DNA of 64,000 nt from Caulobacteraceae bacterium (GTDB lineage Bacteria; Pseudomonadota; Alphaproteobacteria; Caulobacterales; Caulobacteraceae): NCBI GenBank assembly GCA_947475875.1, contig CANJME010000004.1, positions 1 through 64,000 of the forward strand. The letters run 5' to 3'. Below the pieces are notes generated by a model, which saw only the letters and a program-made list of their open reading frames with translations, was not told where the DNA came from and did no database searches. The position numbers and the translations under genes were made by a program. Below are positions 1 through 64,000 of this stretch, one piece after another (position 1 is the stretch's first letter; each line of letters opens with the position of its first letter).

Positions 1-99
1 CTACGCCAGCGCCATCTGCGGAAAGACCGGCCAAGGCGCGCCCGACTCTTGCGGTCGCGCGCCATGGCCTCTTGCAAGCCACCACCAGGACGGTTCAAA

Positions 100-1068
100 T
101 CAGCTCAGGACTCTCATTATGATTGGATGAGAAATGGGGGTCACGTCACGTTGATAGGTCGCATCGACCCCCAGGTCGTTGTAGCGGTCGCGCAGGTTAC
201 CCGCGCCGTCGCCCGCCAGCCGGGCGTTCATGCCGAAGACGCCCGCAGAGAATGTTCCCTGCATGACCCGGCCGGAATACGCCAGCCGCCAGTAGGGCGC
301 CATGCCGCCCAGCCTGGCGTCCTGCGACAGACCCAGGCTGTCGAGAAATCCGTTCCCTGGCGAAGCGTAGCCGCCGACTTCCGCGTAGAGACTTCGGTTG
401 AACCAGACATAGGCGGTGGCGCCGACGACCTGTTGCTCAAGACCTCCCGCGATCAGCGGCGAGGCGGCGCGCTGCATGGCCAGATCGGGCGAATGGTAGG
501 GAAAGCTCCAGGCGGGAAGCGAATTCCACACGTCCTGGGAGGTCGGGTTGTTATTCACCGAGACCCCGAAGATCGTATCCTTGCCGCCCCACTTGAAGGC
601 GTGCGCAAAGCGGATGTCCAGGTTGTCGAGCGCCAGGGCCTGATCGACGCCGGAATAAGTTAGCTGGCCGAACATCCCCACATCCGGCGCCAGCCGCCCG
701 GCGGCGAACAGCGAAGTCTCCTGGATGGTGACGTTGTCATTGGGCCGTTAGTCGGGCGCGGCGTTGGAAGGCTGATCCTTCTGCGTGTGGCTCAGGTCGC
801 CCACGATCATGGCCGAGAGCCTGGCGTCGAACGCCGGCTGACCCTTGGAATAGTTGGACGCCGCGCCATAACCACTGAGTTTGAATTCCTGGCCCTCGGG
901 GGTCAGTTGTGGGCCGAATCCGCCCACGTGGCAGGATTCGCACGGCAGGCCGGTCTGACGCTGGAAGGCCGGGACGGCGTTGGCTGCCGAGGGCAGGGCG
1001 GCGAGGCCGGACAATAAGGCAAATGCAACGAACGCCAGCCGCACAAGGCTGGAGGAGGGAAAACGCAT
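100..1068 (-). pseudogene. Cytochrome c/porin-like outer-membrane protein, broken by an in-frame stop and a lost C-terminus
   Basis: The reading frame begins with a clear signal peptide (hydrophobic stretch ending in A-N-A), then a c-type haem motif CESCH followed by the FGPQLTPEGQ segment typical of a cytochrome-like family, and after that a barrel-like sequence rich in alternating aromatic and polar residues. The frame is interrupted by a TAA codon at 748-750 (after residue 106); the same frame reads on without any shift for almost 200 further codons that look like the same protein. The C-terminus also stops early at 100, after residues that no longer resemble the family, which usually runs well beyond 350 residues. 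The upstream region carries an FNR/FixK-like site. I read it as a decayed gene; a suppressed stop or a sequencing error would be the alternative. Confidence 0.7.
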
Positions 1069-1135
1069 AGACAGCTGATTCCTTTTGTCTCAACGCCCCC
1101 AAGGCCGGTCATTGCAAGGGAATTGAAGCCAAACC

Positions 1136-1149
1136 GTGACCTGGATCAA
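1136..1149 (-). promoter_or_regulatory. FNR/FixK-like operator candidate
   Basis: Read on the minus strand this is TTGATCCAGGTCAC, which matches the FNR/FixK consensus TTGAT-N4-ATCAA in the left half, has the CCAG spacer often seen in alphaproteobacteria, and is imperfect in the right half. It lies 68 bases upstream of the start of the broken cytochrome gene, a sensible place for oxygen-responsive control of an electron-transfer protein. It is a single imperfect match, so the call is tentative. Confidence 0.4.
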
Positions 1150-1156
1150 ATTCCGG

Positions 1157-3301
1157 TCAGGGCGCCAGGATTCGAGCCTTGAGCGACGCGGTCACGGGCG
1201 GTCCCAGCGCAGTCGCGTCCGTGGCCAGCGCCACGCGGTAGTCGCCGGCTTCGACCCGCCAGCGTCTTGCGGCCTCGTCCCAGTTGCCCAGGAGGCGTGG
1301 GTCGGCGGTGACGCTCACCTGACGCGACTCGCCGGGTTTCAGCGATACCCTCGACCACCCGATCAGGCGCTGCTGGCGGCGGGTGGGGCTGGAGACGAGA
1401 TAGACCTGGGGCGTGTCGATGCCCTCGCGGGTTCCGGTATTGGTGACGCGGAAGGTCGCCTTGAGGGTGTCGCCGCCTGAGAGGTCGAGGTTGCTGTAGC
1501 GGAAGCTGGTGTAGGAAAGGCCGTGCCCGAACGGGAACAGCGGCGTCATGCCATTGCGGGCGTACCAGCGATAGCCGACGTCAGAGCCTTCCTCGTAACG
1601 CGCAGTCGGGCCGTTGGGCAGGCTGGGGTTGGGCAGCTGGAAGACGCTGGCCGGGAAGCTGACCGGCAGTCGGCCCGAGGGGTTCACCTCGCCATAGAGC
1701 ACCCTCGCGATCGCCTCGCCGCCTTGCGCGCCGGGGTACCAGGCCTCGACCACGGCCGGCACGGCCCCCAGCCATGGCATCATGATCGGCCCGCCGGTTT
1801 CCAGCACCACGATGGTCTTCGGGTTGGCCGCCGCCACCGCCGCGATCAGGGCGTCCTGGGTTCCGGACAGGAACAACTGCGCATCACTGCCCTCGGTGGT
1901 CCACTGGCCGCCGAAGACGATGGCGACATCGGCCTGTCGCGCGAGGTTGGCGGCCGCGGCAATATCGGCGCCGTCGTTGTATTCCACCTGCGGCGCCCGC
2001 AGCCGGATCGCGGCGAGCGGCGAGGAGGGGTGATAGATCACGCCGGCGATCCAGGATTCCGCCCCCGGCTCGGCCTGCAGCCGGCCCGAGCCTTTGGGGA
2101 TAACCTGCGATGAGCCGCCGCCGGACAGCACGCCGTAATCGGAGTGATTGCCGATGACCGCCACCTTCCGGACGGCGGGGCTCAGCGGCAGGAGACCGCC
2201 CTCGTTCTTGAGCAGCACGATGCCCTGCTCGGCCGTGGCCCGGGCGACCGCCCCGTTTGCAGCGAGGTCGAGCGGCGCGGCCTTCACCGGATCGTCGAAC
2301 AGACCGTTCGCGAACATGCCGCGCAGGATGCGCCGGGCCATGTCGCGCACCTTCACCGCGAAGATCTGGCCGTTCAGCACGGCCGATTTCAGCGGCGCGC
2401 CGAAGAACACCTGGGCGTCCATCTCCTGGCCGGATTCCTGATCCAGGCCCGCGTTTGCTGCGCCCAGCGAGTGCACCGCGCCCCAGTCGCTCATCACCCA
2501 GCCCGGATAGGCCCAGTCGCGTTTGAGAACATTGGTCAGCAGCTCCGGATGCTCGCAGGCATAGATTCCGCCGATGCGGTTATAGGCGCACATCACCGAG
2601 CCCGGCTGGCCCTTTTCGATGGCGATCTGGAAGGCCAGCAGGTCGCTCTCGCGAAACGCCGCCGGCTCGATTTCGGCGCTGATCGCCATGCGGCCCGTTT
2701 CCTGGCTGTTCAGGGCATAGTGCTTGACCGTCGAGACGATGTGGTTGCTCTGGATGCCGCGGATCGAGGCGCCGGCCAGGGTTCCGGCGAGCAGCGGGTC
2801 CTCGCCCAGATATTCGAAATTGCGCCCGCCGCGCGGCTCGCGCACCAGATTGACTCCCCCGGCCAGCAGGACATTGAAGCCCTTGGAACGGGCTTCCTTG
2901 CCGATCATGCCGCCGGATCGGAAGGCCTGATCCTCGCTCCAGGTCGAGGCCAAGGCCAGGCCCGAGGGCAGGGGGGTCGCCTCATCGTTCTGCCGTCCAG
3001 CGGCGGCGACGCCGAGGCTGGCGTCGGACTCGGTCAGGGCCGGAATGCCCAGCCGCGCATTGCCCGGCACAAAGCCGGCCGAAGACAGCGATCCCGGCGG
3101 GGGCCCGCCCGCGACCATCCCCGGCACACTGCCGTGCAGCAGGGCGATCTGTTCATCCAGGGTCATCTGGTCGAGCACCAGGTCGGCGCGGCGCTCAGGC
3201 GACAGCCGCGTATCCATCCACGGGCGCGGGGCTTGCGCGACCGCCGAGCCGGCCAGCGCGGCGGCCGCCGCCATGGCCAGGATCAACCGGAACTGCTTCA
3301 T
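1157..3301 (-). CDS. Secreted GH3 family beta-glucosidase
   Basis: A 714-residue glycoside hydrolase of family 3, expected to release terminal sugars from beta-glucosides or related oligosaccharides in the periplasm. A signal peptide ends near residue 23 (A-V-A-Q-A). The N-terminal barrel covers about residues 30-330, with K193-H194 in a KHYALNSQE motif and the catalytic nucleophile Asp272 in the VMSDWG motif. The C-terminal sandwich domain begins near the VLLKNEGGLLPL segment, and a fibronectin-like domain closes the protein. I chose the second ATG (MKQF...) because it begins the signal peptide and follows a purine-rich GGGGAGGGAG stretch; six residues further upstream is possible. The gene stands alone and its exact sugar specificity cannot be read from the sequence. 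Confidence 0.93.
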   Translation of the reverse strand: MKQFRLILAMAAAAALAGSAVAQAPRPWMDTRLSPERRADLVLDQMTLDEQIALLHGSVPGMVAGGPPPGSLSSAGFVPGNARLGIPALTESDASLGVAAAGRQNDEATPLPSGLALASTWSEDQAFRSGGMIGKEARSKGFNVLLAGGVNLVREPRGGRNFEYLGEDPLLAGTLAGASIRGIQSNHIVSTVKHYALNSQETGRMAISAEIEPAAFRESDLLAFQIAIEKGQPGSVMCAYNRIGGIYACEHPELLTNVLKRDWAYPGWVMSDWGAVHSLGAANAGLDQESGQEMDAQVFFGAPLKSAVLNGQIFAVKVRDMARRILRGMFANGLFDDPVKAAPLDLAANGAVARATAEQGIVLLKNEGGLLPLSPAVRKVAVIGNHSDYGVLSGGGSSQVIPKGSGRLQAEPGAESWIAGVIYHPSSPLAAIRLRAPQVEYNDGADIAAAANLARQADVAIVFGGQWTTEGSDAQLFLSGTQDALIAAVAAANPKTIVVLETGGPIMMPWLGAVPAVVEAWYPGAQGGEAIARVLYGEVNPSGRLPVSFPASVFQLPNPSLPNGPTARYEEGSDVGYRWYARNGMTPLFPFGHGLSYTSFRYSNLDLSGGDTLKATFRVTNTGTREGIDTPQVYLVSSPTRRQQRLIGWSRVSLKPGESRQVSVTADPRLLGNWDEAARRWRVEAGDYRVALATDATALGPPVTASLKARILAP

Positions 3302-3407
3302 CTCCCTCCCCACGGCCAAGCCATAGCGCGCGCCCGCCCGGGCGGCAAAGGTCCTGTAATTCGCGCGAGGGTGGGTGGGACGCGGGCCTGGTCCTCTAAA
3401 ACACGCT

Positions 3408-3500
3408 CATCCCCGCTAAAGCGGGGACCCATCCGAGGTCAGGACATGACGCGCCGGCGCCGGCTTCAGCACCTGATGGGCCCCCGCCTTCGCGGGGGAG
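3408..3500. repeat. Mirror-image two-hairpin intergenic repeat
   Basis: Two perfect GC-rich hairpins, CCCCGC-TAAA-GCGGGG at 3411-3426 and CCCCCGC-CTTC-GCGGGGG at 3481-3498, face each other. Inside them lie the inverted words ACCCATC (3428-3434 region) and GATGGG, and a perfect palindrome GCGCCGGCGC sits at 3451-3460. The layout is that of a dispersed REP-like element. It occupies the gap between the divergent GH3 and permease genes. A weaker partial copy (TCCCCGCAAAGGCG) occurs near 5300-5315. That such units are abundant in related genomes is my inference from memory of the group, not shown here. Confidence 0.7.
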
Positions 3501-3590
3501 ATCGGGAGGTTTGTGGCGGACTGGCGTGTGCTGGAGAGACAAGCTAGCCTCCCGCCCATAACAGCCGCAAAGGCGAAGGGGGGAACTTCG

Positions 3591-5255
3591 ATGGCGTGGA
3601 ACCAGGTCTACGATCCGTTCAGCAATCCGGTCATCTCGACCCTGGCGGCGGCGGTTCCGGTCGTGCTGCTGCTGGCGATGATCGCCTCGGGGAAGATCAA
3701 GGCCCATATCGCCGCCGCCATCGGTATCGCCACAGCGCTCGCCATCGCCATCTTCGCCTTTTCCATGCCGGCGGGCCTTGCCTTGCGCGCCGCCGGGTTC
3801 GGGGTGCTGTCGGGCCTCTTCCCGATCGGCTGGATCATCCTGAACGTCCTCTTCCTCTACCGCCTGACGGTGGCCAAGGGCTGGTTCCAGGTGTTGCAGG
3901 CGTGGATCTCCACCGTGACGCCCGACCGGCGGCTGCAGGTGCTGCTGGTCGCCTTCTGTTTCGGGGCCTTCTTCGAGGGCGCGGCCGGGTTCGGAACGCC
4001 GGTGGCGGTGACCGCGGCCATTCTCATCGGCCTGAGGTTCTCGCCGCTGGCCGCCGCGGGTCTGGCGCTGATAGCCAACACCGCCCCTGTCGCCTTCGGA
4101 GCCATGGGCGCGCCGATCTCGGGCCTGGCCACCGCCACCGGGCTTGATCCGGTTCTGCTCGGCCAGATGGTTGGCCGGCAGCTGCCGATCTTCTCGCTGA
4201 TCGTGCCCTTCTGGCTGATCGCGGTGTTCGCCGGGGTAAAGGGCGCCTTCAAGATCTGGCCGGCCATCCTGGTCTGCGGCGTCTCGTTCGCCTTGCCGCA
4301 ATATCTGGTTTCCAACTTCGGCAATTTCGCCATCACTGACATCGTCGCCTCCGCCATCTCCATGACCTGCCTTATCGGGTTCCTTAAGATATGGCGCCCC
4401 GCCGAAGTCTGGACTTCGCCAAAGCTGCGCGGCCACGACGATTCCGCCACTGACGAGCCACCCGTGATGACCGATGAGGCGCCGCCGAGCGCGGGCTCGG
4501 TGCTCCTCGCCGCCCTGCCATGGATCCTGCTCTGCGTGGTCCTGACCCTCTGGGCCCACAAGCCGATGAAGGCCTGGCTGGATTCGGTGTTCGCGCCGGC
4601 CTGGGCGATCCCGGGTCTGCATGATCTCGTCCTGCGCGTGCCGCCGGTGGTCGCCAAGGCGAGCCCCGAGCACGCCAAGTTCACCTTCAGCTTCCTCAGC
4701 TACACCGGCACCGGCATCCTGGTGACGGCGCTGCTCTCATCCATCATCATGCGCCTGTCGCCGGCCAAGGTGATCGGGACTTACTTCACCACCATCTGGA
4801 CCCTGCGCTACTCGCTGATCACCATCGTCGCCATGCTGGCGCTCGGAACCCTGACGCGGTTCTCCGGCGCCGACGCCACCCTCGGTCTCGCCTTCGCCCA
4901 GACAGGCGTCATGTACCCGCTGTTCGGCGCGCTGCTGGGCTGGCTGGGCGTGGCGGCGACGGGGTCTGACACCGCCTCCAACGTGCTCTTCGGCGGCCTG
5001 CAGAAGATCACCGCCGAGCAGCTCGGCCTCTCGCCCATCCTGATGGCCGCCGCCAACTCAAGCGGCGGGGTGATGGGCAAGATGATCGACACCCAGTCCA
5101 TCGTCGTCGCCTCGACGGCCACGGGCTGGTTCGGCCACGAAGGCAAGATCCTGCGCTTCGTGTTCTGGAACTCGATCATCCTGGCCCTCCTCGTCGGCGG
5201 CCTCGTCATGCTGCAGGCCTACGTCTGGCCGTTCACCGAGATGGTGGTTCGCTAG
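3591..5255 (+). CDS. LctP-family L-lactate/glycolate permease
   Basis: A 554-residue inner-membrane permease of the lactate permease family (LldP/GlcA), which carries lactate, glycolate and related 2-hydroxy acids with protons. The sequence is a series of hydrophobic helices throughout and contains the family segments around FCFGAFFEGAAGFGTPVA, the APVAFGAMG motif, and a late conserved stretch with AATGSDTASNVLFGGLQ. The start at 3591 follows AAGGGGGG at good spacing and begins directly with MAWNQVYDP, as in relatives. The glcDEF genes lie about 1.2 kb downstream on the same strand, which makes glycolate as likely a substrate as lactate. I therefore do not choose between lldP and glcA. Confidence 0.9.
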   Translation: MAWNQVYDPFSNPVISTLAAAVPVVLLLAMIASGKIKAHIAAAIGIATALAIAIFAFSMPAGLALRAAGFGVLSGLFPIGWIILNVLFLYRLTVAKGWFQVLQAWISTVTPDRRLQVLLVAFCFGAFFEGAAGFGTPVAVTAAILIGLRFSPLAAAGLALIANTAPVAFGAMGAPISGLATATGLDPVLLGQMVGRQLPIFSLIVPFWLIAVFAGVKGAFKIWPAILVCGVSFALPQYLVSNFGNFAITDIVASAISMTCLIGFLKIWRPAEVWTSPKLRGHDDSATDEPPVMTDEAPPSAGSVLLAALPWILLCVVLTLWAHKPMKAWLDSVFAPAWAIPGLHDLVLRVPPVVAKASPEHAKFTFSFLSYTGTGILVTALLSSIIMRLSPAKVIGTYFTTIWTLRYSLITIVAMLALGTLTRFSGADATLGLAFAQTGVMYPLFGALLGWLGVAATGSDTASNVLFGGLQKITAEQLGLSPILMAAANSSGGVMGKMIDTQSIVVASTATGWFGHEGKILRFVFWNSIILALLVGGLVMLQAYVWPFTEMVVR

Positions 5256-5355
5256 GCTGAATAGACGCTCATGCGCCGAGGCCCCTTTACCACCCGATTG
5301 TCCCCGCAAAGGCGTGGATTATAAGGGATCGTCGGATCGGAGCACGGTTTTTACC

Positions 5356-5388
5356 TGATCTGATCTGATCTGATCTGATCGGTCGGTC
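5356..5388. repeat. TGATC pentamer tandem repeat
   Basis: Five perfect copies of TGATC occupy 5356-5380, followed by two GGTC units. The array lies in the 254-base gap between the permease and the GtrA gene and is not inside a convincing reading frame. Nothing else identifiable is in that gap apart from the partial hairpin-repeat remnant near 5300-5315. Confidence 0.8.
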
Positions 5389-5509
5389 GGGGTGTGTCAT
5401 CGGTGGTCTGTCTCAGCCCTGGCCCGATTCAACATCACCTTTGAACCGTTTGACCTTGGCGGCAACGGTCGTAGTTCGCCTTCGCCTCTTGCGGCTGCTT
5501 CTGGCGCTT

Positions 5510-5965
5510 TCAGGACATCGGCCCCTCGAGCCTGTTGTCATTATCTCCGGGCGGACGTGCAATTCCAGCGACGCGAAAATTGAAGATCAGGTTCAACAAA
5601 TATCCGCCGACGCCTGTGATGCTCGCCGAAGCGATTCGGCTAAACATGATCTCAAGGTGGAACACGGTCACGAACAGCCACATCAACAGTGTCAGGACGA
5701 ACGCCGCGAGCGACGCGATCACCATGAAATAGACGAGGCCGACGTTCACCCCGCGCCTGGTTCCCGAGAACACAAACCACCGGGCCAGAAAGTAGCTCAG
5801 CACATGCGAGGCGAGGAACGAGGCGACCGTCGCGGCCAGATACTCCACGTGCGCTTCGTGCACCAAAAGGTACAGCAGGCCCAGGTCGACAAGAAACGTC
5901 GGCAGGGAGATCGCCACGTTCCGCAAGAACCTTAGTATTTCTTCCCGCACCTCAAAAACGCGCAT
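5510..5965 (-). CDS. GtrA family membrane protein
   Basis: A 151-residue protein with four predicted membrane segments, matching the GtrA family (flippase-like proteins implicated in moving lipid-linked sugars or in cell-envelope glycosylation). Recognisable parts are the N-terminal RFLRNVAISLPTFLVDLGLLYL segment in its first helix (about residues 9-28), the ASHVLSYFLARWFVF motif in the second/third helix region, and the YLLNLIFNFRV end. The frame is open for 87 codons upstream, but that stretch belongs to a decayed neighbouring gene, so I start at MRVFEVREE. It reads towards the permease and is not in an obvious operon with glycosyltransferases here, which is unusual because GtrA usually travels with them. 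Confidence 0.82.
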   Translation of the reverse strand: MRVFEVREEILRFLRNVAISLPTFLVDLGLLYLLVHEAHVEYLAATVASFLASHVLSYFLARWFVFSGTRRGVNVGLVYFMVIASLAAFVLTLLMWLFVTVFHLEIMFSRIASASITGVGGYLLNLIFNFRVAGIARPPGDNDNRLEGPMS

Positions 5966-6419
5966 CACACGACACCGAGAAGACTTGCAAAGGGGAAGCG
6001 GTCGATGGGGTACTGATAACTCGGGCGTTGGATCGTAAAACCAGAACTCTTTTGCGACAGACGATCTCGCCGAAAGAGGCCATCCGATCGTCCAGGACCA
6101 TGTCGATGCGATATCCGACATCGGCCCGCGCGTCTTCATACACGGCCGGCAAGGCGAGTTGCCGGTCTGCCTTGTATCCGCGCCGCTGCAGTTCATGGGC
6201 CAGAAACGCCTCATACGCCACTTCAATCAATCCCGGCCCAAAAGCCCGATGCACCTTGAAAGCCGCATCCAGAACCGACGTACCGACGGCGTCGGTCGCG
6301 CTTGAATTTTCGCTGTGATCGCTGTGCGTCCGCTGTGACCGCCGTGTACCTATTTCTCTATTCCTCGCGATCGAGGGGCAAGAACATTTAGAGAGCCAAT
6401 ACTCGCGATGTTCAAGCAC
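5952..6419 (-). pseudogene. Truncated GxxExxY family gene
   Basis: The middle of the frame (about residues 48-110) matches the GxxExxY family: VLDAAFKVHRAFGPGLIEVAYE with the G-x-x-E-x-x-Y signature, an AHELQRRG helix and GYRIDMVLDD. The part that should follow, including the usual VELKAV segment of this nuclease-like fold, is missing. After about residue 110 the sequence no longer resembles the family and runs into the start of the GtrA gene. The predicted start is a GTG that overlaps the glcD start. The N-terminal part contains the repetitive His/Ser/Asp-rich stretch often seen in this family. I read it as a gene remnant left by a deletion between GtrA and glcD. The cellular role of the family is not established. 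Confidence 0.6.
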
Positions 6420-7958
6420 CCGAACGCCGACATTGCTCCGCTCACCGCATTTCCGCTAGCAAGGCCCATGGCCTTGACCATGCCCGAACTGGACCGCGTG
6501 GCGATTTCCCGCCGCGCCGAGATCGCCGCGGCTCTGCGCGTCATCGCGGGCGCGAACGCGGTCATCGAGCACGAGGACGGGCTTCGCACTTTCGAGACTG
6601 ACGGCCTCACCGCCTATGCCCAGATGCCTATGCTGGCGGTGCTGCCCCAAACCACCGCCGAAGTCGCCGCCATCCTAAAATGGTGCGGCGAGAACCGGGT
6701 GAAGATCATGCCGCGCGGGGCGGGCACTTCGCTCTCCGGCGGGGCTCTGCCGCTGGCCGACGGGGTGCTGCTGGGTCTCGGCCGTTTTAATCGCATTCTT
6801 GAGATCGACTACGCGAACCGCTGCGCCGTGGTGCAGCCAGGCGTGACCAATCTTTCCATCACCCAGGCAGTGCAGGACGAGGGGTTCTTCTACGCCCCAG
6901 ACCCCTCCAGCCAGATCGCCTGTTCGATCGGCGGCAATGTCGCTGAAAACTCCGGCGGGGTGCACTGCCTGAAGTATGGCCTGACCACCCACAACGTGCT
7001 GGGCGTGACCCTGGTCACCATCGACGGCGAGATCGTCACTCTCGGCGGCAAGGCCTACGATTCACCCGGCTATGACCTTCTGGGCGTCGTCATCGGCTCG
7101 GAGGGCCTGCTCGGCGTCGTCACCGAGGTGATCGTGCGCCTGACGCCGGCGCCGGAGTGCACCCGCGCGGCGCTGATGGGTTTTCCCACCGTCGAGGGCG
7201 CGGCCCAGTGCGTCGCCGACATCATGGCGGCCGGCATCGTCCCCGCGGGCCTGGAGATGATGGACGGGTTCGCCATCCGCGCCGCCGAGGATTTCGTCCA
7301 CGCCGGCTATCCGACCGAAGCGGCCGCCCTGCTGATCGTCGAGCTCGACGGGCCTGAGGCCGAGTGCGAGCACCTTCTGGCCGAGGTGCAGACAATCGCC
7401 CGCAACAATGGCGCTGACACCGTCCGTGTCGCCAAGGATGAAGCCGAGCGCGCCCGCTTCTGGGCCGGGCGAAAAGCGGCGTTCCCGGCGGTAGGCCGCA
7501 TCGGCGACTACTACTGCATGGACGGCACCATTCCGCGCCGCGAGCTGCCGGGTGTGCTGGCGCGCATCGGCGAGATGTCGAAGACCTACGGTCTCGGCGT
7601 CGCCAATGTTTTCCACGCCGGAGACGGCAACCTGCATCCGCTGGTGCTCTACAACGCCAATGCTCCCGGCCAGCTTGAGGCCGCCGAGGCCTTCGGGGCC
7701 GACATCCTGCGCCTGTGCGTCGAGGTGGGGGGCGTACTCACCGGCGAACACGGCGTGGGTGTTGAAAAACGCGACCTGATGCCGGCCATGTTCAATGCCG
7801 TCGATCTGGCGGTGCAGGAGGACCTGAAGGCCGCTTTCGATCCCAATTTCCTGCTCAATCCCGGCAAGGTCTTTCCGAACCTGCACCGCTGCGCCGAGGC
7901 CGGCCGCGTGCATGTCCATGGCGGCAAGACGCGCTTTTCACACCTGCCGCGGTTCTAG
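6408..7958 (+). CDS. glcD: Glycolate oxidase FAD-binding subunit GlcD
   Basis: This FAD-linked oxidase subunit oxidises glycolate (or D-lactate) to glyoxylate (or pyruvate) as part of the GlcDEF complex at the inner membrane. The FAD-binding PCMH domain carries MPRGAGTSLSGGALPL (residues 101-116) and the SSQIACSIGGNVAENSGG segment (residues 167-184). The C-terminal oxidase domain has LTGEHGVGVEKRD and the terminal FLLNPGKVFP. A start at residue 21 (6468, MALTMPELD), which follows AAGG, is an alternative and would match the usual N-terminus better. glcE begins two bases after its stop. A regulator gene (GlcC type) is not adjacent. Confidence 0.92.
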   Translation: MFKHPNADIAPLTAFPLARPMALTMPELDRVAISRRAEIAAALRVIAGANAVIEHEDGLRTFETDGLTAYAQMPMLAVLPQTTAEVAAILKWCGENRVKIMPRGAGTSLSGGALPLADGVLLGLGRFNRILEIDYANRCAVVQPGVTNLSITQAVQDEGFFYAPDPSSQIACSIGGNVAENSGGVHCLKYGLTTHNVLGVTLVTIDGEIVTLGGKAYDSPGYDLLGVVIGSEGLLGVVTEVIVRLTPAPECTRAALMGFPTVEGAAQCVADIMAAGIVPAGLEMMDGFAIRAAEDFVHAGYPTEAAALLIVELDGPEAECEHLLAEVQTIARNNGADTVRVAKDEAERARFWAGRKAAFPAVGRIGDYYCMDGTIPRRELPGVLARIGEMSKTYGLGVANVFHAGDGNLHPLVLYNANAPGQLEAAEAFGADILRLCVEVGGVLTGEHGVGVEKRDLMPAMFNAVDLAVQEDLKAAFDPNFLLNPGKVFPNLHRCAEAGRVHVHGGKTRFSHLPRF

Positions 7959-7959
7959 G

Positions 7960-9105
7960 ATGGGCCAGCGCATCGAGAGCCCGACTGGCGCCTTTGAAGC
8001 GGCCGAACTCATCGCCGGCGCGGTGGCCGATGGACAGCGAATCGAGATCATCGGCGGCGGCTCAAAGCGAGGCTACGGTGGCCCCGCGCCGGGCGCCGAC
8101 CTGACCCTTTGGACAGCGCGGCTGGGCGGCATCTTGCACTATGACCCGCAGGAGATGGTTTTGACCGCCGGGGCCGGTGAAAAGCTTTCGGCTATCGACG
8201 CGTTGCTGGCCGAACACAACCAGATGCTCGGCTTTGAGCCGCCGGACTTCGGCGCGGCCTTCGGCGGCGAGGCGGGCGAAACGACGCTGGGCGGGGTGCT
8301 GGCCGCCAATCTCTCCGGTCCCCGGCGAATCGCCTCGGGCGCGGCGCGCGACCATTTCCTGGGCTTCGAGGCGGTGTCGGGAAAGGGCCAGATCTTCAAG
8401 GCCGGCGGCAAGGTATTCAAGAACGTCACCGGCTTTGATTTGCCCAAGCTGATGGCCGGCTCGTGGGGAACCCTGGCCCTGCTCACCGAGGTGACGGTCA
8501 AGGTGGTTCCAAAGCCCAAAACTACGACAACCGTGATCCTGCGGGGAGCCTCGTTTCAGAACGCCACGGGGGCGATGACCAGGGCCATGGGCCAGCCCCT
8601 TGCGGTTTCCGGCGCGGTCATGCTGCCGACGCTGAAGGGCACGCAGACCGCGTTTCGGCTGGAAGGGTTCGGCCCCTCGGTCGAGGTTCGCGCCGAGCGG
8701 CTCGCGGCCCAGCTCGAACCCTTCGGCGAGGTCGAGGTGCGCGACGCCGCGTTCAGCGAGAACTTCTGGCGCGATATCGGGCGCGTCGCGCCGCTGGCGT
8801 CGGAACCGGGTTCGCTCTGGCGGTTGTCGGTTCCGCCGGCGACCGGCCTTGATGTGGTTCGGGCGGTCGATGGCGCCGCCGCCTGGATCGCCGATTGGGC
8901 GGGCGGTCTGGTCTGGGTGCTCGCCGCGCCAGACGCGACGCTCGATCTTCCCGCCATCGCCGCCGCCGTAGGCGGCTCGGCCCTGAAGGTGCGCGGCGAG
9001 GTTTCGGAAGTCTCACGACAGCCCGCACACGCCGCCCTTTCAGGCCTCGTCCGCGCCGCCTTCGATCCGCACGGCGTCTTTGCCTCCCGGGCGATGGTTG
9101 CATGA
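7960..9105 (+). CDS. glcE: Glycolate oxidase FAD-binding subunit GlcE
   Basis: A 381-residue second FAD-binding subunit of glycolate oxidase. The N-terminal half keeps a shortened PCMH-type FAD domain with the IIGGGSKRGYGGP nucleotide-binding turn, the TLGGVLAANLSGPRR segment and FKAGGKVFKNVTGFDLPKL, which is highly typical of GlcE. The start at 7960 (MGQRIESP) comes immediately after the glcD stop; the sixteen residues that could be added upstream overlap glcD and look unnatural. Its stop overlaps the glcF start by ATGA, so D, E and F should be made together. Confidence 0.93.
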   Translation: MGQRIESPTGAFEAAELIAGAVADGQRIEIIGGGSKRGYGGPAPGADLTLWTARLGGILHYDPQEMVLTAGAGEKLSAIDALLAEHNQMLGFEPPDFGAAFGGEAGETTLGGVLAANLSGPRRIASGAARDHFLGFEAVSGKGQIFKAGGKVFKNVTGFDLPKLMAGSWGTLALLTEVTVKVVPKPKTTTTVILRGASFQNATGAMTRAMGQPLAVSGAVMLPTLKGTQTAFRLEGFGPSVEVRAERLAAQLEPFGEVEVRDAAFSENFWRDIGRVAPLASEPGSLWRLSVPPATGLDVVRAVDGAAAWIADWAGGLVWVLAAPDATLDLPAIAAAVGGSALKVRGEVSEVSRQPAHAALSGLVRAAFDPHGVFASRAMVA

Positions 9106-10379
9106 AGACCGAATTCACACCCCAGCAACTGGCCGATCCGGACACCGCCGCCTCCGAGGCCGAGCTTCGCCGCTGCGTGCGCTGCGGGTTCTGCAACGCC
9201 ACCTGCCCGACTCAGGTGCTGCTGGGCGATGAGCGCGACAGCCCGCGCGGCCGCATCTATCTGATCAAGGACATGCTGGAGAACCAGCGGGCGCCGACGG
9301 CCGAGACCGTCACCCACATTGACCGCTGTCTCTCGTGTCTGGCTTGTGTTTCCACCTGCCCCTCGGGCGTCAACTATACGCGCCTGATCGACCACGCTCG
9401 GGTCTATATCGAGCAGCGCTATGACCGCCCGCTGATCGACCGCGCCCGCCGCCGCTTCCTCGCCTGGGTCATGCCGAACCCCACACGTTTTCGCCTGGCG
9501 ATGGGGCTGGCGCGCCTCGCCAAGCCGTTCGCGCCCCTGTTTGGCAAAGGTCCCCTGCGCGCCATGCTGGCCCTGACTTCCTGGAGGTCGGCTCGCCGCG
9601 CGCCTTCGGCTGAAGTCTATCCATCCCCAAAGCCGCCGCGTGCCCGCGTCGCCCTGCTGCAGGGCTGCGCCGAGCCTGCGCTCCGGCCCGAGATCAGGGC
9701 GGCGACCTTAAGGCTGCTGAACCGCATGGGCGTCGAGGTGGTGCTGGCCAGGGACGAGGTCTGCTGCGGATCGCTGAGCCATCACATGGGCTTTGAGGAA
9801 GACGCGCTTGCCGCCGCCCGGCGTAATGTCGACATCTGGTCGGCCCAGCGGGACCTCGACGCCATTGTCGTCACCGTTTCGGGCTGCGGCACGACGATCA
9901 AGGATTACGGCTGGATGCTGCGGAACGATCCCGTCTACGCCGAACGCGCGGCCACGGTCTCGGCCAAAGCACTCGATGTCAGCGAACTGATCGGTCGCTA
10001 CGGTTTGCCTGAGATCAGCAATCCCCAGGCGCTCACCGTCGCCTACCACTCAGCCTGCTCGCTGCAACACGGCCAGCAGATCAAGGATTTGCCCGCCCAC
10101 CTCCTCGAAAAGGCCGGCTTTACGGTCCGCCGCCCGGCTGAAGCGCACCTGTGCTGCGGTTCGGCCGGGACCTACAACATTCTCCAGCCGCAGATCGCCG
10201 GCCAGCTTCGGGATCGCAAACTCGCAAATCTCGATCACCTGGCTCCGGATGTGATCGCCGCCGGCAATATTGGCTGCCTCATCCAATTGAATCGCAAGGA
10301 AATTCCCGTCATACACACGGTTCAACTGCTCGACTGGGCCACCGGCGGCCCCAACCCTCTCGACACAAGAAACGCCTAA
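9102..10379 (+). CDS. glcF: Glycolate oxidase iron-sulfur subunit GlcF
   Basis: A 425-residue iron-sulfur subunit that passes electrons from the flavin subunits to the quinone pool. Two 4Fe-4S ferredoxin-type clusters are complete: C25/C28/C31/C35 and C76/C79/C82/C86. Two CCG domains follow, with CCGSLSHHMG and CCGSAGTYNILQP as the signature ends. It overlaps glcE by four bases (ATGA). The next gene follows after only four bases, so the transcript probably continues into the DUF695 gene. Confidence 0.94.
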   Translation: MKTEFTPQQLADPDTAASEAELRRCVRCGFCNATCPTQVLLGDERDSPRGRIYLIKDMLENQRAPTAETVTHIDRCLSCLACVSTCPSGVNYTRLIDHARVYIEQRYDRPLIDRARRRFLAWVMPNPTRFRLAMGLARLAKPFAPLFGKGPLRAMLALTSWRSARRAPSAEVYPSPKPPRARVALLQGCAEPALRPEIRAATLRLLNRMGVEVVLARDEVCCGSLSHHMGFEEDALAAARRNVDIWSAQRDLDAIVVTVSGCGTTIKDYGWMLRNDPVYAERAATVSAKALDVSELIGRYGLPEISNPQALTVAYHSACSLQHGQQIKDLPAHLLEKAGFTVRRPAEAHLCCGSAGTYNILQPQIAGQLRDRKLANLDHLAPDVIAAGNIGCLIQLNRKEIPVIHTVQLLDWATGGPNPLDTRNA

Positions 10380-10383
10380 AAAA

Positions 10384-10824
10384 ATGGAAGAAACCAACGA
10401 CCAATCGACCTGGGTAGGCGCCGAAGGCGAGCGCGACGGCAAGCCGTTCATCGTAAGAGCCCGCCGGTTCGAGCCGGGCGCCGAACCGAAGGTGGGACTG
10501 CCCGTCCTGCTGGTTATCGATGTGACCTATGAGTGCTTCGATGACACCCGCCTGCCGTTCAAGGAGCAGTACGACGAGGCGGACTTCTTCGAGCAGACGA
10601 TCTTCGATGCGCTGGAACAGCGCGGGCAGCTGAAATTCGTCTTCGCCGAAACTGGCGACGGCAAGATCCGCTACTTCTCCTATGTCCGCGATCCTGAGGC
10701 TGTGGTCGGTTTCCTGAAACAGAAGGTCAACCAGGCGCTGCCGGTGGAAATCTTCTCCGGCGCCGACCCCGAGTGGGCTGAATACAAACGGCGCCTCGCC
10801 GCTCTCCTGCCGCCGGAAACCTAG
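10384..10824 (+). CDS. DUF695-like protein
   Basis: A 146-residue soluble protein resembling DUF695 family members: an N-terminal strand region with GKPFIVRARR, a central YECFDDTRLP segment, then a helical part and a KIRYFSYVRDPE strand. No catalytic residues or membrane segments are evident and the family has no assigned function. It begins four bases after glcF and ends fourteen bases before the next gene, so it belongs to the glc transcript, but a role in glycolate use is only suggested by position. Confidence 0.75.
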   Translation: MEETNDQSTWVGAEGERDGKPFIVRARRFEPGAEPKVGLPVLLVIDVTYECFDDTRLPFKEQYDEADFFEQTIFDALEQRGQLKFVFAETGDGKIRYFSYVRDPEAVVGFLKQKVNQALPVEIFSGADPEWAEYKRRLAALLPPET

Positions 10825-10837
10825 GAAGGATCCCGCC

Positions 10838-11755
10838 GTGATTTTCGACACGCCCCTTACCCTGCGCGGTCCCTTGCGAGGCCCGCGTCAGATGTTGGCC
10901 GACCAGCAGTACGGCGGTCACAACTCCATCCACGACGATTCCATGGCCGAAAAGCTGGGCTTTCGCGCTGGTCCCATCGAGGGGCCCACCCATTTCAGCC
11001 TTTTCCCACCCTTGCTGCATCACATCTGGGGCCAGTCCTGGTTCGAGCGCGGGACGATCTCGTCCCATTATCTGAACATGGTCGTCGAGGGCGAAGAGAC
11101 CCGGGCCTTTGCCGAAATCCCGGCCATCGGTGGGCGCGAGACCCGCGTCTGGGCCGAAAAGGCGGACGGAACGCCGGTGCTGGAAGCCAGCGCCCATATC
11201 GGCGCGGGTGAGACCCTCCTCGAACGTCGCATGGCCAAGCTGCGCCCACCCGAGAAACTGGTCATCCTGGCGGACATGCACGTGGGTATGAAAGGCGCCG
11301 AGGACGAGATTGTGCGCATGGACGCCGATCAGCACATGGGCGATCTCTACCCCTTCTCGCTGAACCAGAAGCTTGGCGTCATCACTGAAAATTCCGCCTG
11401 GTATTCCGACCCCGCCGCCTCGCCCTGGGGCCGGGCGATCATCCCGCTGGAGATGGTCAGCGTACTGGCCGAATACTCCAACCGCAAGGCAGCCTTTCCG
11501 GTGAAGGGTCCGTCAGTCGGGCTCTACGCCGACCAGGAAATCCGCATGATCAAGGGCCCGCTGTTCGTGGGCGAAGACTATCTGGTGCGCCGGGAGATCG
11601 TGGCTCTATCGGAAAGCACGCGGACTGAATCCTACTGGGTGAAGAGCCGCATCTATGACCCAACCGGTCAGGAGCAACTGGCCGAGGTGCTGCTTAACCA
11701 CGCGACGCTGAAACATTCTTACGCGAATTATGAAGCAGAATTGACCGCGCGTTGA
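10838..11755 (+). CDS. Hot-dog fold (MaoC-like) protein of unknown function
   Basis: A 305-residue protein whose N-terminal part resembles the hydratase motif of MaoC/hot-dog enzymes: HNSIHDD (about residues 28-34) followed by AEKLGFRAGPIEGPTH. The length would fit two fused hot-dog domains. A second, clear copy of the catalytic motif is not visible. The start is GTG at 10838 with a strong AGGAAGGA eight bases upstream. It is the last gene of the glc run, and a terminator-like hairpin lies about 140 bases downstream. A CoA-thioester hydratase or a binding protein are both possible; I assign no substrate. Confidence 0.65.
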   Translation: MIFDTPLTLRGPLRGPRQMLADQQYGGHNSIHDDSMAEKLGFRAGPIEGPTHFSLFPPLLHHIWGQSWFERGTISSHYLNMVVEGEETRAFAEIPAIGGRETRVWAEKADGTPVLEASAHIGAGETLLERRMAKLRPPEKLVILADMHVGMKGAEDEIVRMDADQHMGDLYPFSLNQKLGVITENSAWYSDPAASPWGRAIIPLEMVSVLAEYSNRKAAFPVKGPSVGLYADQEIRMIKGPLFVGEDYLVRREIVALSESTRTESYWVKSRIYDPTGQEQLAEVLLNHATLKHSYANYEAELTAR

Positions 11756-11894
11756 ATAACTTGAAGTCGGACGTGGCCATCGGAGCCCGCAATATCGCCG
11801 CCACAGCGCGGGCAACATCATCCAGCTGACGGGCTGCCCGATCGTCACCGCAGACGTTGGCAACTGGCCCGTCTACTGCAATCTGGACCAGATC

Positions 11895-11931
11895 AGGCGC
11901 CGGGCCTTCACGGGTTCGGCGCCTTTTCTTT
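11895..11931 (+). terminator. Rho-independent-like terminator after the glc run
   Basis: A perfect 8-base stem AGGCGCCG (11895-11902) and CGGCGCCT (11917-11924) with a 14-base loop is followed by TTTCTTT. It lies in the 260-base gap after the last gene of the glc run and before the GT2 gene. The loop is long and the T tract interrupted, so strength is uncertain. Confidence 0.5.
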
Positions 11932-12015
11932 GCCGCAAGGTCATTGAAAGACCGGGGTATTCGACTAAACAAGATAGCGGTTGGTCACCCCGGCCGACCG
12001 GAGAGAGAGCGCTGG

Positions 12016-12744
12016 ATGACCGAGATTTCGTGCATCATCTGCGTCTACAACGAAGGTGAGCGCGTCCGCTCTATCCTCGGCGCTGTGCTCGACAACCCTG
12101 CCCTTTCCGAAGTCATCGTCGTTAACGACGGCTCGGTTGACGAGACCGAAGCGGTGCTCGCCGCCTATCCGCAGATCACGCTGATTTCCTATCCGGTGAA
12201 CCGGGGCAAGACCTACGCCATGGCCCAGGGTATCGCGGCGGCGAAGGGCGAATATCTGATGTTCCTCGACGCCGACCTTGAAGGGGTTGAGGCGCGCCAC
12301 ATCGAGGCCCTGGCCGACCCGATCCGCCGCGGCAAAGCGAACGCCACCATCAGCCTGCGCTCCAACAGCCTGGGCATCTACCGGGGCTTGGGGCTGGATT
12401 TCGTTTCCGGCGAGCGGGTCATTCCGGCCTGGCTGGTGGAAGATGCGCCGAAGATCATGGAGACCTTGCCGCGCTGGGGCGCCGAGGTGTTTATCAATGA
12501 GCGGATCATCGCCGCGAACCTGCGCCTTTCCGTCGTCGACTGGTGGGACGTAATCAACGTGCGCAAGCATACCAAGGTCGGCATTGTCGGCGGCATTCTG
12601 GCCGAGTTGAAGATGATCGGCGATGCCGTGGAGCTGGTCACGCCCCTGGGCGTCGTTCGCCAGCACTATTGCCTGCTGCGCCAGGCAGGCCGGCTCAGCT
12701 GGCTGGGCAAGCGGCGCAGGGCGCCGGTTCGCGTCGCGCCCTGA
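12016..12744 (+). CDS. GT2 family glycosyltransferase
   Basis: A 242-residue family 2 glycosyltransferase transferring a sugar from a nucleotide sugar or a polyprenyl-phosphate donor in the cytoplasm. The GT-A features are all present: the ISCIICVYNEGERV opening strand, VVNDGSVDETEAV for nucleotide binding, and the DxD metal site in LMFLDADLEG. It is short and has no C-terminal membrane helices. I start at the ATG before TEISC, preceded by GGAGAGAGAG; the frame is open upstream but that part reads as non-coding. It sits alone between the glc genes and an SDR gene, so its acceptor is unknown. Confidence 0.85.
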   Translation: MTEISCIICVYNEGERVRSILGAVLDNPALSEVIVVNDGSVDETEAVLAAYPQITLISYPVNRGKTYAMAQGIAAAKGEYLMFLDADLEGVEARHIEALADPIRRGKANATISLRSNSLGIYRGLGLDFVSGERVIPAWLVEDAPKIMETLPRWGAEVFINERIIAANLRLSVVDWWDVINVRKHTKVGIVGGILAELKMIGDAVELVTPLGVVRQHYCLLRQAGRLSWLGKRRRAPVRVAP

Positions 12745-12806
12745 GATAGCCCTTGGCCTAGCGCTGCTAGCGGGCTATCGGCCTCGCATCATTCACGGAG
12801 TGTTTC

Positions 12807-13634
12807 ATGCCCCATCGCCTAGACGGAAAAGTGTGCCTGATCACCGGCGGCACCAGTGGTATCGGCGAGGCGACAGTCGAGTTGTTCCTGAAAGAAGGCG
12901 CCAGGGTGCTGTTCGTCGGCCGCAACGCCGACAAGGGCTCAGCCATGCAAAAGGCGCTGGGCGAGGGCGCCCGGTTCTTCCAGGCCGACGTCTCCGACGA
13001 GCGGCAGGTGAAGGCTTCGATCGACGAGACGGTGAAGGCGTTCGGGCGCCTCGACTGCCTGTTCAACAACGCCGGTGGGCGCACCGGCGGTACGGTCGAC
13101 ACCATCACCCAGACCGACTTCACCGAGGCAATGAACCTGCTGCTTGGTAGTGTGCTTTTCGGCATCCGCTACGCCGCGCCGGTCATGGCCGCCCAGGGCG
13201 GCGGCTCGATCATCTCCAACGCCTCAGTGGCCGGATACCGGTCCCACATGGGCGGCTATCTCTATTCGGTCGCCAAGGCCGCGGTGATCCATTCGGCCCG
13301 CATCGCCGCGGTGCAGCTGGGCGTGCACAACATTCGGGTCAACACCATCAGCCCGGGTTCGATCGCCACGCCGATCTTCCTCGGCGGCTCGGACATCGCC
13401 GCCGGAATGGAAGCGGAAAAAGTCGACGCCAAGATGCAGAAACTGGCGGGGAACCTGTCCAAGGCCAACCCGCTGCACGCCTCTGGCTTTCCTCTCGATA
13501 TCGCCTATGGCGCGCTCTATCTGGCCAGCGACGACTCGCGGTTCTACACCGGCCAGGATCTGGTCATCGACGGCGGCATGCTGGCCGGCGGCCGGACCAA
13601 TTTCGAGGACCTCAAGCTGGGTTCTGCAACCTAG
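12807..13634 (+). CDS. SDR family oxidoreductase
   Basis: A 275-residue classical short-chain dehydrogenase/reductase. The nucleotide-binding TGGTSGIG is at residues 13-20, NNAG at 87-90, the catalytic Ser near 140 and the YSVAK pair at Tyr153/Lys157. A C-terminal YLASDDSRFYTGQDLVIDGG segment is typical of the family. Substrate cannot be predicted. Its TAG stop shares the four bases CTAG with the stop of the convergent membrane protein gene. Confidence 0.9.
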   Translation: MPHRLDGKVCLITGGTSGIGEATVELFLKEGARVLFVGRNADKGSAMQKALGEGARFFQADVSDERQVKASIDETVKAFGRLDCLFNNAGGRTGGTVDTITQTDFTEAMNLLLGSVLFGIRYAAPVMAAQGGGSIISNASVAGYRSHMGGYLYSVAKAAVIHSARIAAVQLGVHNIRVNTISPGSIATPIFLGGSDIAAGMEAEKVDAKMQKLAGNLSKANPLHASGFPLDIAYGALYLASDDSRFYTGQDLVIDGGMLAGGRTNFEDLKLGSAT

Positions 13635-13954
13635 TCGCGGGAGATCAGACGCGTTGAGGCCAGGGCTATAAGGCCCAGCGCCAGTGCGGGCAGCGCCCAC
13701 CAGCGGCCCTGCGCCTCCTGAATCAGCCGCATCAACTCGCGAGCGTCCGTCTCGAGCCGCGGCAGGATGCCCGACACGCCGATCAGGGCGACCGCCAGAG
13801 CCAGGCCCGCCAGCCCGGCAGTGATCAGCAGCGGGTAACGCCAGGACGCCGGACGGGCGATGTGCGCCATTACGGCTTCGGCGGACTCGTAGGCGCGCGG
13901 CGGCTCGGTCGGACGCATATAGGCGGCGCTGAGCTGGTTTTCGAAATCATCCAT
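13631..13954 (-). CDS. Small membrane protein downstream of an ECF sigma factor
   Basis: A 107-residue protein with two predicted membrane segments (about residues 42-62 and 87-103) and a soluble N-terminus of about 40 residues. It follows the sigma factor gene by ten bases. The position is that of an anti-sigma factor, but no zinc-binding HxxxCxxC motif is present and I do not recognise the family. The short cytoplasmic N-terminus with an acidic MDDFENQL opening could be the sigma-binding part; this is inference from position only. Confidence 0.75.
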   Translation of the reverse strand: MDDFENQLSAAYMRPTEPPRAYESAEAVMAHIARPASWRYPLLITAGLAGLALAVALIGVSGILPRLETDARELMRLIQEAQGRWWALPALALGLIALASTRLISRD

Positions 13955-13964
13955 CGGCGTATCC

Positions 13965-14489
13965 TCATTCGGATGTCATCAGGACACGGAGCTTTTGCAA
14001 GCCCCGGTTCACGTGGGATTTGACCGTGCCCAGCGGCAGGTCAAGGCGCGCGGCGATTTCCTCGCTGGTCAGACCGGCCCCGTGGCACAGCGAAACGCAC
14101 ATGCGTTCGGCTTCGGAGATCTGGCCCAACGCCCGGTCGAGGTCGAGCCGGGCCCTGCTTGCCACGCCCCCAGACGGGGTGAAGGCGTCCTCGCCGATCG
14201 GATCGGCCATTACCACCATGCGGGCGTCGCGCTTACGGCGTTTCAGATAAAGCCGCGCGGCGATGCGCATGCACCAGGACGCAAAGGGCGCCTCGCCGCG
14301 GTAGGAGCCGATCGCCCGCCAGGCGGCAATCAGGGCGTCGTGGGCCATGTCTTCGGCGGTGGCGGCGTCCGCTCCCATGCGGCGCAACATGTCGCGCACC
14401 AGCGGCGCGGCGCGCTTGACAAGCTCGCCGTAGGCGCCGCGGTCGCCCTGCGCCGCCGCAGCGGCCAGATCCAGATCGAGGAGCGCCAT
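13965..14489 (-). CDS. ECF-type RNA polymerase sigma factor
   Basis: A 174-residue sigma-70 family factor with only regions 2 and 4, as in the ECF group. Region 2 covers about residues 20-85, with DALIAAWRAIGSYRGEAPF and the WCMRIAARLYLKRRKRD segment near region 2.4. Region 4 is at about 120-172, with the helix-turn-helix EEIAARLDLPLGTVKSHVNR. It is in an operon with a DUF6249 membrane protein upstream and a small membrane protein downstream. Target promoters are unknown, but an inverted repeat stands in front of the operon. Confidence 0.92.
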   Translation of the reverse strand: MALLDLDLAAAAAQGDRGAYGELVKRAAPLVRDMLRRMGADAATAEDMAHDALIAAWRAIGSYRGEAPFASWCMRIAARLYLKRRKRDARMVVMADPIGEDAFTPSGGVASRARLDLDRALGQISEAERMCVSLCHGAGLTSEEIAARLDLPLGTVKSHVNRGLQKLRVLMTSE

Positions 14490-14510
14490 CGCGCGGGACT
14501 TGGGGCGAAC

Positions 14511-14900
14511 CTAGTCCTTGACCAGCTTGCGTTCGGAATAGGCGAGGAAGAGGAACGCCCCGCCGATGCAGGCCGGCACGATTCCCAGCGCGCCAATCAC
14601 CGTTGCTCCCACCGAACCGGCGTTGAAGACAAAGGCGGCGCACAAGGCCAGGAGAAACAGTCCGATTCCGAACGCCAGCAGCATGGCGCCTCGGCGGAGG
14701 TCCCGCGACGCGGAAGGCCAGCGGCCGCCGCGAAGGGCGTGAATCGCCTCTGCGGTCAGAGGTAGTCCGGCTTCGGCGGTTGTTCGAACCAGTTGAAGCA
14801 GGGTCATTCGCTCGCGCCAGCGGAGGAAGACGGGAACGAGGAGGACGACAGCGACGACGACCAGAGTGAGAAGGGAAAGAACAGATTCGAAGACGTTCAT
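14511..14900 (-). CDS. DUF6249-like membrane protein
   Basis: A 129-residue protein with three predicted membrane segments (about residues 7-25, 74-93 and 99-120) and a central cytoplasmic loop of about 45 residues with a basic RERMTLLQLVR stretch. This organisation resembles DUF6249 proteins, which often sit beside ECF sigma genes; their function is not known. It is the first gene of the sigma operon, ending 21 bases before the sigma gene, and is preceded by a 29-bp inverted repeat. Confidence 0.75.
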   Translation of the reverse strand: MNVFESVLSLLTLVVVAVVLLVPVFLRWRERMTLLQLVRTTAEAGLPLTAEAIHALRGGRWPSASRDLRRGAMLLAFGIGLFLLALCAAFVFNAGSVGATVIGALGIVPACIGGAFLFLAYSERKLVKD

Positions 14901-14912
14901 CGGAGAACCCCG

Positions 14913-14941
14913 AGGTCAGGTGAGAATCAAGTGTCTGACCT
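14913..14941. promoter_or_regulatory. 29-bp inverted repeat ahead of the sigma operon
   Basis: Perfect 7-base arms AGGTCAG (14913-14919) and CTGACCT (14935-14941) flank a 15-base spacer. The repeat begins twelve bases upstream of the first start codon of the DUF6249-sigma operon, so it lies in its promoter or leader. It could be an operator for a dimeric regulator or a hairpin in the mRNA leader; the sequence alone does not decide. Confidence 0.45.
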
Positions 14942-14980
14942 AAAGAGGACCGCTCAAATCGCCTGGGATGCAACCGCCGG

Positions 14981-15583
14981 TCAGATTTCCTGAAAATCGC
15001 GCGACAGCTCGAGCCGGCTGGCCGGGCTGAGCAGGGCCATGTGGGCGTAATGCTCGTGGTCGCAGCCGACCAGGATCGTCACCGCCGGATTGTTGAAGGC
15101 GGCGATCTGCTCAGCCTTCAGCGGGAAATGCATGAAGTGTACGGACGAGGTTTTGCCGTCGTCGCGCGTGCGCTCGACGTCGCCCTCGGGAATGGCCGCA
15201 ACCTTGTCGTCGCCGACCTGCAGGAAGAAGTGGTCTTCCACGCCGCCCAGACGGCGCAAGGTCGCTTCGCGGCGTACCGGCTCGTCGATCTCGAACATGA
15301 TGGTGGCGACCAGTTCCGAGCCATCGGGGATCATCGGGTTATAGGCCGCCAGTTCGTCGGCCACCTGCTCGGCGCCGCCGCGTTCGATCAGCAGCATTTC
15401 CTGGATCTGGAAAAGCATGGTCTCGTAGCACTCGAAATAGACCGTGCAGACGGGACCCAGGTCGATCCGCCGCTTCTTTTTGGTGGGCAAAAGGTCAGCC
15501 CGGCGCTCGGCCCGCACCTTGGCGAAGGCGACGTCAGGCAGCAGGTCGTCTGGGGTGATCTGGCGCAGGTTGGCGGGCATCAC
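14981..15583 (-). CDS. DUF3501 family protein
   Basis: A 200-residue cytoplasmic protein matching DUF3501, whose members are found next to rubrerythrin and CCG-type iron-sulfur genes. Features include the N-terminal ITPDDLLPDVAFAKVRAERR segment, the YFECYETMLFQIQEML helix and a C-terminal DHEHYAHMALLSP motif with conserved His residues. It starts seven bases after the stop of the iron-sulfur gene and is the last gene of the operon. Function unknown; a redox-stress role is inferred from the neighbours. Confidence 0.9.
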   Translation of the reverse strand: MMPANLRQITPDDLLPDVAFAKVRAERRADLLPTKKKRRIDLGPVCTVYFECYETMLFQIQEMLLIERGGAEQVADELAAYNPMIPDGSELVATIMFEIDEPVRREATLRRLGGVEDHFFLQVGDDKVAAIPEGDVERTRDDGKTSSVHFMHFPLKAEQIAAFNNPAVTILVGCDHEHYAHMALLSPASRLELSRDFQEI

Positions 15584-15590
15584 TTGGTCC

Positions 15591-16952
15591 TCACATCAGG
15601 CCGTAGGCGCGGGCCAGAACTTCGATGGGGTGCGACTGTCGGGGCTGGGCCGACCCTTCCGTTTCCACGGTCAACAGCTGGCCCAGGTGTTTGCAGGCCA
15701 GCGGACAGTCGGAACAGAGCTCGGCGTCAGCGGCTTTGGCAACCTGGCGGGCGGCCGGCTTGCCGACCTTTCTGGCCAAGGCGTGCGTCTCTTTCATCAC
15801 GCCAAAGGTGCCGCCGTGGCCCGAGCAGCGCTCGATCAGATCAACGCGTGTGTCGGGGATCACCTTCAGCATTTCGGCCGATTTCGCGCCCATGTTCTGG
15901 GCGCGGGCATGGCAGGCGTGATGCACGGCGACGCCACCCTCGACGGGCGTAAGGCCCGGCGCGAGCCCGAAGGTTTTCGACAGGCCGACGACATATTCGC
16001 AGACGTCCTGCGTCGCGGCCGAAAGCTTCCGCACGGCCTCGTTCTCCGGCAGCAGCAGCGGCCATTCGAACTTCATCATCAGGCCGCAACTGGCGGTCAG
16101 CGCCAGAACTTCATAGCCCTCGTCGAGCAGTGGCGCGAAGGCGGCGGCCACGCGCTTGGCGCGGCCGGCTACGTCCTTCAGATCGCCAGCTTCTAGTTGG
16201 GGCATACCGCAGCATTCAGGATAGACCAGCCGCGTTTCGACGCCCTGTTTGGCCAGCACTTTTGCAGCGGCTACGGCGGTATCCGGCGTGTTGTAGTCGA
16301 CGAAACAGGTGGCATAGAGCGCCACCTTGCGCTGACCGAAAGCGGGCCCGGCTGGGTCGGGCGCGAGCGGGCTCTTCAACCGGTCTGTGGCGGTTTTCGA
16401 ATGGTACTTCGGCAGTTCAACTTCGGCGTCGATGCCGGCGATGGCTTCGAGCATCTTGCGCAGCGGCGTATTTTCACGCGCCGTCGACCAGTTGATCATC
16501 GCCGAGAACGGCTTGGCGAGCTTGCCGTTGCGGTCGGTCTCGCCCAGTTGCTCGCGCACCCACTGGCCACCCTCTGCCCGGCGTTTCGCCGCCCGGTAGC
16601 GCAGCATCAGGTGCGGAAAGTCGAGGTCGAACTCGTGCGGCGGCACGTAAGGACACTTGGTCAGGAAACACATGTCACAGAGTGTGCAGGCCGCATCGAC
16701 CTTGGCGTAGTCGGCCTTGGGCACGCCATCGACCTCGCCGGTCGGCCCCTCATCGACCATGTCGAACAGGCGCGGGAAGGCATCGCACAGATTGAAGCAG
16801 CGCCGGCACCCGTGACAGATGTCGAACACCCGCTCCATCTCCATCTCGACGGCGGCGAGGTCGTAGTAGGCTTCGTCGCGCCAGGCGATGGGATGGCGAA
16901 AGGGCGCATCCAGGCTGCCCTCGCGAGCGCCCGTTTTGTCAGGGTCAGCCAA
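15591..16952 (-). CDS. Heterodisulfide reductase-related iron-sulfur protein
   Basis: A 453-residue Fe-S oxidoreductase related to GlpC/HdrD. Two ferredoxin-type clusters are complete at C46/C49/C52/C56 and C89/C92/C95/C100. CCG-like domains follow, with [11 protein letters not shown] and, further on, [12 protein letters not shown] and [11 protein letters not shown]. The final segment has another Cys pair ([10 protein letters not shown]). It probably carries electrons between a cytoplasmic donor and the rubrerythrin made from the gene just upstream (28-base gap). The partner and direction of electron flow are not shown by the sequence. Confidence 0.92.
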
Positions 16953-16980
16953 TGGAATCTCCTGGGGCTAAGGCCCCCGC

Positions 16981-17397
16981 CTAGTCCAGCGTATCGAGCG
17001 CCCGCTGGAAGCGGCCGGCGTGGGACTTCTCGGCTTTGGCCAGGGTCTCGAACCAGTCGCCGATTTCTTCGAAGCCCTCGTCGCGGGCCGTGCGGGCCAT
17101 GCCGGGATACATGTCGGTATATTCGTGGGTCTCGCCGGCGATGGCGGCCGCCAGGTTGTGCGCCGTCGGGCCGATCGGCAGTCCAGTGGCCGGATCGCCG
17201 ACGGCTTCCATGAATTCCAGGTGACCGTGCGCGTGGCCGGTTTCGCCCTCGGCGGTGGAGCGGAAAACCGCGGCGACATCGTTGTATCCTTCGACGTCGG
17301 CCTTCTGCGCGAAATAGAGGTAGCGGCGGTTGGCCTGGCTCTCGCCGGCGAAGGCGTCTTTCAGGTTCTGGAGGGTCTTGCTGCTGGCCAGTGTCAT
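16981..17397 (-). CDS. Rubrerythrin without rubredoxin domain
   Basis: A 138-residue ferritin-like diiron protein. Likely diiron ligands are E19 in [12 protein letters not shown]52/H55 in the GETGH segment, the Glu of AIAGETHEY and the second ExxH pair in [11 protein letters not shown]. The C-terminal rubredoxin-like Fe(Cys)4 domain of classical rubrerythrin is absent, so electrons must come from elsewhere; the iron-sulfur protein in the same operon is the natural candidate. Such proteins reduce hydrogen peroxide. I start at MTLASSK because the sixteen residues upstream do not fit the family. Confidence 0.92.
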
Positions 17398-17492
17398 TTC
17401 TCGTTCCCGTCGTTTCGCGGCGCCTGAGGCGAGCGCCGTCCTCAACAGACCAGAGCAGGTCGCTCGGACAAGGGCAAATCGATTTATTCAAT

Positions 17493-17506
17493 CCTCTCGA
17501 TAGAGG
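17493..17506. promoter_or_regulatory. Short palindrome upstream of the rubrerythrin operon
   Basis: CCTCT-CGAT-AGAGG, five-base arms about the four-base centre, lies 96 bases upstream of the rubrerythrin start in the divergent gap with the response regulator gene. The position suits an operator for a redox or iron regulator, but arms this short can occur by chance. Confidence 0.25.
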
Positions 17507-17553
17507 GGGTCAATAACAGAAAGACCCTAAGGAGCGGGTTGAGCGAAACCTCA

Positions 17554-17569
17554 GTAAACGTTGTAAACG
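17554..17569. promoter_or_regulatory. Direct repeat ahead of the response regulator gene
   Basis: Two copies of GTAAACG (17554-17560 and 17563-17569), nine bases apart, lie about 45 bases upstream of the response regulator start. Direct repeats on one face of the helix are typical of response-regulator binding sites. The overlapping word CGTTG-TAAACG-CAACG is also a short inverted repeat. No known consensus is matched convincingly. Confidence 0.3.
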
Positions 17570-17613
17570 CAACGGCTTGTTAAGCGGTGCGGCTCAGTCT
17601 GCGCCGCAGAACG

Positions 17614-18186
17614 ATGCTCGACAGCGACAAGCTTAATCTTGAACGGATCAACTTCCTCCTGGTGGATGACAATCCCCAGGCGCTGATCATCGCCGCCTCG
17701 GTTCTGGCCGGTTTTGGCGTACGCAACTATCACAAGTGCGGCAGCGTCAAGGAAGCCCGCGAATACCTGTCGACCAATGCGATCGATTTCCTGCTGACCG
17801 ACGCCCATATGCCAGAGGAAGACGGCTACAGCCTGGTCCGCTGGCTTCGCCGGAGCGCGCCCGAAGCCAACCGGTTTATTCCGGTAGTGGTCGTCACCGG
17901 CCACACCCGTCAGTCTCAGGTGCTGGAGGCCCGCGATTGCGGCGTCAATGCGATTGTCGCCAAGCCCTTGATTCCGCGCATACTTCTAGAGCGAATTTTC
18001 TGGGTCGCCAACGATCAGAGAAAATTCATCGAGTGCGATAACTATATCGGCCCTGACCGGCGACTCAGAAATCTTGGCGCGCCCGAAGGCGTGCAGGGAC
18101 GAAGAGCCGAAGATGCCAGGGCGTCAGCGGCCGCGGCCGAGGGCCACGACGTCGACAGCGGCGATTTGAAGAGGGGTACTGGGTGA
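17614..18186 (+). CDS. Response regulator with receiver domain and C-terminal tail
   Basis: A 190-residue protein with one receiver domain (about residues 12-135): the acidic pair in FLLVDDNPQ, the phosphorylatable Asp in LLTDAHMPEEDGYS, the switch Thr in VVVTGHTRQ and the conserved Lys in IVAKPL. Behind it is a tail of about 55 residues, containing YIGPDRRLR, with no recognisable DNA-binding domain. The YIGPDRR motif is typical of alphaproteobacterial receiver proteins. No histidine kinase is adjacent. The stop overlaps the next start by GTGA, so both proteins should be made together. Confidence 0.9.
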   Translation: MLDSDKLNLERINFLLVDDNPQALIIAASVLAGFGVRNYHKCGSVKEAREYLSTNAIDFLLTDAHMPEEDGYSLVRWLRRSAPEANRFIPVVVVTGHTRQSQVLEARDCGVNAIVAKPLIPRILLERIFWVANDQRKFIECDNYIGPDRRLRNLGAPEGVQGRRAEDARASAAAAEGHDVDSGDLKRGTG

Positions 18187-18674
18187 GCAGCGTCAGAAAA
18201 TTCCGGGTCAAGACCAAGCTTGCCACCGAAGTTCTCAAAGGCGGCGGCATCACTGCCAGCGAGGCGCTCAAACGCGCCGACGCCGGTCTTGAGCCTTTGC
18301 GCGAGCCGTGCCTGGTCACCGTCGACCGGTGCTTGAGCGAAATCGACAAGCGTTTCGGCGTTTCGGCATCCGGTCGCAGCCAGGAAGAGTTCGAGGATCT
18401 CTACGTGCTCTCTTCGGAGATCATCGATTCCTCGCTGGGCCTGCCCAATTCAGGAATCGAGCATGCGGCCCGGGCGCTTTGCGACCTTGCGGATCTTTCC
18501 CTGGAAAAGGGTATTCGCGACTGGCAAGCCGTCGATGTCCACATCGAGACCCTCAAGCTGCTGCGCTTTCGCGGTCAGGCGTTCAGTCAGGAACAGCGGC
18601 AGGCCGTGCTCGACGGTCTCAAGAAAGTAACCTTGAAGCGCGTGGGTGATTCCAGCGCGCCGTCGGCGGCCTAG
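18183..18674 (+). CDS. Unknown protein coupled to a response regulator
   Basis: A 163-residue soluble, mostly helical protein with a basic N-terminus (VRKFRVKTKL) and an acidic central region. I do not recognise the family. It starts with GTG, overlapping the stop of the response regulator gene, so a joint function is likely. A His-containing four-helix phosphotransfer role is conceivable (HAARALCDLADL, around residue 96, carries a His followed by hydrophobic helix positions), but no diagnostic motif supports it. Confidence 0.75.
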   Translation: MSSVRKFRVKTKLATEVLKGGGITASEALKRADAGLEPLREPCLVTVDRCLSEIDKRFGVSASGRSQEEFEDLYVLSSEIIDSSLGLPNSGIEHAARALCDLADLSLEKGIRDWQAVDVHIETLKLLRFRGQAFSQEQRQAVLDGLKKVTLKRVGDSSAPSAA

Positions 18675-18682
18675 AGCGCTCT

Positions 18683-19696
18683 CTAACCCGAGAAATAGTC
18701 CCGGCTGGGATTGGCCACGAGGGTGATGCCCGTGAGCGAGCCCTGGCCTGTCAGCAGCAGGCGCGCGTCCTTGCCGTCCAGGGTCGAGGTTCCAACTTCC
18801 CCTCCAAGCGAGGTGTAAAACATCCGCTTATTGGGCAGGTCGAGATAGATGCCGATCGCCTCGCGAAGACCCCGCACCAGGACCTCGCGATCGGTGCGCG
18901 TAGCCGGATCGGTTCCGGCGGCCACATCCATCGGCGCGCGGCAGACGGTGTTGTCGCCGCGGTCCGTCCAGTAGAGCTTGCGCGCGCGCGGGTCGATTTC
19001 CAGATCGATCGGCTCGGGCTGGTTTGAAAACAGGGTCTTGATATCGCTGCGGTTGGCCGGCGTCTCGCCGTAGGGGATTTCCATGTTGCAGCGCTTGATG
19101 GTCCCGGTCCCGGCGTTGTCGCCGCCCTTTTGAGTCCAGTAGATCTGGCTGCGCGAGTAATCGAGCGCGATGCCGACACACCAGCGGGTCTGATCGCCCT
19201 TATTGGCGACCGGATCGCCCGTCTGCACCAGGGTCTCGACATTCGATCCGTCCGGATTGCACCGCTGAATCCGCATGCCTTCGCGGTCGCTCCAGTAGAT
19301 GCGCCGCCGGTCGATGTCATACTTGGCCTGTTTGGGCGTGAATGTGCCGCCCTTGGCGACCAGGGCCTTCACATCACCGCCCGACAGGTTGCAGGACATA
19401 ACGGTGCCGTCATCGACGCTGGCGCCGCCCATGTTTGTCCAGATCAGGCGCTGGCTGACGGGGTCAAAGGTCAGGCCGTCCGGGGCGGCCGATCCCTGAC
19501 CGTCGACCAGGGTGCGCAGGTTGCCGCCGTCCAGGTCACAGCTCATCACCTTGTTGCCGCCGAGGTTCAGGAACACCAGCTTGCCCAGGGTGCTCTGGGC
19601 GGCGGCCCGCGATCCGGCGAAGGCGCCGGCGGTCAGGGCGCCGAGGCCGGCCAGAGCCTTGCGGCGGTCGATCATCGAGACGGTCTCCGTCGGCAT
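18683..19696 (-). CDS. Tat-exported YWTD beta-propeller protein
   Basis: A 337-residue protein with a twin-arginine type signal (DRRKALAGLGALTAGA, near residues 10-25) followed by repeats of the low-density-lipoprotein-receptor class B/YWTD type: IYWSD, IYWTQ and LYWTD are visible at intervals of about 45-60 residues. These form a six-bladed propeller. Such bacterial proteins are expected in the periplasm and probably bind a ligand; no catalytic residues are evident. GGAGG seven bases ahead of the chosen ATG supports this start. Its stop is eight bases from the stop of the convergent gene, and a ten-base palindrome AGAGCGCTCT separates the two. Confidence 0.88.
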   Translation of the reverse strand: MPTETVSMIDRRKALAGLGALTAGAFAGSRAAAQSTLGKLVFLNLGGNKVMSCDLDGGNLRTLVDGQGSAAPDGLTFDPVSQRLIWTNMGGASVDDGTVMSCNLSGGDVKALVAKGGTFTPKQAKYDIDRRRIYWSDREGMRIQRCNPDGSNVETLVQTGDPVANKGDQTRWCVGIALDYSRSQIYWTQKGGDNAGTGTIKRCNMEIPYGETPANRSDIKTLFSNQPEPIDLEIDPRARKLYWTDRGDNTVCRAPMDVAAGTDPATRTDREVLVRGLREAIGIYLDLPNKRMFYTSLGGEVGTSTLDGKDARLLLTGQGSLTGITLVANPSRDYFSG

Positions 19697-19797
19697 GTTT
19701 CCTCCGCGCCGGTGGTCCGGCGTCATTGAACGGAAGCGATGCTAGCATTGCTTTGCGCGAAGTCGCAGGGGAAGATTGCAGGCCACGCGAGGGAAAA

Positions 19798-20787
19798 ATG
19801 CAGACACGGAAAATCGGACCCTTCGAGGTCTCCGCCATCGGGCTGGGCTGCATGAACCTGTCGTGGGGGTACGGAACTCCGCCCTCACGGGAGGTGGCCG
19901 AGCGGGTGCTGCTGGGCGCGCTCGACGCCGGCTACACCCATTTCGACACCGCCGCGCTCTATGGTCTCGGCCACAATGAAAAACTGATTGGCGAGGTGCT
20001 GGGCCCGCATCGCGACAGGTTCATGCTGGCTTCGAAGTGCGGGGTTTCCAACAACGGCAGGCGCGAACTCAATGGCGATCCGGCCGTGCTGAAGGCCACC
20101 TGCGAGCTCAGCCTGCAGCAGCTGAAGACCGACGTCATCGACCTCTACTACCTGCACCGCTGGGATCGGCGCGTGCCCATAGAAGACAGCGTCGGCGCGC
20201 TTGCCGATCTCGTCCGCGAGGGAAAGATCCGCACGATCGGCCTGTCCGAAATCTCCGCCGCCACGCTGCGCCGCGCCCATGCGGTGCATCCGATCACAGC
20301 CCTGCAGACCGAATATTCGCCCTGGACCCGCAATCCGGAAGTTGCGGTGCTGGAGGCCTGCCGCGAGCTCGGGACCGCCTTCGTCGCCTTCTCACCCGTG
20401 GGCCGGGGGTTCCTGGCGGGACGCGTCAGCGCCGACCACATCTTCGAGGACACCGACATCCGCAAAACCATGCCGCGTTTTCAGGGCGAGGATTTCGCAG
20501 CGAACCTGAAAGTGCTCGACGCCTTCAAGGCGCTGGCGGCTGAGGCGGCCTGCACGCCTGCCCAGCTCTGCATGGCCTGGCTGCTGGCCAAGGGCGACGA
20601 CATCATCCCCATCCCCGGCACGACCAACCCCGATCACATGGTTGAAAACGCCAGGTCCGCCCAGGTCGCGCTCTCACCCGAGCTGCTCGCCCGCATCGAA
20701 GCCACGGTGAACGCCCGAACCGTCCACGGTCACCGCTACAGCGAGGCCATGCGCATTCCGATCGACACCGAGGAACTGGCGACCTGA
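19798..20787 (+). CDS. Aldo/keto reductase
   Basis: A 329-residue NADPH-dependent aldo/keto reductase. The barrel shows the family motifs in order: GLGCMNLSWGYG, the catalytic Asp and Tyr in HFDTAALYGLGHNE, Lys in MLASKCG, His in YYLHRWD, and the cofactor-binding IPIPGTTNPDHMVEN near the end. The ATG before QTRKIGPFEVS follows GAGGGA and starts at the usual place; 24 codons upstream are open but unlikely. Substrate unknown. Confidence 0.92.
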   Translation: MQTRKIGPFEVSAIGLGCMNLSWGYGTPPSREVAERVLLGALDAGYTHFDTAALYGLGHNEKLIGEVLGPHRDRFMLASKCGVSNNGRRELNGDPAVLKATCELSLQQLKTDVIDLYYLHRWDRRVPIEDSVGALADLVREGKIRTIGLSEISAATLRRAHAVHPITALQTEYSPWTRNPEVAVLEACRELGTAFVAFSPVGRGFLAGRVSADHIFEDTDIRKTMPRFQGEDFAANLKVLDAFKALAAEAACTPAQLCMAWLLAKGDDIIPIPGTTNPDHMVENARSAQVALSPELLARIEATVNARTVHGHRYSEAMRIPIDTEELAT

Positions 20788-20804
20788 GCTTCTGGCCGTC
20801 GAGT

Positions 20805-21602
20805 TCACCCCCGCGTCACGTTCATCCCGCCATCAACCGGCAACGCGACGCCACTGATGAACTTGGCTTCGTCCGAGCAAAGGAACAGCGCCGCATAGGC
20901 CGTGTCCCAGCCGGTGCCCATCTTTCCCAGCGGTACGTGAGAGTCGCGCTGGGCGCGCAGCTCCTCCTCGGTGATCCCTTTGGCCGCCGAGATGCCGACC
21001 ATGGCCATGGGCGTATCCATGAAGCCCGGCAGGATGACATTGGCCCGGATACCGTATTTGGCGTTGCCGGCCGCCACGGCCTGGATGTGGCGCACCATGC
21101 CGGCCTTGGAGACCTCGTAGGTGATCTTGTCGTGGCCGAGCAGGGCGGCAAGGGACGAGATCGACAGGATCACGCCCGAGCGCTGCTCGCGCATCACCTT
21201 CAGCGCCTCGCGGGTGGTCATCACCGCGCTCTTGAGGTTCACGGCCATGATGCGGTCGTAGACGTCTTCGGCGATGACGTGCGGCGGCGCATCGCCGGCG
21301 CCGATGCCGACATTGTTCACCAGGATGTCGATGCGACCCATGTGCATCTTACCCGTGGCGACGATGGCCTCGCAGCCCGCCGTGGTCGAGACATCGGCCT
21401 CGACGGCAAAGGCGTGGCCACCCTCCTTTTCAATCAGCGCCACGGTTTCCTGCGCACGGTCCAGCTGGGCGTCGACGCACATCACCTCGGCGCCTTCGCG
21501 TGCGAACAGCACCGCCATCGCCCGGCCATTGCCGATGGTTGAGCCCGGCGTCTGGCCGGCGCCAACAACGATCGCTGTTTTGTCCTGAAGCCGACCGGCC
21601 AT
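20805..21602 (-). CDS. SDR family oxidoreductase
   Basis: A 265-residue short-chain dehydrogenase. The cofactor loop is written VVGAGQTPGSTIGNG, an atypical form in which the classical TGxxxGIG is expanded by several residues. NNVG, the catalytic Ser in LSISSLAALLG and the Y-x3-K pair in ITYEVSKAG are present. The expanded loop is a known variant of the family and should still bind NAD(P). The frame also has a TTG two codons earlier; the ATG at 21602 is preferred. A large inverted-repeat element lies immediately upstream. Confidence 0.9.
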   Translation of the reverse strand: MAGRLQDKTAIVVGAGQTPGSTIGNGRAMAVLFAREGAEVMCVDAQLDRAQETVALIEKEGGHAFAVEADVSTTAGCEAIVATGKMHMGRIDILVNNVGIGAGDAPPHVIAEDVYDRIMAVNLKSAVMTTREALKVMREQRSGVILSISSLAALLGHDKITYEVSKAGMVRHIQAVAAGNAKYGIRANVILPGFMDTPMAMVGISAAKGITEEELRAQRDSHVPLGKMGTGWDTAYAALFLCSDEAKFISGVALPVDGGMNVTRG

Positions 21603-21610
21603 CCCCAAAT

Positions 21611-21748
21611 CCCGTCACCCTCGCGCTTGTCGCGAGGGCCAGATGTTGAACATCTCAAACGCCGAAAGGCGAGTCCGAAGGTCGTGCGAGTTCCACGAAG
21701 TCGAATGGTCCCGCGTCGGGCCCTCGCGACAAGCGCGAGGGTGACGGG
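21611..21748. repeat. Inverted-repeat cassette with two terminal hairpins
   Basis: The two ends are perfect 30-base inverted copies of each other (21611-21640 and 21719-21748). Each arm folds on its own into CCCTCGCG-loop-CGCGAGGG. In the interior a further palindrome AGATGTT-G-AACATCT occurs near 21641-21655. The unit fills nearly the whole 148-base gap between two minus-strand genes and codes for nothing convincing. It looks like a dispersed non-coding repeat (REP/MITE-like). Confidence 0.85.
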
Positions 21749-21750
21749 GG

Positions 21751-22323
21751 TTAAGGGAGATCGGCCAAATCCGGATCGAGCACCTGGCCCTCATCCAGCT
21801 GCACGCCGACCGAGTTCAGGAACATCGACACGGTGGTGTATTGCCCCGCCGCCATGATGGCGATGAAGATCGCGCGGGTGTCGAAGTGGGCTTTCAGCTG
21901 GGTCCAGACTCCGTCGGAGATGAACTGATCGGTATGGAGCTCGTCCGTCATCCGTAACAGCGCGCGGTCGGCGTCCGACCAGATCGGATCGTCCGCGCCG
22001 ATCTTGATCGCCGCGATCTCGGGCTCGGTCAGTCCCTCGCGGGCGCCCATGCGGATGTGCTGGGCCCATTCGTAGCCGGATTTGCAGAGGAAGCCGGTCC
22101 TCAGGATGACCATCTCGCGCTGGCGGGGCGGCAAGCCGTTATCCCGCGACAGGATGTGCCCGCCCCAGGCCAGGAAGGCATCCATGGTGGCCGGATCGTG
22201 GGCAAGGGTGCGGTGGATGGCGAGGATCAGCGGGCTTGCGGCGCGTTGGCGTAGGTAGGCCGCCAGTTCCGGTGAAATCACCTCGTCGCCGAGTGGTTCG
22301 ATGCGCGCTTTGGAAAGCCGCAT
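21751..22323 (-). CDS. Carboxymuconolactone decarboxylase family protein (first of a pair)
   Basis: A 190-residue AhpD/CMD-fold helical protein. The family segment PPRQREMVILRTGFLCKSGYEW includes the place where peroxidase-type members carry CxxC-x3-H; here only one Cys precedes SGYEW and the second Cys of an active-site pair is missing, so hydroperoxidase activity is doubtful. The start overlaps the stop of the upstream paralogue (TAATG). The two proteins are clearly related to each other (for example RMGAREGLT against RIGLESGLT, and VGVQLDEGQ against FGVQLDEGQ). Confidence 0.88.
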   Translation of the reverse strand: MRLSKARIEPLGDEVISPELAAYLRQRAASPLILAIHRTLAHDPATMDAFLAWGGHILSRDNGLPPRQREMVILRTGFLCKSGYEWAQHIRMGAREGLTEPEIAAIKIGADDPIWSDADRALLRMTDELHTDQFISDGVWTQLKAHFDTRAIFIAIMAAGQYTTVSMFLNSVGVQLDEGQVLDPDLADLP

Positions 22324-22892
22324 TATTTGTAATCCGCCAGTTCGGGATCGAGCGTCTGGCCCTCGTCGAGCTGAACACCGAACGAATTCAGCAGCATGGA
22401 AACCTGGGTGTACTGGCCGCAGGTATAGACTGCGTCCATGCACTGGCGTTCAGAAAAGTGCTTCAGGGCCTCGGCCCACACCGCGTTCGAGACGAAGAAA
22501 TCATTGTGCAGGTCGTCGGCGAAGCGGATCAGCGCTGCGTCAGCTTCGCTCCAACCGGCCTCCGCCCCGCCTTTGATGCGGCCGATTTCCTTGTTGGTCA
22601 GGCCGCTCTCCAGCCCGATCCGCGTGTGCTGGGTGAACTCATAGCCCGACTTGCACAGATACCCGGTCCGCAGGATCAGGATCTCTCGCTCACGCGCCGG
22701 CAGGCTGGATTTCTTCGACAGGATATACCGCCCCCACGTCAGGAACGCCTCGGCAGCGTCTGGTGACTTCACCATGGTGCGGAAGATGTTCAGCGTCGGC
22801 CCGCCCCGGCCGCGCATGGACAGGATTTCCTTCTGCCGCTCATCGCCCTCGCCCTCGGCCAGCGGGGCGATGCGGGGTTCTTTCAGGCGCAT
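22323..22892 (-). CDS. Carboxymuconolactone decarboxylase family protein (second of a pair)
   Basis: A 189-residue paralogue of the gene that follows it, with the same REREILILRTGYLCKSGYEF segment, a similar QYTQVSMLLNSFGVQLDEGQTLDPEL ending (given here in part) and no CxxC pair. The start is the ATG before RLKEPRIAP. The upstream 26 codons overlap the promoter region of the divergent nitronate monooxygenase gene and are unlikely to be used. The pair could form a heteromer; the substrate is unknown. Confidence 0.88.
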   Translation of the reverse strand: MRLKEPRIAPLAEGEGDERQKEILSMRGRGGPTLNIFRTMVKSPDAAEAFLTWGRYILSKKSSLPAREREILILRTGYLCKSGYEFTQHTRIGLESGLTNKEIGRIKGGAEAGWSEADAALIRFADDLHNDFFVSNAVWAEALKHFSERQCMDAVYTCGQYTQVSMLLNSFGVQLDEGQTLDPELADYK

Positions 22893-22960
22893 GGTGTTTT
22901 TCCTCGTTCTTGTGGCGCTGGTTCTATTGTCTGATAGAGCCTGCTGTCGATGGGGGAACC

Positions 22961-23881
22961 ATGAGCTCACGCCTGCCGGAACACATCGCCTCGCGGCTCT
23001 CCCTGCCGCTGATCGCAGCCCCGATGTTCAAGGTCTCCAGCCCGGCGCTGGTCATCGCCGCCTGCAACGCCGGCGTCATCGGCGCATTTCCAACGTTGAA
23101 CGCGCGGCCTGTCACCCAGCTGGTCGAATGGCTGGACGAGATCAAGGCGGGGCTGAAGCCCGGCGCCGCGCCCTTCGCTCCCAACCTGATCATGCGCGAC
23201 AAACGCATCGCCGAGGACGTCAAAGCCGTGCTCGACGCGGGCGCCGAGGTCGTCATCACCTCGGTCGGCTCACCCGCCCCGGTCATGGGTCCGCTGCATG
23301 AGGCGGGATGCCTGGTGCTTTGCGACGTCGCCACCCTGGAACACGCCCGAAAGGCGATCGCCGCCGGGGTCGATGGCCTGATCCTGCTGGCGGCCGGGGC
23401 AGGGGGCCACACCGGCTGGATGAACCCCTTCGCCTTCGTGCGCGCGGTGCGCCAGTTCTACGACGGCATCGTGGTGATGGCCGGGGGCATGAGCGACGGC
23501 CAGGCGCTCTTTGCGGCCCAGGTGCTGGGCTGCGACCTGGGTTACATGGGCACCCTCTTCATCGCCACCAAGGAAAGCTTCGCTGACGATGCCTATCGCA
23601 GCTTCCTGACCGATTCCGACCTCGACCACATCGTCACCTCAGGCGCCTTCAAGGGGATGCCCGGGAACTACCTCGCCAAGGCCTTGGCAGCCCAGGGCTG
23701 GGATCCCCGCCGGCTCGAGGTCCATTTCCCGCCGCCCGCCGACGGCTCGCCGCCCAACTATCCGGAAGGGTGGATGGCTGGCCACTCGGTTTCGGGTGTT
23801 TCCGGGCCGACCACCGTCGCCGACCTCGTCGCCGAGATCCGCGCCCAGTACGAGGCCGCCCGCGACGCCTTTGCCAATTAG
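22961..23881 (+). CDS. Nitronate monooxygenase
   Basis: A 306-residue flavin enzyme of the nitronate monooxygenase/2-nitropropane dioxygenase family, which oxidises alkyl nitronates. The FMN barrel begins with LPLIAAPMFKVSSP; the family GGHTG motif is present as AAGAGGHTGWMNPF, followed by VVMAGGMSDGQAL and the YMGTLFIATKES strand. It starts with MSSRLPEH after a GGGGGAA stretch and is divergent from the CMD pair, sharing a 68-base promoter region with it. Confidence 0.92.
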   Translation: MSSRLPEHIASRLSLPLIAAPMFKVSSPALVIAACNAGVIGAFPTLNARPVTQLVEWLDEIKAGLKPGAAPFAPNLIMRDKRIAEDVKAVLDAGAEVVITSVGSPAPVMGPLHEAGCLVLCDVATLEHARKAIAAGVDGLILLAAGAGGHTGWMNPFAFVRAVRQFYDGIVVMAGGMSDGQALFAAQVLGCDLGYMGTLFIATKESFADDAYRSFLTDSDLDHIVTSGAFKGMPGNYLAKALAAQGWDPRRLEVHFPPPADGSPPNYPEGWMAGHSVSGVSGPTTVADLVAEIRAQYEAARDAFAN

Positions 23882-23905
23882 CCGATTCTGGCCGATCCTC
23901 AGCCC

Positions 23906-24622
23906 ATGACCAGGGCGGGCGCGGACAAGACCACCAAAGCCTCCCGCCCCCGCCTGCGCTGGATCCTCGCGCCTCTGGCCGCCCGGCCGCGGCTCGTTAT
24001 CGCCATCGTGGTTGGCTTTGCCGCGGCGCTGGCCGCCGTCTTCCTCGTCCAGCTTCGCGCCAGCACGGCCGCAGTGCTGGGCTGGGACGCGACCTGCCTT
24101 GCCTTCGCCGCCGCCACCCTGCCAGCCATGAGAAACAAGGAACCGCGCCACATCGCCGCCACCGCCGCCGGCCAGGATGTCGGACGCGGCTTTATCCTCG
24201 GCCTTGTGATAGCGGCCGCCATCGCCAGCATCGCGGCTGTCGCCATCGAACTCACCTTCGCCAAGAACGCTCAGGGCCCTGAGAAAATCGCCCACGTCGT
24301 GCTGGCGGTCACCACCGTCGCGGCGTCCTGGTTTATGGTGCACCTGATCTTCGCCCTGCACTACGCCCACGACTATTACGCCACGGACGATACGGCGAAG
24401 GAGGGCATGCGCGGGGGCCTCGCTTTCCCCGGCAAGGGCGAGCCCGACTACTGGGACTTCCTGCACTTTGCCCTGGTCATCGGCGTCGCGGCCCAGACGG
24501 CGGATATCGCCTTCACTTCAAAGGCGCTGCGGCGTGTCGGCGGTCTACACGGGGTGCTGGCGTTCACCTTCAACACCGTGATCCTGGCGCTCACCATCAA
24601 TCTGGTGGCGGGGTTGTTCTAA
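23906..24622 (+). CDS. DUF1345 family membrane protein
   Basis: A 238-residue inner-membrane protein with five or so hydrophobic segments, matching DUF1345. The most conserved part is the end of the central loop: FALHYAHDYY and GEPDYWDFLHFALVIGVAAQTAD. A role has not been assigned to this family. It begins 24 bases after the nitronate monooxygenase gene. Its stop shares CTAA with the stop of the convergent TMEM175-like gene. Confidence 0.9.
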   Translation: MTRAGADKTTKASRPRLRWILAPLAARPRLVIAIVVGFAAALAAVFLVQLRASTAAVLGWDATCLAFAAATLPAMRNKEPRHIAATAAGQDVGRGFILGLVIAAAIASIAAVAIELTFAKNAQGPEKIAHVVLAVTTVAASWFMVHLIFALHYAHDYYATDDTAKEGMRGGLAFPGKGEPDYWDFLHFALVIGVAAQTADIAFTSKALRRVGGLHGVLAFTFNTVILALTINLVAGLF

Positions 24623-25314
24623 GCCGCCTCGTCCTTCTTCGGCCCCCACAGCCATCCGGCGGCGGCCATGAACAGCGGGATCGACACCCAACTGAATTGC
24701 GAGATCAGCGGATAACCCATCAGGCTGACGGTCAGCGCCACGGCAAAGCCCAGGCCCGGCGCAGCGGCCCTTCCCAGGCGATACAACAGCTGCCGGCGTG
24801 TGCGCGAGCCGATCAGCTTGCCGCCGCCACGATTGATGACGGCCACCAGCACCATCTGCGAAATCCCGATGGCGATCAGCGCCAGGCAATAGAGCCGCCA
24901 GGCGTTACCCATCTGCCCAAATTCGCCCAGCAGGGCGGTAGCTAACGGGATCAAGGTCAGGGTGAACAGGAAGACCAGGTTCGCCCATCCCACGGCCCAG
25001 TCGAACTGTTTCAGATCCCGGGTGATCGTCGCATGGCCGATCCAGAACACCGAGATCACCGCGAAGCTGATCGCGAAGGCGATCAGCTTCGGCGTCATCT
25101 CCCGCAGAGCCTCCATCACGGTTGCGTCGGAAAAGCCCTCGGGAACCCGCAATTCCAGGGCCAACAGGGTCATGACGATGGCGAACACCGCGTCGGACAT
25201 GAACAGCAGGCGCTCGAGCAGGTGGCTGTTGCTGTGCGCGGCGGATGGCCTGCGGCGCGTGGGCGCAGGGGCGCGGGTGGCCGTCACGGATTTGCGAACA
25301 CTACCCCTGGCCAT
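24619..25314 (-). CDS. TMEM175-like (DUF1211) membrane protein, putative potassium channel
   Basis: A 231-residue membrane protein of the TMEM175/DUF1211 family. The hallmark of the first helix is present as RLLFMSDAVFAIVMTLLALE (canonical FSDAVFAI with Met in place of Phe). Five further hydrophobic helices follow. Members form a potassium-permeable channel as a tetramer. A basic, proline- and alanine-rich cytoplasmic N-terminus of about 35 residues precedes the first helix. I start at MARGSVRKS; the longer open frame upstream reads as non-coding. Confidence 0.87.
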   Translation of the reverse strand: MARGSVRKSVTATRAPAPTRRRPSAAHSNSHLLERLLFMSDAVFAIVMTLLALELRVPEGFSDATVMEALREMTPKLIAFAISFAVISVFWIGHATITRDLKQFDWAVGWANLVFLFTLTLIPLATALLGEFGQMGNAWRLYCLALIAIGISQMVLVAVINRGGGKLIGSRTRRQLLYRLGRAAAPGLGFAVALTVSLMGYPLISQFSWVSIPLFMAAAGWLWGPKKDEAA

Positions 25315-25384
25315 TGAGCCCCCCTTGGCCGCCCGTACATGCCTTGATGCTAGCCCGCCCGGCGCCGCCCGGCCAGAGGTAGGC

Positions 25385-26524
25385 TCACGATGGCGCAGCC
25401 GCGGAAGCAGGCTGCGGCGGGTTCGCCAGCAACTTCTGCGCGTTGGGCAGGGTGATCTCGTAGCCCTTGGCCTGGAGCTGTTCCAGCACGCCGCCTTTGC
25501 GAAGCAGGTCGGCCGCGCCGACAATCGCCACCGCGTGGCCGGGCTTTTTCATCGCCTCGTCGATGGCGTTCACCTCGTCGGTCATGAAACTCGCCACCAG
25601 CCTGCGGAAATCGTCCATGGGCGCGGCGCAGACCGGGTTGGTGCGATAGAGGTGCACATTATCACTGCCAAAGGCGATGCCGATGGTGCCCAGCGAGCCT
25701 TTGTCCGCGGGCCGGGGTATCGCCGCCCGCTCCAGCAGCGGGCGCACATCGCCCTGAGCCCAGGCCCGCGCGGCCGCCCCGCCATCCGGCGGCAGGGTCG
25801 GGTCCTTGGTCAGTCCCTTGTCCAGGTCGTCCAGCACCGAGACCATGCAGTCGGACCCCGGAACCTTCAGATCGTCCAGCACCCGGTTCATCAACGAAAG
25901 GCCGTAGGTCGCGGCCCGGTCCACCCGTACATGCTGATCGCGCGCGATGTTCTGGGCCACCTGCTCGACGCGGGGGCCGTAGGTGTCCCTCGGCGTCTGC
26001 GGATCGCGCGGGAACTGTTTGGCATAAACATCGCCCAGCAGCAGCATCGCCGCCATGCCCGGCGGATGGGCGCCATAACGCTCCTCTGGAAAGCCCGCCT
26101 TTTCTCGCGCGCTCACCCAGCGGGTCCGCAGGGCCGGCTCGAGCTTGCGCTCCATCTTCTCGCCTTCGCGCTGCATACCGTAGAGATTGAACGCCAGGCT
26201 CGGGACACTGAAGATCCCCAACAGGCCAAAGGAGAGCGTGGGCGGCAGGATCAGCGCATTGGCCTCCTTGATCCGCACTTCCAGCAGCCGCGTCTCCCAG
26301 GTTACGTCCTTGGGGATACCGCCACCCGGGGTGGCCAGGATAAAGACGGTGGTGTCGCCGTCCGACACCTGCCACCAGGCCGGCCCGCCGGGGCCCTTGG
26401 CCACCAGCTCATCGACCACCGTGACGGGCTGCCCATCACCGAACGGCAGGTCCTGGGCGCTCGCCGCGCCGCCGAGCAGGCAGGCCAGCGCCATTGCCGT
26501 TCCGCGCCAAAGTCGCCGCTTCAT
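25385..26524 (-). CDS. TraB/GumN family protein
   Basis: A 379-residue exported protein. A signal peptide (MKRRLWRGTAMALACLLGG) ends near A-S-A-Q-D. The mature protein shows the TraB/GumN layout, with the early WWQVSDGDTTVFILATPGG strand pair and the late HAVAIVGAADLLRKGGV plus LQAKGYEITLP segment, where the usual GAGHL is written GAADL. Because the family's conserved His at that position is replaced, activity (a metalloprotease-like fold has been proposed for the family) is uncertain. It is a single gene with no clear partner. Confidence 0.8.
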   Translation of the reverse strand: MKRRLWRGTAMALACLLGGAASAQDLPFGDGQPVTVVDELVAKGPGGPAWWQVSDGDTTVFILATPGGGIPKDVTWETRLLEVRIKEANALILPPTLSFGLLGIFSVPSLAFNLYGMQREGEKMERKLEPALRTRWVSAREKAGFPEERYGAHPPGMAAMLLLGDVYAKQFPRDPQTPRDTYGPRVEQVAQNIARDQHVRVDRAATYGLSLMNRVLDDLKVPGSDCMVSVLDDLDKGLTKDPTLPPDGGAAARAWAQGDVRPLLERAAIPRPADKGSLGTIGIAFGSDNVHLYRTNPVCAAPMDDFRRLVASFMTDEVNAIDEAMKKPGHAVAIVGAADLLRKGGVLEQLQAKGYEITLPNAQKLLANPPQPASAAAPS

Positions 26525-26616
26525 GCCTGGCCCCAATTCCGCTCTCGCCCGGCAGGTAAAGGCCAAGATTGCGGCCACAGTGGGGTGGGATCGGGCGGTG
26601 ATTGGGGCGGAAGTCG

Positions 26617-28236
26617 TTAGGCGCCAAGACCCTCCGCCGCCACCTTCTTGAGCGCCCCATAATCCAGCTTGCCGTTCGGGCTGCGGCCCACGCTTTCCAC
26701 CACCAGGACCCGCCTCGGGGCCTTGTAGTCGGCCAGCTGTCCGCGCACCCAGGCCTTGAGTTCGTCCACGCCCGGCGCCTCGGCCCCGGCGCTCAGCTCC
26801 ACGACGGCGGTGATCGTCTCGCCGAACCGCGGGTCGGGCAGACCGACGACGGCCGCGTCGCGGATGGCGCCGTGGCGTTTCAGAGCTTCTTCCACCTCTT
26901 CAGGAAACACCTTCTCGCCGCCAGTGTTGATGCACTGGCTGCCGCGACCGAGAACGTTGAGGGAGCCGTCCTCTTCCACCGTCGCCCAGTCGCCGGGCAT
27001 CGACCAGCGGCGACCTTCCAGTGTGGGGAACGTGCGGGCGGTCTTCTCGGGGTCCTTGTAGTAGCCCTGCGGCATGGGGCCGGCGAGCGCGATGCGGCCG
27101 CGCTCGCCCGATCCCGGTTCGACCCGGCGGCCGTCCTCGGTGAACAGGGCCACGTCCTCGCCGATGACAAATTTGGCGGTTTCGACTTCCCCGCCCGCCG
27201 TCGAGATCGATTGGCCCATCCCGAAGGCTTCGCTGGCCCCGTATGAGTCGGACAGGCTGATGTGCGGCAGGTGGCGCAACAGGCCTTGCTTGTTTTCGTA
27301 GCTCCACATCGCGCCCGACGAGCCGATGGCGCGCAAGGCGGGGCAGGCCCAGCGTCCGGGGTGGGCGTCCAGCGCCTCGAGGATCGGCGTGAAGAAGGGC
27401 ATGCCGACGCCGACAAACCGGGTCACGGCGCAACGCTCCACCTCGTCAAGCAGCTCAGCGGCGTTGAACCGCCGCGACGGCAGCAGCACCAGCGCATCGC
27501 CCCCGCAAAGGGCGGTGAAGGCGCTGATCAGGGCGGTGGCGTGCATCAGGGGGCTGGCGATCAACAGCACGCCGCGCCCGTATTTCGCAGCCCTGCCAGG
27601 CGCGTCCTGCGGCGTCTTCAGTCCAGGAATATTGAGCGGGATGTTTTCGTAAAAGCGGCTGGCGGCGAAGAGGTCCTCCTGGCGCCACATCACCCCCTTG
27701 GGCATGCCGGTGGTGCCGCCCGTGTAGATGAACATCTCGTCCTCGCCCGAGCGGCCCCAGGGCGCGCGGTAAGGGTGCGGGGCCGGCTGGGCGGCCAAGG
27801 CGGCGAGATCCAGCGCCCAACCCGGTGTGGGCTCTCCGTGGCTGATCCAGGCCTTCACGCCGGGCAGGCGGGCGCGCAAGGGGTCGATCCTTTCGGCGTA
27901 TTCGGCGTCGAACACCACGATCTCGGCGTCGGCGTTGTCGAACAGGTATGCGAGCTCCTCGGACCCGTAGCGGTAGTTCACGTTGAACGGGACCATGCCG
28001 GCCTTGAAGGCGGCGAAGGTGGCGATCATATATTCGGCGCAATTGGCCAGATAGCACCCCACCTTGGCCTGGCGCCCGGCGCCCGCCACGACGAAGGCCT
28101 GGGCCAGCGCATCGGAGCGGGCGTCGAATTCGGCCCAGGTCAGGGTTTTGTCTCCCTGGATGACAGCCAGCCGTTCGCCTTGCTCGGCGCCCACCAGCTC
28201 CCAGACGTCAGCGAAGTTCCAGACAGGTCCTGCCAT
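26617..28236 (-). CDS. Acyl-CoA synthetase (AMP-forming)
   Basis: A 539-residue ANL superfamily enzyme that activates a carboxylic acid to its CoA thioester via an acyl-adenylate. The phosphate-binding loop is IYTGGTTGMPKGVMW (about residues 169-183), the adenine-binding part is DSYGASEAFG, and the hinge/C-terminal region has GRGSQCINTGGEKVFPEEVEE and the catalytic Lys in RSPNGKLDY. These are the fatty-acyl or aryl-CoA ligase signatures. The chain length or ring specificity of the substrate cannot be read. Confidence 0.93.
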   Translation of the reverse strand: MAGPVWNFADVWELVGAEQGERLAVIQGDKTLTWAEFDARSDALAQAFVVAGAGRQAKVGCYLANCAEYMIATFAAFKAGMVPFNVNYRYGSEELAYLFDNADAEIVVFDAEYAERIDPLRARLPGVKAWISHGEPTPGWALDLAALAAQPAPHPYRAPWGRSGEDEMFIYTGGTTGMPKGVMWRQEDLFAASRFYENIPLNIPGLKTPQDAPGRAAKYGRGVLLIASPLMHATALISAFTALCGGDALVLLPSRRFNAAELLDEVERCAVTRFVGVGMPFFTPILEALDAHPGRWACPALRAIGSSGAMWSYENKQGLLRHLPHISLSDSYGASEAFGMGQSISTAGGEVETAKFVIGEDVALFTEDGRRVEPGSGERGRIALAGPMPQGYYKDPEKTARTFPTLEGRRWSMPGDWATVEEDGSLNVLGRGSQCINTGGEKVFPEEVEEALKRHGAIRDAAVVGLPDPRFGETITAVVELSAGAEAPGVDELKAWVRGQLADYKAPRRVLVVESVGRSPNGKLDYGALKKVAAEGLGA

Positions 28237-28368
28237 GATCTCTCCCTAGGGCCGACCCTAGCCGATCCGCATGCAAACTCTACCGGAATCGCCCCCGGGC
28301 CTTGTCGCCCCCTGCCCATAGGTCGTACACGCGGAACACGATTATCCCTTGTCAGGTTCTGGTCCCTC

Positions 28369-29031
28369 ATGCCCGTTAGCCGCGGCCTCGTCGTCGAAGA
28401 TCAGACAGGCACCCGCGAGTGGCTGGTGACTGTGTTGAAAAGCGCCTTCGGCGAGATCGACATCGCCGCCTACGGCGATCTGGCGGGCGCGAAAGGCTAT
28501 CTGGCCGCGATGCGCGGCTCAGGCGTTCGGACCATCGCCCTCATCGACCTGGCATTGCCGGACGGCTCGGGCGTCGACCTGATCGGGGCCATCGTCCAGG
28601 ACCATCCGGAGGTCATCCCGGTGGTGGTCTCGATCTATGACGACGAGGCCCACCTCTTCGATGCTGTCGCCGCCGGCGCTCAAGGCTACCTGCTGAAGGA
28701 TCAGCAGCCGGAAACCCTGGTCCGCCGCCTGATGGAAATCGAAAAGGGCGAGCCGCCCCTCTCGCCGTCTATCGCCCGGCGCATACTGGCGCATTTTCAG
28801 AAAAGCCAGGCCGCGCCGGAAGCCGCGCCCCTTGAAGAGAGCGCGCTCACCGGCCGGGAGACCGAGGTGCTGGGCCTGCTCGCCCGGGGCTTGAGGATCA
28901 GCGACGCCGCCGCGCAGTTGGGTCTGACCCGACATACGGTCGCCGGCTATGTGAAGATCATCTATTCGAAGCTGAACATTGCCTCGCGGGCTGAGGCCGC
29001 GCTCGAGGCCCGCCGGCGCGGTCTCGTCTAG
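28369..29031 (+). CDS. NarL/LuxR-type response regulator
   Basis: A 220-residue two-domain response regulator: receiver domain (about residues 5-120) with GLVVEDQTGTREW, phospho-Asp in LIDLALPDGSG and Lys in GYLLKDQQ, then a LuxR-type helix-turn-helix at about 155-215 with TGRETEVLGLLARGLRISDAAAQLGLTRHTV (shown here for identification only in part: LTGRETEVLGLLARGL). No kinase gene is adjacent. The frame is open a long way upstream, antisense to the acyl-CoA synthetase gene; I start at MPVSRGLVVED. No clear Shine-Dalgarno sequence precedes it. Its stop shares CTAG with the wecA-like gene. Confidence 0.9.
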   Translation: MPVSRGLVVEDQTGTREWLVTVLKSAFGEIDIAAYGDLAGAKGYLAAMRGSGVRTIALIDLALPDGSGVDLIGAIVQDHPEVIPVVVSIYDDEAHLFDAVAAGAQGYLLKDQQPETLVRRLMEIEKGEPPLSPSIARRILAHFQKSQAAPEAAPLEESALTGRETEVLGLLARGLRISDAAAQLGLTRHTVAGYVKIIYSKLNIASRAEAALEARRRGLV

Positions 29032-30209
29032 TGGGCTTGCCGCGCCGCCAGACCCCGCTCCCACGCTCGTCGCCAGGCTTTCTGGGTCACGGCGCCGTAG
29101 ACCAGGAACGCCAGGGTCCACACGCCGATCAGGACGATGCCGGGCGTGTGCCGCCGCTCGGCCAGATAACCGCCCGCCGCCATGAAGCCGCTCGCCGTCA
29201 CCAGCAGCCAGGCCACGGCCCGGGCCGACATGCGCTCCATCAAGAGGTGATGAATATGGTCGCGCCCCGCCCAGAACGGGGCACGTGCGGCAATGGTCCG
29301 GCGCACGTAAAGCCAGATGGTGTCGGCGACCGGAATGAAAAAGAACCACAGCGCCGTAGAGGGCTTGAACACCCGGTTTGGCAAGCTGGAAAGGTCGATG
29401 GCGAGATAGGCCAGTGTAAAGCCGCAGACCAGCGAGCCAGCGTCGCCGAGAAACACCTTGGCCGGCCTGTTCGGCAACAGCGGGAAGTTGAAGACCAGGA
29501 ACGCGGCCATGGCCGCCACCAGGGCGATCAGATAGGGCGCGGTCGGAAAGCCGGCCGTAACCAGCGCCTTGGCCATGATCAGGAAACCCACCAGGATGAT
29601 GCCGCCGGCCAGACCGTCGATGCCGTCGATCATGTTAATGGCGTTGGTGATGGTCAGCATGACCAGGATGGTGAATGGAACTACCAACGGTCCCAGAGTC
29701 ACCTGCCAGGCGCCGAACCCGATCGGAAAGTCGTGGACTTGCAGACCGTCCATCAGGCTGGCCGTCGTGACGGCTATGAGTTGCACAAGAAGCTTGTAGC
29801 GCGCGGCGACCGGTTTGCGGTCATCCATCGCCCCCAGCACCACCAAGAGCCCCGCGCCGATGAAAAAACCGATGTGCTGCAAGGCGACATCGGCGATCAC
29901 GGCGGCGTTTTCGCGAAACACCATCCCGGCCACAACTGCAAAGGTTGCGCCCATCAGGATGGCCAGGCCCCCGACCACCGGGGTCGATTTCAGATGGCTC
30001 TTGCGGCCCTGCGGTGTGTCCACGAGACCCAGGAACGGCGCCACCAGGCAAAGCACCCAGATGCCGGCCGCCGTGGTCGCGAAGCCGCCCGCGAAAACGA
30101 GCGCATAAAGCCCAGCCATTCCGAAGAACCCACTCACCTGAAGCCAGACGGCCTGACGGCTCTTACGGGCCGCGCGGCGGAGCGGCAAGCCCGCACGGTG
30201 ACGCTGCAT
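29028..30209 (-). CDS. Undecaprenyl-phosphate N-acetylhexosamine-1-phosphate transferase, WecA/MraY type
   Basis: A 393-residue polytopic membrane protein that should start lipid-linked polysaccharide synthesis by putting a sugar-1-phosphate on undecaprenyl phosphate. Catalytic motifs are in place: GAMDDR with Asp129/Asp130, NAINMIDGIDG at 189-199, the PAKVFLGDAGSL motif and the HIHH end of the last catalytic loop. Start MQRHRAG follows AAGGA; a longer TTG form would overlap the divergent epimerase start. The gene marks the left border of the surface polysaccharide locus. Whether the sugar is GlcNAc or another cannot be decided. Confidence 0.92.
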   Translation of the reverse strand: MQRHRAGLPLRRAARKSRQAVWLQVSGFFGMAGLYALVFAGGFATTAAGIWVLCLVAPFLGLVDTPQGRKSHLKSTPVVGGLAILMGATFAVVAGMVFRENAAVIADVALQHIGFFIGAGLLVVLGAMDDRKPVAARYKLLVQLIAVTTASLMDGLQVHDFPIGFGAWQVTLGPLVVPFTILVMLTITNAINMIDGIDGLAGGIILVGFLIMAKALVTAGFPTAPYLIALVAAMAAFLVFNFPLLPNRPAKVFLGDAGSLVCGFTLAYLAIDLSSLPNRVFKPSTALWFFFIPVADTIWLYVRRTIAARAPFWAGRDHIHHLLMERMSARAVAWLLVTASGFMAAGGYLAERRHTPGIVLIGVWTLAFLVYGAVTQKAWRRAWERGLAARQAH

Positions 30210-30235
30210 GGCTTTTCCTTCACGGATGCAAACCA

Positions 30236-31201
30236 ATGAACGCGGTTGTGGTAACCGGCGCGGCGGGCTTTGTCGGCGCCGCCGTCAGCGAGCGGTTGCT
30301 GGCTCGCGGCGAGACCGTGGTCGGCCTCGACAACTTTAACGCCTACTATGACGTGGCCTTGAAAGAGGCTCGAGTGGCGCGTCTTGCCGCCCAGTCGGGA
30401 TTTACGCTGGTGCGCGGCGATCTTGCCGATGCGGGCACAGTCCGTCGCCTGATCGACGGCGTTCGGCGCGTGGTTCACGTGGGCGCCCAGGCCGGCGTGC
30501 GCCACTCCATCGAGGCGCCGTTCGACTATGAGCGATCAAACCTCGCCGGCCACCTTTCAGTGCTTGAGGCCTGCCGGGCGGCCGAGGTCGATCACCTGGT
30601 CTACGCCTCGTCCAGTTCGGTCTACGGCGAGCGCCCGGAGGGCGGGGCGGCGTTCAGGGAGACGGATGCGGCGGCAAAACCCGCCTCGCTCTATGCGGCG
30701 ACCAAGCGCGCCAACGAACTGATGAGCGAGGCCTACGCCAGCCTCTATCACATCCCACAAACGGGGCTGCGGTTCTTCACCGTCTACGGCCCGTGGGGGC
30801 GGCCGGACATGGCCTATTACAGCTTCACCCGGAAGATTCTCGCCGGCGAGCCGATCGAGGTTTACGGCCAGGGCAACATGGCTCGCGATTTCACTTATAT
30901 CGACGATATCGTCGACGGGATCATCGGTGCGCTGGATCGTCCGCCGTTGGGCGGCGAGAACCGAATCCTCAATATCGGCGCCGGCCGGCCCGTCGCCCTG
31001 ATGGACATGATCTCCATTCTCGAAAGCGCCCTCGGCCGCAAGGCGGAGAAGATCTTCCGCCCCATGCAGCCGGGCGATGTCACCCGCACCAGCGCTGATA
31101 TCTCGGCGCTTGCCGCGCTGACCGGCTATGCGCCAAAAGTGACGCTGGAAGAGGGCCTGCAGCGGTTTGTCGCCTGGTACCGGTCGCACTATTCGTCATG
31201 A
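30236..31201 (+). CDS. UDP-glucuronate 4-epimerase-like NAD-dependent epimerase
   Basis: A 321-residue extended SDR. Cofactor loop TGAAGFVG at residues 7-14, catalytic Tyr153/Lys157 in SLYAATKRANE, and the family signature VHVGAQAGVRHSIE. This AQAGVR signature and the DNFNAYYD segment point to UDP-glucuronate 4-epimerase (making UDP-galacturonate) rather than GalE. UDP-glucuronate would come from the Ugd encoded 3.7 kb to the right. Its start codon is only 26 bases from the divergent wecA-like start; its stop overlaps the next gene by ATGA. Confidence 0.88.
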   Translation: MNAVVVTGAAGFVGAAVSERLLARGETVVGLDNFNAYYDVALKEARVARLAAQSGFTLVRGDLADAGTVRRLIDGVRRVVHVGAQAGVRHSIEAPFDYERSNLAGHLSVLEACRAAEVDHLVYASSSSVYGERPEGGAAFRETDAAAKPASLYAATKRANELMSEAYASLYHIPQTGLRFFTVYGPWGRPDMAYYSFTRKILAGEPIEVYGQGNMARDFTYIDDIVDGIIGALDRPPLGGENRILNIGAGRPVALMDMISILESALGRKAEKIFRPMQPGDVTRTSADISALAALTGYAPKVTLEEGLQRFVAWYRSHYSS

Positions 31202-31914
31202 AAACCGTCTCCATCACCTTCGATGACGGTCTTTACGAAGGCGCGCAAAAGGCGGTTTCCATCCTTTCGCGCCATGCCCTGCCGGCGACCTTTTACATCG
31301 TCACGGGCTGGGTAGAGCCGGTCCGCGCGCGGATTCGCGATGTGGCCAATCAGGGCCGCGGTCACGGGACCTGGGACTTCTGGCGCGACGTGGCGGCGGC
31401 CGGCCACGAGGTCGGCTCCCATACGGTCAGCCACTTCAAGGCAGGCGGGCCCAAGGCGGCGCTGCAGCCCTGGCGGGTGGCCGGTGAACTGGCCCGGTCC
31501 AAGGCCGATCTGAAGCGCGAAATTGCGCAGGACGATTTCACAATTTCGATGCCGTGGAACGCTGCCTCCCCGCTCAGCGATTTTCTGGTGAAGCGCCACT
31601 ATTCGGCCTGCCGGCTGGGCGGGGGCGGGGTTGTCTATAACCAGCGAGAGAACTTCAATCCGTTTGCCCTGGCGTCATGGGCGCCCGGGCCAGGCCATTC
31701 CTGGGAAGACCACTTGGCGGCGATCGACGCCATACCGGAGGATGGCTGGCTGATCCTTGGCTATCACAGCCTGGATGGCGAGGGCTGGGAGCCTATAACC
31801 TCGGAATTCTTCGACCGTCTTTGCGCGCATCTGGCCTGCTGCGGCGTTGAAGTGCTTACCGTGCGTCAGGGCGCGGAGCGCTGGCGAACTGCGACGAATC
31901 GAATGTCGGCATAG
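31198..31914 (+). CDS. NodB-type polysaccharide deacetylase
   Basis: A 238-residue protein with the NodB fold, expected to remove N- or O-acetyl groups from a glycan or lipid-linked sugar. Metal-binding motif 1 is TFDDG (residues 7-11) and motif 2 is HEVGSHTVSH (about 73-82). The catalytic-base loop MPWNAAS and the GWLILGYHSLDGEGWE segment carry the rest. There is no signal peptide, so it probably acts in the cytoplasm. ATGA coupling to the epimerase gene implies a shared pathway. The last 59 bases overlap the convergent hypothetical gene. Confidence 0.88.
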   Translation: MKTVSITFDDGLYEGAQKAVSILSRHALPATFYIVTGWVEPVRARIRDVANQGRGHGTWDFWRDVAAAGHEVGSHTVSHFKAGGPKAALQPWRVAGELARSKADLKREIAQDDFTISMPWNAASPLSDFLVKRHYSACRLGGGGVVYNQRENFNPFALASWAPGPGHSWEDHLAAIDAIPEDGWLILGYHSLDGEGWEPITSEFFDRLCAHLACCGVEVLTVRQGAERWRTATNRMSA

Positions 31915-32512
31915 CGGCGCCCGCCGGAATTAATTCCGGCTCGCCCGGCAAAGTGAGTAATTCGGGCGGCCGGGCTGCGGTGGGAACTGGCGTTGCGACC
32001 TGCGCGACCGCTGCGGGCGCGCCGCATCCCATCGTCCGCAAGACTCCCGTCAGATAGCCACGGCGGACCATGCCCGCCAGCACGGCCTTGCGGTGTGCGA
32101 GATCCTGCGCGTAGGCGCCGCTCAGGTGGCGGATAACCCCGCCGAATGGCAGATCGACAATGTTGCTGACGGCGCCGGCCGCCAGTTGCGACCCCGCGCT
32201 GGGGCCTTTGCGGGCTGGCTCGTCGATGTCGGGGCCCAGCACGCTTTCCAGTGCATCGATCCGCGCGCCCACGGCGGCGCAGTTTTCTAGGCCGCTGGTG
32301 TCGTACGGATTGGCCACGGCCTGCTGCAGGATCGGCGCCGTGGCGGTGCGCATCAGGTTCAGGTCGCGTAACGGCTGCTGCAGCGCGCGGCCAACCGTGC
32401 CGCCGGTTTCATCCACGGCCTGGGCCTGGGCCAAGGCAGGCGAGATAAGCAAGGCGCCGGCAAAAACTAACGAACTCCAACGCAAGGCAGATACAAACAC
32501 GGTCAGCTCCAA
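31856..32512 (-). CDS. Secreted protein of unknown function
   Basis: A 218-residue protein with a signal peptide (hydrophobic LVFAGALLISPALAQA near residues 15-30) and a mature part rich in Ala, Pro and Leu. I do not recognise a family. Two Cys residues in the mature part (in GLENCAAVGAR and MGCGAP) could pair in the periplasm. Its end overlaps the convergent deacetylase gene by 59 bases, more than usual here; the C-terminal Pro/Ala-rich stretch may therefore be less constrained. The gene sits 46 bases after the sorbosone dehydrogenase gene on the same strand. Confidence 0.6.
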   Translation of the reverse strand: MELTVFVSALRWSSLVFAGALLISPALAQAQAVDETGGTVGRALQQPLRDLNLMRTATAPILQQAVANPYDTSGLENCAAVGARIDALESVLGPDIDEPARKGPSAGSQLAAGAVSNIVDLPFGGVIRHLSGAYAQDLAHRKAVLAGMVRRGYLTGVLRTMGCGAPAAVAQVATPVPTAARPPELLTLPGEPELIPAGAAMPTFDSSQFASAPRPDAR

Positions 32513-32558
32513 TCCTTGAGGAGGTAACGCGGCGCTCGGGGGTTGGTTCGGAGCGGAG

Positions 32559-33866
32559 CTATCGGGCTGGCGTCACGCGCCAGATAATCCCGCCAACGTC
32601 GTCCGCGACCAACAGGGCGCCGGTCGAATCCACCGACACACCGACCGGGCGACCGCGGGCGTGACCGGCCTTGTCGACGAAGTCGGACAGCACCAGTTGC
32701 GGCCCGCGGCTGGGCATGCCGCCGGCGAACGGTACGAAGATCACCCAGTAACCGTTCAGGTGCGAGCGGTTCCACGATCCATGCTGGCCGATGAAGGCGC
32801 CGCCGCGATAGGCCGGCATAAGCCGGCCCTCATAGAAGGTCAGGCCCAGGCTCGCTGTGTGTGCTCCCAGGGCATAGTCGGGAACCAGAGCGGTTTGGAT
32901 CAGGTCCGGCCGGCCCGGTTTCACGCGGGCGTCCACGTGTGCGCCGTAATAGCTGTAGGGCCAGCCATAGAACCCGCCGTCGCGAACCGAGGTCAGGTAG
33001 TCGGGGACGAGATCATCGCCCAGCTCGTCGCGCTCATTGACCACGGTCCACAACCGCCGCGTCACCGGCTCCCAGGCCATGCCGTTGGGATTGCGCAGCC
33101 CGGTGGCGAAAAGGCGCTTGACGCCTGTTATCCGGTTCACTTCCCAGATCGCGGCGCGGCCTGCCTCGACCGCCATGCCGTTTTCGCCAACGTTGCTGTT
33201 GGAGCCGACGGTTACATAGAGCTTGGTCCCGTCCGGGCTGGCGATGACGTTCTTGGTCCAGTGGTGATCAATCGGCGGGCCCGGCAGTTCGGTCAGCCGG
33301 ACCAGCGGCGAGGCCAGCGCGGTGTCGCCCCTCCGATAGGCAGCGTGCACCAGTCCATCGGTGTTGGCGATATAGATCTGTCCGCCGGCCAGGGCCATGC
33401 CGAACGGCGAATAGAGGTTCTGGGTGAACACCGTGCGGGTTTCGGCCACCCCGTCGCGGTCGGCGTCGCGTAACAAGGTGATGCGGTTGGCGCTGGGCGC
33501 GGCGGCCCCAGCGGTCTTCATCGCCGACTTCATGAAAGCGCCGCGAATGCCCTTGGGCTTCTCCAGGCCCGGCCCGTTGGTTTCAGCCACCAGCACGTCG
33601 CCGTTCGGCAGCACATAGAGCCAGCGCGGGTGGTCCAGGCCCTCGGCGAAACGGCTGACAGCAAGACCTGGCGCGGCCGTCGGAGCCTCACCCGGGGCCC
33701 ATGGACTGGCGGGGGCGATGTTCAAGGTTGGAATAAGGTAGTGCTTGGGCGCCGGCAGTTCAGGGCTCGCTCCAAAGCCCGTCCAGTCGGACTGCTGGGC
33801 GGCCGCGCCAAGCGCGAAAGCAAGGCCGACAGCCGCCAGGGGCGCGAGATGTCGAACACCACTCAT
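32559..33866 (-). CDS. PQQ-dependent sugar dehydrogenase (sorbosone dehydrogenase family)
   Basis: A 435-residue exported protein with the six-bladed propeller of soluble quinoprotein sugar dehydrogenases. A signal peptide covers about the first 23 residues. Family features include FAEGLDHPRWLYVLPNGDVLVAET, the strand with DHHWTKNVIASPDGTKLYVTVGS (His residues near the PQQ site; segments quoted in part), RNPNGMAWEPVTRRLW, and the IGQHGSWNRSHLNGY motif. Expected activity: oxidation of an aldose or related aldehyde sugar in the periplasm with PQQ as cofactor. It is placed 39 bases behind ugd on the same strand, so it may share that transcript. Confidence 0.88.
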   Translation of the reverse strand: MSGVRHLAPLAAVGLAFALGAAAQQSDWTGFGASPELPAPKHYLIPTLNIAPASPWAPGEAPTAAPGLAVSRFAEGLDHPRWLYVLPNGDVLVAETNGPGLEKPKGIRGAFMKSAMKTAGAAAPSANRITLLRDADRDGVAETRTVFTQNLYSPFGMALAGGQIYIANTDGLVHAAYRRGDTALASPLVRLTELPGPPIDHHWTKNVIASPDGTKLYVTVGSNSNVGENGMAVEAGRAAIWEVNRITGVKRLFATGLRNPNGMAWEPVTRRLWTVVNERDELGDDLVPDYLTSVRDGGFYGWPYSYYGAHVDARVKPGRPDLIQTALVPDYALGAHTASLGLTFYEGRLMPAYRGGAFIGQHGSWNRSHLNGYWVIFVPFAGGMPSRGPQLVLSDFVDKAGHARGRPVGVSVDSTGALLVADDVGGIIWRVTPAR

Positions 33867-33905
33867 TCCAACTCAACCCAGGCGGCGGGCGATGGTTCCG
33901 GCGCC

Positions 33906-35213
33906 TTATGCCCCCGGTCGGCCGATGCCCTGATACTCCAGACCCGTCTCCGCCATGTCGCCGGGCTTGTAGATGTTGCGCAGGTCGACAACGACCTTGC
34001 CCCGCATGGCCGCGCGAATGCGTTCGAAGTCCAGGGCCCGGAACTGGTCCCATTCGGTCAGGAAAACCAAGGCGTCGGCGCCTTCGGCCACCTCGTAGGG
34101 GCCGGCGCGCATCTCGACCCCGGGCAGCAGCTTTGCCGCCTCGTGACCCTCGGGGTCATAGGCCTGAACCTTTGCGCCGGCCGCCTGCAGGGCGGGAGCG
34201 ATATCGAGAGACGGCGCATCGCGCATGTCGTCGGTATTGGGTTTGAAGGTCAGGCCCAGAATGCCGACGGTCTTGCCTGTCACACTGCCGCCGAGCGCCG
34301 CGATGATCCGCCCCGCCATGGCCTTCTTGCGCGCGTCATTGACCTCGACCGTGGTCTCGATCAGACGGAGCGGAGCGCCGGCGTCGGTCGCGGTCTGCAC
34401 CAGCGCATTGGTGTCCTTGGGAAAACACGAGCCGCCATAGCCGGGCCCGGCGTTGAGGAACTTGCCGCCGATGCGGCCATCCAGGCCAATGCCGCGGGCC
34501 ACCTGCTGGACATCGGCGCCCACGGCCTCGCACAGGTCCGCCACTTCGTTGATGAAGGTGATCTTCATGGCCAGGAACGCGTTGGCGGCATATTTGATCA
34601 GTTCCGAGGTCCGTCGGCTCGTGAACACCATTGGCGTCTCGTTGAGCGACAGCGGTCGGTAAAGCTCGCGCATCACTTCCCGGGCCCGTTCGTCGTCAAG
34701 GCCCACCACCACCCGGTCGGGTCGCTTGAAATCCTCAATGGCGGCGCCTTCACGCAGGAATTCCGGGTTGGAAACGACGGCGAAGTCGGCGTTTGGCCGC
34801 ACACGCCGGATGATGGCGTCGATCTCATCGCCGGTGCCGACCGGCACGGTCGACTTGGTGACGATGACCGTGAAGCCGTCGATCAGACCGGCGATTTCCT
34901 CGGCGGCGGCATAGACATAAGTCAGGTCCGCATGCCCGTCGCCGCGGCGGGACGGCGTTCCCACAGCAATGAACACGGCGTCGGCCCCGGCGATCGCCTC
35001 GCTGGCGTCAACGGCGAAGGTCAGCCGCCCGGCCTTGACGTTGGTGGCGACAAGGCTTTCCAGACCGGGCTCGAAAATTGGCATCTGGCCGGCGTTAAGG
35101 CGGGCGATCTTCCCCGCGTCCTTGTCGATGCAGCAGACGATGTGGCCGAAGTCGGCGAAGCACGCGCCGGAAACCAGGCCGACGTAACCGGTTCCGATCA
35201 TGGCGATCCGCAT
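33906..35213 (-). CDS. UDP-glucose 6-dehydrogenase
   Basis: A 435-residue cytosolic enzyme oxidising UDP-glucose to UDP-glucuronate with two NAD. The N-terminal Rossmann domain starts MIGTGYVGLVSGACFA; the catalytic Cys263 is in GPGYGGSCFPKD, preceded by the substrate-binding KYAANAFLAMKITFINE segment (residues 207-223 in part). The C-terminal domain begins near LGLTFKPNTDDMRDAPS. The start is the ATG before RIAMIGTG, ahead of the usual N-terminus. UDP-glucuronate feeds the 4-epimerase and the glycosyltransferases of this locus. Confidence 0.95.
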   Translation of the reverse strand: MRIAMIGTGYVGLVSGACFADFGHIVCCIDKDAGKIARLNAGQMPIFEPGLESLVATNVKAGRLTFAVDASEAIAGADAVFIAVGTPSRRGDGHADLTYVYAAAEEIAGLIDGFTVIVTKSTVPVGTGDEIDAIIRRVRPNADFAVVSNPEFLREGAAIEDFKRPDRVVVGLDDERAREVMRELYRPLSLNETPMVFTSRRTSELIKYAANAFLAMKITFINEVADLCEAVGADVQQVARGIGLDGRIGGKFLNAGPGYGGSCFPKDTNALVQTATDAGAPLRLIETTVEVNDARKKAMAGRIIAALGGSVTGKTVGILGLTFKPNTDDMRDAPSLDIAPALQAAGAKVQAYDPEGHEAAKLLPGVEMRAGPYEVAEGADALVFLTEWDQFRALDFERIRAAMRGKVVVDLRNIYKPGDMAETGLEYQGIGRPGA

Positions 35214-35374
35214 GGAAGAGTCCTTTTGGGGCAGGCCGTTGTGCGCCGGTCGGTCTAACAGGGCGCGCTCAAATCGCAATCCATTGCTGCGCCACACACT
35301 GCGGTGATGGACGGCGAGGGGAGGGCCCAGTAGACGATAGAGCTCGCCGCTCGGGCGTTTCAGGTCACCCCAGG

Positions 35375-36226
35375 ATGTCGTTATCCGCCACCCTTGAGTT
35401 CATTGCCTCCCATCCGCTTTCGCGTGCAAACCGGACAGCGGCGTTTGGGCGGCTGTTGGGATGGCAACTGCGTTCGCGGCTGTCGCGCGAGGTGACTGTC
35501 AACTGGATCGCCGGATCGAAACTGGTCGTGCGCAATGGAATGCATGGCGCGACGGGCAATATCTACTGCGGGCTGAACGAGTTCCCGGAAATGGCGTTTC
35601 TGCTGCACCTGTTGCGGCCTGCCGACCTGTTTCTGGATATTGGGGCCAATGTCGGCTCTTTCACCGTACTTGGGGCAAAGGTCTGCGGGTCCAGGGTGAT
35701 CGCCTTCGAGCCCGATCCCGGGACCGCGGCATCGCTCCGAAAGAACATCACCGTCAATCAGGTCGCCGATCAGGTTCGCGTCGAAGTTTGCGCCCTGGGC
35801 GATAGAACCGGCGAGGCTGCCTTCACGATTGGCCGGGACGTGACCAATCACATCACCGACGGATCGGAGGGGCCGACGCAACTGGTCCCGATCCGGCGGC
35901 TCGACGACATCTGCGCCGGGGAAAACCCTGTCTTGATCAAGATCGACGTCGAAGGCTTTGAAAGTCAGGTGCTGGCCGGGGGCGCCAAGGTCCTGCGCTG
36001 CAAGTCTCTGATGGCGGTGGAGTCCGAATCCGATCACGGCGACATTATTCCGGTGATGGCGGACGCTGGCTTCGTTCCCCGATATTATGACCCCTTCGCG
36101 CGCACGCTCTCGAGCACGCCAGGGGGCTACAAGGTCACCAACACCATTTTCGTGCGAGAGAGTGCAGAGCTTGTTGACCGGCTAAGGTCGGCGCCCCGAA
36201 GGACTGTTTGCGGCGTGGAGTTTTAG
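35375..36226 (+). CDS. FkbM family methyltransferase (first of three)
   Basis: A 283-residue SAM-dependent methyltransferase of the FkbM family, usually acting on a sugar or other small-molecule hydroxyl. The SAM-binding motif is DLFLDIGANVGSFTVLGA (about residues 85-102), the acidic strand end follows in IAFEPDPG, and the family signature LIKIDVEGFESQVL is near 188-201. It begins the long plus-strand run of polysaccharide genes, divergent from ugd, with 161 bases between them. The neighbouring galE gene starts twelve bases after its stop. Confidence 0.9.
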   Translation: MSLSATLEFIASHPLSRANRTAAFGRLLGWQLRSRLSREVTVNWIAGSKLVVRNGMHGATGNIYCGLNEFPEMAFLLHLLRPADLFLDIGANVGSFTVLGAKVCGSRVIAFEPDPGTAASLRKNITVNQVADQVRVEVCALGDRTGEAAFTIGRDVTNHITDGSEGPTQLVPIRRLDDICAGENPVLIKIDVEGFESQVLAGGAKVLRCKSLMAVESESDHGDIIPVMADAGFVPRYYDPFARTLSSTPGGYKVTNTIFVRESAELVDRLRSAPRRTVCGVEF

Positions 36227-36237
36227 GGACCCCTCGG

Positions 36238-37215
36238 ATGACAGCTACCCTGATGGTTACAGGCGGCGCAGGCTATGTCGGCAGTCATTGCTGCAAGGCC
36301 TTTGCCGCCCGTGGCTGGCGGGTTGTCGTCTACGACAATCTTTCCCGCGGCTGGCGCGAACACGTCAAATGGGGGGACCTCATTGAAGGCGACATCCTCG
36401 ATGCGACGGCCCTCAACGCCGCCATCTCATCACTTAGGCCCGACGCGGTCGCCCATTTCGCGGCCCTGGCCTATGTCGGCGAATCCATTGAAGCGCCCGC
36501 TGAATATTACCGGGTCAACACCACCGGGATGCTCAACCTTCTCGATGCGACGCGCGCTGCCGGGGTCGACAAGGTGCTGTTCTCATCGAGCTGCGCGACC
36601 TACGGGGCGCCCGATCGGCTGCCGATTGACGAGTTGACGTCCCAGGTTCCGATCAACCCTTACGGCTGGTCAAAGCTGACGGCCGAACGGATGATGGAGG
36701 CTTATGGCGCAGCCTACGGAATCCGTTCGATCGCGCTGCGCTATTTCAATGCTGCGGGGGATGACGCTGAACTGGAAACAGGAGAACGTCACGAGCCTGA
36801 AACCCATATGATCCCGCTCGCGATCATGGCCGCACAATCAGGGGCAGTCTTCCGGATCAACGGCGATGATTTCGAAACCCGCGATGGCACCGCCGTGCGC
36901 GACTATGTGCATGTCACCGACCTTGCCGACGCCCACTGCCGCGCGCTGGACTATCTGATGGCGGGCGGCGCCAGCGACGCCTTCAACCTGGGCACAGGGT
37001 CTGGGATGAGTGTCGCTGAAATTCTTGACGCCATTGAGCGCGTTTCCGGAACCCGGATTGCGCGCCAGATCGCGCCTCGCCGCCCCGGTGATCCGGCGGC
37101 GCTGGTCGCCTCGGCGGACAAGGCGCGACGCGTCCTGGGTTGGGAGCCAAGCCATTCCGGCATTGATGAAATCATCTCCAGCGCCTGGCGATGGCATGCC
37201 CGCAACAGCGGATGA
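36238..37215 (+). CDS. galE: UDP-glucose 4-epimerase GalE
   Basis: A 325-residue extended SDR interconverting UDP-glucose and UDP-galactose. Cofactor loop TGGAGYVG (8-15), FSSSCATYGAP (115-125), catalytic Tyr142/Lys146 in PYGWSKL, then RYFNAAGDD and VRDYVHVTDLADAH, all diagnostic of GalE. The first ATG of the open frame lies ten codons upstream, inside the FkbM gene; the chosen start begins with MTATLMVTGG. It supplies UDP-Gal to the glycosyltransferases that follow. Confidence 0.94.
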   Translation: MTATLMVTGGAGYVGSHCCKAFAARGWRVVVYDNLSRGWREHVKWGDLIEGDILDATALNAAISSLRPDAVAHFAALAYVGESIEAPAEYYRVNTTGMLNLLDATRAAGVDKVLFSSSCATYGAPDRLPIDELTSQVPINPYGWSKLTAERMMEAYGAAYGIRSIALRYFNAAGDDAELETGERHEPETHMIPLAIMAAQSGAVFRINGDDFETRDGTAVRDYVHVTDLADAHCRALDYLMAGGASDAFNLGTGSGMSVAEILDAIERVSGTRIARQIAPRRPGDPAALVASADKARRVLGWEPSHSGIDEIISSAWRWHARNSG

Positions 37216-37234
37216 GCAAGGCGGGCTCAGGGCG

Positions 37235-38482
37235 ATGAAACACGTCTGCATTGTCAGCGGCGACCACCTGTGGATCAATCCGCGGGTCGTCAAGGAGGCG
37301 GACGCCCTGAGCGCCGCGGGCTTTCAGGTGACCGTGGTCGGTCCAGCCGTGACGGCGTTTGACCAGGCGCGGGACTTAACGATCCTGGCTGGGCGGCCCT
37401 GGAAGAGGATCAGCGCGCCCGACCTGTTGAAGCCCAGCCCGTTCGGCATCAAGCGCTTCGTGACCCGGCTGGCGCGCCGGGCTCAGATCACCGGCGTGCG
37501 TTGGCTGGGTTTGCCGCTCGCGGGGAGCCTAGGTTACGGCCTTGGCGACACCGTTAGCGCCGCCGCTGCGCTGAACGCGGATCTCTACGCCTGCCATGTC
37601 GAGTCCGGACTGGTCATGTTCCAGCGGTTGTCGCGCCTGGGCCGGGCCTGCGTCTTCGACTTTGAGGACTGGCACGCCCGGGACCTGCTGGCGGGTGCCC
37701 GGCGGTCGCGCCCCGTAGGCATGATCGCGGCGCTTGAACGCCTGGCCATGAACACCGCGGTCTTCACCACCACGACATCGCAAGCGTTGGCAGACGCCTT
37801 GGCCGCGACCTACGGCGGAACCCGGCCGGTAGTGGTCTATAACGCCTTTGAGGCCGGCGCCGGCCGGCGGGAAGGCCCCTTCAAGGACCGGCCCTCGACC
37901 GACAAAGTCAGCCTGCACTGGTATTCCCAGGTGGTGGGCGAGGGGAGGGGCCTTGAGATGCTGTTCGACGCGGTGAACCTGCTCCAAACGGACGTTGAAC
38001 TGCATATCCGGGGCAAGGGATCGCAAGACTACAAGGATCGGTTGCTGCAACGTTTGCGCTCCGAAACCAGAGCCAGGGTTTTTTTCCATCCCACCACCGA
38101 TCCGGCCGGGCTGCCGGCGCGCATCGCCGAACACGATATCGGTTTGGCGCTGGAGGCCAAAAGTCCGCCCAGCCGCGATCTGACCATCACCAACAAGGTC
38201 TTCCAGTACCTCCAGGGCGGCTGTGCGGTGATCGCCACCCGGACGGCCGGCCAGGAGGAGGCCGCCCGGCTGTTCCCCGGTGCGATCAGCCTGGTCGAAG
38301 CCGACGCTGCCTCACTCGCCGAGGCCATTCGCCGCCTGGTCGATGACCCCGCCGCCTTGACCGCCGCACGGCGGGCCGCCCGGACGGCGGGCGAAGGGCC
38401 GGCGTCATGGGAGCAGGCCTCGCGCCCGCTCGTCGCGCGGTTCCGGCAGGCCCTGGCGCCCGCCGATCCCGGGAAATCCTGA
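37235..38482 (+). CDS. GT4-type glycosyltransferase A
   Basis: A 415-residue GT-B fold glycosyltransferase. The N-terminal domain begins CIVSGDHLWINPRVVKEADAL, a typical opening for these enzymes, and carries the Rossmann-like segments to about residue 200. The C-terminal nucleotide-sugar domain has HWYSQVVGEGRGLEMLFDAV and KVFQYLQGGCAVIATRTAGQEEA. The start MKHVCIV is preceded by GGGC only; the ATG in MPATADEQGG just upstream overlaps galE and is the alternative. A single base separates its stop from the next start. Donor and acceptor unknown. Confidence 0.86.
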   Translation: MKHVCIVSGDHLWINPRVVKEADALSAAGFQVTVVGPAVTAFDQARDLTILAGRPWKRISAPDLLKPSPFGIKRFVTRLARRAQITGVRWLGLPLAGSLGYGLGDTVSAAAALNADLYACHVESGLVMFQRLSRLGRACVFDFEDWHARDLLAGARRSRPVGMIAALERLAMNTAVFTTTTSQALADALAATYGGTRPVVVYNAFEAGAGRREGPFKDRPSTDKVSLHWYSQVVGEGRGLEMLFDAVNLLQTDVELHIRGKGSQDYKDRLLQRLRSETRARVFFHPTTDPAGLPARIAEHDIGLALEAKSPPSRDLTITNKVFQYLQGGCAVIATRTAGQEEAARLFPGAISLVEADAASLAEAIRRLVDDPAALTAARRAARTAGEGPASWEQASRPLVARFRQALAPADPGKS

Positions 38483-38483
38483 G

Positions 38484-39761
38484 ATGCGCCGGGTCCTGAT
38501 CCTTGCCCCTCACTTCCCGCCGGCTGACACGCCCGACATGCACCGGGTGCGCATGGGTGTCGGACACTATCGGGCCTGCGGCTGGGAGCCGGTGGTGCTT
38601 TGTGTGCGGGCCGAGGATACCCGCCGGCTAATCGATTCGTCGCTGCTCCACACCATCCCGGCCGACGTGCGAGTGGAAACCGTCGCTGCTCCGGGAGGCG
38701 CTATCCTGAACGCCCTGCGCGTCAACGCCCTGGGGATCAGGGCGGCCGGGGCTCTGGAGCGAGCCGGCGCGGCCTTGCTGGCGCGCGAGCCTTTTGATCT
38801 GGTTTTCATCTCGACGACGAGCTTTCCGCTGATGAAGCTCGGCGTGACCTGGAAGCGCCGGTTTGGAATCCCCTTCGTGCTCGACTTCCAGGACCCCTGG
38901 GCAACGTTTCCGGAGAGCGGCAAGGCCTATTTCAGACGCAGTCTGCGACATGATCTGATGCGCAGTCTCCACCGGCGGCTGGAGAAGCAAACCGTGCCGC
39001 AGGCCGCCGGTCTGATGGCGGTCAGCCAGAGCTATATCGACCTGCTGCAGGCCGCCTATCCGCGGGTCGCCAATCGGCCGTCGCTGGTCTCGCCGTTCGG
39101 TTACGCGCGTTCGGACTTCGAGGCCGCCCTGGCGCACGGCCGGATCGTCCCCGCGGTCGCCGAAGCCCAGGCCGCCGGACATGCCGTTTGCTTCTTCGCA
39201 GGCCGTGTCGCACCGACCATGGAACGGACCCTGGCCCATCTCTTCAGCGTCGTTGCGGCCGGCGGCGCCACGTTCGAGCGCTTGCGGTTCGTATTCGTCG
39301 GCACCGGCTACACCGCCGGCTCCAGCGAAAGGCTGGCGAGCCGCCTAGCCGAGGCCGCGGGCATCGCCGACCGGGTCCTGGAGGCTCCGGAGCGCGTTTC
39401 GCTGCTGGACGCCTGGCGCAGCACGCTTTCGTCTGATGTCTTGCTGGTCCTTGGGTCGGAGGACACGGGGTTCACGCCCTCCAAGGCGAACGCCCTGCTG
39501 TCCCTTGAAAAGCCGCTGATCTGCGCCGCGCCAGCGGCCAGTATTGTCTGGCGGGAGACCGCCGACATGGAGACCGTCGTCGGGATCTCGCCGGACCTTC
39601 CGGCGCAGGTTGCCGATCTGGCCACGCGCCTGAGCAAGCTGCTGACCTGGGGGGGTGACTACGCTCCGAGGATCAACTACGCGGAGCGCTATGAAGCCCA
39701 CCAGAGTGCGCACCGCGATTGTGGCCTTTTTGATCAGGCCGTTGCTCAGGCGAACGCATGA
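38484..39761 (+). CDS. GT4-type glycosyltransferase B
   Basis: A 425-residue GT-B protein. The N-terminus reads VLILAPHFPPADTPDMHRVRM, typical of the acceptor domain, with the strand IPFVLDFQDPWATFP in the middle. The C-terminal half has LRFVFVGTGYTAGSSERL and SKANALLSLEKPLICAA near the nucleotide-binding site; the usual EGFG-like motif is altered to LGSEDTGFTPSKANAL, so the donor site is unusual. It overlaps the next gene by ATGA. Part of the translationally coupled glycosyltransferase series. Confidence 0.85.
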   Translation: MRRVLILAPHFPPADTPDMHRVRMGVGHYRACGWEPVVLCVRAEDTRRLIDSSLLHTIPADVRVETVAAPGGAILNALRVNALGIRAAGALERAGAALLAREPFDLVFISTTSFPLMKLGVTWKRRFGIPFVLDFQDPWATFPESGKAYFRRSLRHDLMRSLHRRLEKQTVPQAAGLMAVSQSYIDLLQAAYPRVANRPSLVSPFGYARSDFEAALAHGRIVPAVAEAQAAGHAVCFFAGRVAPTMERTLAHLFSVVAAGGATFERLRFVFVGTGYTAGSSERLASRLAEAAGIADRVLEAPERVSLLDAWRSTLSSDVLLVLGSEDTGFTPSKANALLSLEKPLICAAPAASIVWRETADMETVVGISPDLPAQVADLATRLSKLLTWGGDYAPRINYAERYEAHQSAHRDCGLFDQAVAQANA

Positions 39762-40939
39762 CTGAAAAAATGCTGGCATCGCAAATGAGGATTCTGGCGC
39801 CCATTGGCGCGGTGCATCTCTTTGGAGCCGAGCGCGCCAACCTTGAAGTCCTGGAGTCGCTTCGTGATCAGGGCGCGAGCGTGATGTTGATCGTCCGCAA
39901 CGCCGACTACTCCAAAGAATTTCGGGATTTCGTGGCCTCCCGAGGGCTGGAGTCCCGGGCGGCCCACTACCTGGAAACGCCAAAGCCCTACAACAAGACA
40001 ATGCCATGGATCGACCTGCCTGTCGGCATTCTGCGAGGGTCGGCCGCCTTTCTGAAAATCCACCGAGAATTCAAGCCGACACACATTCACAGCTATTCGC
40101 AGTTGTGGGTGCTCAACTTTTTGCTCGGCATAGCGTTGGTCGGAACGCCGATGGTCTATCGTTCCGGCGATGCGCCAACTCTGCACAACGCGGTGTGGCG
40201 AGCGGTCTGGCGGTTCATCATCGGTCGCACCACGCGTTTTGGAGCTATCAGCCGGTTTCTCATCGACGAGATGGGAAAAGCGGGGGTGACCTCTGATCGG
40301 ATAACTCTGATCTACAGTCGCCCACCCCGTCGTAGTGTGACTTTGAAAGCCGCATCGGCTTCGCGAAAGCAGAAGAAGACCTTCAATATCGGGTACATGG
40401 GACAGGTGACGCGTCTCAAGGGAGTGGGCTTGTTGGTCGAGGCCTTCGAGCGGGTGGTGGGCGACTTTCCTGATGCGCGATTGCTCATTGCCGGCCACAT
40501 ACACGAGGACTGGGACGGCGAGCCGTGGGGTAAGGCGCTGAAGTATGCGACGCTTGCAAAACCAGCTATCGCCGAGCGGATTGAGTTTGCCGGATTTGTG
40601 GAAAACATTCCTGAGTTCTTGACGCGATGCGACGTTACCGTCGTACCGACGTTGACAGAGGAGCCCATGGGGAATGTGGCCATGGAAGCCAAACAGGCCG
40701 GCTTGCCTTCGATCATTTTTCGTTCGGGTGGATTGAAGGAGCTCATTGAACACGGCGTTACCGGCTATACGTGTCCGGAAAAGACCGTAGATGCCCTTGA
40801 AGCCGGGTTGAGATTTTACCTCGCCAATCGCACCGAAGCGAAACGCCAGGGTCTGGCCGCCAAGGCCTCGCTCACCGCTCTTGGAGTCGATGACTTCGCC
40901 GAGCGGTGGTTGAAGCTTTATCAGGAGGTGGTGAGATAG
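39758..40939 (+). CDS. GT4-type glycosyltransferase C
   Basis: A 393-residue GT-B protein with classical GT4 features: GYMGQVTRLKGVGLLVEAFE, then RLLIAGHIHED, and EEPMGNVAMEAKQAGLPSI with the Glu pair of the donor site. The opening LAPIGAVHLFGAERANLEVL is like that of other EPS transferases. The gene is visibly poorer in GC than its left neighbour. It ends with EVVR and overlaps the sulfotransferase frame; a strong AGGAGGT lies 17 bases before its stop and serves the next gene. Confidence 0.87.
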   Translation: MTEKMLASQMRILAPIGAVHLFGAERANLEVLESLRDQGASVMLIVRNADYSKEFRDFVASRGLESRAAHYLETPKPYNKTMPWIDLPVGILRGSAAFLKIHREFKPTHIHSYSQLWVLNFLLGIALVGTPMVYRSGDAPTLHNAVWRAVWRFIIGRTTRFGAISRFLIDEMGKAGVTSDRITLIYSRPPRRSVTLKAASASRKQKKTFNIGYMGQVTRLKGVGLLVEAFERVVGDFPDARLLIAGHIHEDWDGEPWGKALKYATLAKPAIAERIEFAGFVENIPEFLTRCDVTVVPTLTEEPMGNVAMEAKQAGLPSIIFRSGGLKELIEHGVTGYTCPEKTVDALEAGLRFYLANRTEAKRQGLAAKASLTALGVDDFAERWLKLYQEVVR

Positions 40940-41853
40940 CGATTAGTCTTCTTCCGGAACGGCGCCCGAATCTCCTGGGCATCGGCGCGGCGAAGTGCGG
41001 GACCACCTGGCTGGCCGGCGTACTCGCCCATCACCCCGACGTCTTTGTGCACCCACAGAAGGAGCTGAACGCGCTCGTTTATGGTGACCTTGAAGATCGG
41101 TTGGAGGAATACGCCTCATACTTCGACCAGGGACGAACAGCCAAAGTCCGTTGCGACTTTTCGGTACGATATCTTTCCTCGTCGCGCGCCACGGCGGCTG
41201 CGGCGCAACTTACGCCGGATGCCAAACTGCTTCTTGTCGTACGCAACCCAGTTGACCAGGTACAGTCGCACTACTGGCATCTTCGGCGTCAAAATTTTCA
41301 CCAGAATGACGTTGTGACCGACATCCCGGACTTGTTCGAAGCTTTGGAGCGGTATCCGCACTTGCTGATGGAGCCGGCTTTGTACGGCAAACACGTTACG
41401 CGCTGGCTTGAGGCCTTTCCGAGTGAGAGGCTCCTGATCCTTGACAGCCAGAACTTGCGCGATGATCCAGAGATGATGTTGGGCCGGATTTGCGAGCATC
41501 TGGATATTGGGAATTTCGACTTTTCGGGCGTCATTCGTGCGACGTCCGCCCAAGAAGGCCGGGGCGGCGTTTCACCGCGCAACATCAGATCGGAACGGCT
41601 GTTCCCCTGGCTTTACGTGGCGCTCGCGAACGGACCTTACATGAGTTTGAAGCGCGCGATCGGCGTGCAGGGCGCCGAGCGCCTCAAGCGTGTCCTGCGG
41701 CTTCGGGAAACCGCCGAGGCGGTGTTTTTCAAGTCCGGCTATCCCCGACTCAATGCCGCCGACCGGGCCCGCCTGTTTGAGATGTTCCGCGCCGATATCG
41801 ATCTGCTTGCCCGCCACGCGGCCTTTGCCCGGCAATGGAGCGCCGGGTCATGA
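40906..41853 (+). CDS. Sulfotransferase, PAPS-dependent
   Basis: A roughly 303- to 315-residue sulfotransferase that transfers a sulfo group from PAPS. The 5-prime-phosphosulfate loop is IGAAKCGTTWLAG (about 30 residues in from the frame start) and the 3-prime-phosphate motif is VVRNPVDQVQSHYWHLRR. The catalytic-side His is in the WLAGVLAHHPDVFVHP segment. The start is uncertain: GTG at 40906 has no ribosome-binding site, while the strong AGGAGGT at 40923-40929 points to a start near 40936-40944, where only ATA or ATT codons are in frame. It is coupled to the next gene by ATGA. Sulfate probably goes onto the surface polysaccharide. Confidence 0.85.
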   Translation: MVEALSGGGEIAISLLPERRPNLLGIGAAKCGTTWLAGVLAHHPDVFVHPQKELNALVYGDLEDRLEEYASYFDQGRTAKVRCDFSVRYLSSSRATAAAAQLTPDAKLLLVVRNPVDQVQSHYWHLRRQNFHQNDVVTDIPDLFEALERYPHLLMEPALYGKHVTRWLEAFPSERLLILDSQNLRDDPEMMLGRICEHLDIGNFDFSGVIRATSAQEGRGGVSPRNIRSERLFPWLYVALANGPYMSLKRAIGVQGAERLKRVLRLRETAEAVFFKSGYPRLNAADRARLFEMFRADIDLLARHAAFARQWSAGS

Positions 41854-43055
41854 GGCCCCGGCTTGGGGCGCTGCTGACCCACCCCGTGCAGTACTACAGC
41901 CCCTGGCTCAAGGAGCTGGCGAAATCGAGCGATCTGACGGTCTATTACGCCCATCGTCAGACCGCCGAAGGCCAGGCGCGGGCCGGTTTTTCCACCGCCT
42001 TCGACTGGGATGTGCCGCTGCTTGAGGGTTATGAGTGGCGCTGGCTGAACAATATTTCCCGCAACCCCGGGCTGACGACATTCGGGGGCTGCGACACGCC
42101 CGAGATTAGCCAGATCGTTCGCGACGCCAAGCTTGATGCGCTGATGATGTTCGGCTGGAACCGCAAAACCTTTGTGCAAGGCGCCATCGCAGCCTTGCGC
42201 ACCAAAACGCCGCTGCTGATCCGCCTGGACTCCCAGCTGTCGCCCCGCCGGGCCATGTGGAAGCGGATTGTCAAATACCCGTTCTATTCGGCCGTGCTGC
42301 CGCGTCTGGCGCATTATCTGTCGCCCGGGTCGCGGACGGACGAGTATCTGCGGCACTACGGCGTGCCCGCCGATCGTATCCACCGGCTGGCCCACATGAT
42401 CGACACCGACCGGTTCGCCGCCGGCGCCGCGCAGGCGCGCAAGTCGGGCGCCACGCGAACCCTCCGCACCCAGTGGGGCGCTGGCGACAACGATTTTGTC
42501 CTGCTGTTCGTCGGCAAGCTCATCGAACGCAAGCGCATCGATCTGATCCTTGAGGCCCTGCGCATCCTGCGCACTCAAGATCCCGAAGCGTTCGCAAGGA
42601 CTAAATTCTGGATAGCGGGCGACGGGCCCTTGAGGGTTAGCTTTGAGGCCTTCGTCAAGACACATGCTTTGCCGGTGTCCTTCCTCGGCTTTCTCAACCA
42701 GAGCCACCTGCCAGGGACCTATCCGTCCGCGGACTGCGTGATCCTCACCTCAAGCGACGACACCTGGGGGCTGATTGTGAACGAGGCCTTTGCTTGTGGT
42801 GTTCCGGCCATTGTTGCCAACGGCGTGGGTTGCGCGCCCGAACTCATTGAAGACGACGTTACGGGCTGGACGCTTTACGGCGACAGTCCGGGCGAGCTGG
42901 CCGCGATCATCGCCAAGGCGTCGAGGATGGTCAGCGCCCTCGCCAGAACGCGAATCTCCGTGGTAAGCGATGCTGCCAGTTATTCGCCCGGGGTGGACCG
43001 GATGCTGGAGATCGTTGAGCAAGTGCGCACGCCGACCAGTACGGGACCGCAATGA
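41850..43055 (+). CDS. GT4-type glycosyltransferase D
   Basis: A 401-residue GT-B protein. The opening is RLGALLTHPVQYYSPWLKEL, then RLDSQLSPRRAMWK. The C-terminal domain has LLFVGKLIERKRIDLILEAL, FWIAGDGPLR and DDTWGLIVNEAFACGVPAIV, the latter with the E-x7-E type donor site. ATGA coupling joins it to the sulfotransferase before it and to the membrane protein after it. The five residues that could be added at the front overlap the sulfotransferase gene. Confidence 0.88.
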   Translation: MRPRLGALLTHPVQYYSPWLKELAKSSDLTVYYAHRQTAEGQARAGFSTAFDWDVPLLEGYEWRWLNNISRNPGLTTFGGCDTPEISQIVRDAKLDALMMFGWNRKTFVQGAIAALRTKTPLLIRLDSQLSPRRAMWKRIVKYPFYSAVLPRLAHYLSPGSRTDEYLRHYGVPADRIHRLAHMIDTDRFAAGAAQARKSGATRTLRTQWGAGDNDFVLLFVGKLIERKRIDLILEALRILRTQDPEAFARTKFWIAGDGPLRVSFEAFVKTHALPVSFLGFLNQSHLPGTYPSADCVILTSSDDTWGLIVNEAFACGVPAIVANGVGCAPELIEDDVTGWTLYGDSPGELAAIIAKASRMVSALARTRISVVSDAASYSPGVDRMLEIVEQVRTPTSTGPQ

Positions 43056-44587
43056 CTATCGAATTCGGCAAACTTCGGTCAGCGGGGCCTGCGAACGGTG
43101 TGAATACCAGGGGCCTTCCGGCTGCCGACGTCAAAGTGATCAAGGGATACGGACACCTGATCTGGTGGCCCTTTGCTCTGGTGATCATTGCTCTCGGTCT
43201 GCTATCGCGAGATTCTCTGCTGATCGTCACCTCTTCCGCCTTCGCCATTTCGATGGCCTGGCTGGGGGTAAGGGTCCCCTATCTGACCTTCGCGTGTTTT
43301 TACCAAGCCATGATCGGCATGTGCGGAGGCGCCTATCTTGGCGCCTATGGGCGTTACCCTGGCGGGGTGGCGGACAATGAGCTCGTCCCGCTGGCGCTGG
43401 CCTACCTGCAACTGACGCTCTTCGTCGTTACGTTCGTCTACTGGCTGATTGCCCGACGGGACACGCCAGGCGATCCCCGGATGGGCCAGAGCCAGCGTGT
43501 ATTGCGCCTAAGTCCAAACCAGCTGTTCGTACTACTGCTGGTCCTGTTTGTTCCTGAGTGGCTTAAGTTGCCCCTTCAGCCTTCAAGTACGGGCGGATTC
43601 CGGCAGATTGCGCTCCACTTGGTGAATTTTCGATACGTCTTGTTCGGACTGTTTGTAATAAACGCCCTCCGGGTCAACAAGAAAAAGATATATTATCTAT
43701 TGATAGCCATCTCTCTATACATTTCTTTGCCGTTGTCTGTTACGGGTTCTGCAGACTGGTCAAGTATAGCCGTGATATTGCTCATGTACGCGGCCGGAGC
43801 GTTGGTGTTTTCATCCGTGAAAGGCGGCGTGCGACTGTCACCAGCCATCATGGCCGCCTGCGTAGCTGCCGTCGTATTCTTGGGCGGCTTTGGGTTGATA
43901 TGGGAAGGTGGGATGAAACTGGCCTGGCGCACGACGCTCAACACGGGCGGCGGCGGCGGATCAATGGTCTCCAACATCTCTATGTTCGCTGACGAAACTC
44001 AGGAGGTGATTAGGAATTTCGACTTGTCATACAGCCTCGAACAATTGACCTCCCGGATGTCCTCGGGCGAGGGGTTCTCGTCGCTGGTGCTGAGAAACGT
44101 TCCCAAATCGATCCCGTACGCAAACGGTGAGCGAATCATGTCGGCCTTGCAGAATCTTGTTCCTAGAATTCTGTTTCCCAACAAGCAGGACCTGGGCGGC
44201 GATTCCTGGCTCGTGCGCAAGTATGCCAACATCGTGGCGGCCGGCGATGAATCCGGCACCTCGATCGGCCTGGGGTACGTGTCGGAACTCTACGTAGATT
44301 TCGGGATGTTCGGCATCATTGGGGGGGCTGCCATGATCGGATCGATCTTCGCTGGAGGCGTGCTGCTCCTTCGGCGTTTTGCGGGTGGAGGAGATATTGC
44401 CGCAGCATCGCTGGTAACAATGCTATTCGCGGTATTCGCGACGCCAGATGCCAGTTTGACTAAAATGATTTCTTCAATTGTATTCGGTCTTATGGTATTC
44501 ACTGTTACGGGTTATTTGAGTTATAGGTATCTTTACATAAGATACGCACCGAATGCGGGTGCCTCTTCCCGTTCTAAGCAGGTCTGA
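43052..44587 (+). CDS. Polytopic membrane protein, candidate Wzy O-antigen/exopolysaccharide polymerase
   Basis: A 511-residue protein with ten or more predicted membrane segments and one large extracytoplasmic loop between about residues 290 and 400, the shape expected of a Wzy polymerase. The loop contains RMSSGEGFSSLVLRNVPKSI and PRILFPNKQDLGGDSW, and polymerase-like charged residues. Wzy proteins are so variable that no sequence motif proves it; the call rests on topology, size, position among glycosyltransferases and the presence of a flippase in the locus. Its middle and 3-prime parts are clearly richer in A/T than the neighbouring genes. Confidence 0.72.
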   Translation: MTIEFGKLRSAGPANGVNTRGLPAADVKVIKGYGHLIWWPFALVIIALGLLSRDSLLIVTSSAFAISMAWLGVRVPYLTFACFYQAMIGMCGGAYLGAYGRYPGGVADNELVPLALAYLQLTLFVVTFVYWLIARRDTPGDPRMGQSQRVLRLSPNQLFVLLLVLFVPEWLKLPLQPSSTGGFRQIALHLVNFRYVLFGLFVINALRVNKKKIYYLLIAISLYISLPLSVTGSADWSSIAVILLMYAAGALVFSSVKGGVRLSPAIMAACVAAVVFLGGFGLIWEGGMKLAWRTTLNTGGGGGSMVSNISMFADETQEVIRNFDLSYSLEQLTSRMSSGEGFSSLVLRNVPKSIPYANGERIMSALQNLVPRILFPNKQDLGGDSWLVRKYANIVAAGDESGTSIGLGYVSELYVDFGMFGIIGGAAMIGSIFAGGVLLLRRFAGGGDIAAASLVTMLFAVFATPDASLTKMISSIVFGLMVFTVTGYLSYRYLYIRYAPNAGASSRSKQV

Positions 44588-44595
44588 ACCCGAGG

Positions 44596-45336
44596 ATGGT
44601 AGCCCGCAACTGGATCGCTGTAGCGCGTATCGCTGCGGACAGGCCGGGTTACGCCGCCAAGTCGCTCTATCGCAAGCTCGTCTCAAAACCTTTTGTCGCG
44701 GTGGAAGGAAAGCCGTTCATCACCGAGCGCGTCGAGGCGTTGAGAGCGGCATTCGCCCACGTCAGTGGTAAGACGCGAGGCCAGACGTTCAAACCCGGAG
44801 CGGTTTCCGAACCGCAGGCCGAACTTCTCTGGCGACTTGTGCGGGATCGACGCCCGGGCAAGGTTGTAGAGACCGGCGTTTGCAACGGCCTTTCGTCAGC
44901 CGTGATCCTGGCCGCTATGGATCTCAACGGGACCGGAGAACTGATATCAGTCGACCTGCCGGAATTCAGCGATCCGGCGCTCAACACAGTCAGCTATTGG
45001 GACGGCAAAGGCGGAGCCGTCATCCCGGCCGGCTGTGAGGTGGGCTGGCTGGCGCCGAAGCAGTACCGCCACAGGTGGCGTTTGCTTCTGGGTCGTGCGG
45101 ATGAACTGCTGCCTGAAGCCCTTTCGGGCGGATGCGACATCTTCATTCACGATTCTGAGCACTCTTACGAAAACCAGCTGTTTGAATTCAGAGCCGGCTG
45201 GAAGGCCTTGCGAAGCGGCGGGGTTCTGGTGGCGACCGACATCAACTGGTCAGACGCGTTCGATGAGTTCTGCCGGGAAGCGCGGCCTAAAAAGCAGTTC
45301 GTCGATCACAGCTGTTGTTTGGTTTTCAAACCCTGA
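44596..45336 (+). CDS. Class I SAM-dependent methyltransferase
   Basis: A 246-residue methyltransferase. The SAM-binding part is KVVETGVCNGLSSAVILAAM (near residues 89-108), then ELISVDLPEF, and a DIFIHDSEHSYENQ segment with a conserved Asp/His/Glu group typical of class I enzymes that methylate sugar or cephalosporin-like hydroxyls. It is eight bases after the candidate polymerase gene and ends eight bases before the stop of a convergent methyltransferase gene, closing the plus-strand run that began with the first FkbM gene. Confidence 0.85.
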   Translation: MVARNWIAVARIAADRPGYAAKSLYRKLVSKPFVAVEGKPFITERVEALRAAFAHVSGKTRGQTFKPGAVSEPQAELLWRLVRDRRPGKVVETGVCNGLSSAVILAAMDLNGTGELISVDLPEFSDPALNTVSYWDGKGGAVIPAGCEVGWLAPKQYRHRWRLLLGRADELLPEALSGGCDIFIHDSEHSYENQLFEFRAGWKALRSGGVLVATDINWSDAFDEFCREARPKKQFVDHSCCLVFKP

Positions 45337-45343
45337 GGCCGGC

Positions 45344-46180
45344 CTAGTCCATGTCCAGGGACCAGGGATCGACGATCTGATCGGCCCCGTCGATCCGCTC
45401 CCACCCCGACTGGCGGGCGAAACAACGCGGCAGGCGCGAGGCGGTTTGGCGGTGTTCAATTTTGCGGCCCACCACACAGACGGTTTGGGCGAACTTGTCC
45501 TTCAGATACCGTGATCCCAGGTTCACGACGGGCCGGTACAGGTTCGACAGGCCCGACCGCGTGTAGGGCGACCAATGGCTGGCTTCGAGGATTTCAAAAC
45601 CGCAGGTCTCGACCAGGTCCGCCAGCCCGTCCAGGGTGAAGACGTAGTTGTGGCGGGAATAGACGCAAGGCCGGTAGGCCGGCATCTTGGCCTTCACCCG
45701 GAACGGATTTTCAAGCTGCGAGCCGTTCGGCGTGGTGATGATGACGATGCCGCCGGGCTTCAGCCAGCCATTGATGTTGAGCAGCATGGTGTGAGGCGCG
45801 CGCGTTAGGTGTTCGATGATCTCGCAGGCCAGCACCATGTCGACCGGCTCGTCGATGGGAAACAGGGTCCGCTCGACATTGGCCGAGTAGTTGACGTAGC
45901 CCCGCGGCGCGGCATCGCCAATCTGGAGCTCGTAGTCCTTGCGAGTGACCGGCAGCTCGTCCGACCAGTTCGAGCCGGCCTCCTCGCTGACCGTGGCGCG
46001 CAGATCAACGCCCGGCTCGGCGGCCAGGCGCGAGGTCATCGCCCAGGGCACCCCGCCGACCTCGACGACGCTTCCACCGCCGTAGCGCCGGACCAGGTCC
46101 AGCGTCTTGTCGAACCGTCCGGCATGAAAATTCATGTAGCCGTCGATCGGAAGAAGTTTGCCGTTCACGCGCAGGGTCAT
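45344..46180 (-). CDS. Class I SAM-dependent methyltransferase
   Basis: A 278-residue methyltransferase of the Methyltransf_11/23 type. The glycine loop is VVEVGGVPWAMTSRLAA, an unusual variant of ExGxGxG in which the second and third Gly are replaced; the substrate/cofactor part LACEIIEHLTRAPHTML and the KPGGIVIITTPNG strand are intact. A Cys/His-rich C-terminus follows. I start at MTLRVNG because AGGA lies seven bases before it; two residues longer is possible. It starts eight bases after the stop of the upstream FkbM gene, so the two are co-transcribed. Confidence 0.85.
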   Translation of the reverse strand: MTLRVNGKLLPIDGYMNFHAGRFDKTLDLVRRYGGGSVVEVGGVPWAMTSRLAAEPGVDLRATVSEEAGSNWSDELPVTRKDYELQIGDAAPRGYVNYSANVERTLFPIDEPVDMVLACEIIEHLTRAPHTMLLNINGWLKPGGIVIITTPNGSQLENPFRVKAKMPAYRPCVYSRHNYVFTLDGLADLVETCGFEILEASHWSPYTRSGLSNLYRPVVNLGSRYLKDKFAQTVCVVGRKIEHRQTASRLPRCFARQSGWERIDGADQIVDPWSLDMD

Positions 46181-46188
46181 CGGCATTC

Positions 46189-47133
46189 CTACGGGCGGTC
46201 TGGCCGGCAGATCACCCAGAAGGGGCGCGGATTTTCCCGCGCGTCCATCAGGTCCAGAAACGCTTCCAGGTCATGGACCTCCCGGTACTGCGGCAGGCCC
46301 AAGTACTGGTTGAACACCTTGCGCAGGCGGCTCATCGAAGGATGCTGGTCATAGACCTTCAGATTGCCGTAGCGCTCGCCCAGGAAAGCAACGACGCCCC
46401 GCATGGCCGGCCCGCTCCGCAGCGCGCGGATATGTGACGGATGAACCTCGATGAACAGGGTTGGCTGGTAGGCCTCGATCAGTTTGCGGGCGCCTTCCAG
46501 GGCGAAGAGTTCGTAACCTTCGATATCCATTTTCAGAAAATCGACGGGGCCGGACACCAGATTGTCGAGGGTGTCCAGCCGCACCGTGTAGGCGGCCTCG
46601 TCACCGGCGGCGATGCCGCTGTTGATGCCGGCTTTCAATCCCACCTTCGAGGGTTTGTCGCCGACGGCGCAGTCAATGATCGTCACCCGGTCCGAGAGGT
46701 TGTTGCGCTCAATATTGGCGCGCAGTTCGGGCAGGTTTTCGACCGAGGGCTCGATGGCCGTGATCCGGCCCGCCTCGCCGAGACAGCGGGCGAACATCAG
46801 GCTGTAGTACCCGATGTTGGTGCCCACATCGACGGCGTGCTGGCCAGGCTTCAGCAGCGGCTGGATGAGCGCCAGTTCGTCGATGTAGCGCTCGCCCACC
46901 AGGTAAAGCACGCGCTCTGGCCCTTCACGCGAGACATCACCGACGAAGCTGAACCCAAAGAGGGGCCTAGCGACCAGCGTTCCCGGCTTGACGCTGCGAA
47001 ACAGCCGCCGTCCCCACCGCAAGGCGCCAAAGCGCCAGAAGAAGGCGCCGATCCGGGCGAGGCGCCACGACAGCCGTTCGGGCTCCACCACCGGAGCGCC
47101 AGCGTTTTGCGCAGGACTTGCCGCCAGGGTCAT
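46189..47133 (-). CDS. FkbM family methyltransferase (second of three)
   Basis: A 314-residue FkbM methyltransferase with an extra N-terminal part of about 80 residues before the catalytic domain. The SAM motif is HAVDVGTNIGYYSLMFARCL (about residues 99-118), then ITAIEPSVENL, and the FLKMDIEGYELFALEG signature near 200. Its own promoter must lie in the 152 bases between it and the quinoprotein gene, unless the transcript runs through from the quinoprotein gene. Sugar O-methylation is expected. Confidence 0.88.
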   Translation of the reverse strand: MTLAASPAQNAGAPVVEPERLSWRLARIGAFFWRFGALRWGRRLFRSVKPGTLVARPLFGFSFVGDVSREGPERVLYLVGERYIDELALIQPLLKPGQHAVDVGTNIGYYSLMFARCLGEAGRITAIEPSVENLPELRANIERNNLSDRVTIIDCAVGDKPSKVGLKAGINSGIAAGDEAAYTVRLDTLDNLVSGPVDFLKMDIEGYELFALEGARKLIEAYQPTLFIEVHPSHIRALRSGPAMRGVVAFLGERYGNLKVYDQHPSMSRLRKVFNQYLGLPQYREVHDLEAFLDLMDARENPRPFWVICRPDRP

Positions 47134-47285
47134 GGCGCAATCGCCGCCGCGAGACGTCGTTCCAAATCCCCCCGCTCAAGCATTTCATACTGCATCTAAG
47201 AGCCTTCTCCGGCTTGGCTTTTGCCTAGTCTGATAGCCGCGAATTTCATCCAAGTCCCTCAAATTGTCGCTGCGCAGAACCCCGC

Positions 47286-49700
47286 TCATTTCCTGACCGG
47301 AACGGCGCCGCCCGGGGCGGGCCCCAGGGCGAAGGTGTAGAGCTTTGACGACTGCCGATCGTAGTTGTGGAACTTACCGCCGCTGGCGACCACGGAAAGG
47401 TACTGCACGCCGTTGCTGACAAAGGTTGTCGGCGGCGCGCTGCCGGCGGCCTCCATCTCGTAAGACCAGAGCATCTGCCCGGAGGCGGAATCAAAGGCAT
47501 AGATCCGTCGGTCCGCCGTTCCGGTTGCGAAGACGACGCCCCCGGCGCTGACGATCAGGCCGCCGTAATTCGGCGCCCCGACAGCCTCGAGCTTGCCGCC
47601 GATCTGAACCTGCCCGAACGGTGCGGCCCAGCGATGACGGCCGCTCGTCAGGTCGACCGCCACGATACGCCCCCAGGGCGGTTTCGATCCCGGCCGGCCT
47701 TGCCGGTCGAGCAGTTGGCTCCACATGTAGTTGACGGAAAACCCGCGCGCTTTCAGCACCTGATCGTCCCATTTGGCGAACAGGGCCTTGAACTGATCGA
47801 GCTGGGCCTGGGTGGGCGCCAGGTTGGGCGCCGCATACTTGTGGCGATGACGGAAGTAGCCGGCTTCGAAAAACCGCGCGGTCTCCGGACGAAAGGACAG
47901 GCCATTGAGGGAAGGCACGTAAGCGGTGTCGGCCTCGCCCTCCGAGGTATAGACGCCATTGCGATTAGGTCCGTGGCAGGACTGGCACTCGCGTTCGTAG
48001 GCGGCGAGTTCGGCCGGGCCGGGACGGGCGGCCCCCGATGCGCCGAGATAGAGACGGATTTTCCAGGGGATCTGGTTGACCGGCACATAAAGCACCTGGC
48101 GGGCGTGATCGATCGCCACGCCCGGCCATTCGGCGCCGCCATGAACGCCGTAGGCAATCAGGGTTTCGCCCAGCGCCGGCGGCATGAAGCGGCCATAGCG
48201 GGCGTTCTCGACCTGGAAGGTCACCCAGTCGAAGGAGTCCTTGTCGACCTGCGTCACCTGGGCGGGGTCGAAGGCAATGTCGATCACCGGCTCGGGAAGG
48301 GAGAGATTGGGCTGATAGGCGGCGGTCTGCTCGCCGGGGACCGTCGAGGCCGGCGCCCGTGACAGGGTGTAGTTAAAAACCGGCGCCCCACTGACGCGGT
48401 CCAGCATGATGATGTTGCCCACCTTGGAGGCGGCCACCACCACATCAACCTGACGGCCGCCGACCGTGATGGTCGTCAGAGCCGGAGGCCCGGGGACATC
48501 GTAGTCCCAAAGATCGTGACGAACCTCCTGGAAGGCCCATTTCACCTTGCGCTCCAGGATATCGAACGCGATCAGACTGGATGAGCGGTCGTTGTCGCCC
48601 GGCCGGCTCGCGCCATAGAGGGCGGGCCGAGGATTGCCCGTCGCTAGGAACACGAGGCCCCGGGCCGCATCCAGGGACATACCGCCCCAGACATAGCCGC
48701 CGTCAAAGTTCCGGTCAGCGGGATAAACCTCGATCGTCCAGCGCTGAGCGCCGGTGCGCGCGTCCAGGCCGACCAGGGCTCCGGTCTCACGCTGGCCAAC
48801 AATCAGCACGTCGCCGAAGACGAGCGGAGCGACGCGGGAATCGCCGGCCCGGGCAAAGCCGCCGTCGCCAAAACTCTTCACACGGCGGCCGGTGCGCGCG
48901 TCGATGGCGACGATGTCTTCCCCGATGGAGGCGAAAATGCGCGGACCGACATCGCCCTGACCCGGCCACCAGACGATGCCCCGGCGCGAGATGCTGAACG
49001 GCGATTTGAACACCCAGGCGACGCGGCCGCTGTCGGCCTTGAGCGCCACGATCGCCGCCTCCGGTGTGACCGAATAGACCAGGCCTTCGGCGAAAACGGG
49101 ATTGGCCTCGATCTGCTCCTTGCGCAAACCATTCCAGGCCGGGCCGGACGAGGAATCAAAAACCCACGCCAGGCGAAGCTGCCCCACGTTCGCGGGCGTG
49201 ATCTGCGTGGCCGCCGAATATTTGCTGGAATAGTTGTCGCCGTGAGCCCGCGGCCAGCCGCCGGTCTTGTCGATATCCAGGGCGACCGGCGCGGACGGGC
49301 GCCAGTCCGCCGTCCTGATCAGGCCCGGTATGGTCTGGGTCAGCGGAAGGGCCGCCCGCGCGGCGGCGTCTTCCACCGGACCGCCGGGATAGCTTCCGCC
49401 CACCCCGGCGTTGATGTTGGAGCTGTCCACCGCCGGCCGGCCCATGAGCCGCTCGACCGGTCCAGCCAGGCCGATCGCGGCCAGCTTGGCGCGGATGCGC
49501 GGCCTTTCGAGCACGAACGTGACGTCGTTGCGGACATAGCGCCAGCCGACATACCGGATCGAGCCGATCCTCGAGAGTGAAAAGGGCTGCATCCAGGCGG
49601 CGGCGGCCACGCCGGCTACGAGCGCGCCGAGGAGCACGATCAGGATTATCGAAGGGCGCCGACGGGCTCTTCGAGGCCGTCGTGATCTGATCTCGGCCAT
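47286..49700 (-). CDS. Membrane-anchored PQQ-type quinoprotein with inserted haem c motif
   Basis: An 804-residue protein. One membrane helix (about residues 17-36) anchors it at the N-terminus. Then comes an eight-bladed quinoprotein propeller beginning with WPRAHGDNYSSKYSAATQI and containing tryptophan-docking type segments such as AIDARTGRRVKSFGDGG and WAFQEVRHDLWDYD, the usual PQQ-site Asp included. Unlike standard enzymes, a c-type cytochrome motif ECQSCHGP (Cys572, Cys575, His576) and its surroundings are inserted before the last blades. Expected: periplasmic oxidation of an alcohol or sugar with electrons passing to the inserted haem. It starts two bases after the flippase gene, so it is translated with it. 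The substrate is unknown. Confidence 0.88.
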   Translation of the reverse strand: MAEIRSRRPRRARRRPSIILIVLLGALVAGVAAAAWMQPFSLSRIGSIRYVGWRYVRNDVTFVLERPRIRAKLAAIGLAGPVERLMGRPAVDSSNINAGVGGSYPGGPVEDAAARAALPLTQTIPGLIRTADWRPSAPVALDIDKTGGWPRAHGDNYSSKYSAATQITPANVGQLRLAWVFDSSSGPAWNGLRKEQIEANPVFAEGLVYSVTPEAAIVALKADSGRVAWVFKSPFSISRRGIVWWPGQGDVGPRIFASIGEDIVAIDARTGRRVKSFGDGGFARAGDSRVAPLVFGDVLIVGQRETGALVGLDARTGAQRWTIEVYPADRNFDGGYVWGGMSLDAARGLVFLATGNPRPALYGASRPGDNDRSSSLIAFDILERKVKWAFQEVRHDLWDYDVPGPPALTTITVGGRQVDVVVAASKVGNIIMLDRVSGAPVFNYTLSRAPASTVPGEQTAAYQPNLSLPEPVIDIAFDPAQVTQVDKDSFDWVTFQVENARYGRFMPPALGETLIAYGVHGGAEWPGVAIDHARQVLYVPVNQIPWKIRLYLGASGAARPGPAELAAYERECQSCHGPNRNGVYTSEGEADTAYVPSLNGLSFRPETARFFEAGYFRHRHKYAAPNLAPTQAQLDQFKALFAKWDDQVLKARGFSVNYMWSQLLDRQGRPGSKPPWGRIVAVDLTSGRHRWAAPFGQVQIGGKLEAVGAPNYGGLIVSAGGVVFATGTADRRIYAFDSASGQMLWSYEMEAAGSAPPTTFVSNGVQYLSVVASGGKFHNYDRQSSKLYTFALGPAPGGAVPVRK

Positions 49701-49702
49701 GG

Positions 49703-51271
49703 TCAGGACGAACTCCGGGTTGGCATGAAGCGGGCGATGGTGGTCCTGGCGTGCTCAAGAATCGTCGTGCGCTGCGGGCCCGAAAGAATCCCGAACCAGA
49801 TCCACGCCGCTAGGGCGGGCGGGCCGACGAGGATCCCGAGGACAACCTTGAACTGGGCGGACATCTGCTCGGGGCCGATGGCCAGCTCCAGCAGTTTGAT
49901 CAGGCCAAAGACACAAGCCGCCAGCGCGGCCGAGCGCAGGTGGATGGGCAGCAGCAAGGAGAAAAACCCTATGCCAAGCCGCACCTGGGCGTTGCGAGCG
50001 GCAATCCAGCCGGTGGTCAGCATCATGGCGATAGTGGTGCTGGCGGCCACTCCGATCAGCCCAAAATATCGGGCCATGAAATAGGTGATGATCACGTTCA
50101 GGACGCCGCAAAGGATCGTCACCCGTCCATAGACCTCGTGTTCGGTCGAACGGTCGGCGTCCATCAACATGCTGGTCTGGGCATTGAGGATCGTGCTGAC
50201 CACAAAGATCGAGACCAGGCCGTAGCCGACGAAATTGCCATCCAGCCACAGGCCGAAGAACGACGAGCCGATCGCCAGCAAGGTCGCGGCGCCAAACCAC
50301 AGGATGGCCATGGCCATCTTGAAGGACAGGGAGATGATCGTTCGAAACGAGCCGACCTGACCGGAGGCCCACGAATGGCTGAGGAACACCATTACGGCTC
50401 CCCCCGTCAGCAGGGCCATTTGAGAGAGCGAGGAAATGACCTGGTAGGTGCCCTGATAGGCCGGCATTTTGCTGGGCCCGAGCATGCTGGCGATGAAGTA
50501 CTGGTCGGTCCGCAGCAGCAGGAAGTTGCCCAGATTGATCATCCAGGCGCTGGCCATAGCGGGAACGAGCGAGCCGACCAGCACCCGGGAAAACGGCTCT
50601 CTGCTCGAGACCCAGCGCGACAACCGCTTTCGGGCGAAGTGGGCGCTAAGCACCCGCCGCGCGATGACAAAAACCGCCGTGACGCTCGCCAGGGCGATGA
50701 CGCCACCGCCCAGGATCACCACGACGAAGCGGAAGACCAGATCGAGGGTCGAGGTGACCATGGTGATGGCCACGTCAACGGCTGCATTGCCGGTAGTAAC
50801 CAGAAACACCGACCAGATCGAACCGCGAATCTGAATGGCCTGACTGACCGCGACGATAGCCCAGCCGATCATGGCGTCGTTTCGGGCGCCTTTCGAAAGC
50901 TCCAGGGTGGAGACGTAGATCAGGCCGCCGATCAGGCTGATCGCCAGCGCAATAAGGCTGCGGGTTTCAAACAGCGTCTTCCCGGTGGAAAACATCTGAC
51001 GCATGCGCTTGTCGAGGAGGCTTTGCCGGCGCTCGCTCTTGGCCACCGTGGTCTTGCCGTAGAGCAATGCAATGCGTCGCCACAGGGTCGGCGTGAGCCC
51101 GAAATCCATCAGACCCAGGAATGGAATGCTGTTGATGACCAGGAACCAGCCGGCCAGTTCCTCCTGGCCCATCATCCGAAAAAGGACGGGCGTGATCAGG
51201 ATGCCCAGCGCCATATTCAAAAGCCGCATGGCGAACGACATGCCGATCGTGTCGAGCATGTTCTTACGCAT
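49703..51271 (-). CDS. Wzx-type flippase of the MOP superfamily
   Basis: A 522-residue membrane protein with about twelve to fourteen hydrophobic segments, beginning with MLDTIGMSFAMRLLNMALGI and LFRMMGQEELAGWFL, the usual opening of polysaccharide flippases. It should turn undecaprenyl-linked repeat units to the periplasmic side. A loop with several basic residues after the third helix is typical. It is the first gene of a minus-strand unit with the quinoprotein, divergent from a glycosyltransferase gene across a 272-base gap. I chose MRKNMLDT as start; MLDTIGMS four residues later is possible. Confidence 0.87.
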   Translation of the reverse strand: MRKNMLDTIGMSFAMRLLNMALGILITPVLFRMMGQEELAGWFLVINSIPFLGLMDFGLTPTLWRRIALLYGKTTVAKSERRQSLLDKRMRQMFSTGKTLFETRSLIALAISLIGGLIYVSTLELSKGARNDAMIGWAIVAVSQAIQIRGSIWSVFLVTTGNAAVDVAITMVTSTLDLVFRFVVVILGGGVIALASVTAVFVIARRVLSAHFARKRLSRWVSSREPFSRVLVGSLVPAMASAWMINLGNFLLLRTDQYFIASMLGPSKMPAYQGTYQVISSLSQMALLTGGAVMVFLSHSWASGQVGSFRTIISLSFKMAMAILWFGAATLLAIGSSFFGLWLDGNFVGYGLVSIFVVSTILNAQTSMLMDADRSTEHEVYGRVTILCGVLNVIITYFMARYFGLIGVAASTTIAMMLTTGWIAARNAQVRLGIGFFSLLLPIHLRSAALAACVFGLIKLLELAIGPEQMSAQFKVVLGILVGPPALAAWIWFGILSGPQRTTILEHARTTIARFMPTRSSS

Positions 51272-51543
51272 GGAGCGTGTGGCCCTGAAGGACGGCTGAG
51301 CTCATCGGACTGGTCTCAAGCCCTCGCGACGAACGGCGAGGGACGCGGCGCCCCAACGCGCGCCAGACTCGACAACTGGATCACGGAATCGCTCCCCCAT
51401 CTTTTCCTTGACGGCTGTTGTGGGTGACTATCAGAAAAGCCCCAATCAAGTCGTCGGGAAACTTTCGCCCTTGCCCCCGCTGCCGCACGCCGCCCGATGA
51501 AATCTCGCCAGGAGAGGGCGTACCGCGCGCGTCGGCGCCGGCG

Positions 51544-52662
51544 ATGACCAAACCCATCCTGTTTTGCGCCACCGGGATCACCCACAGCGTCGGCGGCATT
51601 GCCTCGGCCAACCGCAATGTGCTGGCCGCTCTGCAATCGCTCGCGCAGGAAACCGGCGGCGCGGTCAAGGTGCTGGCCCTGGGAGAGAACACTACGTCCA
51701 AGCCGGACTATCGAACTTTCGGCGGTGACAAGATCAGGTTCGCCCTGGCGGCCGCCCGGGCTGCGCTCACAAGCCGGCTGGTGGTGTTCGATCACGTTCA
51801 GCTGGCGGCGCCTGTCATGGCGCTTCCGGCCTTTTTCCGTCCGCCGGTCGTGATCTGTGCGCACGGATCGGAAGCGACCTGGCGGATCAGGTCATCCAGC
51901 GTGCGCGCCTTTCAGCGGGCGGACCTGGTCCTGACCAATTCCCACTACACCCTGGGGCGGATGGGCGGGTTCGTAGGAACGTTTGCGGGTAGGGCCTGTC
52001 CACTGGGCCTGCCGCCGCAATTCGAGGTCCAGCCTGCGCCGCCCGTGGCCCCTGCCGCGTCGTTGTCGTTCACGGCGGTTGACGGTGAGGTCCGACGGAT
52101 GGGATCGCGCGTTCTGGTGCTGGTTTCACGCATGGACGCGTCTGAGCGTGAAAAGGGTCACCGCGAACTCCTGGGCGTTTTTCCACGCCTGCTGAGCGCC
52201 TTTCCCGATGCGCAGCTCGTGCTGGTCGGATCGGGCAGCGATCTTGAACCTCTGCGGGAGGCTGCCCGGGCTTCATCCGCCGCGACGGGCATCTTCTTGC
52301 CCGGGCGTATGGACGCCCAGGACCTGGAGGAGCTCTATCGCGCGGCTTATGCTTATGTGATGCCGAGCCGGCAGGAGGGTTTCGGTCTGGCCTATCTTGA
52401 AGCCATGAATTTCGCTAAGCCGTGCCTGGCCTGCCGGGACGACGGCGGCGGCGAAGTTGTCGTGGACCAGGAGACGGGTCTGCTGATCCCGCGAGCCTTC
52501 ACCGAGGACGAACTGTTCAGTGCCCTGCAAACCCTGCTGGCCGATCCGGCTCGGGCCCGCGAGTTCGGCGAGGCGGGATGGCGCCGGCTGATCAGTCAGT
52601 ACACCTCCGCCGCCCACCAGCACCGTGTTGAGGCCCTGATCCGCCCGCTGTTGGCCTCATGA
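51544..52662 (+). CDS. GT4-type glycosyltransferase E
   Basis: A 372-residue GT-B protein. The opening ILFCATGITHSVGGIASANR is the acceptor-domain start, followed by PPVVICAHGSEATWR. The donor domain shows VLVLVSRMDASEREKGHREL and PSRQEGFGLAYLEAMNFAKP, with the EGFGLxxxE motif of retaining GT4 enzymes. The frame is open 42 codons upstream, but the ATG at 51544 starts the fold. It overlaps the next gene by ATGA. It is divergent from the flippase gene; the 272-base gap holds one short hairpin (CCCTCGC/GCGAGGG at 51321-51342) and no recognisable operator. Confidence 0.88.
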   Translation: MTKPILFCATGITHSVGGIASANRNVLAALQSLAQETGGAVKVLALGENTTSKPDYRTFGGDKIRFALAAARAALTSRLVVFDHVQLAAPVMALPAFFRPPVVICAHGSEATWRIRSSSVRAFQRADLVLTNSHYTLGRMGGFVGTFAGRACPLGLPPQFEVQPAPPVAPAASLSFTAVDGEVRRMGSRVLVLVSRMDASEREKGHRELLGVFPRLLSAFPDAQLVLVGSGSDLEPLREAARASSAATGIFLPGRMDAQDLEELYRAAYAYVMPSRQEGFGLAYLEAMNFAKPCLACRDDGGGEVVVDQETGLLIPRAFTEDELFSALQTLLADPARAREFGEAGWRRLISQYTSAAHQHRVEALIRPLLAS

Positions 52663-53963
52663 CCTTGCTCGGGACATTGCGCGCGAGCCGGCTACGCTTC
52701 GCGCTGGAGCGCGAGGCGGCAATCTACGCTTCCGAACCCCCGGACCTCGCCTCTTGGCAACTGGTCAGACTAAACGCGGCATGGGCCGGCAGTCTGGAGC
52801 GCTCGCCCTGGGCGCGGGCCATGCGGGCGCGGTTGTCGCTGCCGGCCGTTTTCGAAAGTTGGGACACCGTCGCGAGAGTTCCGGTTCAGACCCGAGCCGA
52901 CATTCGACTCGATATAGCCGCGGCCGGATCGGCGCACGACCCGGTGGCCTGGCGGGCGACGGGTGGCACCACGGCCGAACCATTCCGGTTTCCGGTCTTC
53001 CCGTCGGAGACCCGGGAGGCCGGGCTGGACCAATGGACGGGGCGCGCGCGCCTTGGGATAAGCCCGTCAAACACGCTGTTCATGATCTGGGGACACGCAC
53101 ACCTATTTGGCGTCGGCGTCCGGGGCGCGGTCAACCGTTTAAAGCGAACGCTGTCGGACCGGGCCCTGGGGTATACGCGCTGGAGCGCCTACCGCCTGTC
53201 GCCTGAGGATCTGCATCGCGCGGGCGAGGCGCTGCTCGCCAGCCGGGCGCGTTATGTGATCGGCTATTCTTGCGCCCTCGACCGGTTCGCGCGCGCCAAC
53301 CTCCACCGTGCGGACGAGTTTCGCGCACTGAGCCTCAAGGCGGTGATCGCCACCGCGGAGGGATTTCCCCGCGATGACAGCCGCGAGGCCATCGAGACCT
53401 GTTTCGGTTGTCCGCTCGTCATGGAATACGGCAGCGTCGAGACCGGTGTCATCGCCTATGAGAGGGCCGGGGGACCCTACGATGTCTTCTGGGATCGCCA
53501 TCGGCTGGACCTGGGCGAAGAAACCTCGGCCGGCCGCGCCCTCATCGTGACCAGCCTGAATGTCCGCGCCCTGCCCCTGTTGCGCTATGCGATCGGCGAT
53601 GTCGTCTGGCCGGGCCCTTTCGATCCGGCCCGCCAATTCGAGTCCGTCGGCGGTCGCGTCAATGACGCGATCATCCTGTCAGGTGGCGCGCCCATCCATT
53701 CCGAGGCCTTCACCCACGTGGTTAGGGACTTGAGCGACATTCGCGTCTATCAGATTGTCGGCCATCCGGACGGGGGGATTCCAACGATGCGCTATGAGGC
53801 CGACGATCCTCTTTCCGACGCGATTGTCGCGCGTCTGCGTGATCGATTAGCCCTGATCGATCCGGCGCTTCGTGAGACGGGTATTGAGCGGGTCGACAAG
53901 ATTCCGCTGTCGGTTGCGGGCAAGCACCGCATGGTGGTTCAGCAGCGACCTGACGGCGGATGA
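52659..53963 (+). CDS. CapK/PaaK-like adenylate-forming enzyme
   Basis: A 434-residue protein of the phenylacetate-CoA ligase/CapK group of the ANL superfamily. The phosphate-binding loop is WRATGGTTAEPFRF (near residues 97-110), the A5-like motif is VMEYGSVETGVIAYE, and RYAIGDVVWPG is the A7-like part. In polysaccharide loci such proteins are thought to activate an acid for transfer onto the sugar chain, but the substrate is not known. ATGA coupling joins it to glycosyltransferase E, and the next gene begins almost at its stop. It has no acyl-carrier partner nearby. Confidence 0.83.
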   Translation: MTLLGTLRASRLRFALEREAAIYASEPPDLASWQLVRLNAAWAGSLERSPWARAMRARLSLPAVFESWDTVARVPVQTRADIRLDIAAAGSAHDPVAWRATGGTTAEPFRFPVFPSETREAGLDQWTGRARLGISPSNTLFMIWGHAHLFGVGVRGAVNRLKRTLSDRALGYTRWSAYRLSPEDLHRAGEALLASRARYVIGYSCALDRFARANLHRADEFRALSLKAVIATAEGFPRDDSREAIETCFGCPLVMEYGSVETGVIAYERAGGPYDVFWDRHRLDLGEETSAGRALIVTSLNVRALPLLRYAIGDVVWPGPFDPARQFESVGGRVNDAIILSGGAPIHSEAFTHVVRDLSDIRVYQIVGHPDGGIPTMRYEADDPLSDAIVARLRDRLALIDPALRETGIERVDKIPLSVAGKHRMVVQQRPDGG

Positions 53964-53980
53964 GGGGGCCGGAATCGGCC

Positions 53981-55135
53981 ATGCGAATCATCGAGATCGT
54001 CGCCTCGACCGCCAACCCGTCGCACGGCCCGTCCTATTCGGTCCCCAGACTGGCCAATGCTGTGGCCCGGGCAGGTGCGGATGTCGAACTGTTCACCGTC
54101 GGCGAGCCGGCTCCGGCGGACCCCACCGACGCGAGCGGCCTGCACAGGCGAAGTTTTGCGCATGACCTGGCCTGGGCGCCGCGCATCCAGCATCTGCGAC
54201 TTTCCGGGGCCTTGCGGAACGCTCTGCAGGCCGGCGCCATCGGCGGCGCCCAGGTGCTGCACACCCACGGCCTGTGGCTGGCGCCCAACATCTATCCTGC
54301 CACCGCCGCGCGGGAGGCGGGCCGGGCCTTTGTCGTCTCACCCCGGGGCATGCTGGGCCCGGACGCCCTCAAGTTTTCATCACTGCAGAAAAAGCTCGTC
54401 TGGGCGGCGTTCCAGAAAAAGGCGTTGACCGGCGCCGCCTTTATCCACGCGACCAGCGAGGAGGAGTGCGCCGAGGTGCGCGCGATGGGGCTGACGAACC
54501 CGGTGGTGGTTATCCCCAACGGCGTCGATGTGCCGCCGCTGGCCGCCAAGCCGAAGGACGGCCAGCGCATTGCCTTGTCGCTGGGCCGCATCCACCCGAA
54601 AAAGGGCCTCGACCGTCTGATCCGGGCCTGGGACTTGGCCGGGAAGGCGACTGACAGCTGGCGGCTTTGCATCGTCGGGCCCGACGCGGGCGGCCACACC
54701 GCCGAGCTGAAAGCTCTGGCGGCCGGCCGGGGGCTCGCCAATGTGGAGATATCGGGGCCCGCCTTTGGCGAAGACAAGCTGGCCGCCTACCGCCAGGCCT
54801 CATTGTTCATTCTGCCCACCCTCAATGAGAACTTCGCCCTGACCGTGGCCGAGGCCCTGGCGGCGGGAACGCCGGTGCTGGCGACCAAGGGCGCGCCGTG
54901 GGCGGGGCTGGAGGCCGAGCGCTGTGGCTGGTGGATCGATCATGGTGAGCCGGTGATGGCGCAGGCTCTGAAGCTTGCGCTCGCGCTCCCGCCGGCCGAA
55001 CTTGCGGGCATGGGAAAACGCGGGCGGGCGTGGATGGAACGGGACTTCAGCTGGGACCATATCGGCCGGCGCATGCTGACGGCCTATAAATGGGCCGTTG
55101 ACGGCGGCGATGCGCCCGAAGAGGTGAGGCTGTGA
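53981..55135 (+). CDS. GT4-type glycosyltransferase F
   Basis: A 384-residue GT-B protein. HTHGLWLAPNIYPATAA and FVVSPRGMLGPDALKF mark the acceptor domain. The donor domain has LSLGRIHPKKGLDRLIRAWD and LPTLNENFALTVAEALAAGT, the standard GT4 motif E-x7-E. An ATG overlapping the previous stop (53960) would add seven residues; I prefer 53981 because a GAGGGGG stretch precedes it and the protein then begins with MRIIEIVAS. The stop overlaps the next gene by GTGA. Confidence 0.87.
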   Translation: MRIIEIVASTANPSHGPSYSVPRLANAVARAGADVELFTVGEPAPADPTDASGLHRRSFAHDLAWAPRIQHLRLSGALRNALQAGAIGGAQVLHTHGLWLAPNIYPATAAREAGRAFVVSPRGMLGPDALKFSSLQKKLVWAAFQKKALTGAAFIHATSEEECAEVRAMGLTNPVVVIPNGVDVPPLAAKPKDGQRIALSLGRIHPKKGLDRLIRAWDLAGKATDSWRLCIVGPDAGGHTAELKALAAGRGLANVEISGPAFGEDKLAAYRQASLFILPTLNENFALTVAEALAAGTPVLATKGAPWAGLEAERCGWWIDHGEPVMAQALKLALALPPAELAGMGKRGRAWMERDFSWDHIGRRMLTAYKWAVDGGDAPEEVRL

Positions 55136-55905
55136 GCGGGCTGGCGGACCAGATCACCGTGATCGTCCTCACGCACAACGAAGAGGATAACATCGCCCGC
55201 ACGCTCGAGCGCCTGACCTGGGCGAAACAGGTGCTGGTGGTCGATTCCGGCAGTACGGACGGAACGCTCTCCATTGTCGCGGGCTATCTCAACGCCGAGG
55301 TGGTCACCCGGCCCTTCGACAGCTTCGCGGGTCAGTGCAATTTCGCGCTGAGCCAGGTGAAAACTCCCTACGTTCTGTCCCTCGACGCCGACTATGTGCT
55401 GAGCGAGGCGCTGGTCGCCGAGATCGGGCGGCTGGAGGAGGAGACCCTGGTGTCCGGCTATCGGGCCGGGTTCATCTACTGCATCTTCGACAAGCCGCTG
55501 CGCGGGACGCTCTATCCGCCGCGCACGGTGCTCTATCGGCGCGACAGGGCCCGTTATGAGGACTTCGGCCACGGCCACGCGGTTCAGATCGAGGGGGCCG
55601 TGCGCGACCTGTCGGGGCGGATTTTTCACGACGACCGCAAGCCAATCTCGCGCTGGTTCGCATCACAACAGACCTACGCCCGGCAGGAAGCGGACTTTCT
55701 GCTGGCCGCGCCGCGCGGGGCGCTGCGCTTTGCCGACAAGGTGCGGCTCGGCATGGTTCTGGCCCCGATCCTGGTGCCGTTGCACACCCTCTTCATCAAG
55801 GGCTGCATCCTCGATGGCCGGGCCGGATGGTTCTATGGGCTGCAGCGTCTGCTGGCCGAGACGATGATCGCCATCGCGCTGCTCGACCGCAAACTTCGTC
55901 CTTGA
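55132..55905 (+). CDS. GT2 family glycosyltransferase, WaaE/KdtX type
   Basis: A 257-residue inverting GT-A enzyme. TVIVLTHNEEDNIARTLERL begins the fold; VVDSGSTDGTLSI and the DxD site in LSLDADYVLS follow. The size and the FGHGHAVQIEG/RWFASQQTYARQEA segments resemble the lipopolysaccharide core glucosyltransferase family (WaaE/KdtX) and related exopolysaccharide enzymes. It starts with GTG, overlapping the stop of glycosyltransferase F. The gene ends 73 bases before the carbamoyltransferase gene. Confidence 0.88.
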   Translation: MSGLADQITVIVLTHNEEDNIARTLERLTWAKQVLVVDSGSTDGTLSIVAGYLNAEVVTRPFDSFAGQCNFALSQVKTPYVLSLDADYVLSEALVAEIGRLEEETLVSGYRAGFIYCIFDKPLRGTLYPPRTVLYRRDRARYEDFGHGHAVQIEGAVRDLSGRIFHDDRKPISRWFASQQTYARQEADFLLAAPRGALRFADKVRLGMVLAPILVPLHTLFIKGCILDGRAGWFYGLQRLLAETMIAIALLDRKLRP

Positions 55906-55978
55906 CCCGCTCGACCGGGCCGCGCGCCTTATGCCATAGGGTCTGGACATTCACGCACAGAGCCAAAGGGGCCTGGAC

Positions 55979-57727
55979 TTGATCATTCTCGGCCTCAACG
56001 CTTTCCACGGCGACGCCTCGGCGGCGCTGGTGCGCGACGGGGTGCTGATTGCCGCGGCCGAGGAAGAGCGCTTTCGCCGCATCAAGCACTGGGCCGGTTT
56101 TCCGAGGCAGGCCATCGACTACTGCCTTGCCGAGGCCGGCGTCACCCTGGCCGATGTCGACGTGGTGGCGGTCAATTCCGATGAGACCGCCCACCGCGGC
56201 GCCAAGATCGCCTATGTCCTGACCCGAAGGCCCGATCCGCGGCTGATCCTCGACCGGCTGAAGAACCGCAAGGCGCGCAAAGGCGTTGTCGAGCACCTGG
56301 CCGAGGCCTTTCCCGGCCAGGCTTTCATGGGCAAGGTCGTGGGCGTCGAGCACCACATGGCGCACCTGTCGTCAGCCTTCCACGTCTCGCCGTTCGCCGA
56401 AGCCGCCGTGATCTCAGTGGACGGGTTCGGGGACTTTTCCAGCGCTGCCTGGGGCATCGGTAAAGGCAGGGACATCACTGTCGACGGCCGGGTGCTGTTT
56501 CCCCACTCGCTGGGGGCGTTCTACCAGGCCATCACCCAGTACCTCGGCTTTCCGCACTATGGCGATGAGTACAAGGTCATGGGCCTGGCGCCCTACGGCC
56601 AGCCAGCGTTCCTTTCCGAGATGCGAAAGATCGTGCGTCTTCAAGGGGATGGCGGGTTCCGGCTGGATCTCTCGTACTTCCGTCACCACCGGGAAAAGAT
56701 CGACTACACCTGGACCGGAGGCTCACCGGAGGTGGGCGACCTTTTCTCGCCGATGCTGGAACAGCTGCTGGGTCCGAGGCGCGACCCCTCTGTTCCCCTC
56801 ACCCAGCGCGACAAGGACATCGCCCGCTCGACCCAGGCCATGTACGAGGAGGCGTTCTTTCACCTCCTCACCGCCGTCCATAAGCGGCATCCGGTCGAGG
56901 CGGTCTGCATCGCCGGCGGCTGTGGCAACAACTCGGTCGCCAACGGCAAGATCCGCCGGCTGACGCCGTTCAACAAGGTCTATGTGCAGTCGGCGGCGGG
57001 CGATGCCGGCGGGGCGATTGGCGCAGCATTCAGCGTGTGGACGGGGAGCGGCGGGGCCCGCGACTTCGTCATGGATCACGCCTACTGGGGTCCCGCGTTC
57101 GGAGAGGACGCCATCGCCGCTCTGCTCAAGTCCCATGCCGCCGAGCTGAAAAGCGCAGGCTGCAAGGTCACGCCAATCAAGGACGAGGCCAAACTCTGTT
57201 CGCGCACGGCAGAGGCGGTGGCGGCGGGCAAGGTCGTCGGCTGGTTCCAGGGGCGGATGGAATGGGGGCCGCGCGCGCTCGGCGCGCGCTCGATCATCGG
57301 CGACCCGCGCCGGGCCGACATGAAGGAAATCCTTAACGCCAAGATCAAGCGGCGAGAGAGCTTCCGGCCGTTCGCGCCGTCGGTGCTGGAAGAGGCAGTG
57401 ATCGACTGGTTCGAGGAAGACGACGCCGTGCCGTTCATGATGCAGGTCTTCCAGATCCGCGAGGCGCGCCGTGCGCAGATTCCCGCCGTCACCCACGCTG
57501 ACGGCTCGGGGCGGCTGCAGACGGTAAGCGCGGCGACTAACCCGCGCTATCACAAGCTGATTTCGGCGTTCCGTGACCAAACCGACGTGCCCATGGTGCT
57601 CAACACCTCGTTCAACGAGAACGAACCGGTGGTCTGCACGCCCGCAGAGGCGCTGGACTGTTTCCTGCGCACAAAGATGGACGTGCTGGTGCTGGGCGAT
57701 AACTACATCGAGCGCGCCGGGGGATGA
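55979..57727 (+). CDS. Carbamoyltransferase (NodU/CmcH family)
   Basis: A 582-residue O-carbamoyltransferase that uses carbamoyl phosphate and ATP to carbamoylate a hydroxyl, here probably on a sugar. The N-terminal Kae1-like domain has EHHMAHLSSAF (His125, His126, His129 as likely metal ligands) and VISVDGFGDFS; the C-terminal YrdC-like domain has WFQGRMEWGPRALGARSI and NTSFNENEPVVCTPAEA. The frame begins with TTG, preceded by AAAGGGG at good spacing; no ATG or GTG is available further in without cutting the fold. Its stop overlaps the next gene start (ATGA). Confidence 0.93.
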   Translation: MIILGLNAFHGDASAALVRDGVLIAAAEEERFRRIKHWAGFPRQAIDYCLAEAGVTLADVDVVAVNSDETAHRGAKIAYVLTRRPDPRLILDRLKNRKARKGVVEHLAEAFPGQAFMGKVVGVEHHMAHLSSAFHVSPFAEAAVISVDGFGDFSSAAWGIGKGRDITVDGRVLFPHSLGAFYQAITQYLGFPHYGDEYKVMGLAPYGQPAFLSEMRKIVRLQGDGGFRLDLSYFRHHREKIDYTWTGGSPEVGDLFSPMLEQLLGPRRDPSVPLTQRDKDIARSTQAMYEEAFFHLLTAVHKRHPVEAVCIAGGCGNNSVANGKIRRLTPFNKVYVQSAAGDAGGAIGAAFSVWTGSGGARDFVMDHAYWGPAFGEDAIAALLKSHAAELKSAGCKVTPIKDEAKLCSRTAEAVAAGKVVGWFQGRMEWGPRALGARSIIGDPRRADMKEILNAKIKRRESFRPFAPSVLEEAVIDWFEEDDAVPFMMQVFQIREARRAQIPAVTHADGSGRLQTVSAATNPRYHKLISAFRDQTDVPMVLNTSFNENEPVVCTPAEALDCFLRTKMDVLVLGDNYIERAGG

Positions 57728-58524
57728 TGCGGGCGCTCTTCAAGCTGGCGCTTCGCATGACCCGCATCCGCGGTCTCAACCGCCTCGACAGACCGCTTCG
57801 CAACCTCGCTCGGCGGCCGCCTGTCGACCGCGTCGATGATCTCTTGATGGCGCTCGATCCTCTGGAAGGCTCCCAACTCGATCTCATGGCCGGTCATGTG
57901 GCGGAGGCGGGCACGCTGGCCCTCATGCGCCGGTTGTTGGCGCCCGGCGACACCTTCGTCGATGTCGGCGCCCACGTGGGCCTGCACAGCCTGGTCGCCG
58001 CCAATGCCGTTGGCCCAGACGGCCAGGTTATCGCCATCGATCCCCAGCCCTATTGCTGTGAGCGCGTGCTGACCAACGCCGCCCTGAACGGATTGACCAA
58101 TATTCTGGTGATCGTCGCGGCGGCGGGGGAGATCGATGGCTTTGTCACCCTGCACAGCCAGCAGCGCGGCGATCACACGCGGTTGACCTTGACGGGGGAG
58201 GGCATCGCCGACCTGCCGGCACGCTTTGAGGCCCCGCTGGCCAGGCTGGACACCCTCGCAGCGCGTCACGAGCTGGGGCCGATCAAACTCTTGAAGATCG
58301 ACGTTGAGGGCTACGAGGCTGAAGTGCTGATGGGCGCGGCAGGATCGCTGGCCGTTACCGAGCACATCATTTTCGAAATCCTGCCGGGCGCCCCGCAGGC
58401 CAAGACCGAGCAGATTGTCCGAACCCTGAACGATCTGGGCTTTGTTCTGCGCCGGCTGGATGGCGCGTCATGGGCGCCCGGATCGCGCTCGCCCGAAGAT
58501 AACGTCTGGGCCGCCAGGGCCTGA
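57724..58524 (+). CDS. FkbM family methyltransferase (third of three)
   Basis: A 266-residue FkbM methyltransferase. The SAM-binding segment is DTFVDVGAHVGLHSLVAANA (about residues 76-95), then VIAIDPQPYCCERV, and the KLLKIDVEGYEAEVLMG signature near 188. A basic N-terminal stretch of about 35 residues precedes the domain. ATGA coupling to the carbamoyltransferase suggests that methylation and carbamoylation modify the same residue or unit. It ends ten bases before the stop of the convergent acyltransferase gene. Confidence 0.9.
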   Translation: MMRALFKLALRMTRIRGLNRLDRPLRNLARRPPVDRVDDLLMALDPLEGSQLDLMAGHVAEAGTLALMRRLLAPGDTFVDVGAHVGLHSLVAANAVGPDGQVIAIDPQPYCCERVLTNAALNGLTNILVIVAAAGEIDGFVTLHSQQRGDHTRLTLTGEGIADLPARFEAPLARLDTLAARHELGPIKLLKIDVEGYEAEVLMGAAGSLAVTEHIIFEILPGAPQAKTEQIVRTLNDLGFVLRRLDGASWAPGSRSPEDNVWAARA

Positions 58525-58534
58525 TCGCGAGACG

Positions 58535-59662
58535 TCAGGATGAGGCCGTGCTCTTCGGCGCCTTTCGGGCATTGATGATGTTCAGCAGGCGAGTCTCCCA
58601 CAGGTCGAGCTTGCCTCGAAAGCCCAGCGCAGGCCGTTCGATCAGGTGCCACGACAACGCCGCGAATATCACCACCAGCGGGACGCCCGCGAAGACCATG
58701 GTGAAATAGTGATGGGTTATCGGCAGGAAATAATAGAGCGTTTGCAGTATAACAAAATGATACAGATACATTCCGTATGAATAATCTGCCGTCTCAATCA
58801 ATTTTATCCGCTTTTTGTTAGATGATCCCAGGAACACTGTCACGTAGCATATGAAAAATGGATAGAGATAATTCCAGAAGGCGTATTTATAGTCTCTAAA
58901 TTCTCCGAATATTATTACTAGAACGCAAGAAGCTACAAATAACGCCGGGCTCCAGGGGATTTTGTCTTTGTAGATATAGAAGCACACGCCCGCCAAAAAA
59001 CTGAACACAAGGAATATGCCGGGCGCTCCAAAGCCGCCGGTGAGGCCAAGTTCCCAATCGTGGCGAATGCCGTGAAACAGCATATAGGATGTTATCGACA
59101 GTACGGTCAGAATGGGCGCTGCAATGGGCCATTTTTTCACGCCTAGCAGAGCGAATATTGCAATCGAAATGTAGCAATATAGCTCAAATGGAATTGTCCA
59201 TAATTGAAGATTTACATAAGGAATGAAATTTCCTTTAAATGTCTCTGGCAAAAATAGCTGAACATCTCCAATCATATTCAGGAAATACTTAAAGAATATT
59301 GGGCTCGTAAAATAGTCGTGGAGAGAGAGCGTTGTTACAAATGGCCCGATGAGAAACGCCGATAGAATGACCTCGACGACAAGGGCGGGGAAAATTCGAA
59401 TAATTCTCAATCCGAGGAATTTGGCGATGGTTTGTGACCGCAAGAGACTGCCGGTGACCAGGAAGCCGCTGAGCGCGAAGAACATCGGCAGCAGCGCGAA
59501 CAGGAACCCGTTGAGCGGGGTCTCCCACAGGTTAGGGTCTTGCCGTATGGAAATCGCCTCGGCGTGCTGGAGCACGATCAGTGTCGCGAGGCCGATCCGA
59601 AGATAGTCGAACCCCGACGGTCGCCAGTTCGCTTTCGCAAGGCGGTCCCCAATCGACTCCAT
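58535..59662 (-). CDS. Acyltransferase 3 family membrane protein
   Basis: A 375-residue polytopic membrane acyltransferase (AT-3/OafA type), expected to put an acetyl or similar group on a surface sugar. The N-terminal region has DYLRIGLATLIVLQHAEAI with the catalytic His after the first helix, then FFALSGFLVTGSLLRS and RIIRIFPALVVEV, and a late SYGMYLYHFVILQ helix. The start is the ATG before ESIGDRLAK; 26 open codons upstream look non-coding. The gene's middle part is markedly richer in A/T than all flanking genes, which suggests a separate origin. Confidence 0.9.
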   Translation of the reverse strand: MESIGDRLAKANWRPSGFDYLRIGLATLIVLQHAEAISIRQDPNLWETPLNGFLFALLPMFFALSGFLVTGSLLRSQTIAKFLGLRIIRIFPALVVEVILSAFLIGPFVTTLSLHDYFTSPIFFKYFLNMIGDVQLFLPETFKGNFIPYVNLQLWTIPFELYCYISIAIFALLGVKKWPIAAPILTVLSITSYMLFHGIRHDWELGLTGGFGAPGIFLVFSFLAGVCFYIYKDKIPWSPALFVASCVLVIIFGEFRDYKYAFWNYLYPFFICYVTVFLGSSNKKRIKLIETADYSYGMYLYHFVILQTLYYFLPITHHYFTMVFAGVPLVVIFAALSWHLIERPALGFRGKLDLWETRLLNIINARKAPKSTASS

Positions 59663-59808
59663 GTGGCTCCCCCATCCAGCAATCCGGCATGACCAATTTT
59701 CAACGGCCGCACAAGGTGGGATGACTTGCGCACCAGACATTTTGAGCCCTTGGCCAACCGCTATATAGGCAGGCCCTGCAAAGCTGGGACGGACTTCAGG
59801 CGGGTGCG

Positions 59809-60912
59809 GTGCTGATTATTGTTTGTGACTGGATTCCGCCTGCATTCGGCGCCGTGGGCCAGTACCAGGACCGCCGCGCGCGGGTCCGGGCCGCACAGGG
59901 CGAGTCCGTGGTGTTGATCGGGCTGGGCGACAAGGCCGAGGTGCTGCGCGAAGGCTTGCTGACCATCGTGCGCCTGGCAGCCAATCGCCCGCCGCCGTCG
60001 GCGTCCCTGCCGCGCCGGGCCTTGTGGGCGATCAATTGCAACCGCCGTCTGCTGGCCCAGGTTGGCCGCGCGGTTCGGGATCAGGCGGACGAGCGCACGG
60101 AAATTCTCGTCACCGGCTCGCCGCCCTTCCTGGCCTATCTGGTTATCCTGGCCAACCGACTCGTCTGGCGGCGCACGGTGATCTATCGGGTCACCGACTT
60201 TTACCCCGAGACCCTGTTTGCGACCGGCCACCTGCGCTGGCTGAAGCCACTGGAAGGCCTGTTCCACGCTCTGCGCCGCGGGGCCGACCGGATCGAATCC
60301 CTGGGCGATGACCAGACCCGCCGCCTGATCGAAAGCGGCTTTCCGGCCGAGCGGATCGTGCTGGCGCGCGATGATTCCCCGATCAAGGACTGGTCACGCC
60401 GCACGCCCGTTCCCCGGCCCTTTCCGGACGACAAGGTCACGCTGCTCTATTCGGGCAACCTGGGATTGGCCCACGAGCTGGAAACGCTTTGCGCGGCCTA
60501 TGAGCGTCACGTGCGCCACGGGTCGGACCGGGTGCGCCTGTGGATGAATGGGCAGGGGGCCAAGGTGGCTGAACTGAGGGCTTTCTGTGAGGCCCGGGAC
60601 TTGCCCCTTCACTTCACCCCGCCGGCGGCGATCGAGGACTTGCCTGAGGTGCTGCGGGCGGGCGATGCGCATCTGGTGCTGCTGAAGGACGCCTTCTGGG
60701 GCTATGTCCTGCCGTCCAAGATCTATGCGTGCCTCGAACTGGAAGCGCCGATTGTCTACGTGGGCCCGATCGAGTCCGACCTGCATCTGCTGCTGACCGG
60801 GCATGACGCCCCCTGGTTTCATGCCGCCACCGGCGATGTCGAAGCCAGCGAGCGGGCGCTGGAGGCGCTTGCCGATACGGTGCTGGCCGCCCGCAAGAAG
60901 GCCCCGCGGTGA
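59809..60912 (+). CDS. GT4-type glycosyltransferase G, WbuB-like
   Basis: A 367-residue GT-B protein. The opening LIIVCDWIPPAFGAVGQYQ and the VTDFYPETLFATGHLRW segment resemble the WbuB/WcaI-type exopolysaccharide transferases, in which DLWPE follows at this place. Donor-domain features are TLLYSGNLGLAHELETL, RLWMNGQGAKVAEL and PSKIYACLELEAPIVYVG. The start is GTG at 59809, after the divergent gap with the acyltransferase gene (146 bases). It is coupled to the next gene by GTGA. Confidence 0.85.
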   Translation: MLIIVCDWIPPAFGAVGQYQDRRARVRAAQGESVVLIGLGDKAEVLREGLLTIVRLAANRPPPSASLPRRALWAINCNRRLLAQVGRAVRDQADERTEILVTGSPPFLAYLVILANRLVWRRTVIYRVTDFYPETLFATGHLRWLKPLEGLFHALRRGADRIESLGDDQTRRLIESGFPAERIVLARDDSPIKDWSRRTPVPRPFPDDKVTLLYSGNLGLAHELETLCAAYERHVRHGSDRVRLWMNGQGAKVAELRAFCEARDLPLHFTPPAAIEDLPEVLRAGDAHLVLLKDAFWGYVLPSKIYACLELEAPIVYVGPIESDLHLLLTGHDAPWFHAATGDVEASERALEALADTVLAARKKAPR

Positions 60913-61937
60913 GCCCCCTCGGCGTGGCCTTGCGGGCAACGGGCGCGGCGCTCGCCAGGCTGCCGCTGGACCTGGTTCGCGCCGGTTTGCTGCTGGCCGC
61001 GTTCGGGTCAGCGGCCGTGTCTCTGGCCGCGCTCGGCGGGCGGTTCAGTCCGCTGCTGGATATCGCCTCGCACTTTGCCCTTCCCGGACTGATCGTCTCA
61101 GTTCCGGCCTGGGTTCTCGCCCTGCTGGTAACACAAAAGGGCGAGCGTTCGGCGCTCTGGCTGGCCGCGGTGGGAACGCTCTGCTGGAGCCTGCTGTTGG
61201 CGCCCGACTATGCCGCCCGGCTGACCGCGAAACACGCAAGCTCGGACGGGCAGACCCTCAAGATCGTCCAGTTCAACCTCTGGGCCGTCAACCGGGACCA
61301 GGCGGGAAGCTCGGCTTGGATCCTGGCCCAGGACCCCGACGTCGTGGTGCTGGAAGAGGTGTCGGGCATATCCGACAGGATCGTGCGGCGCCTGGCCGAG
61401 CGCTATCCCTTTGCCCACAGCTGCGCCGACCCCAGTCCCTGCTCGACCATGATCCTGTCCAAGGCCCAGCCGCTGGCCTCCGGCGGCCAGATTTTCCCCG
61501 GCGGACCCTCGAACCTGACCTGGGTGACGCTGCCGGGGCCGGGCGGGCCCTATTCGCTGATCGGGGTGCACCAGTCCTGGCCCTATCCGATCGCCGACCA
61601 GCCGGCGCAGACCGCCGCCGTCGCCGACACTCTGAAGCGGTTCGATCCGGCCGGCGCGATCGTGGCGGGAGACTTCAATTCGACGCCCTGGTCCAAGGCG
61701 CTCAAGAAACAGGACCGGCTGTTTGGCCTTAACCGCGTGACCCACGCCTTGCCGACCTTCCCGGCCCGAGTGTTCGGGCGCCGTTCGTTCGCCTTTCCGG
61801 CGCCGCTGCTGCCGCTCGATCATGTCTATGCGGGGCGGGACTGGAAGGTGGTGAGCCTCAAGCGAGGGCCGCGGCTGGGGTCGGACCACTATCCTCTGGT
61901 CACCGTCCTGCGCTGGGACGCAGCGCAGACGCATTGA
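60909..61937 (+). CDS. Membrane-anchored endonuclease/exonuclease/phosphatase-fold hydrolase
   Basis: A 342-residue protein with three N-terminal membrane segments (about residues 22-43, 57-76 and 81-99) and a C-terminal EEP-fold domain facing the periplasm. The domain is complete: KIVQFNLWAVN, DVVVLEEVSG (the Mg-binding Glu), GVHQSWPYP, AGDFNSTPWS, LPLDHVYAGRDW and GSDHYPLV (the catalytic His). Such domains cleave phosphodiester bonds, so an undecaprenyl pyrophosphate, a lipid or a nucleic acid could be the substrate. It starts with GTG, overlapping the glycosyltransferase gene. Confidence 0.88.
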   Translation: MSPLGVALRATGAALARLPLDLVRAGLLLAAFGSAAVSLAALGGRFSPLLDIASHFALPGLIVSVPAWVLALLVTQKGERSALWLAAVGTLCWSLLLAPDYAARLTAKHASSDGQTLKIVQFNLWAVNRDQAGSSAWILAQDPDVVVLEEVSGISDRIVRRLAERYPFAHSCADPSPCSTMILSKAQPLASGGQIFPGGPSNLTWVTLPGPGGPYSLIGVHQSWPYPIADQPAQTAAVADTLKRFDPAGAIVAGDFNSTPWSKALKKQDRLFGLNRVTHALPTFPARVFGRRSFAFPAPLLPLDHVYAGRDWKVVSLKRGPRLGSDHYPLVTVLRWDAAQTH

Positions 61938-62001
61938 ACTCGCCGGCCGTTCCCGGTAATCGGGCCACGGCTTTGGTTTGGTTTGAAAAAAAGGGGGACG
62001 C

Positions 62002-62973
62002 ATGAGCAAGTCCGCGCTGGTGTTGGGCGCCGGAGGCTTCATTGGAGGCCACCTGGTGGCGCGTCTGAAGCGCGAGGGCTTTTGGGTCCGCGGCGTCGAT
62101 CTCAAGTTTCACGAGCACCGCGAGACGGAAGCCGACGATTACGTTGTGGGCGACTTGCGCGATCAGGACATTGTTCGCGATGTCATCGACCGGCGGTTCG
62201 ACGAGGTCTATCAGCTGGCTGCCGACATGGGCGGTGCGGGCTATATCTTCACCGGCGAGCACGACGCCGACATCATGCACAATTCGGCGACCATCAATCT
62301 GAACGTCGCCAACGCCGCGCTGAAGCGCAACATCAAGAACGTCTTCTATTCCTCTTCGGCCTGTATGTACCCGGCCCACAATCAGGAAGATCCCGACAAT
62401 CCGAACTGCGCCGAGGACTCTGCCTATCCGGCCGCCCCCGACAGTGAATACGGCTGGGAAAAACTGTTCTCCGAGCGGCTATTCTTTGCCTACAACCGCA
62501 ACTACGGCACCAAGAACCGGGTCGCCCGCTATCACAACATCTTCGGTCCCATGGGCGCCTGGACAGGCGGCAAGGAGAAGGCTCCGGCCGCGGTTTGCCG
62601 CAAGGTCGCCCAGGCCCGTTCGGGAACCTCGATCGAAATCTGGGGCGACGGCCTGCAGACCCGCTCGTTCCTCTATGTCGATGAGTGCCTGGAGGGCACG
62701 ACGCGGCTGCTGCGCTCGGATTGCGAAATCCCGGTGAACATTGGCTCCGAAGAGATGGTCACCATCAACCAGCTGGCCCACATGGTCAGCGACATCGCCG
62801 GCAAGACCCTGGCGCTGGAGCATATTCCAGGCCCCCTGGGCGTGCGCGGCCGCAATTCCGACAACCGGCTGATCCGCGAGAAGCTGGGCTGGGCGCCGAA
62901 CCAGCCTCTGGTCAAAGGTCTTGAGAAGACCTACGCCTGGATCGAACAGCAAGTTCACCGGAACGCGGCCTGA
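62002..62973 (+). CDS. GDP-mannose 3,5-epimerase
   Basis: A 323-residue extended SDR close to GDP-mannose 3,5-epimerase (GME), which turns GDP-mannose into GDP-L-galactose and GDP-L-gulose. The signature [20 protein letters not shown] (residues 74-93) is highly diagnostic. The cofactor loop is [10 protein letters not shown], the catalytic region is [11 protein letters not shown] and [10 protein letters not shown] (Tyr and Lys), and [17 protein letters not shown] binds the substrate side. A GDP-mannose 4,6-dehydratase gene follows directly, giving two branches from GDP-mannose. Preceded by a poly-A/G stretch ending in GGGGG. Confidence 0.92.
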
Positions 62974-62987
62974 GCCGGCGGGGATCG

Positions 62988-64000
62988 ATGGCCAAGACAG
63001 CGCTCATTACGGGGATCACGGGCCAGGACGGCGCCTATCTGACAGAGCTACTGCTGTCCAAAGGCTATGAGGTCCACGGCATCAAGCGCCGGTCTTCGTC
63101 GTTCAACACCGGCCGTATCGATCACCTCTATCACGACCCCCGCATGGAGCATGCGCGCCTGACGCTTCACTACGGTGACATGACTGACGCCACCAACCTG
63201 ATCCGCGTGGTCAAGGAAACCCAGCCGGACGAGATCTATAACCTCGCCGCCCAGTCGCACGTGATGGTCAGCTTTGAGACCGCCGACTACACCGCCAACG
63301 CCGATGCGATCGGACCGTTGCGGCTGCTGGAGGCGATCCGGCTTTTGGGCCTGTCCAAAAAGACCCGCTTCTACCAGGCCTCGACCTCGGAACTGTACGG
63401 CAAGGTGCGCGAGACGCCGCAGACTGAACTGACGCCCTTCTATCCGCGCAGTCCCTATGCGGTGGCCAAGCTATATGCCTATTGGATTACCGTGAACTAC
63501 CGCGAGGCCTACGGCATCCACGCCTCCAACGGGATCCTGTTCAATCACGAGAGCCCGATGCGGGGCGAGACGTTCGTGACCCGCAAAATCACCCGGGCGG
63601 TGGCGGCGATCGAACTGGGCAAGCAGGAAAAGCTGATCCTCGGCAATCTCGACGCCCAGCGCGACTGGGGCCATGCGCGCGACTATGTGGAGGGGATGTG
63701 GCGGATGGTTCAGGAGGATGAACCCGACGACTATGTGCTGGCCACCGGCCAGACGCGGTCAGTCCGCGATTTCGCCCAGCGCGCATTCGCCCAGGTCGGA
63801 CGAACCATTGAATGGACCGGCTCGGGCGTCGATGAGGTCGGCAAGGACGCGCGCACCGGCCAGGTGCTGGTCGAGATAGATCCCACCTATTTCCGTCCCA
63901 CCGAGGTGGACCAGCTGGTCGGCAACGCCGCCAAGGCATTCGCCAAGTTCGGCTGGAAATCCAAGGTCGCCTTTGAGGATCTGGTCGCCGAGATGGTTCA
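62988..64000 (+). CDS. gmd: GDP-mannose 4,6-dehydratase (3-prime end beyond the window)
   Basis: An open frame of 337 codons to the window end, with no stop seen. It begins [20 protein letters not shown]. The cofactor loop TGITGQDG (8-15) is diagnostic. [33 protein letters not shown] with Thr133/Glu135, and [12 protein letters not shown] with Tyr157/Lys161 complete the active site. The end [14 protein letters not shown] is also present. It makes GDP-4-keto-6-deoxy-mannose, precursor of GDP-fucose, GDP-rhamnose or GDP-perosamine. The usual length is about 350-375 residues, so only a few dozen residues are missing. The gene begins fourteen bases after GME. Confidence 0.95.

Follow-up and report, generated by a model that had tools for sequence, protein, structure and literature searches.

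The known quinohaemoprotein alcohol dehydrogenases carry a quinone and a haem c in one chain, in which the haem c is C-terminal and a vicinal disulfide is present. Gcd of Escherichia coli has five N-terminal membrane helices; E. coli lacks PQQ synthesis, yet the Gcd apo-enzyme works once PQQ is added. A quinohaemoprotein gene was found next to a flippase gene in the window analyzed here, namely the whole stretch of 64,000 nucleotides from a Caulobacteraceae bacterium (contig CANJME010000004.1). What is new is a clade of such proteins with histidine in place of methionine, together with its frequent glycan-gene surroundings, the haem insert itself being already common.

Gene cluster and predicted protein

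The following features of the window are used below. Genes in the left and right parts of the cluster were named from profile scans for some and from reading for others.

33906..45336, strand unassigned: left part of the cluster, with UDP-sugar dehydrogenase, FkbM-like, NDP-sugar epimerase, glycosyltransferase, sulfotransferase, Wzy-like and Methyltransf_24 genes
43052..44587, plus strand: Wzy-like polymerase candidate, with weak PF14296 and NF046084 matches, both below cut-off
45344..46186, minus strand: class I methyltransferase, with which the minus-strand run ends, 2 nt from the FkbM gene
46189..47133, minus strand: FkbM-type methyltransferase, the first gene downstream of the quinoprotein gene and 152 nt from it
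47286..49700, minus strand: quinohaemoprotein gene, 804 aa (ORF list, Pfam, structure model); predicted membrane helix ~16-36, linker, propeller ~140-796, cytochrome-c-like insert ~555-653 with CQSCH and H620
47841..47843, minus strand: His620 codon, calculated from the ORF start; invariant in the clade, replacing the usual Met
47973..47987, minus strand: CQSCH codons (residues 572-576), calculated from the ORF start
49703..51271, minus strand: Wzx-like flippase, 522 aa (NF041503, below cut-off)
51538..62973, strand unassigned: right part of the cluster, with GT4-like, CoA-ligase-like, GT2, carbamoyltransferase, FkbM-like methyltransferase, acyltransferase 3 and SDR genes

The flippase stop (49703-49705) and the quinoprotein ATG (49698-49700) are separated by 2 nt, in agreement with an earlier note on this DNA that had the quinoprotein start two bases after the flippase stop. 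From this spacing we infer a single transcript for both genes, and the quinoprotein is probably co-translated with the flippase; promoter and terminator scans around the two genes gave results no better than chance. The glycosyltransferases of the cluster have clear matches, and the Wzx-like and Wzy-like proteins both fall under their cut-offs. The flippase reaches 101 bits with NF041503 ('O-unit flippase-like protein'; curated cut-off 300) and matches no Pfam family at E<=1e-3, and the Wzy-like candidate reaches 22.6 bits with PF14296 (cut-off 26.6).

The quinoprotein matches the PQQ propeller family PF01011 at 1e-120 (404.7 bits, cut-off 26.7), and its N-terminus has one hydrophobic stretch (~14-40) that is modelled as a helix at residues 16-36. 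In the structure model (pLDDT 87.7), residues 140-796 align with PQQ alcohol, methanol and sorbose dehydrogenases with Z of ~33-35 and rmsd of 2.2-2.8 over 435-476 residues. Both the membrane anchor and the alcohol/sugar dehydrogenase propeller claimed in the earlier note were thereby recovered, as was its placement of CQSCH between blades. This motif (572-576) is the single CxxCH of the protein, and residues 572 and 575 are the sole cysteines of the 804. It lies in a helical insert (~555-653; helices 562-571, 573-576, 590-593, 607-610, 613-619 and 631-650) that sits in the model between propeller strands 546-554 and 654-662, with the last blade following. No Pfam cytochrome family was matched in the protein at E<=1e-3. 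The model thus gives a propeller of the PQQ-dehydrogenase type that follows a single membrane helix and carries a haem-c insert. For cytochrome maturation, the host has a CcmF-like gene (549 bits, just short of the cut-off of 569). Chance or artefact as the origin of the motif was ruled out, as neither ORF is interrupted, the protein has no cysteines outside the motif and homologues retain it.

A clade with histidine in place of methionine

An inserted CxxCH was found at the same point in 12/12 same-family relatives and in all 69 Met-type rows, so that the inserted haem alone is nothing out of the ordinary. Many other quinoproteins carry the same insert, and it was rejected as what is new in this protein. 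The distal ligand column separates two groups with no exceptions, as His occurs at position 620 in all 26 clade rows and Met at position 623 in all 69 rows outside. In the window protein column 623 is Ala, so that the distal Met is absent and His620 is found instead. These columns suggest that the inserted haem c of the clade is probably His/His ligated. C572, C575 and H576 are invariant in 45/45 rows of alignment A2 (window included), whose loci were chosen partly by a pattern containing CxSCHG.

The window protein falls in a clade of 20 rows with a tree support of 99, in a tree made by a quick method in which the window branch is long and the composition uneven, and from which 4 of 96 rows (<580 aa) were removed beforehand. 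By plain identity the clade is no nearer to the window protein (29-41%) than the 23 aligned rows outside it (30-39%). Its members come from SAR11 and other alphaproteobacteria, Gemmatimonadota, a betaproteobacterium and Methylocapsa, and it is apparently an undescribed branch of quinohaemoproteins. The relatives from the alignment scan of genome_contigs are the best 80 matches and so represent a sample; a single-protein scan of the same collection found no relative. A total of 569 plasmid records match, and the 15 listed ones have 27-33% identity. Viral carriage of the quinoprotein was rejected, as none of the 23 pattern matches in viral_contigs is a relative by tblastn.

Active site and PQQ supply

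Trp338, Lys426, Asp396, Trp398 and Trp525 are invariant in 45/45 aligned rows, and Asp399 is kept in the window protein and in 43/45 rows. In the alignment to E. coli Gcd, W338, D399 and K426 correspond to W404, D466 and K493, and we take them to be the stacking Trp, the catalytic Asp and the PQQ-contacting Lys respectively. This pattern suggests that the propeller would be occupied by PQQ. It also argues against a propeller without PQQ catalysis whose haem-bearing fold serves as a scaffold, sensor or assembly factor where the polysaccharide is exported, a role that we consider improbable. Several observations would suit such a role: Asn replaces Asp399 in two members of the clade, Glu524 is retained in just 8/22 clade rows, and the window protein lacks counterparts of Gcd H262, D354 and N607. 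The protein also matches the NCBIfam model 'acido-empty-quinoprotein group A' (171 bits, below the cut-off of 650), and BamB propellers align with it, though at a lower Z of ~27-28. In addition, neither a PqqC match nor a PqqE above the cut-off was found in the host genome with the two profiles used, TIGR02109 (run without a positive control) and TIGR02111 (over the cut-off in 3/149 family genomes). The host would consequently need external PQQ, a situation in which the Gcd apo-enzyme of E. coli is nonetheless functional.

Gene neighbourhoods of the relatives

Glycan-synthesis genes were found within ~10 kb in 9/22 clade loci and in 2/56 related quinohaemoproteins outside the clade, with a p of ~1e-4 that is only indicative because the rows are related, and not independent, and several contigs are short. 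The 22 clade loci comprise the 19 rows that accompany the window in the clade of the tree, and L049, L055 and L084, whose short length kept them out of the tree and which were placed in the clade by similarity. Three other loci outside the tree (L143, L144 and L153) were assigned via 60-88% identity to L050 or L062, and two without haem (L123 and L126) were excluded from clade and control groups alike. A first count (8/22 vs 1/56) is not relied on because its seeds came partly from the clade's own loci. The second count was 10/22 vs 2/56 before correction, and 9/22 is used instead because the match at L060 is by reading a Mrp/MinD-like ATPase; the PCP match at L114 may be a false one of the L060 kind, and this locus also has GT2 matches.

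The glycan neighbours occur in Gemmatimonadota, a betaproteobacterium and alphaproteobacteria. L050, L051, L062 and L084 have glycosyltransferases with Wzz, MBOAT, UDP-sugar dehydrogenase, exosortase, Bac_transf, FkbM or acyltransferase genes, and at L056 genes of the O-antigen-ligase type and PMT_2 adjoin the quinoprotein. Two of the three His-type loci that were added later are among glycan genes, both being close kin of L050 (88% and 66%). Directly after the quinoprotein, six alphaproteobacterial loci carry Methyltransf_24 (6/6) and then a weakly GT8-like gene (four at E<=1e-3, best 2e-4), with a 1-nt overlap or a 6-7 nt gap between genes.

Pfam scans of pooled neighbours covered 81/83 clade genes (two L062 entries out) and 105/107 control genes (two L117 entries out), and their comparison is only qualitative because two genes per side were taken for the clade and one for the controls. 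The clade set (n=81) contains GT2 (3), GT8 (4), GT4 (2) and Methyltransf_24 (6), and the control set (n=105) contains TonB (5), cytochrome c (5) and Glyco_tranf_2_5 (2). HisG (4) and histidinol dehydrogenase (5) were also observed in the clade set.

The tie to flippase and polysaccharide genes proposed in the earlier note, which had called for a neighbourhood survey of homologues, is partly upheld for glycan genes in general and fails for the flippase. The flanks of the 22 sampled clade relatives yielded no Wzx-like gene, with seeds that do find flippases elsewhere, and flippase adjacency as a clade-wide rule was rejected since it is seen in the window alone. In three clade relatives a PF01943 flippase sits on the same contig at 13, 24 and 32 kb, distances taken for the clade alone; a PF01943 match exists somewhere in 11/22 clade genomes, with the contig placement checked for these three. 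At 13/22 clade loci the glycan-gene count given above detected no glycan core gene, the flanks being short in some, and some clade relatives sit among housekeeping genes.

These surroundings bear on a further explanation, in which the protein is a respiratory dehydrogenase that acts on a small alcohol, sugar or polyol, is unrelated to the polymer and is mere cargo of a variable surface-polysaccharide island, since genes often enter and leave such islands. We regard this as a real possibility. The sister genome G015 has an otherwise matching polysaccharide cluster without the quinoprotein; the FkbM-type methyltransferase (46189..47133) is likewise not found in the matching stretch, and the homologue of the class I methyltransferase (45344..46186) is elsewhere in that cluster. 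Some SAR11 copies are single genes surrounded by housekeeping genes, and no glycan gene was detected within ~30 kb of the His-type locus L153. The TonB receptors and cytochromes near Met-type controls (5/105 each) would suit enzymes of the wider family that act on small molecules. Against the cargo explanation stand the higher frequency of glycan genes near the His-type clade than near related quinohaemoproteins, and the tight spacing with the flippase in the window and with the methyltransferase and weakly GT8-like gene in the six other loci; hot spots of gene gain could account for part of this.

Proposed role

We tentatively favor an optional, membrane-anchored periplasmic quinohaemoprotein dehydrogenase of a polysaccharide locus, for which the likeliest substrate is the exported glycan or a precursor sugar or substituent of it. 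The propeller would hold scavenged PQQ and a metal and oxidise a hydroxyl, most likely on the glycan that is exported or on a sugar or substituent that will become part of it. Electrons would then pass from the propeller to the inserted haem c, probably with His/His ligation, and on to a respiratory acceptor. In the host genome the protein would thus be an optional accessory of a Wzx/Wzy-like polysaccharide locus. We infer the periplasmic side and the electron route; glycan oxidation is plausible but unproven, and the glycan as substrate is the least certain part.

The evidence for this dehydrogenase of a polysaccharide locus includes the 2-nt spacing, the fold, the conserved active site, the Met-to-His switch and the clade enrichment. 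The points against it are the flippase adjacency that is unique to the window, the 13/22 loci without detected glycan genes, the G015 cluster without the gene, the lack of a PqqC match and of a PqqE above the cut-off in the host and the Asp399 to Asn change in two members. A more specific form, which we consider rather unlikely, is a dedicated periplasmic module in which the His/His-haem quinohaemoprotein oxidises a hydroxyl of the repeat unit upon or after delivery of this unit by the flippase, passes the electrons to the respiratory chain and, encoded by an optional decoration gene, has spread to surface-polysaccharide loci of unrelated bacteria, with the abundant SAR11 among them.

Should the glycan prove to be the substrate, surface polysaccharides could undergo chemical editing outside the cytoplasm by respiration-linked oxidation, a process that we did not find in the literature searched. 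This literature, mostly titles and abstract openings, describes no quinoprotein acting in polysaccharide export, and the portion of PMC11996626 consulted holds nothing bearing on the case. Even if the glycan is not the substrate, the clade provides a clean natural Met-to-His replacement in a quinoprotein haem domain, therefore making redox tuning testable, and it is a lead for quinoproteins in SAR11 genomes.

Comparison with known systems

Within the His-type clade, the copy of SAR11 HIMB114 (L024/L059) has 34-36% identity to the window protein. It lies ~6 kb from the 23S rRNA gene at the HVR2 position, a region that in another SAR11 strain contains mainly cell-surface genes according to the part of PMC2217521 consulted. 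It is in a 23S-bounded stretch among sugar genes; in contrast to the window gene, no flippase was detected alongside, and UDP-galactopyranose mutase-like and PfkB-type genes are near.

Met-type quinoproteins, such as those named 'pyrroloquinoline quinone-dependent dehydrogenase', share the propeller and the CxxCH insertion point before the last blade with the clade. They differ in the distal Met (69/69 vs 0/26) and in having glycan genes nearby in just 2/56 loci. The window protein has the active-site columns D466, W404 and K493 of E. coli Gcd (TIGR03074, membrane-bound glucose/quinate/shikimate dehydrogenase) in common, and its score with this model is 264.8 bits, below the cut-off of 832.65; unlike Gcd, it has one membrane helix and a haem c insert. 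Finally, the propellers of the quinohaemoprotein alcohol dehydrogenases 1kb0, 1kv9, 1yiq and 8gy2 align with that of the window protein at Z of ~33-34, and in the first three the aligned propeller stops at residue 554-570 of 664-684. Unlike these type II and III enzymes, the window protein has its haem inserted within the propeller and its only two cysteines in CQSCH.

The quinoprotein-flippase pair

Two open reading frames, separated by only 2 nt between the flippase stop codon and the quinoprotein start, make up the pair:

47286-49700, minus strand, quinoprotein of 804 aa with a PQQ-type propeller
49703-51271, minus strand, flippase-like protein of 522 aa resembling O-unit flippases

The quinoprotein matches PF01011 (PQQ-type propeller) with 404.7 bits, and the flippase-like protein scores 101 bits against NF041503, under the 300-bit cut-off. 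In the predicted quinoprotein structure (mean pLDDT 87.7, pTM 0.88), a helix of membrane length (residues 16-36) is followed by a linker and the propeller; in structural alignment the propeller matches PQQ dehydrogenases over residues 140-796 (Z about 33-35). The single CxxCH, CQSCH at residues 572-576, contains the only cysteines of the protein and lies on a helical insert between strands 546-554 and 654-662. The propeller, inserted haem motif and close spacing described in the earlier note are confirmed, and its membrane anchor is supported.

Conserved residues, haem ligand and cofactor supply

In an alignment of 45 rows, W338, K426, D396, W398 and W525 are invariant and D399 is kept in 43 rows. 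W338, D399 and K426 align with W404, D466 and K493 of E. coli Gcd; Gcd H262, D354 and N607 have no counterpart in the window protein. Judged by the predicted structure and the conserved residues, the protein is likely a PQQ-type quinohaemoprotein dehydrogenase.

The column of His620 holds His in all 22 clade rows of this alignment, whereas the 23 other rows, and no clade row, have Met three columns further on. Rows added later follow the same split: L084, L143, L144 and L153 have His, a further 46 non-clade rows have Met, and the totals become His in 26/26 clade rows against Met in 69/69 rows outside, with no exception. His is therefore probably the second axial haem ligand in the clade.

The host has no PqqC match in a search that works, since 3 of 149 family genomes exceed the cut-off, and no PqqE above the cut-off in a search lacking a positive control; PQQ would therefore have to be taken up from outside. 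Despite this result, 17 stretches of the host genome give quinoprotein-like matches, and they group into roughly ten reading frames.

Distribution of relatives

Thirteen of 199 genomes of the host's family, the host included, match the quinoprotein at E<=1e-60. The twelve relatives are 33-39% identical to it, and all carry a CxxCH aligned with CQSCH. Class-wide, matches at E<=1e-85 occur in the host and one genome of another family only (385 genomes); within that second family 10/197 genomes match at this threshold, six with CxxCH and four without. Queried at E<=1e-110, the L062 protein finds one of 398 genomes of the phylum, namely the host, and two of 309 in its own family, and the L050 protein finds five of 316 in its phylum. 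By these searches the type is rare.

An alignment scan of genome contigs gave the best 80 loci, 78 with CxxCH, the selection pattern itself containing CxSCHG. In a 92-row tree the window protein falls inside a 20-row clade (support 99) with proteins from SAR11 and other alphaproteobacteria, Gemmatimonas, a betaproteobacterium, Methylocapsa, a Nitrospinaceae bin and a Flavobacteriaceae bin; clade and non-clade rows cannot be told apart by plain identity. The gene of L084 (G1128:C46:31671-33968), from a Gemmatimonadota bin, has one in-frame TGA.

The host cluster and sister genomes

In the host genome (2.85 Mb) the pair is surrounded by genes for a UDP-sugar dehydrogenase, an epimerase, GT4 and GT2 glycosyltransferases, a sulfotransferase, a carbamoyltransferase, methyltransferases, an acyltransferase and a Wzy-like protein. 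Three genomes of the genus were compared. The sister genome G015 has a matching cluster (flippase 62%, Wzy-like protein 56% and UDP-sugar dehydrogenase 88% identical) with one methyltransferase at another place. Over the 20 kb compared, both the quinoprotein and the next gene downstream in the window, an FkbM-type methyltransferase, are absent; the homologues of the flippase and of methyltransferase e (44596-45336) have ends about 20 nt apart. The rest of G015 has no quinoprotein match at E<=1e-60, and no flippase homologue was found in the other sister, G030. Since the G015 cluster matches without it, the quinoprotein gene is an optional part of the polysaccharide cluster.

Two other genes of the host cluster were recorded. 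A GSDH-family (glucose/sorbosone dehydrogenase-like) protein (32559-33866, minus strand) lies at its left end, 39 nt from the UDP-sugar dehydrogenase; two such proteins flank the haem quinoprotein of L057. An acyltransferase gene (58535-59740, minus strand) has a G+C of 0.495 against 0.66-0.67 in the genes on either side and may be a recent acquisition.

Gene neighbourhoods and the proposed polysaccharide link

The seed genes for the neighbourhood search came solely from the window and from the wca/rfb region of E. coli. One or more glycan core genes lie near 10/22 clade loci compared with 2/56 controls; one match was false by reading, which corrects the count to 9/22 (p about 1e-4, the rows being related). 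Glycosyltransferases occur in L050, L051, L062 and L084 with Wzz, MBOAT, exosortase, Bac_transf, UDP-sugar dehydrogenase, FkbM or acyltransferase genes. Wzx seeds found nothing in the flanks of the 22 clade loci; the same seeds detect PF01943 flippases on the quinoprotein contigs of L062, L084 and L050, at 13, 24 and 32 kb respectively, these being the sole PF01943 matches in the L084 and L050 genomes. Among four further loci, the His-type L143 and L144, close kin of L050, lie amid glycan genes, the His-type L153 has none within about 30 kb, and the Met-type L145 does not sit amid such genes.

Other neighbourhoods also recur. In six alphaproteobacterial loci (L049, L052, L053, L054, L063, L102) a Methyltransf_24 gene is directly downstream, followed by a weakly GT8-like gene. 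Seven SAR11-type copies, one haem-less, adjoin genes that by reading are CinA-like or gamma-glutamylcyclotransferase-like, and a glycosyltransferase lies a few kb from some of these copies.

A second SAR11 quinoprotein type of about 670-700 aa without CxxCH was also seen (L041, L042, L043, L044, L123, L126), L041 having two haem-less copies adjacent on opposite strands. Haem or haem-less quinoproteins lie beside CinA-, NAD-kinase- or gamma-glutamylcyclotransferase-like genes (again named by reading) in L037, L039, L040, L044, L057, L061 and L078, and these recurrent SAR11 sites look like an insertion hot spot.

The polysaccharide link proposed in the earlier note was upheld in part. The clade is associated with glycan genes more than related proteins are, but far from universally, and so far only the window has shown the quinoprotein tightly paired with a flippase. 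The rival explanation, a dehydrogenase for small molecules that variable islands carry along, falls only a little behind the polymer as substrate in likelihood. No paper describing a quinoprotein acting in polysaccharide export was found in the literature searched, mostly titles and abstract starts. With a link that is not universal and a flippase pairing seen once, the polymer is therefore a candidate substrate of the quinoprotein, as the leading idea rather than an established one.
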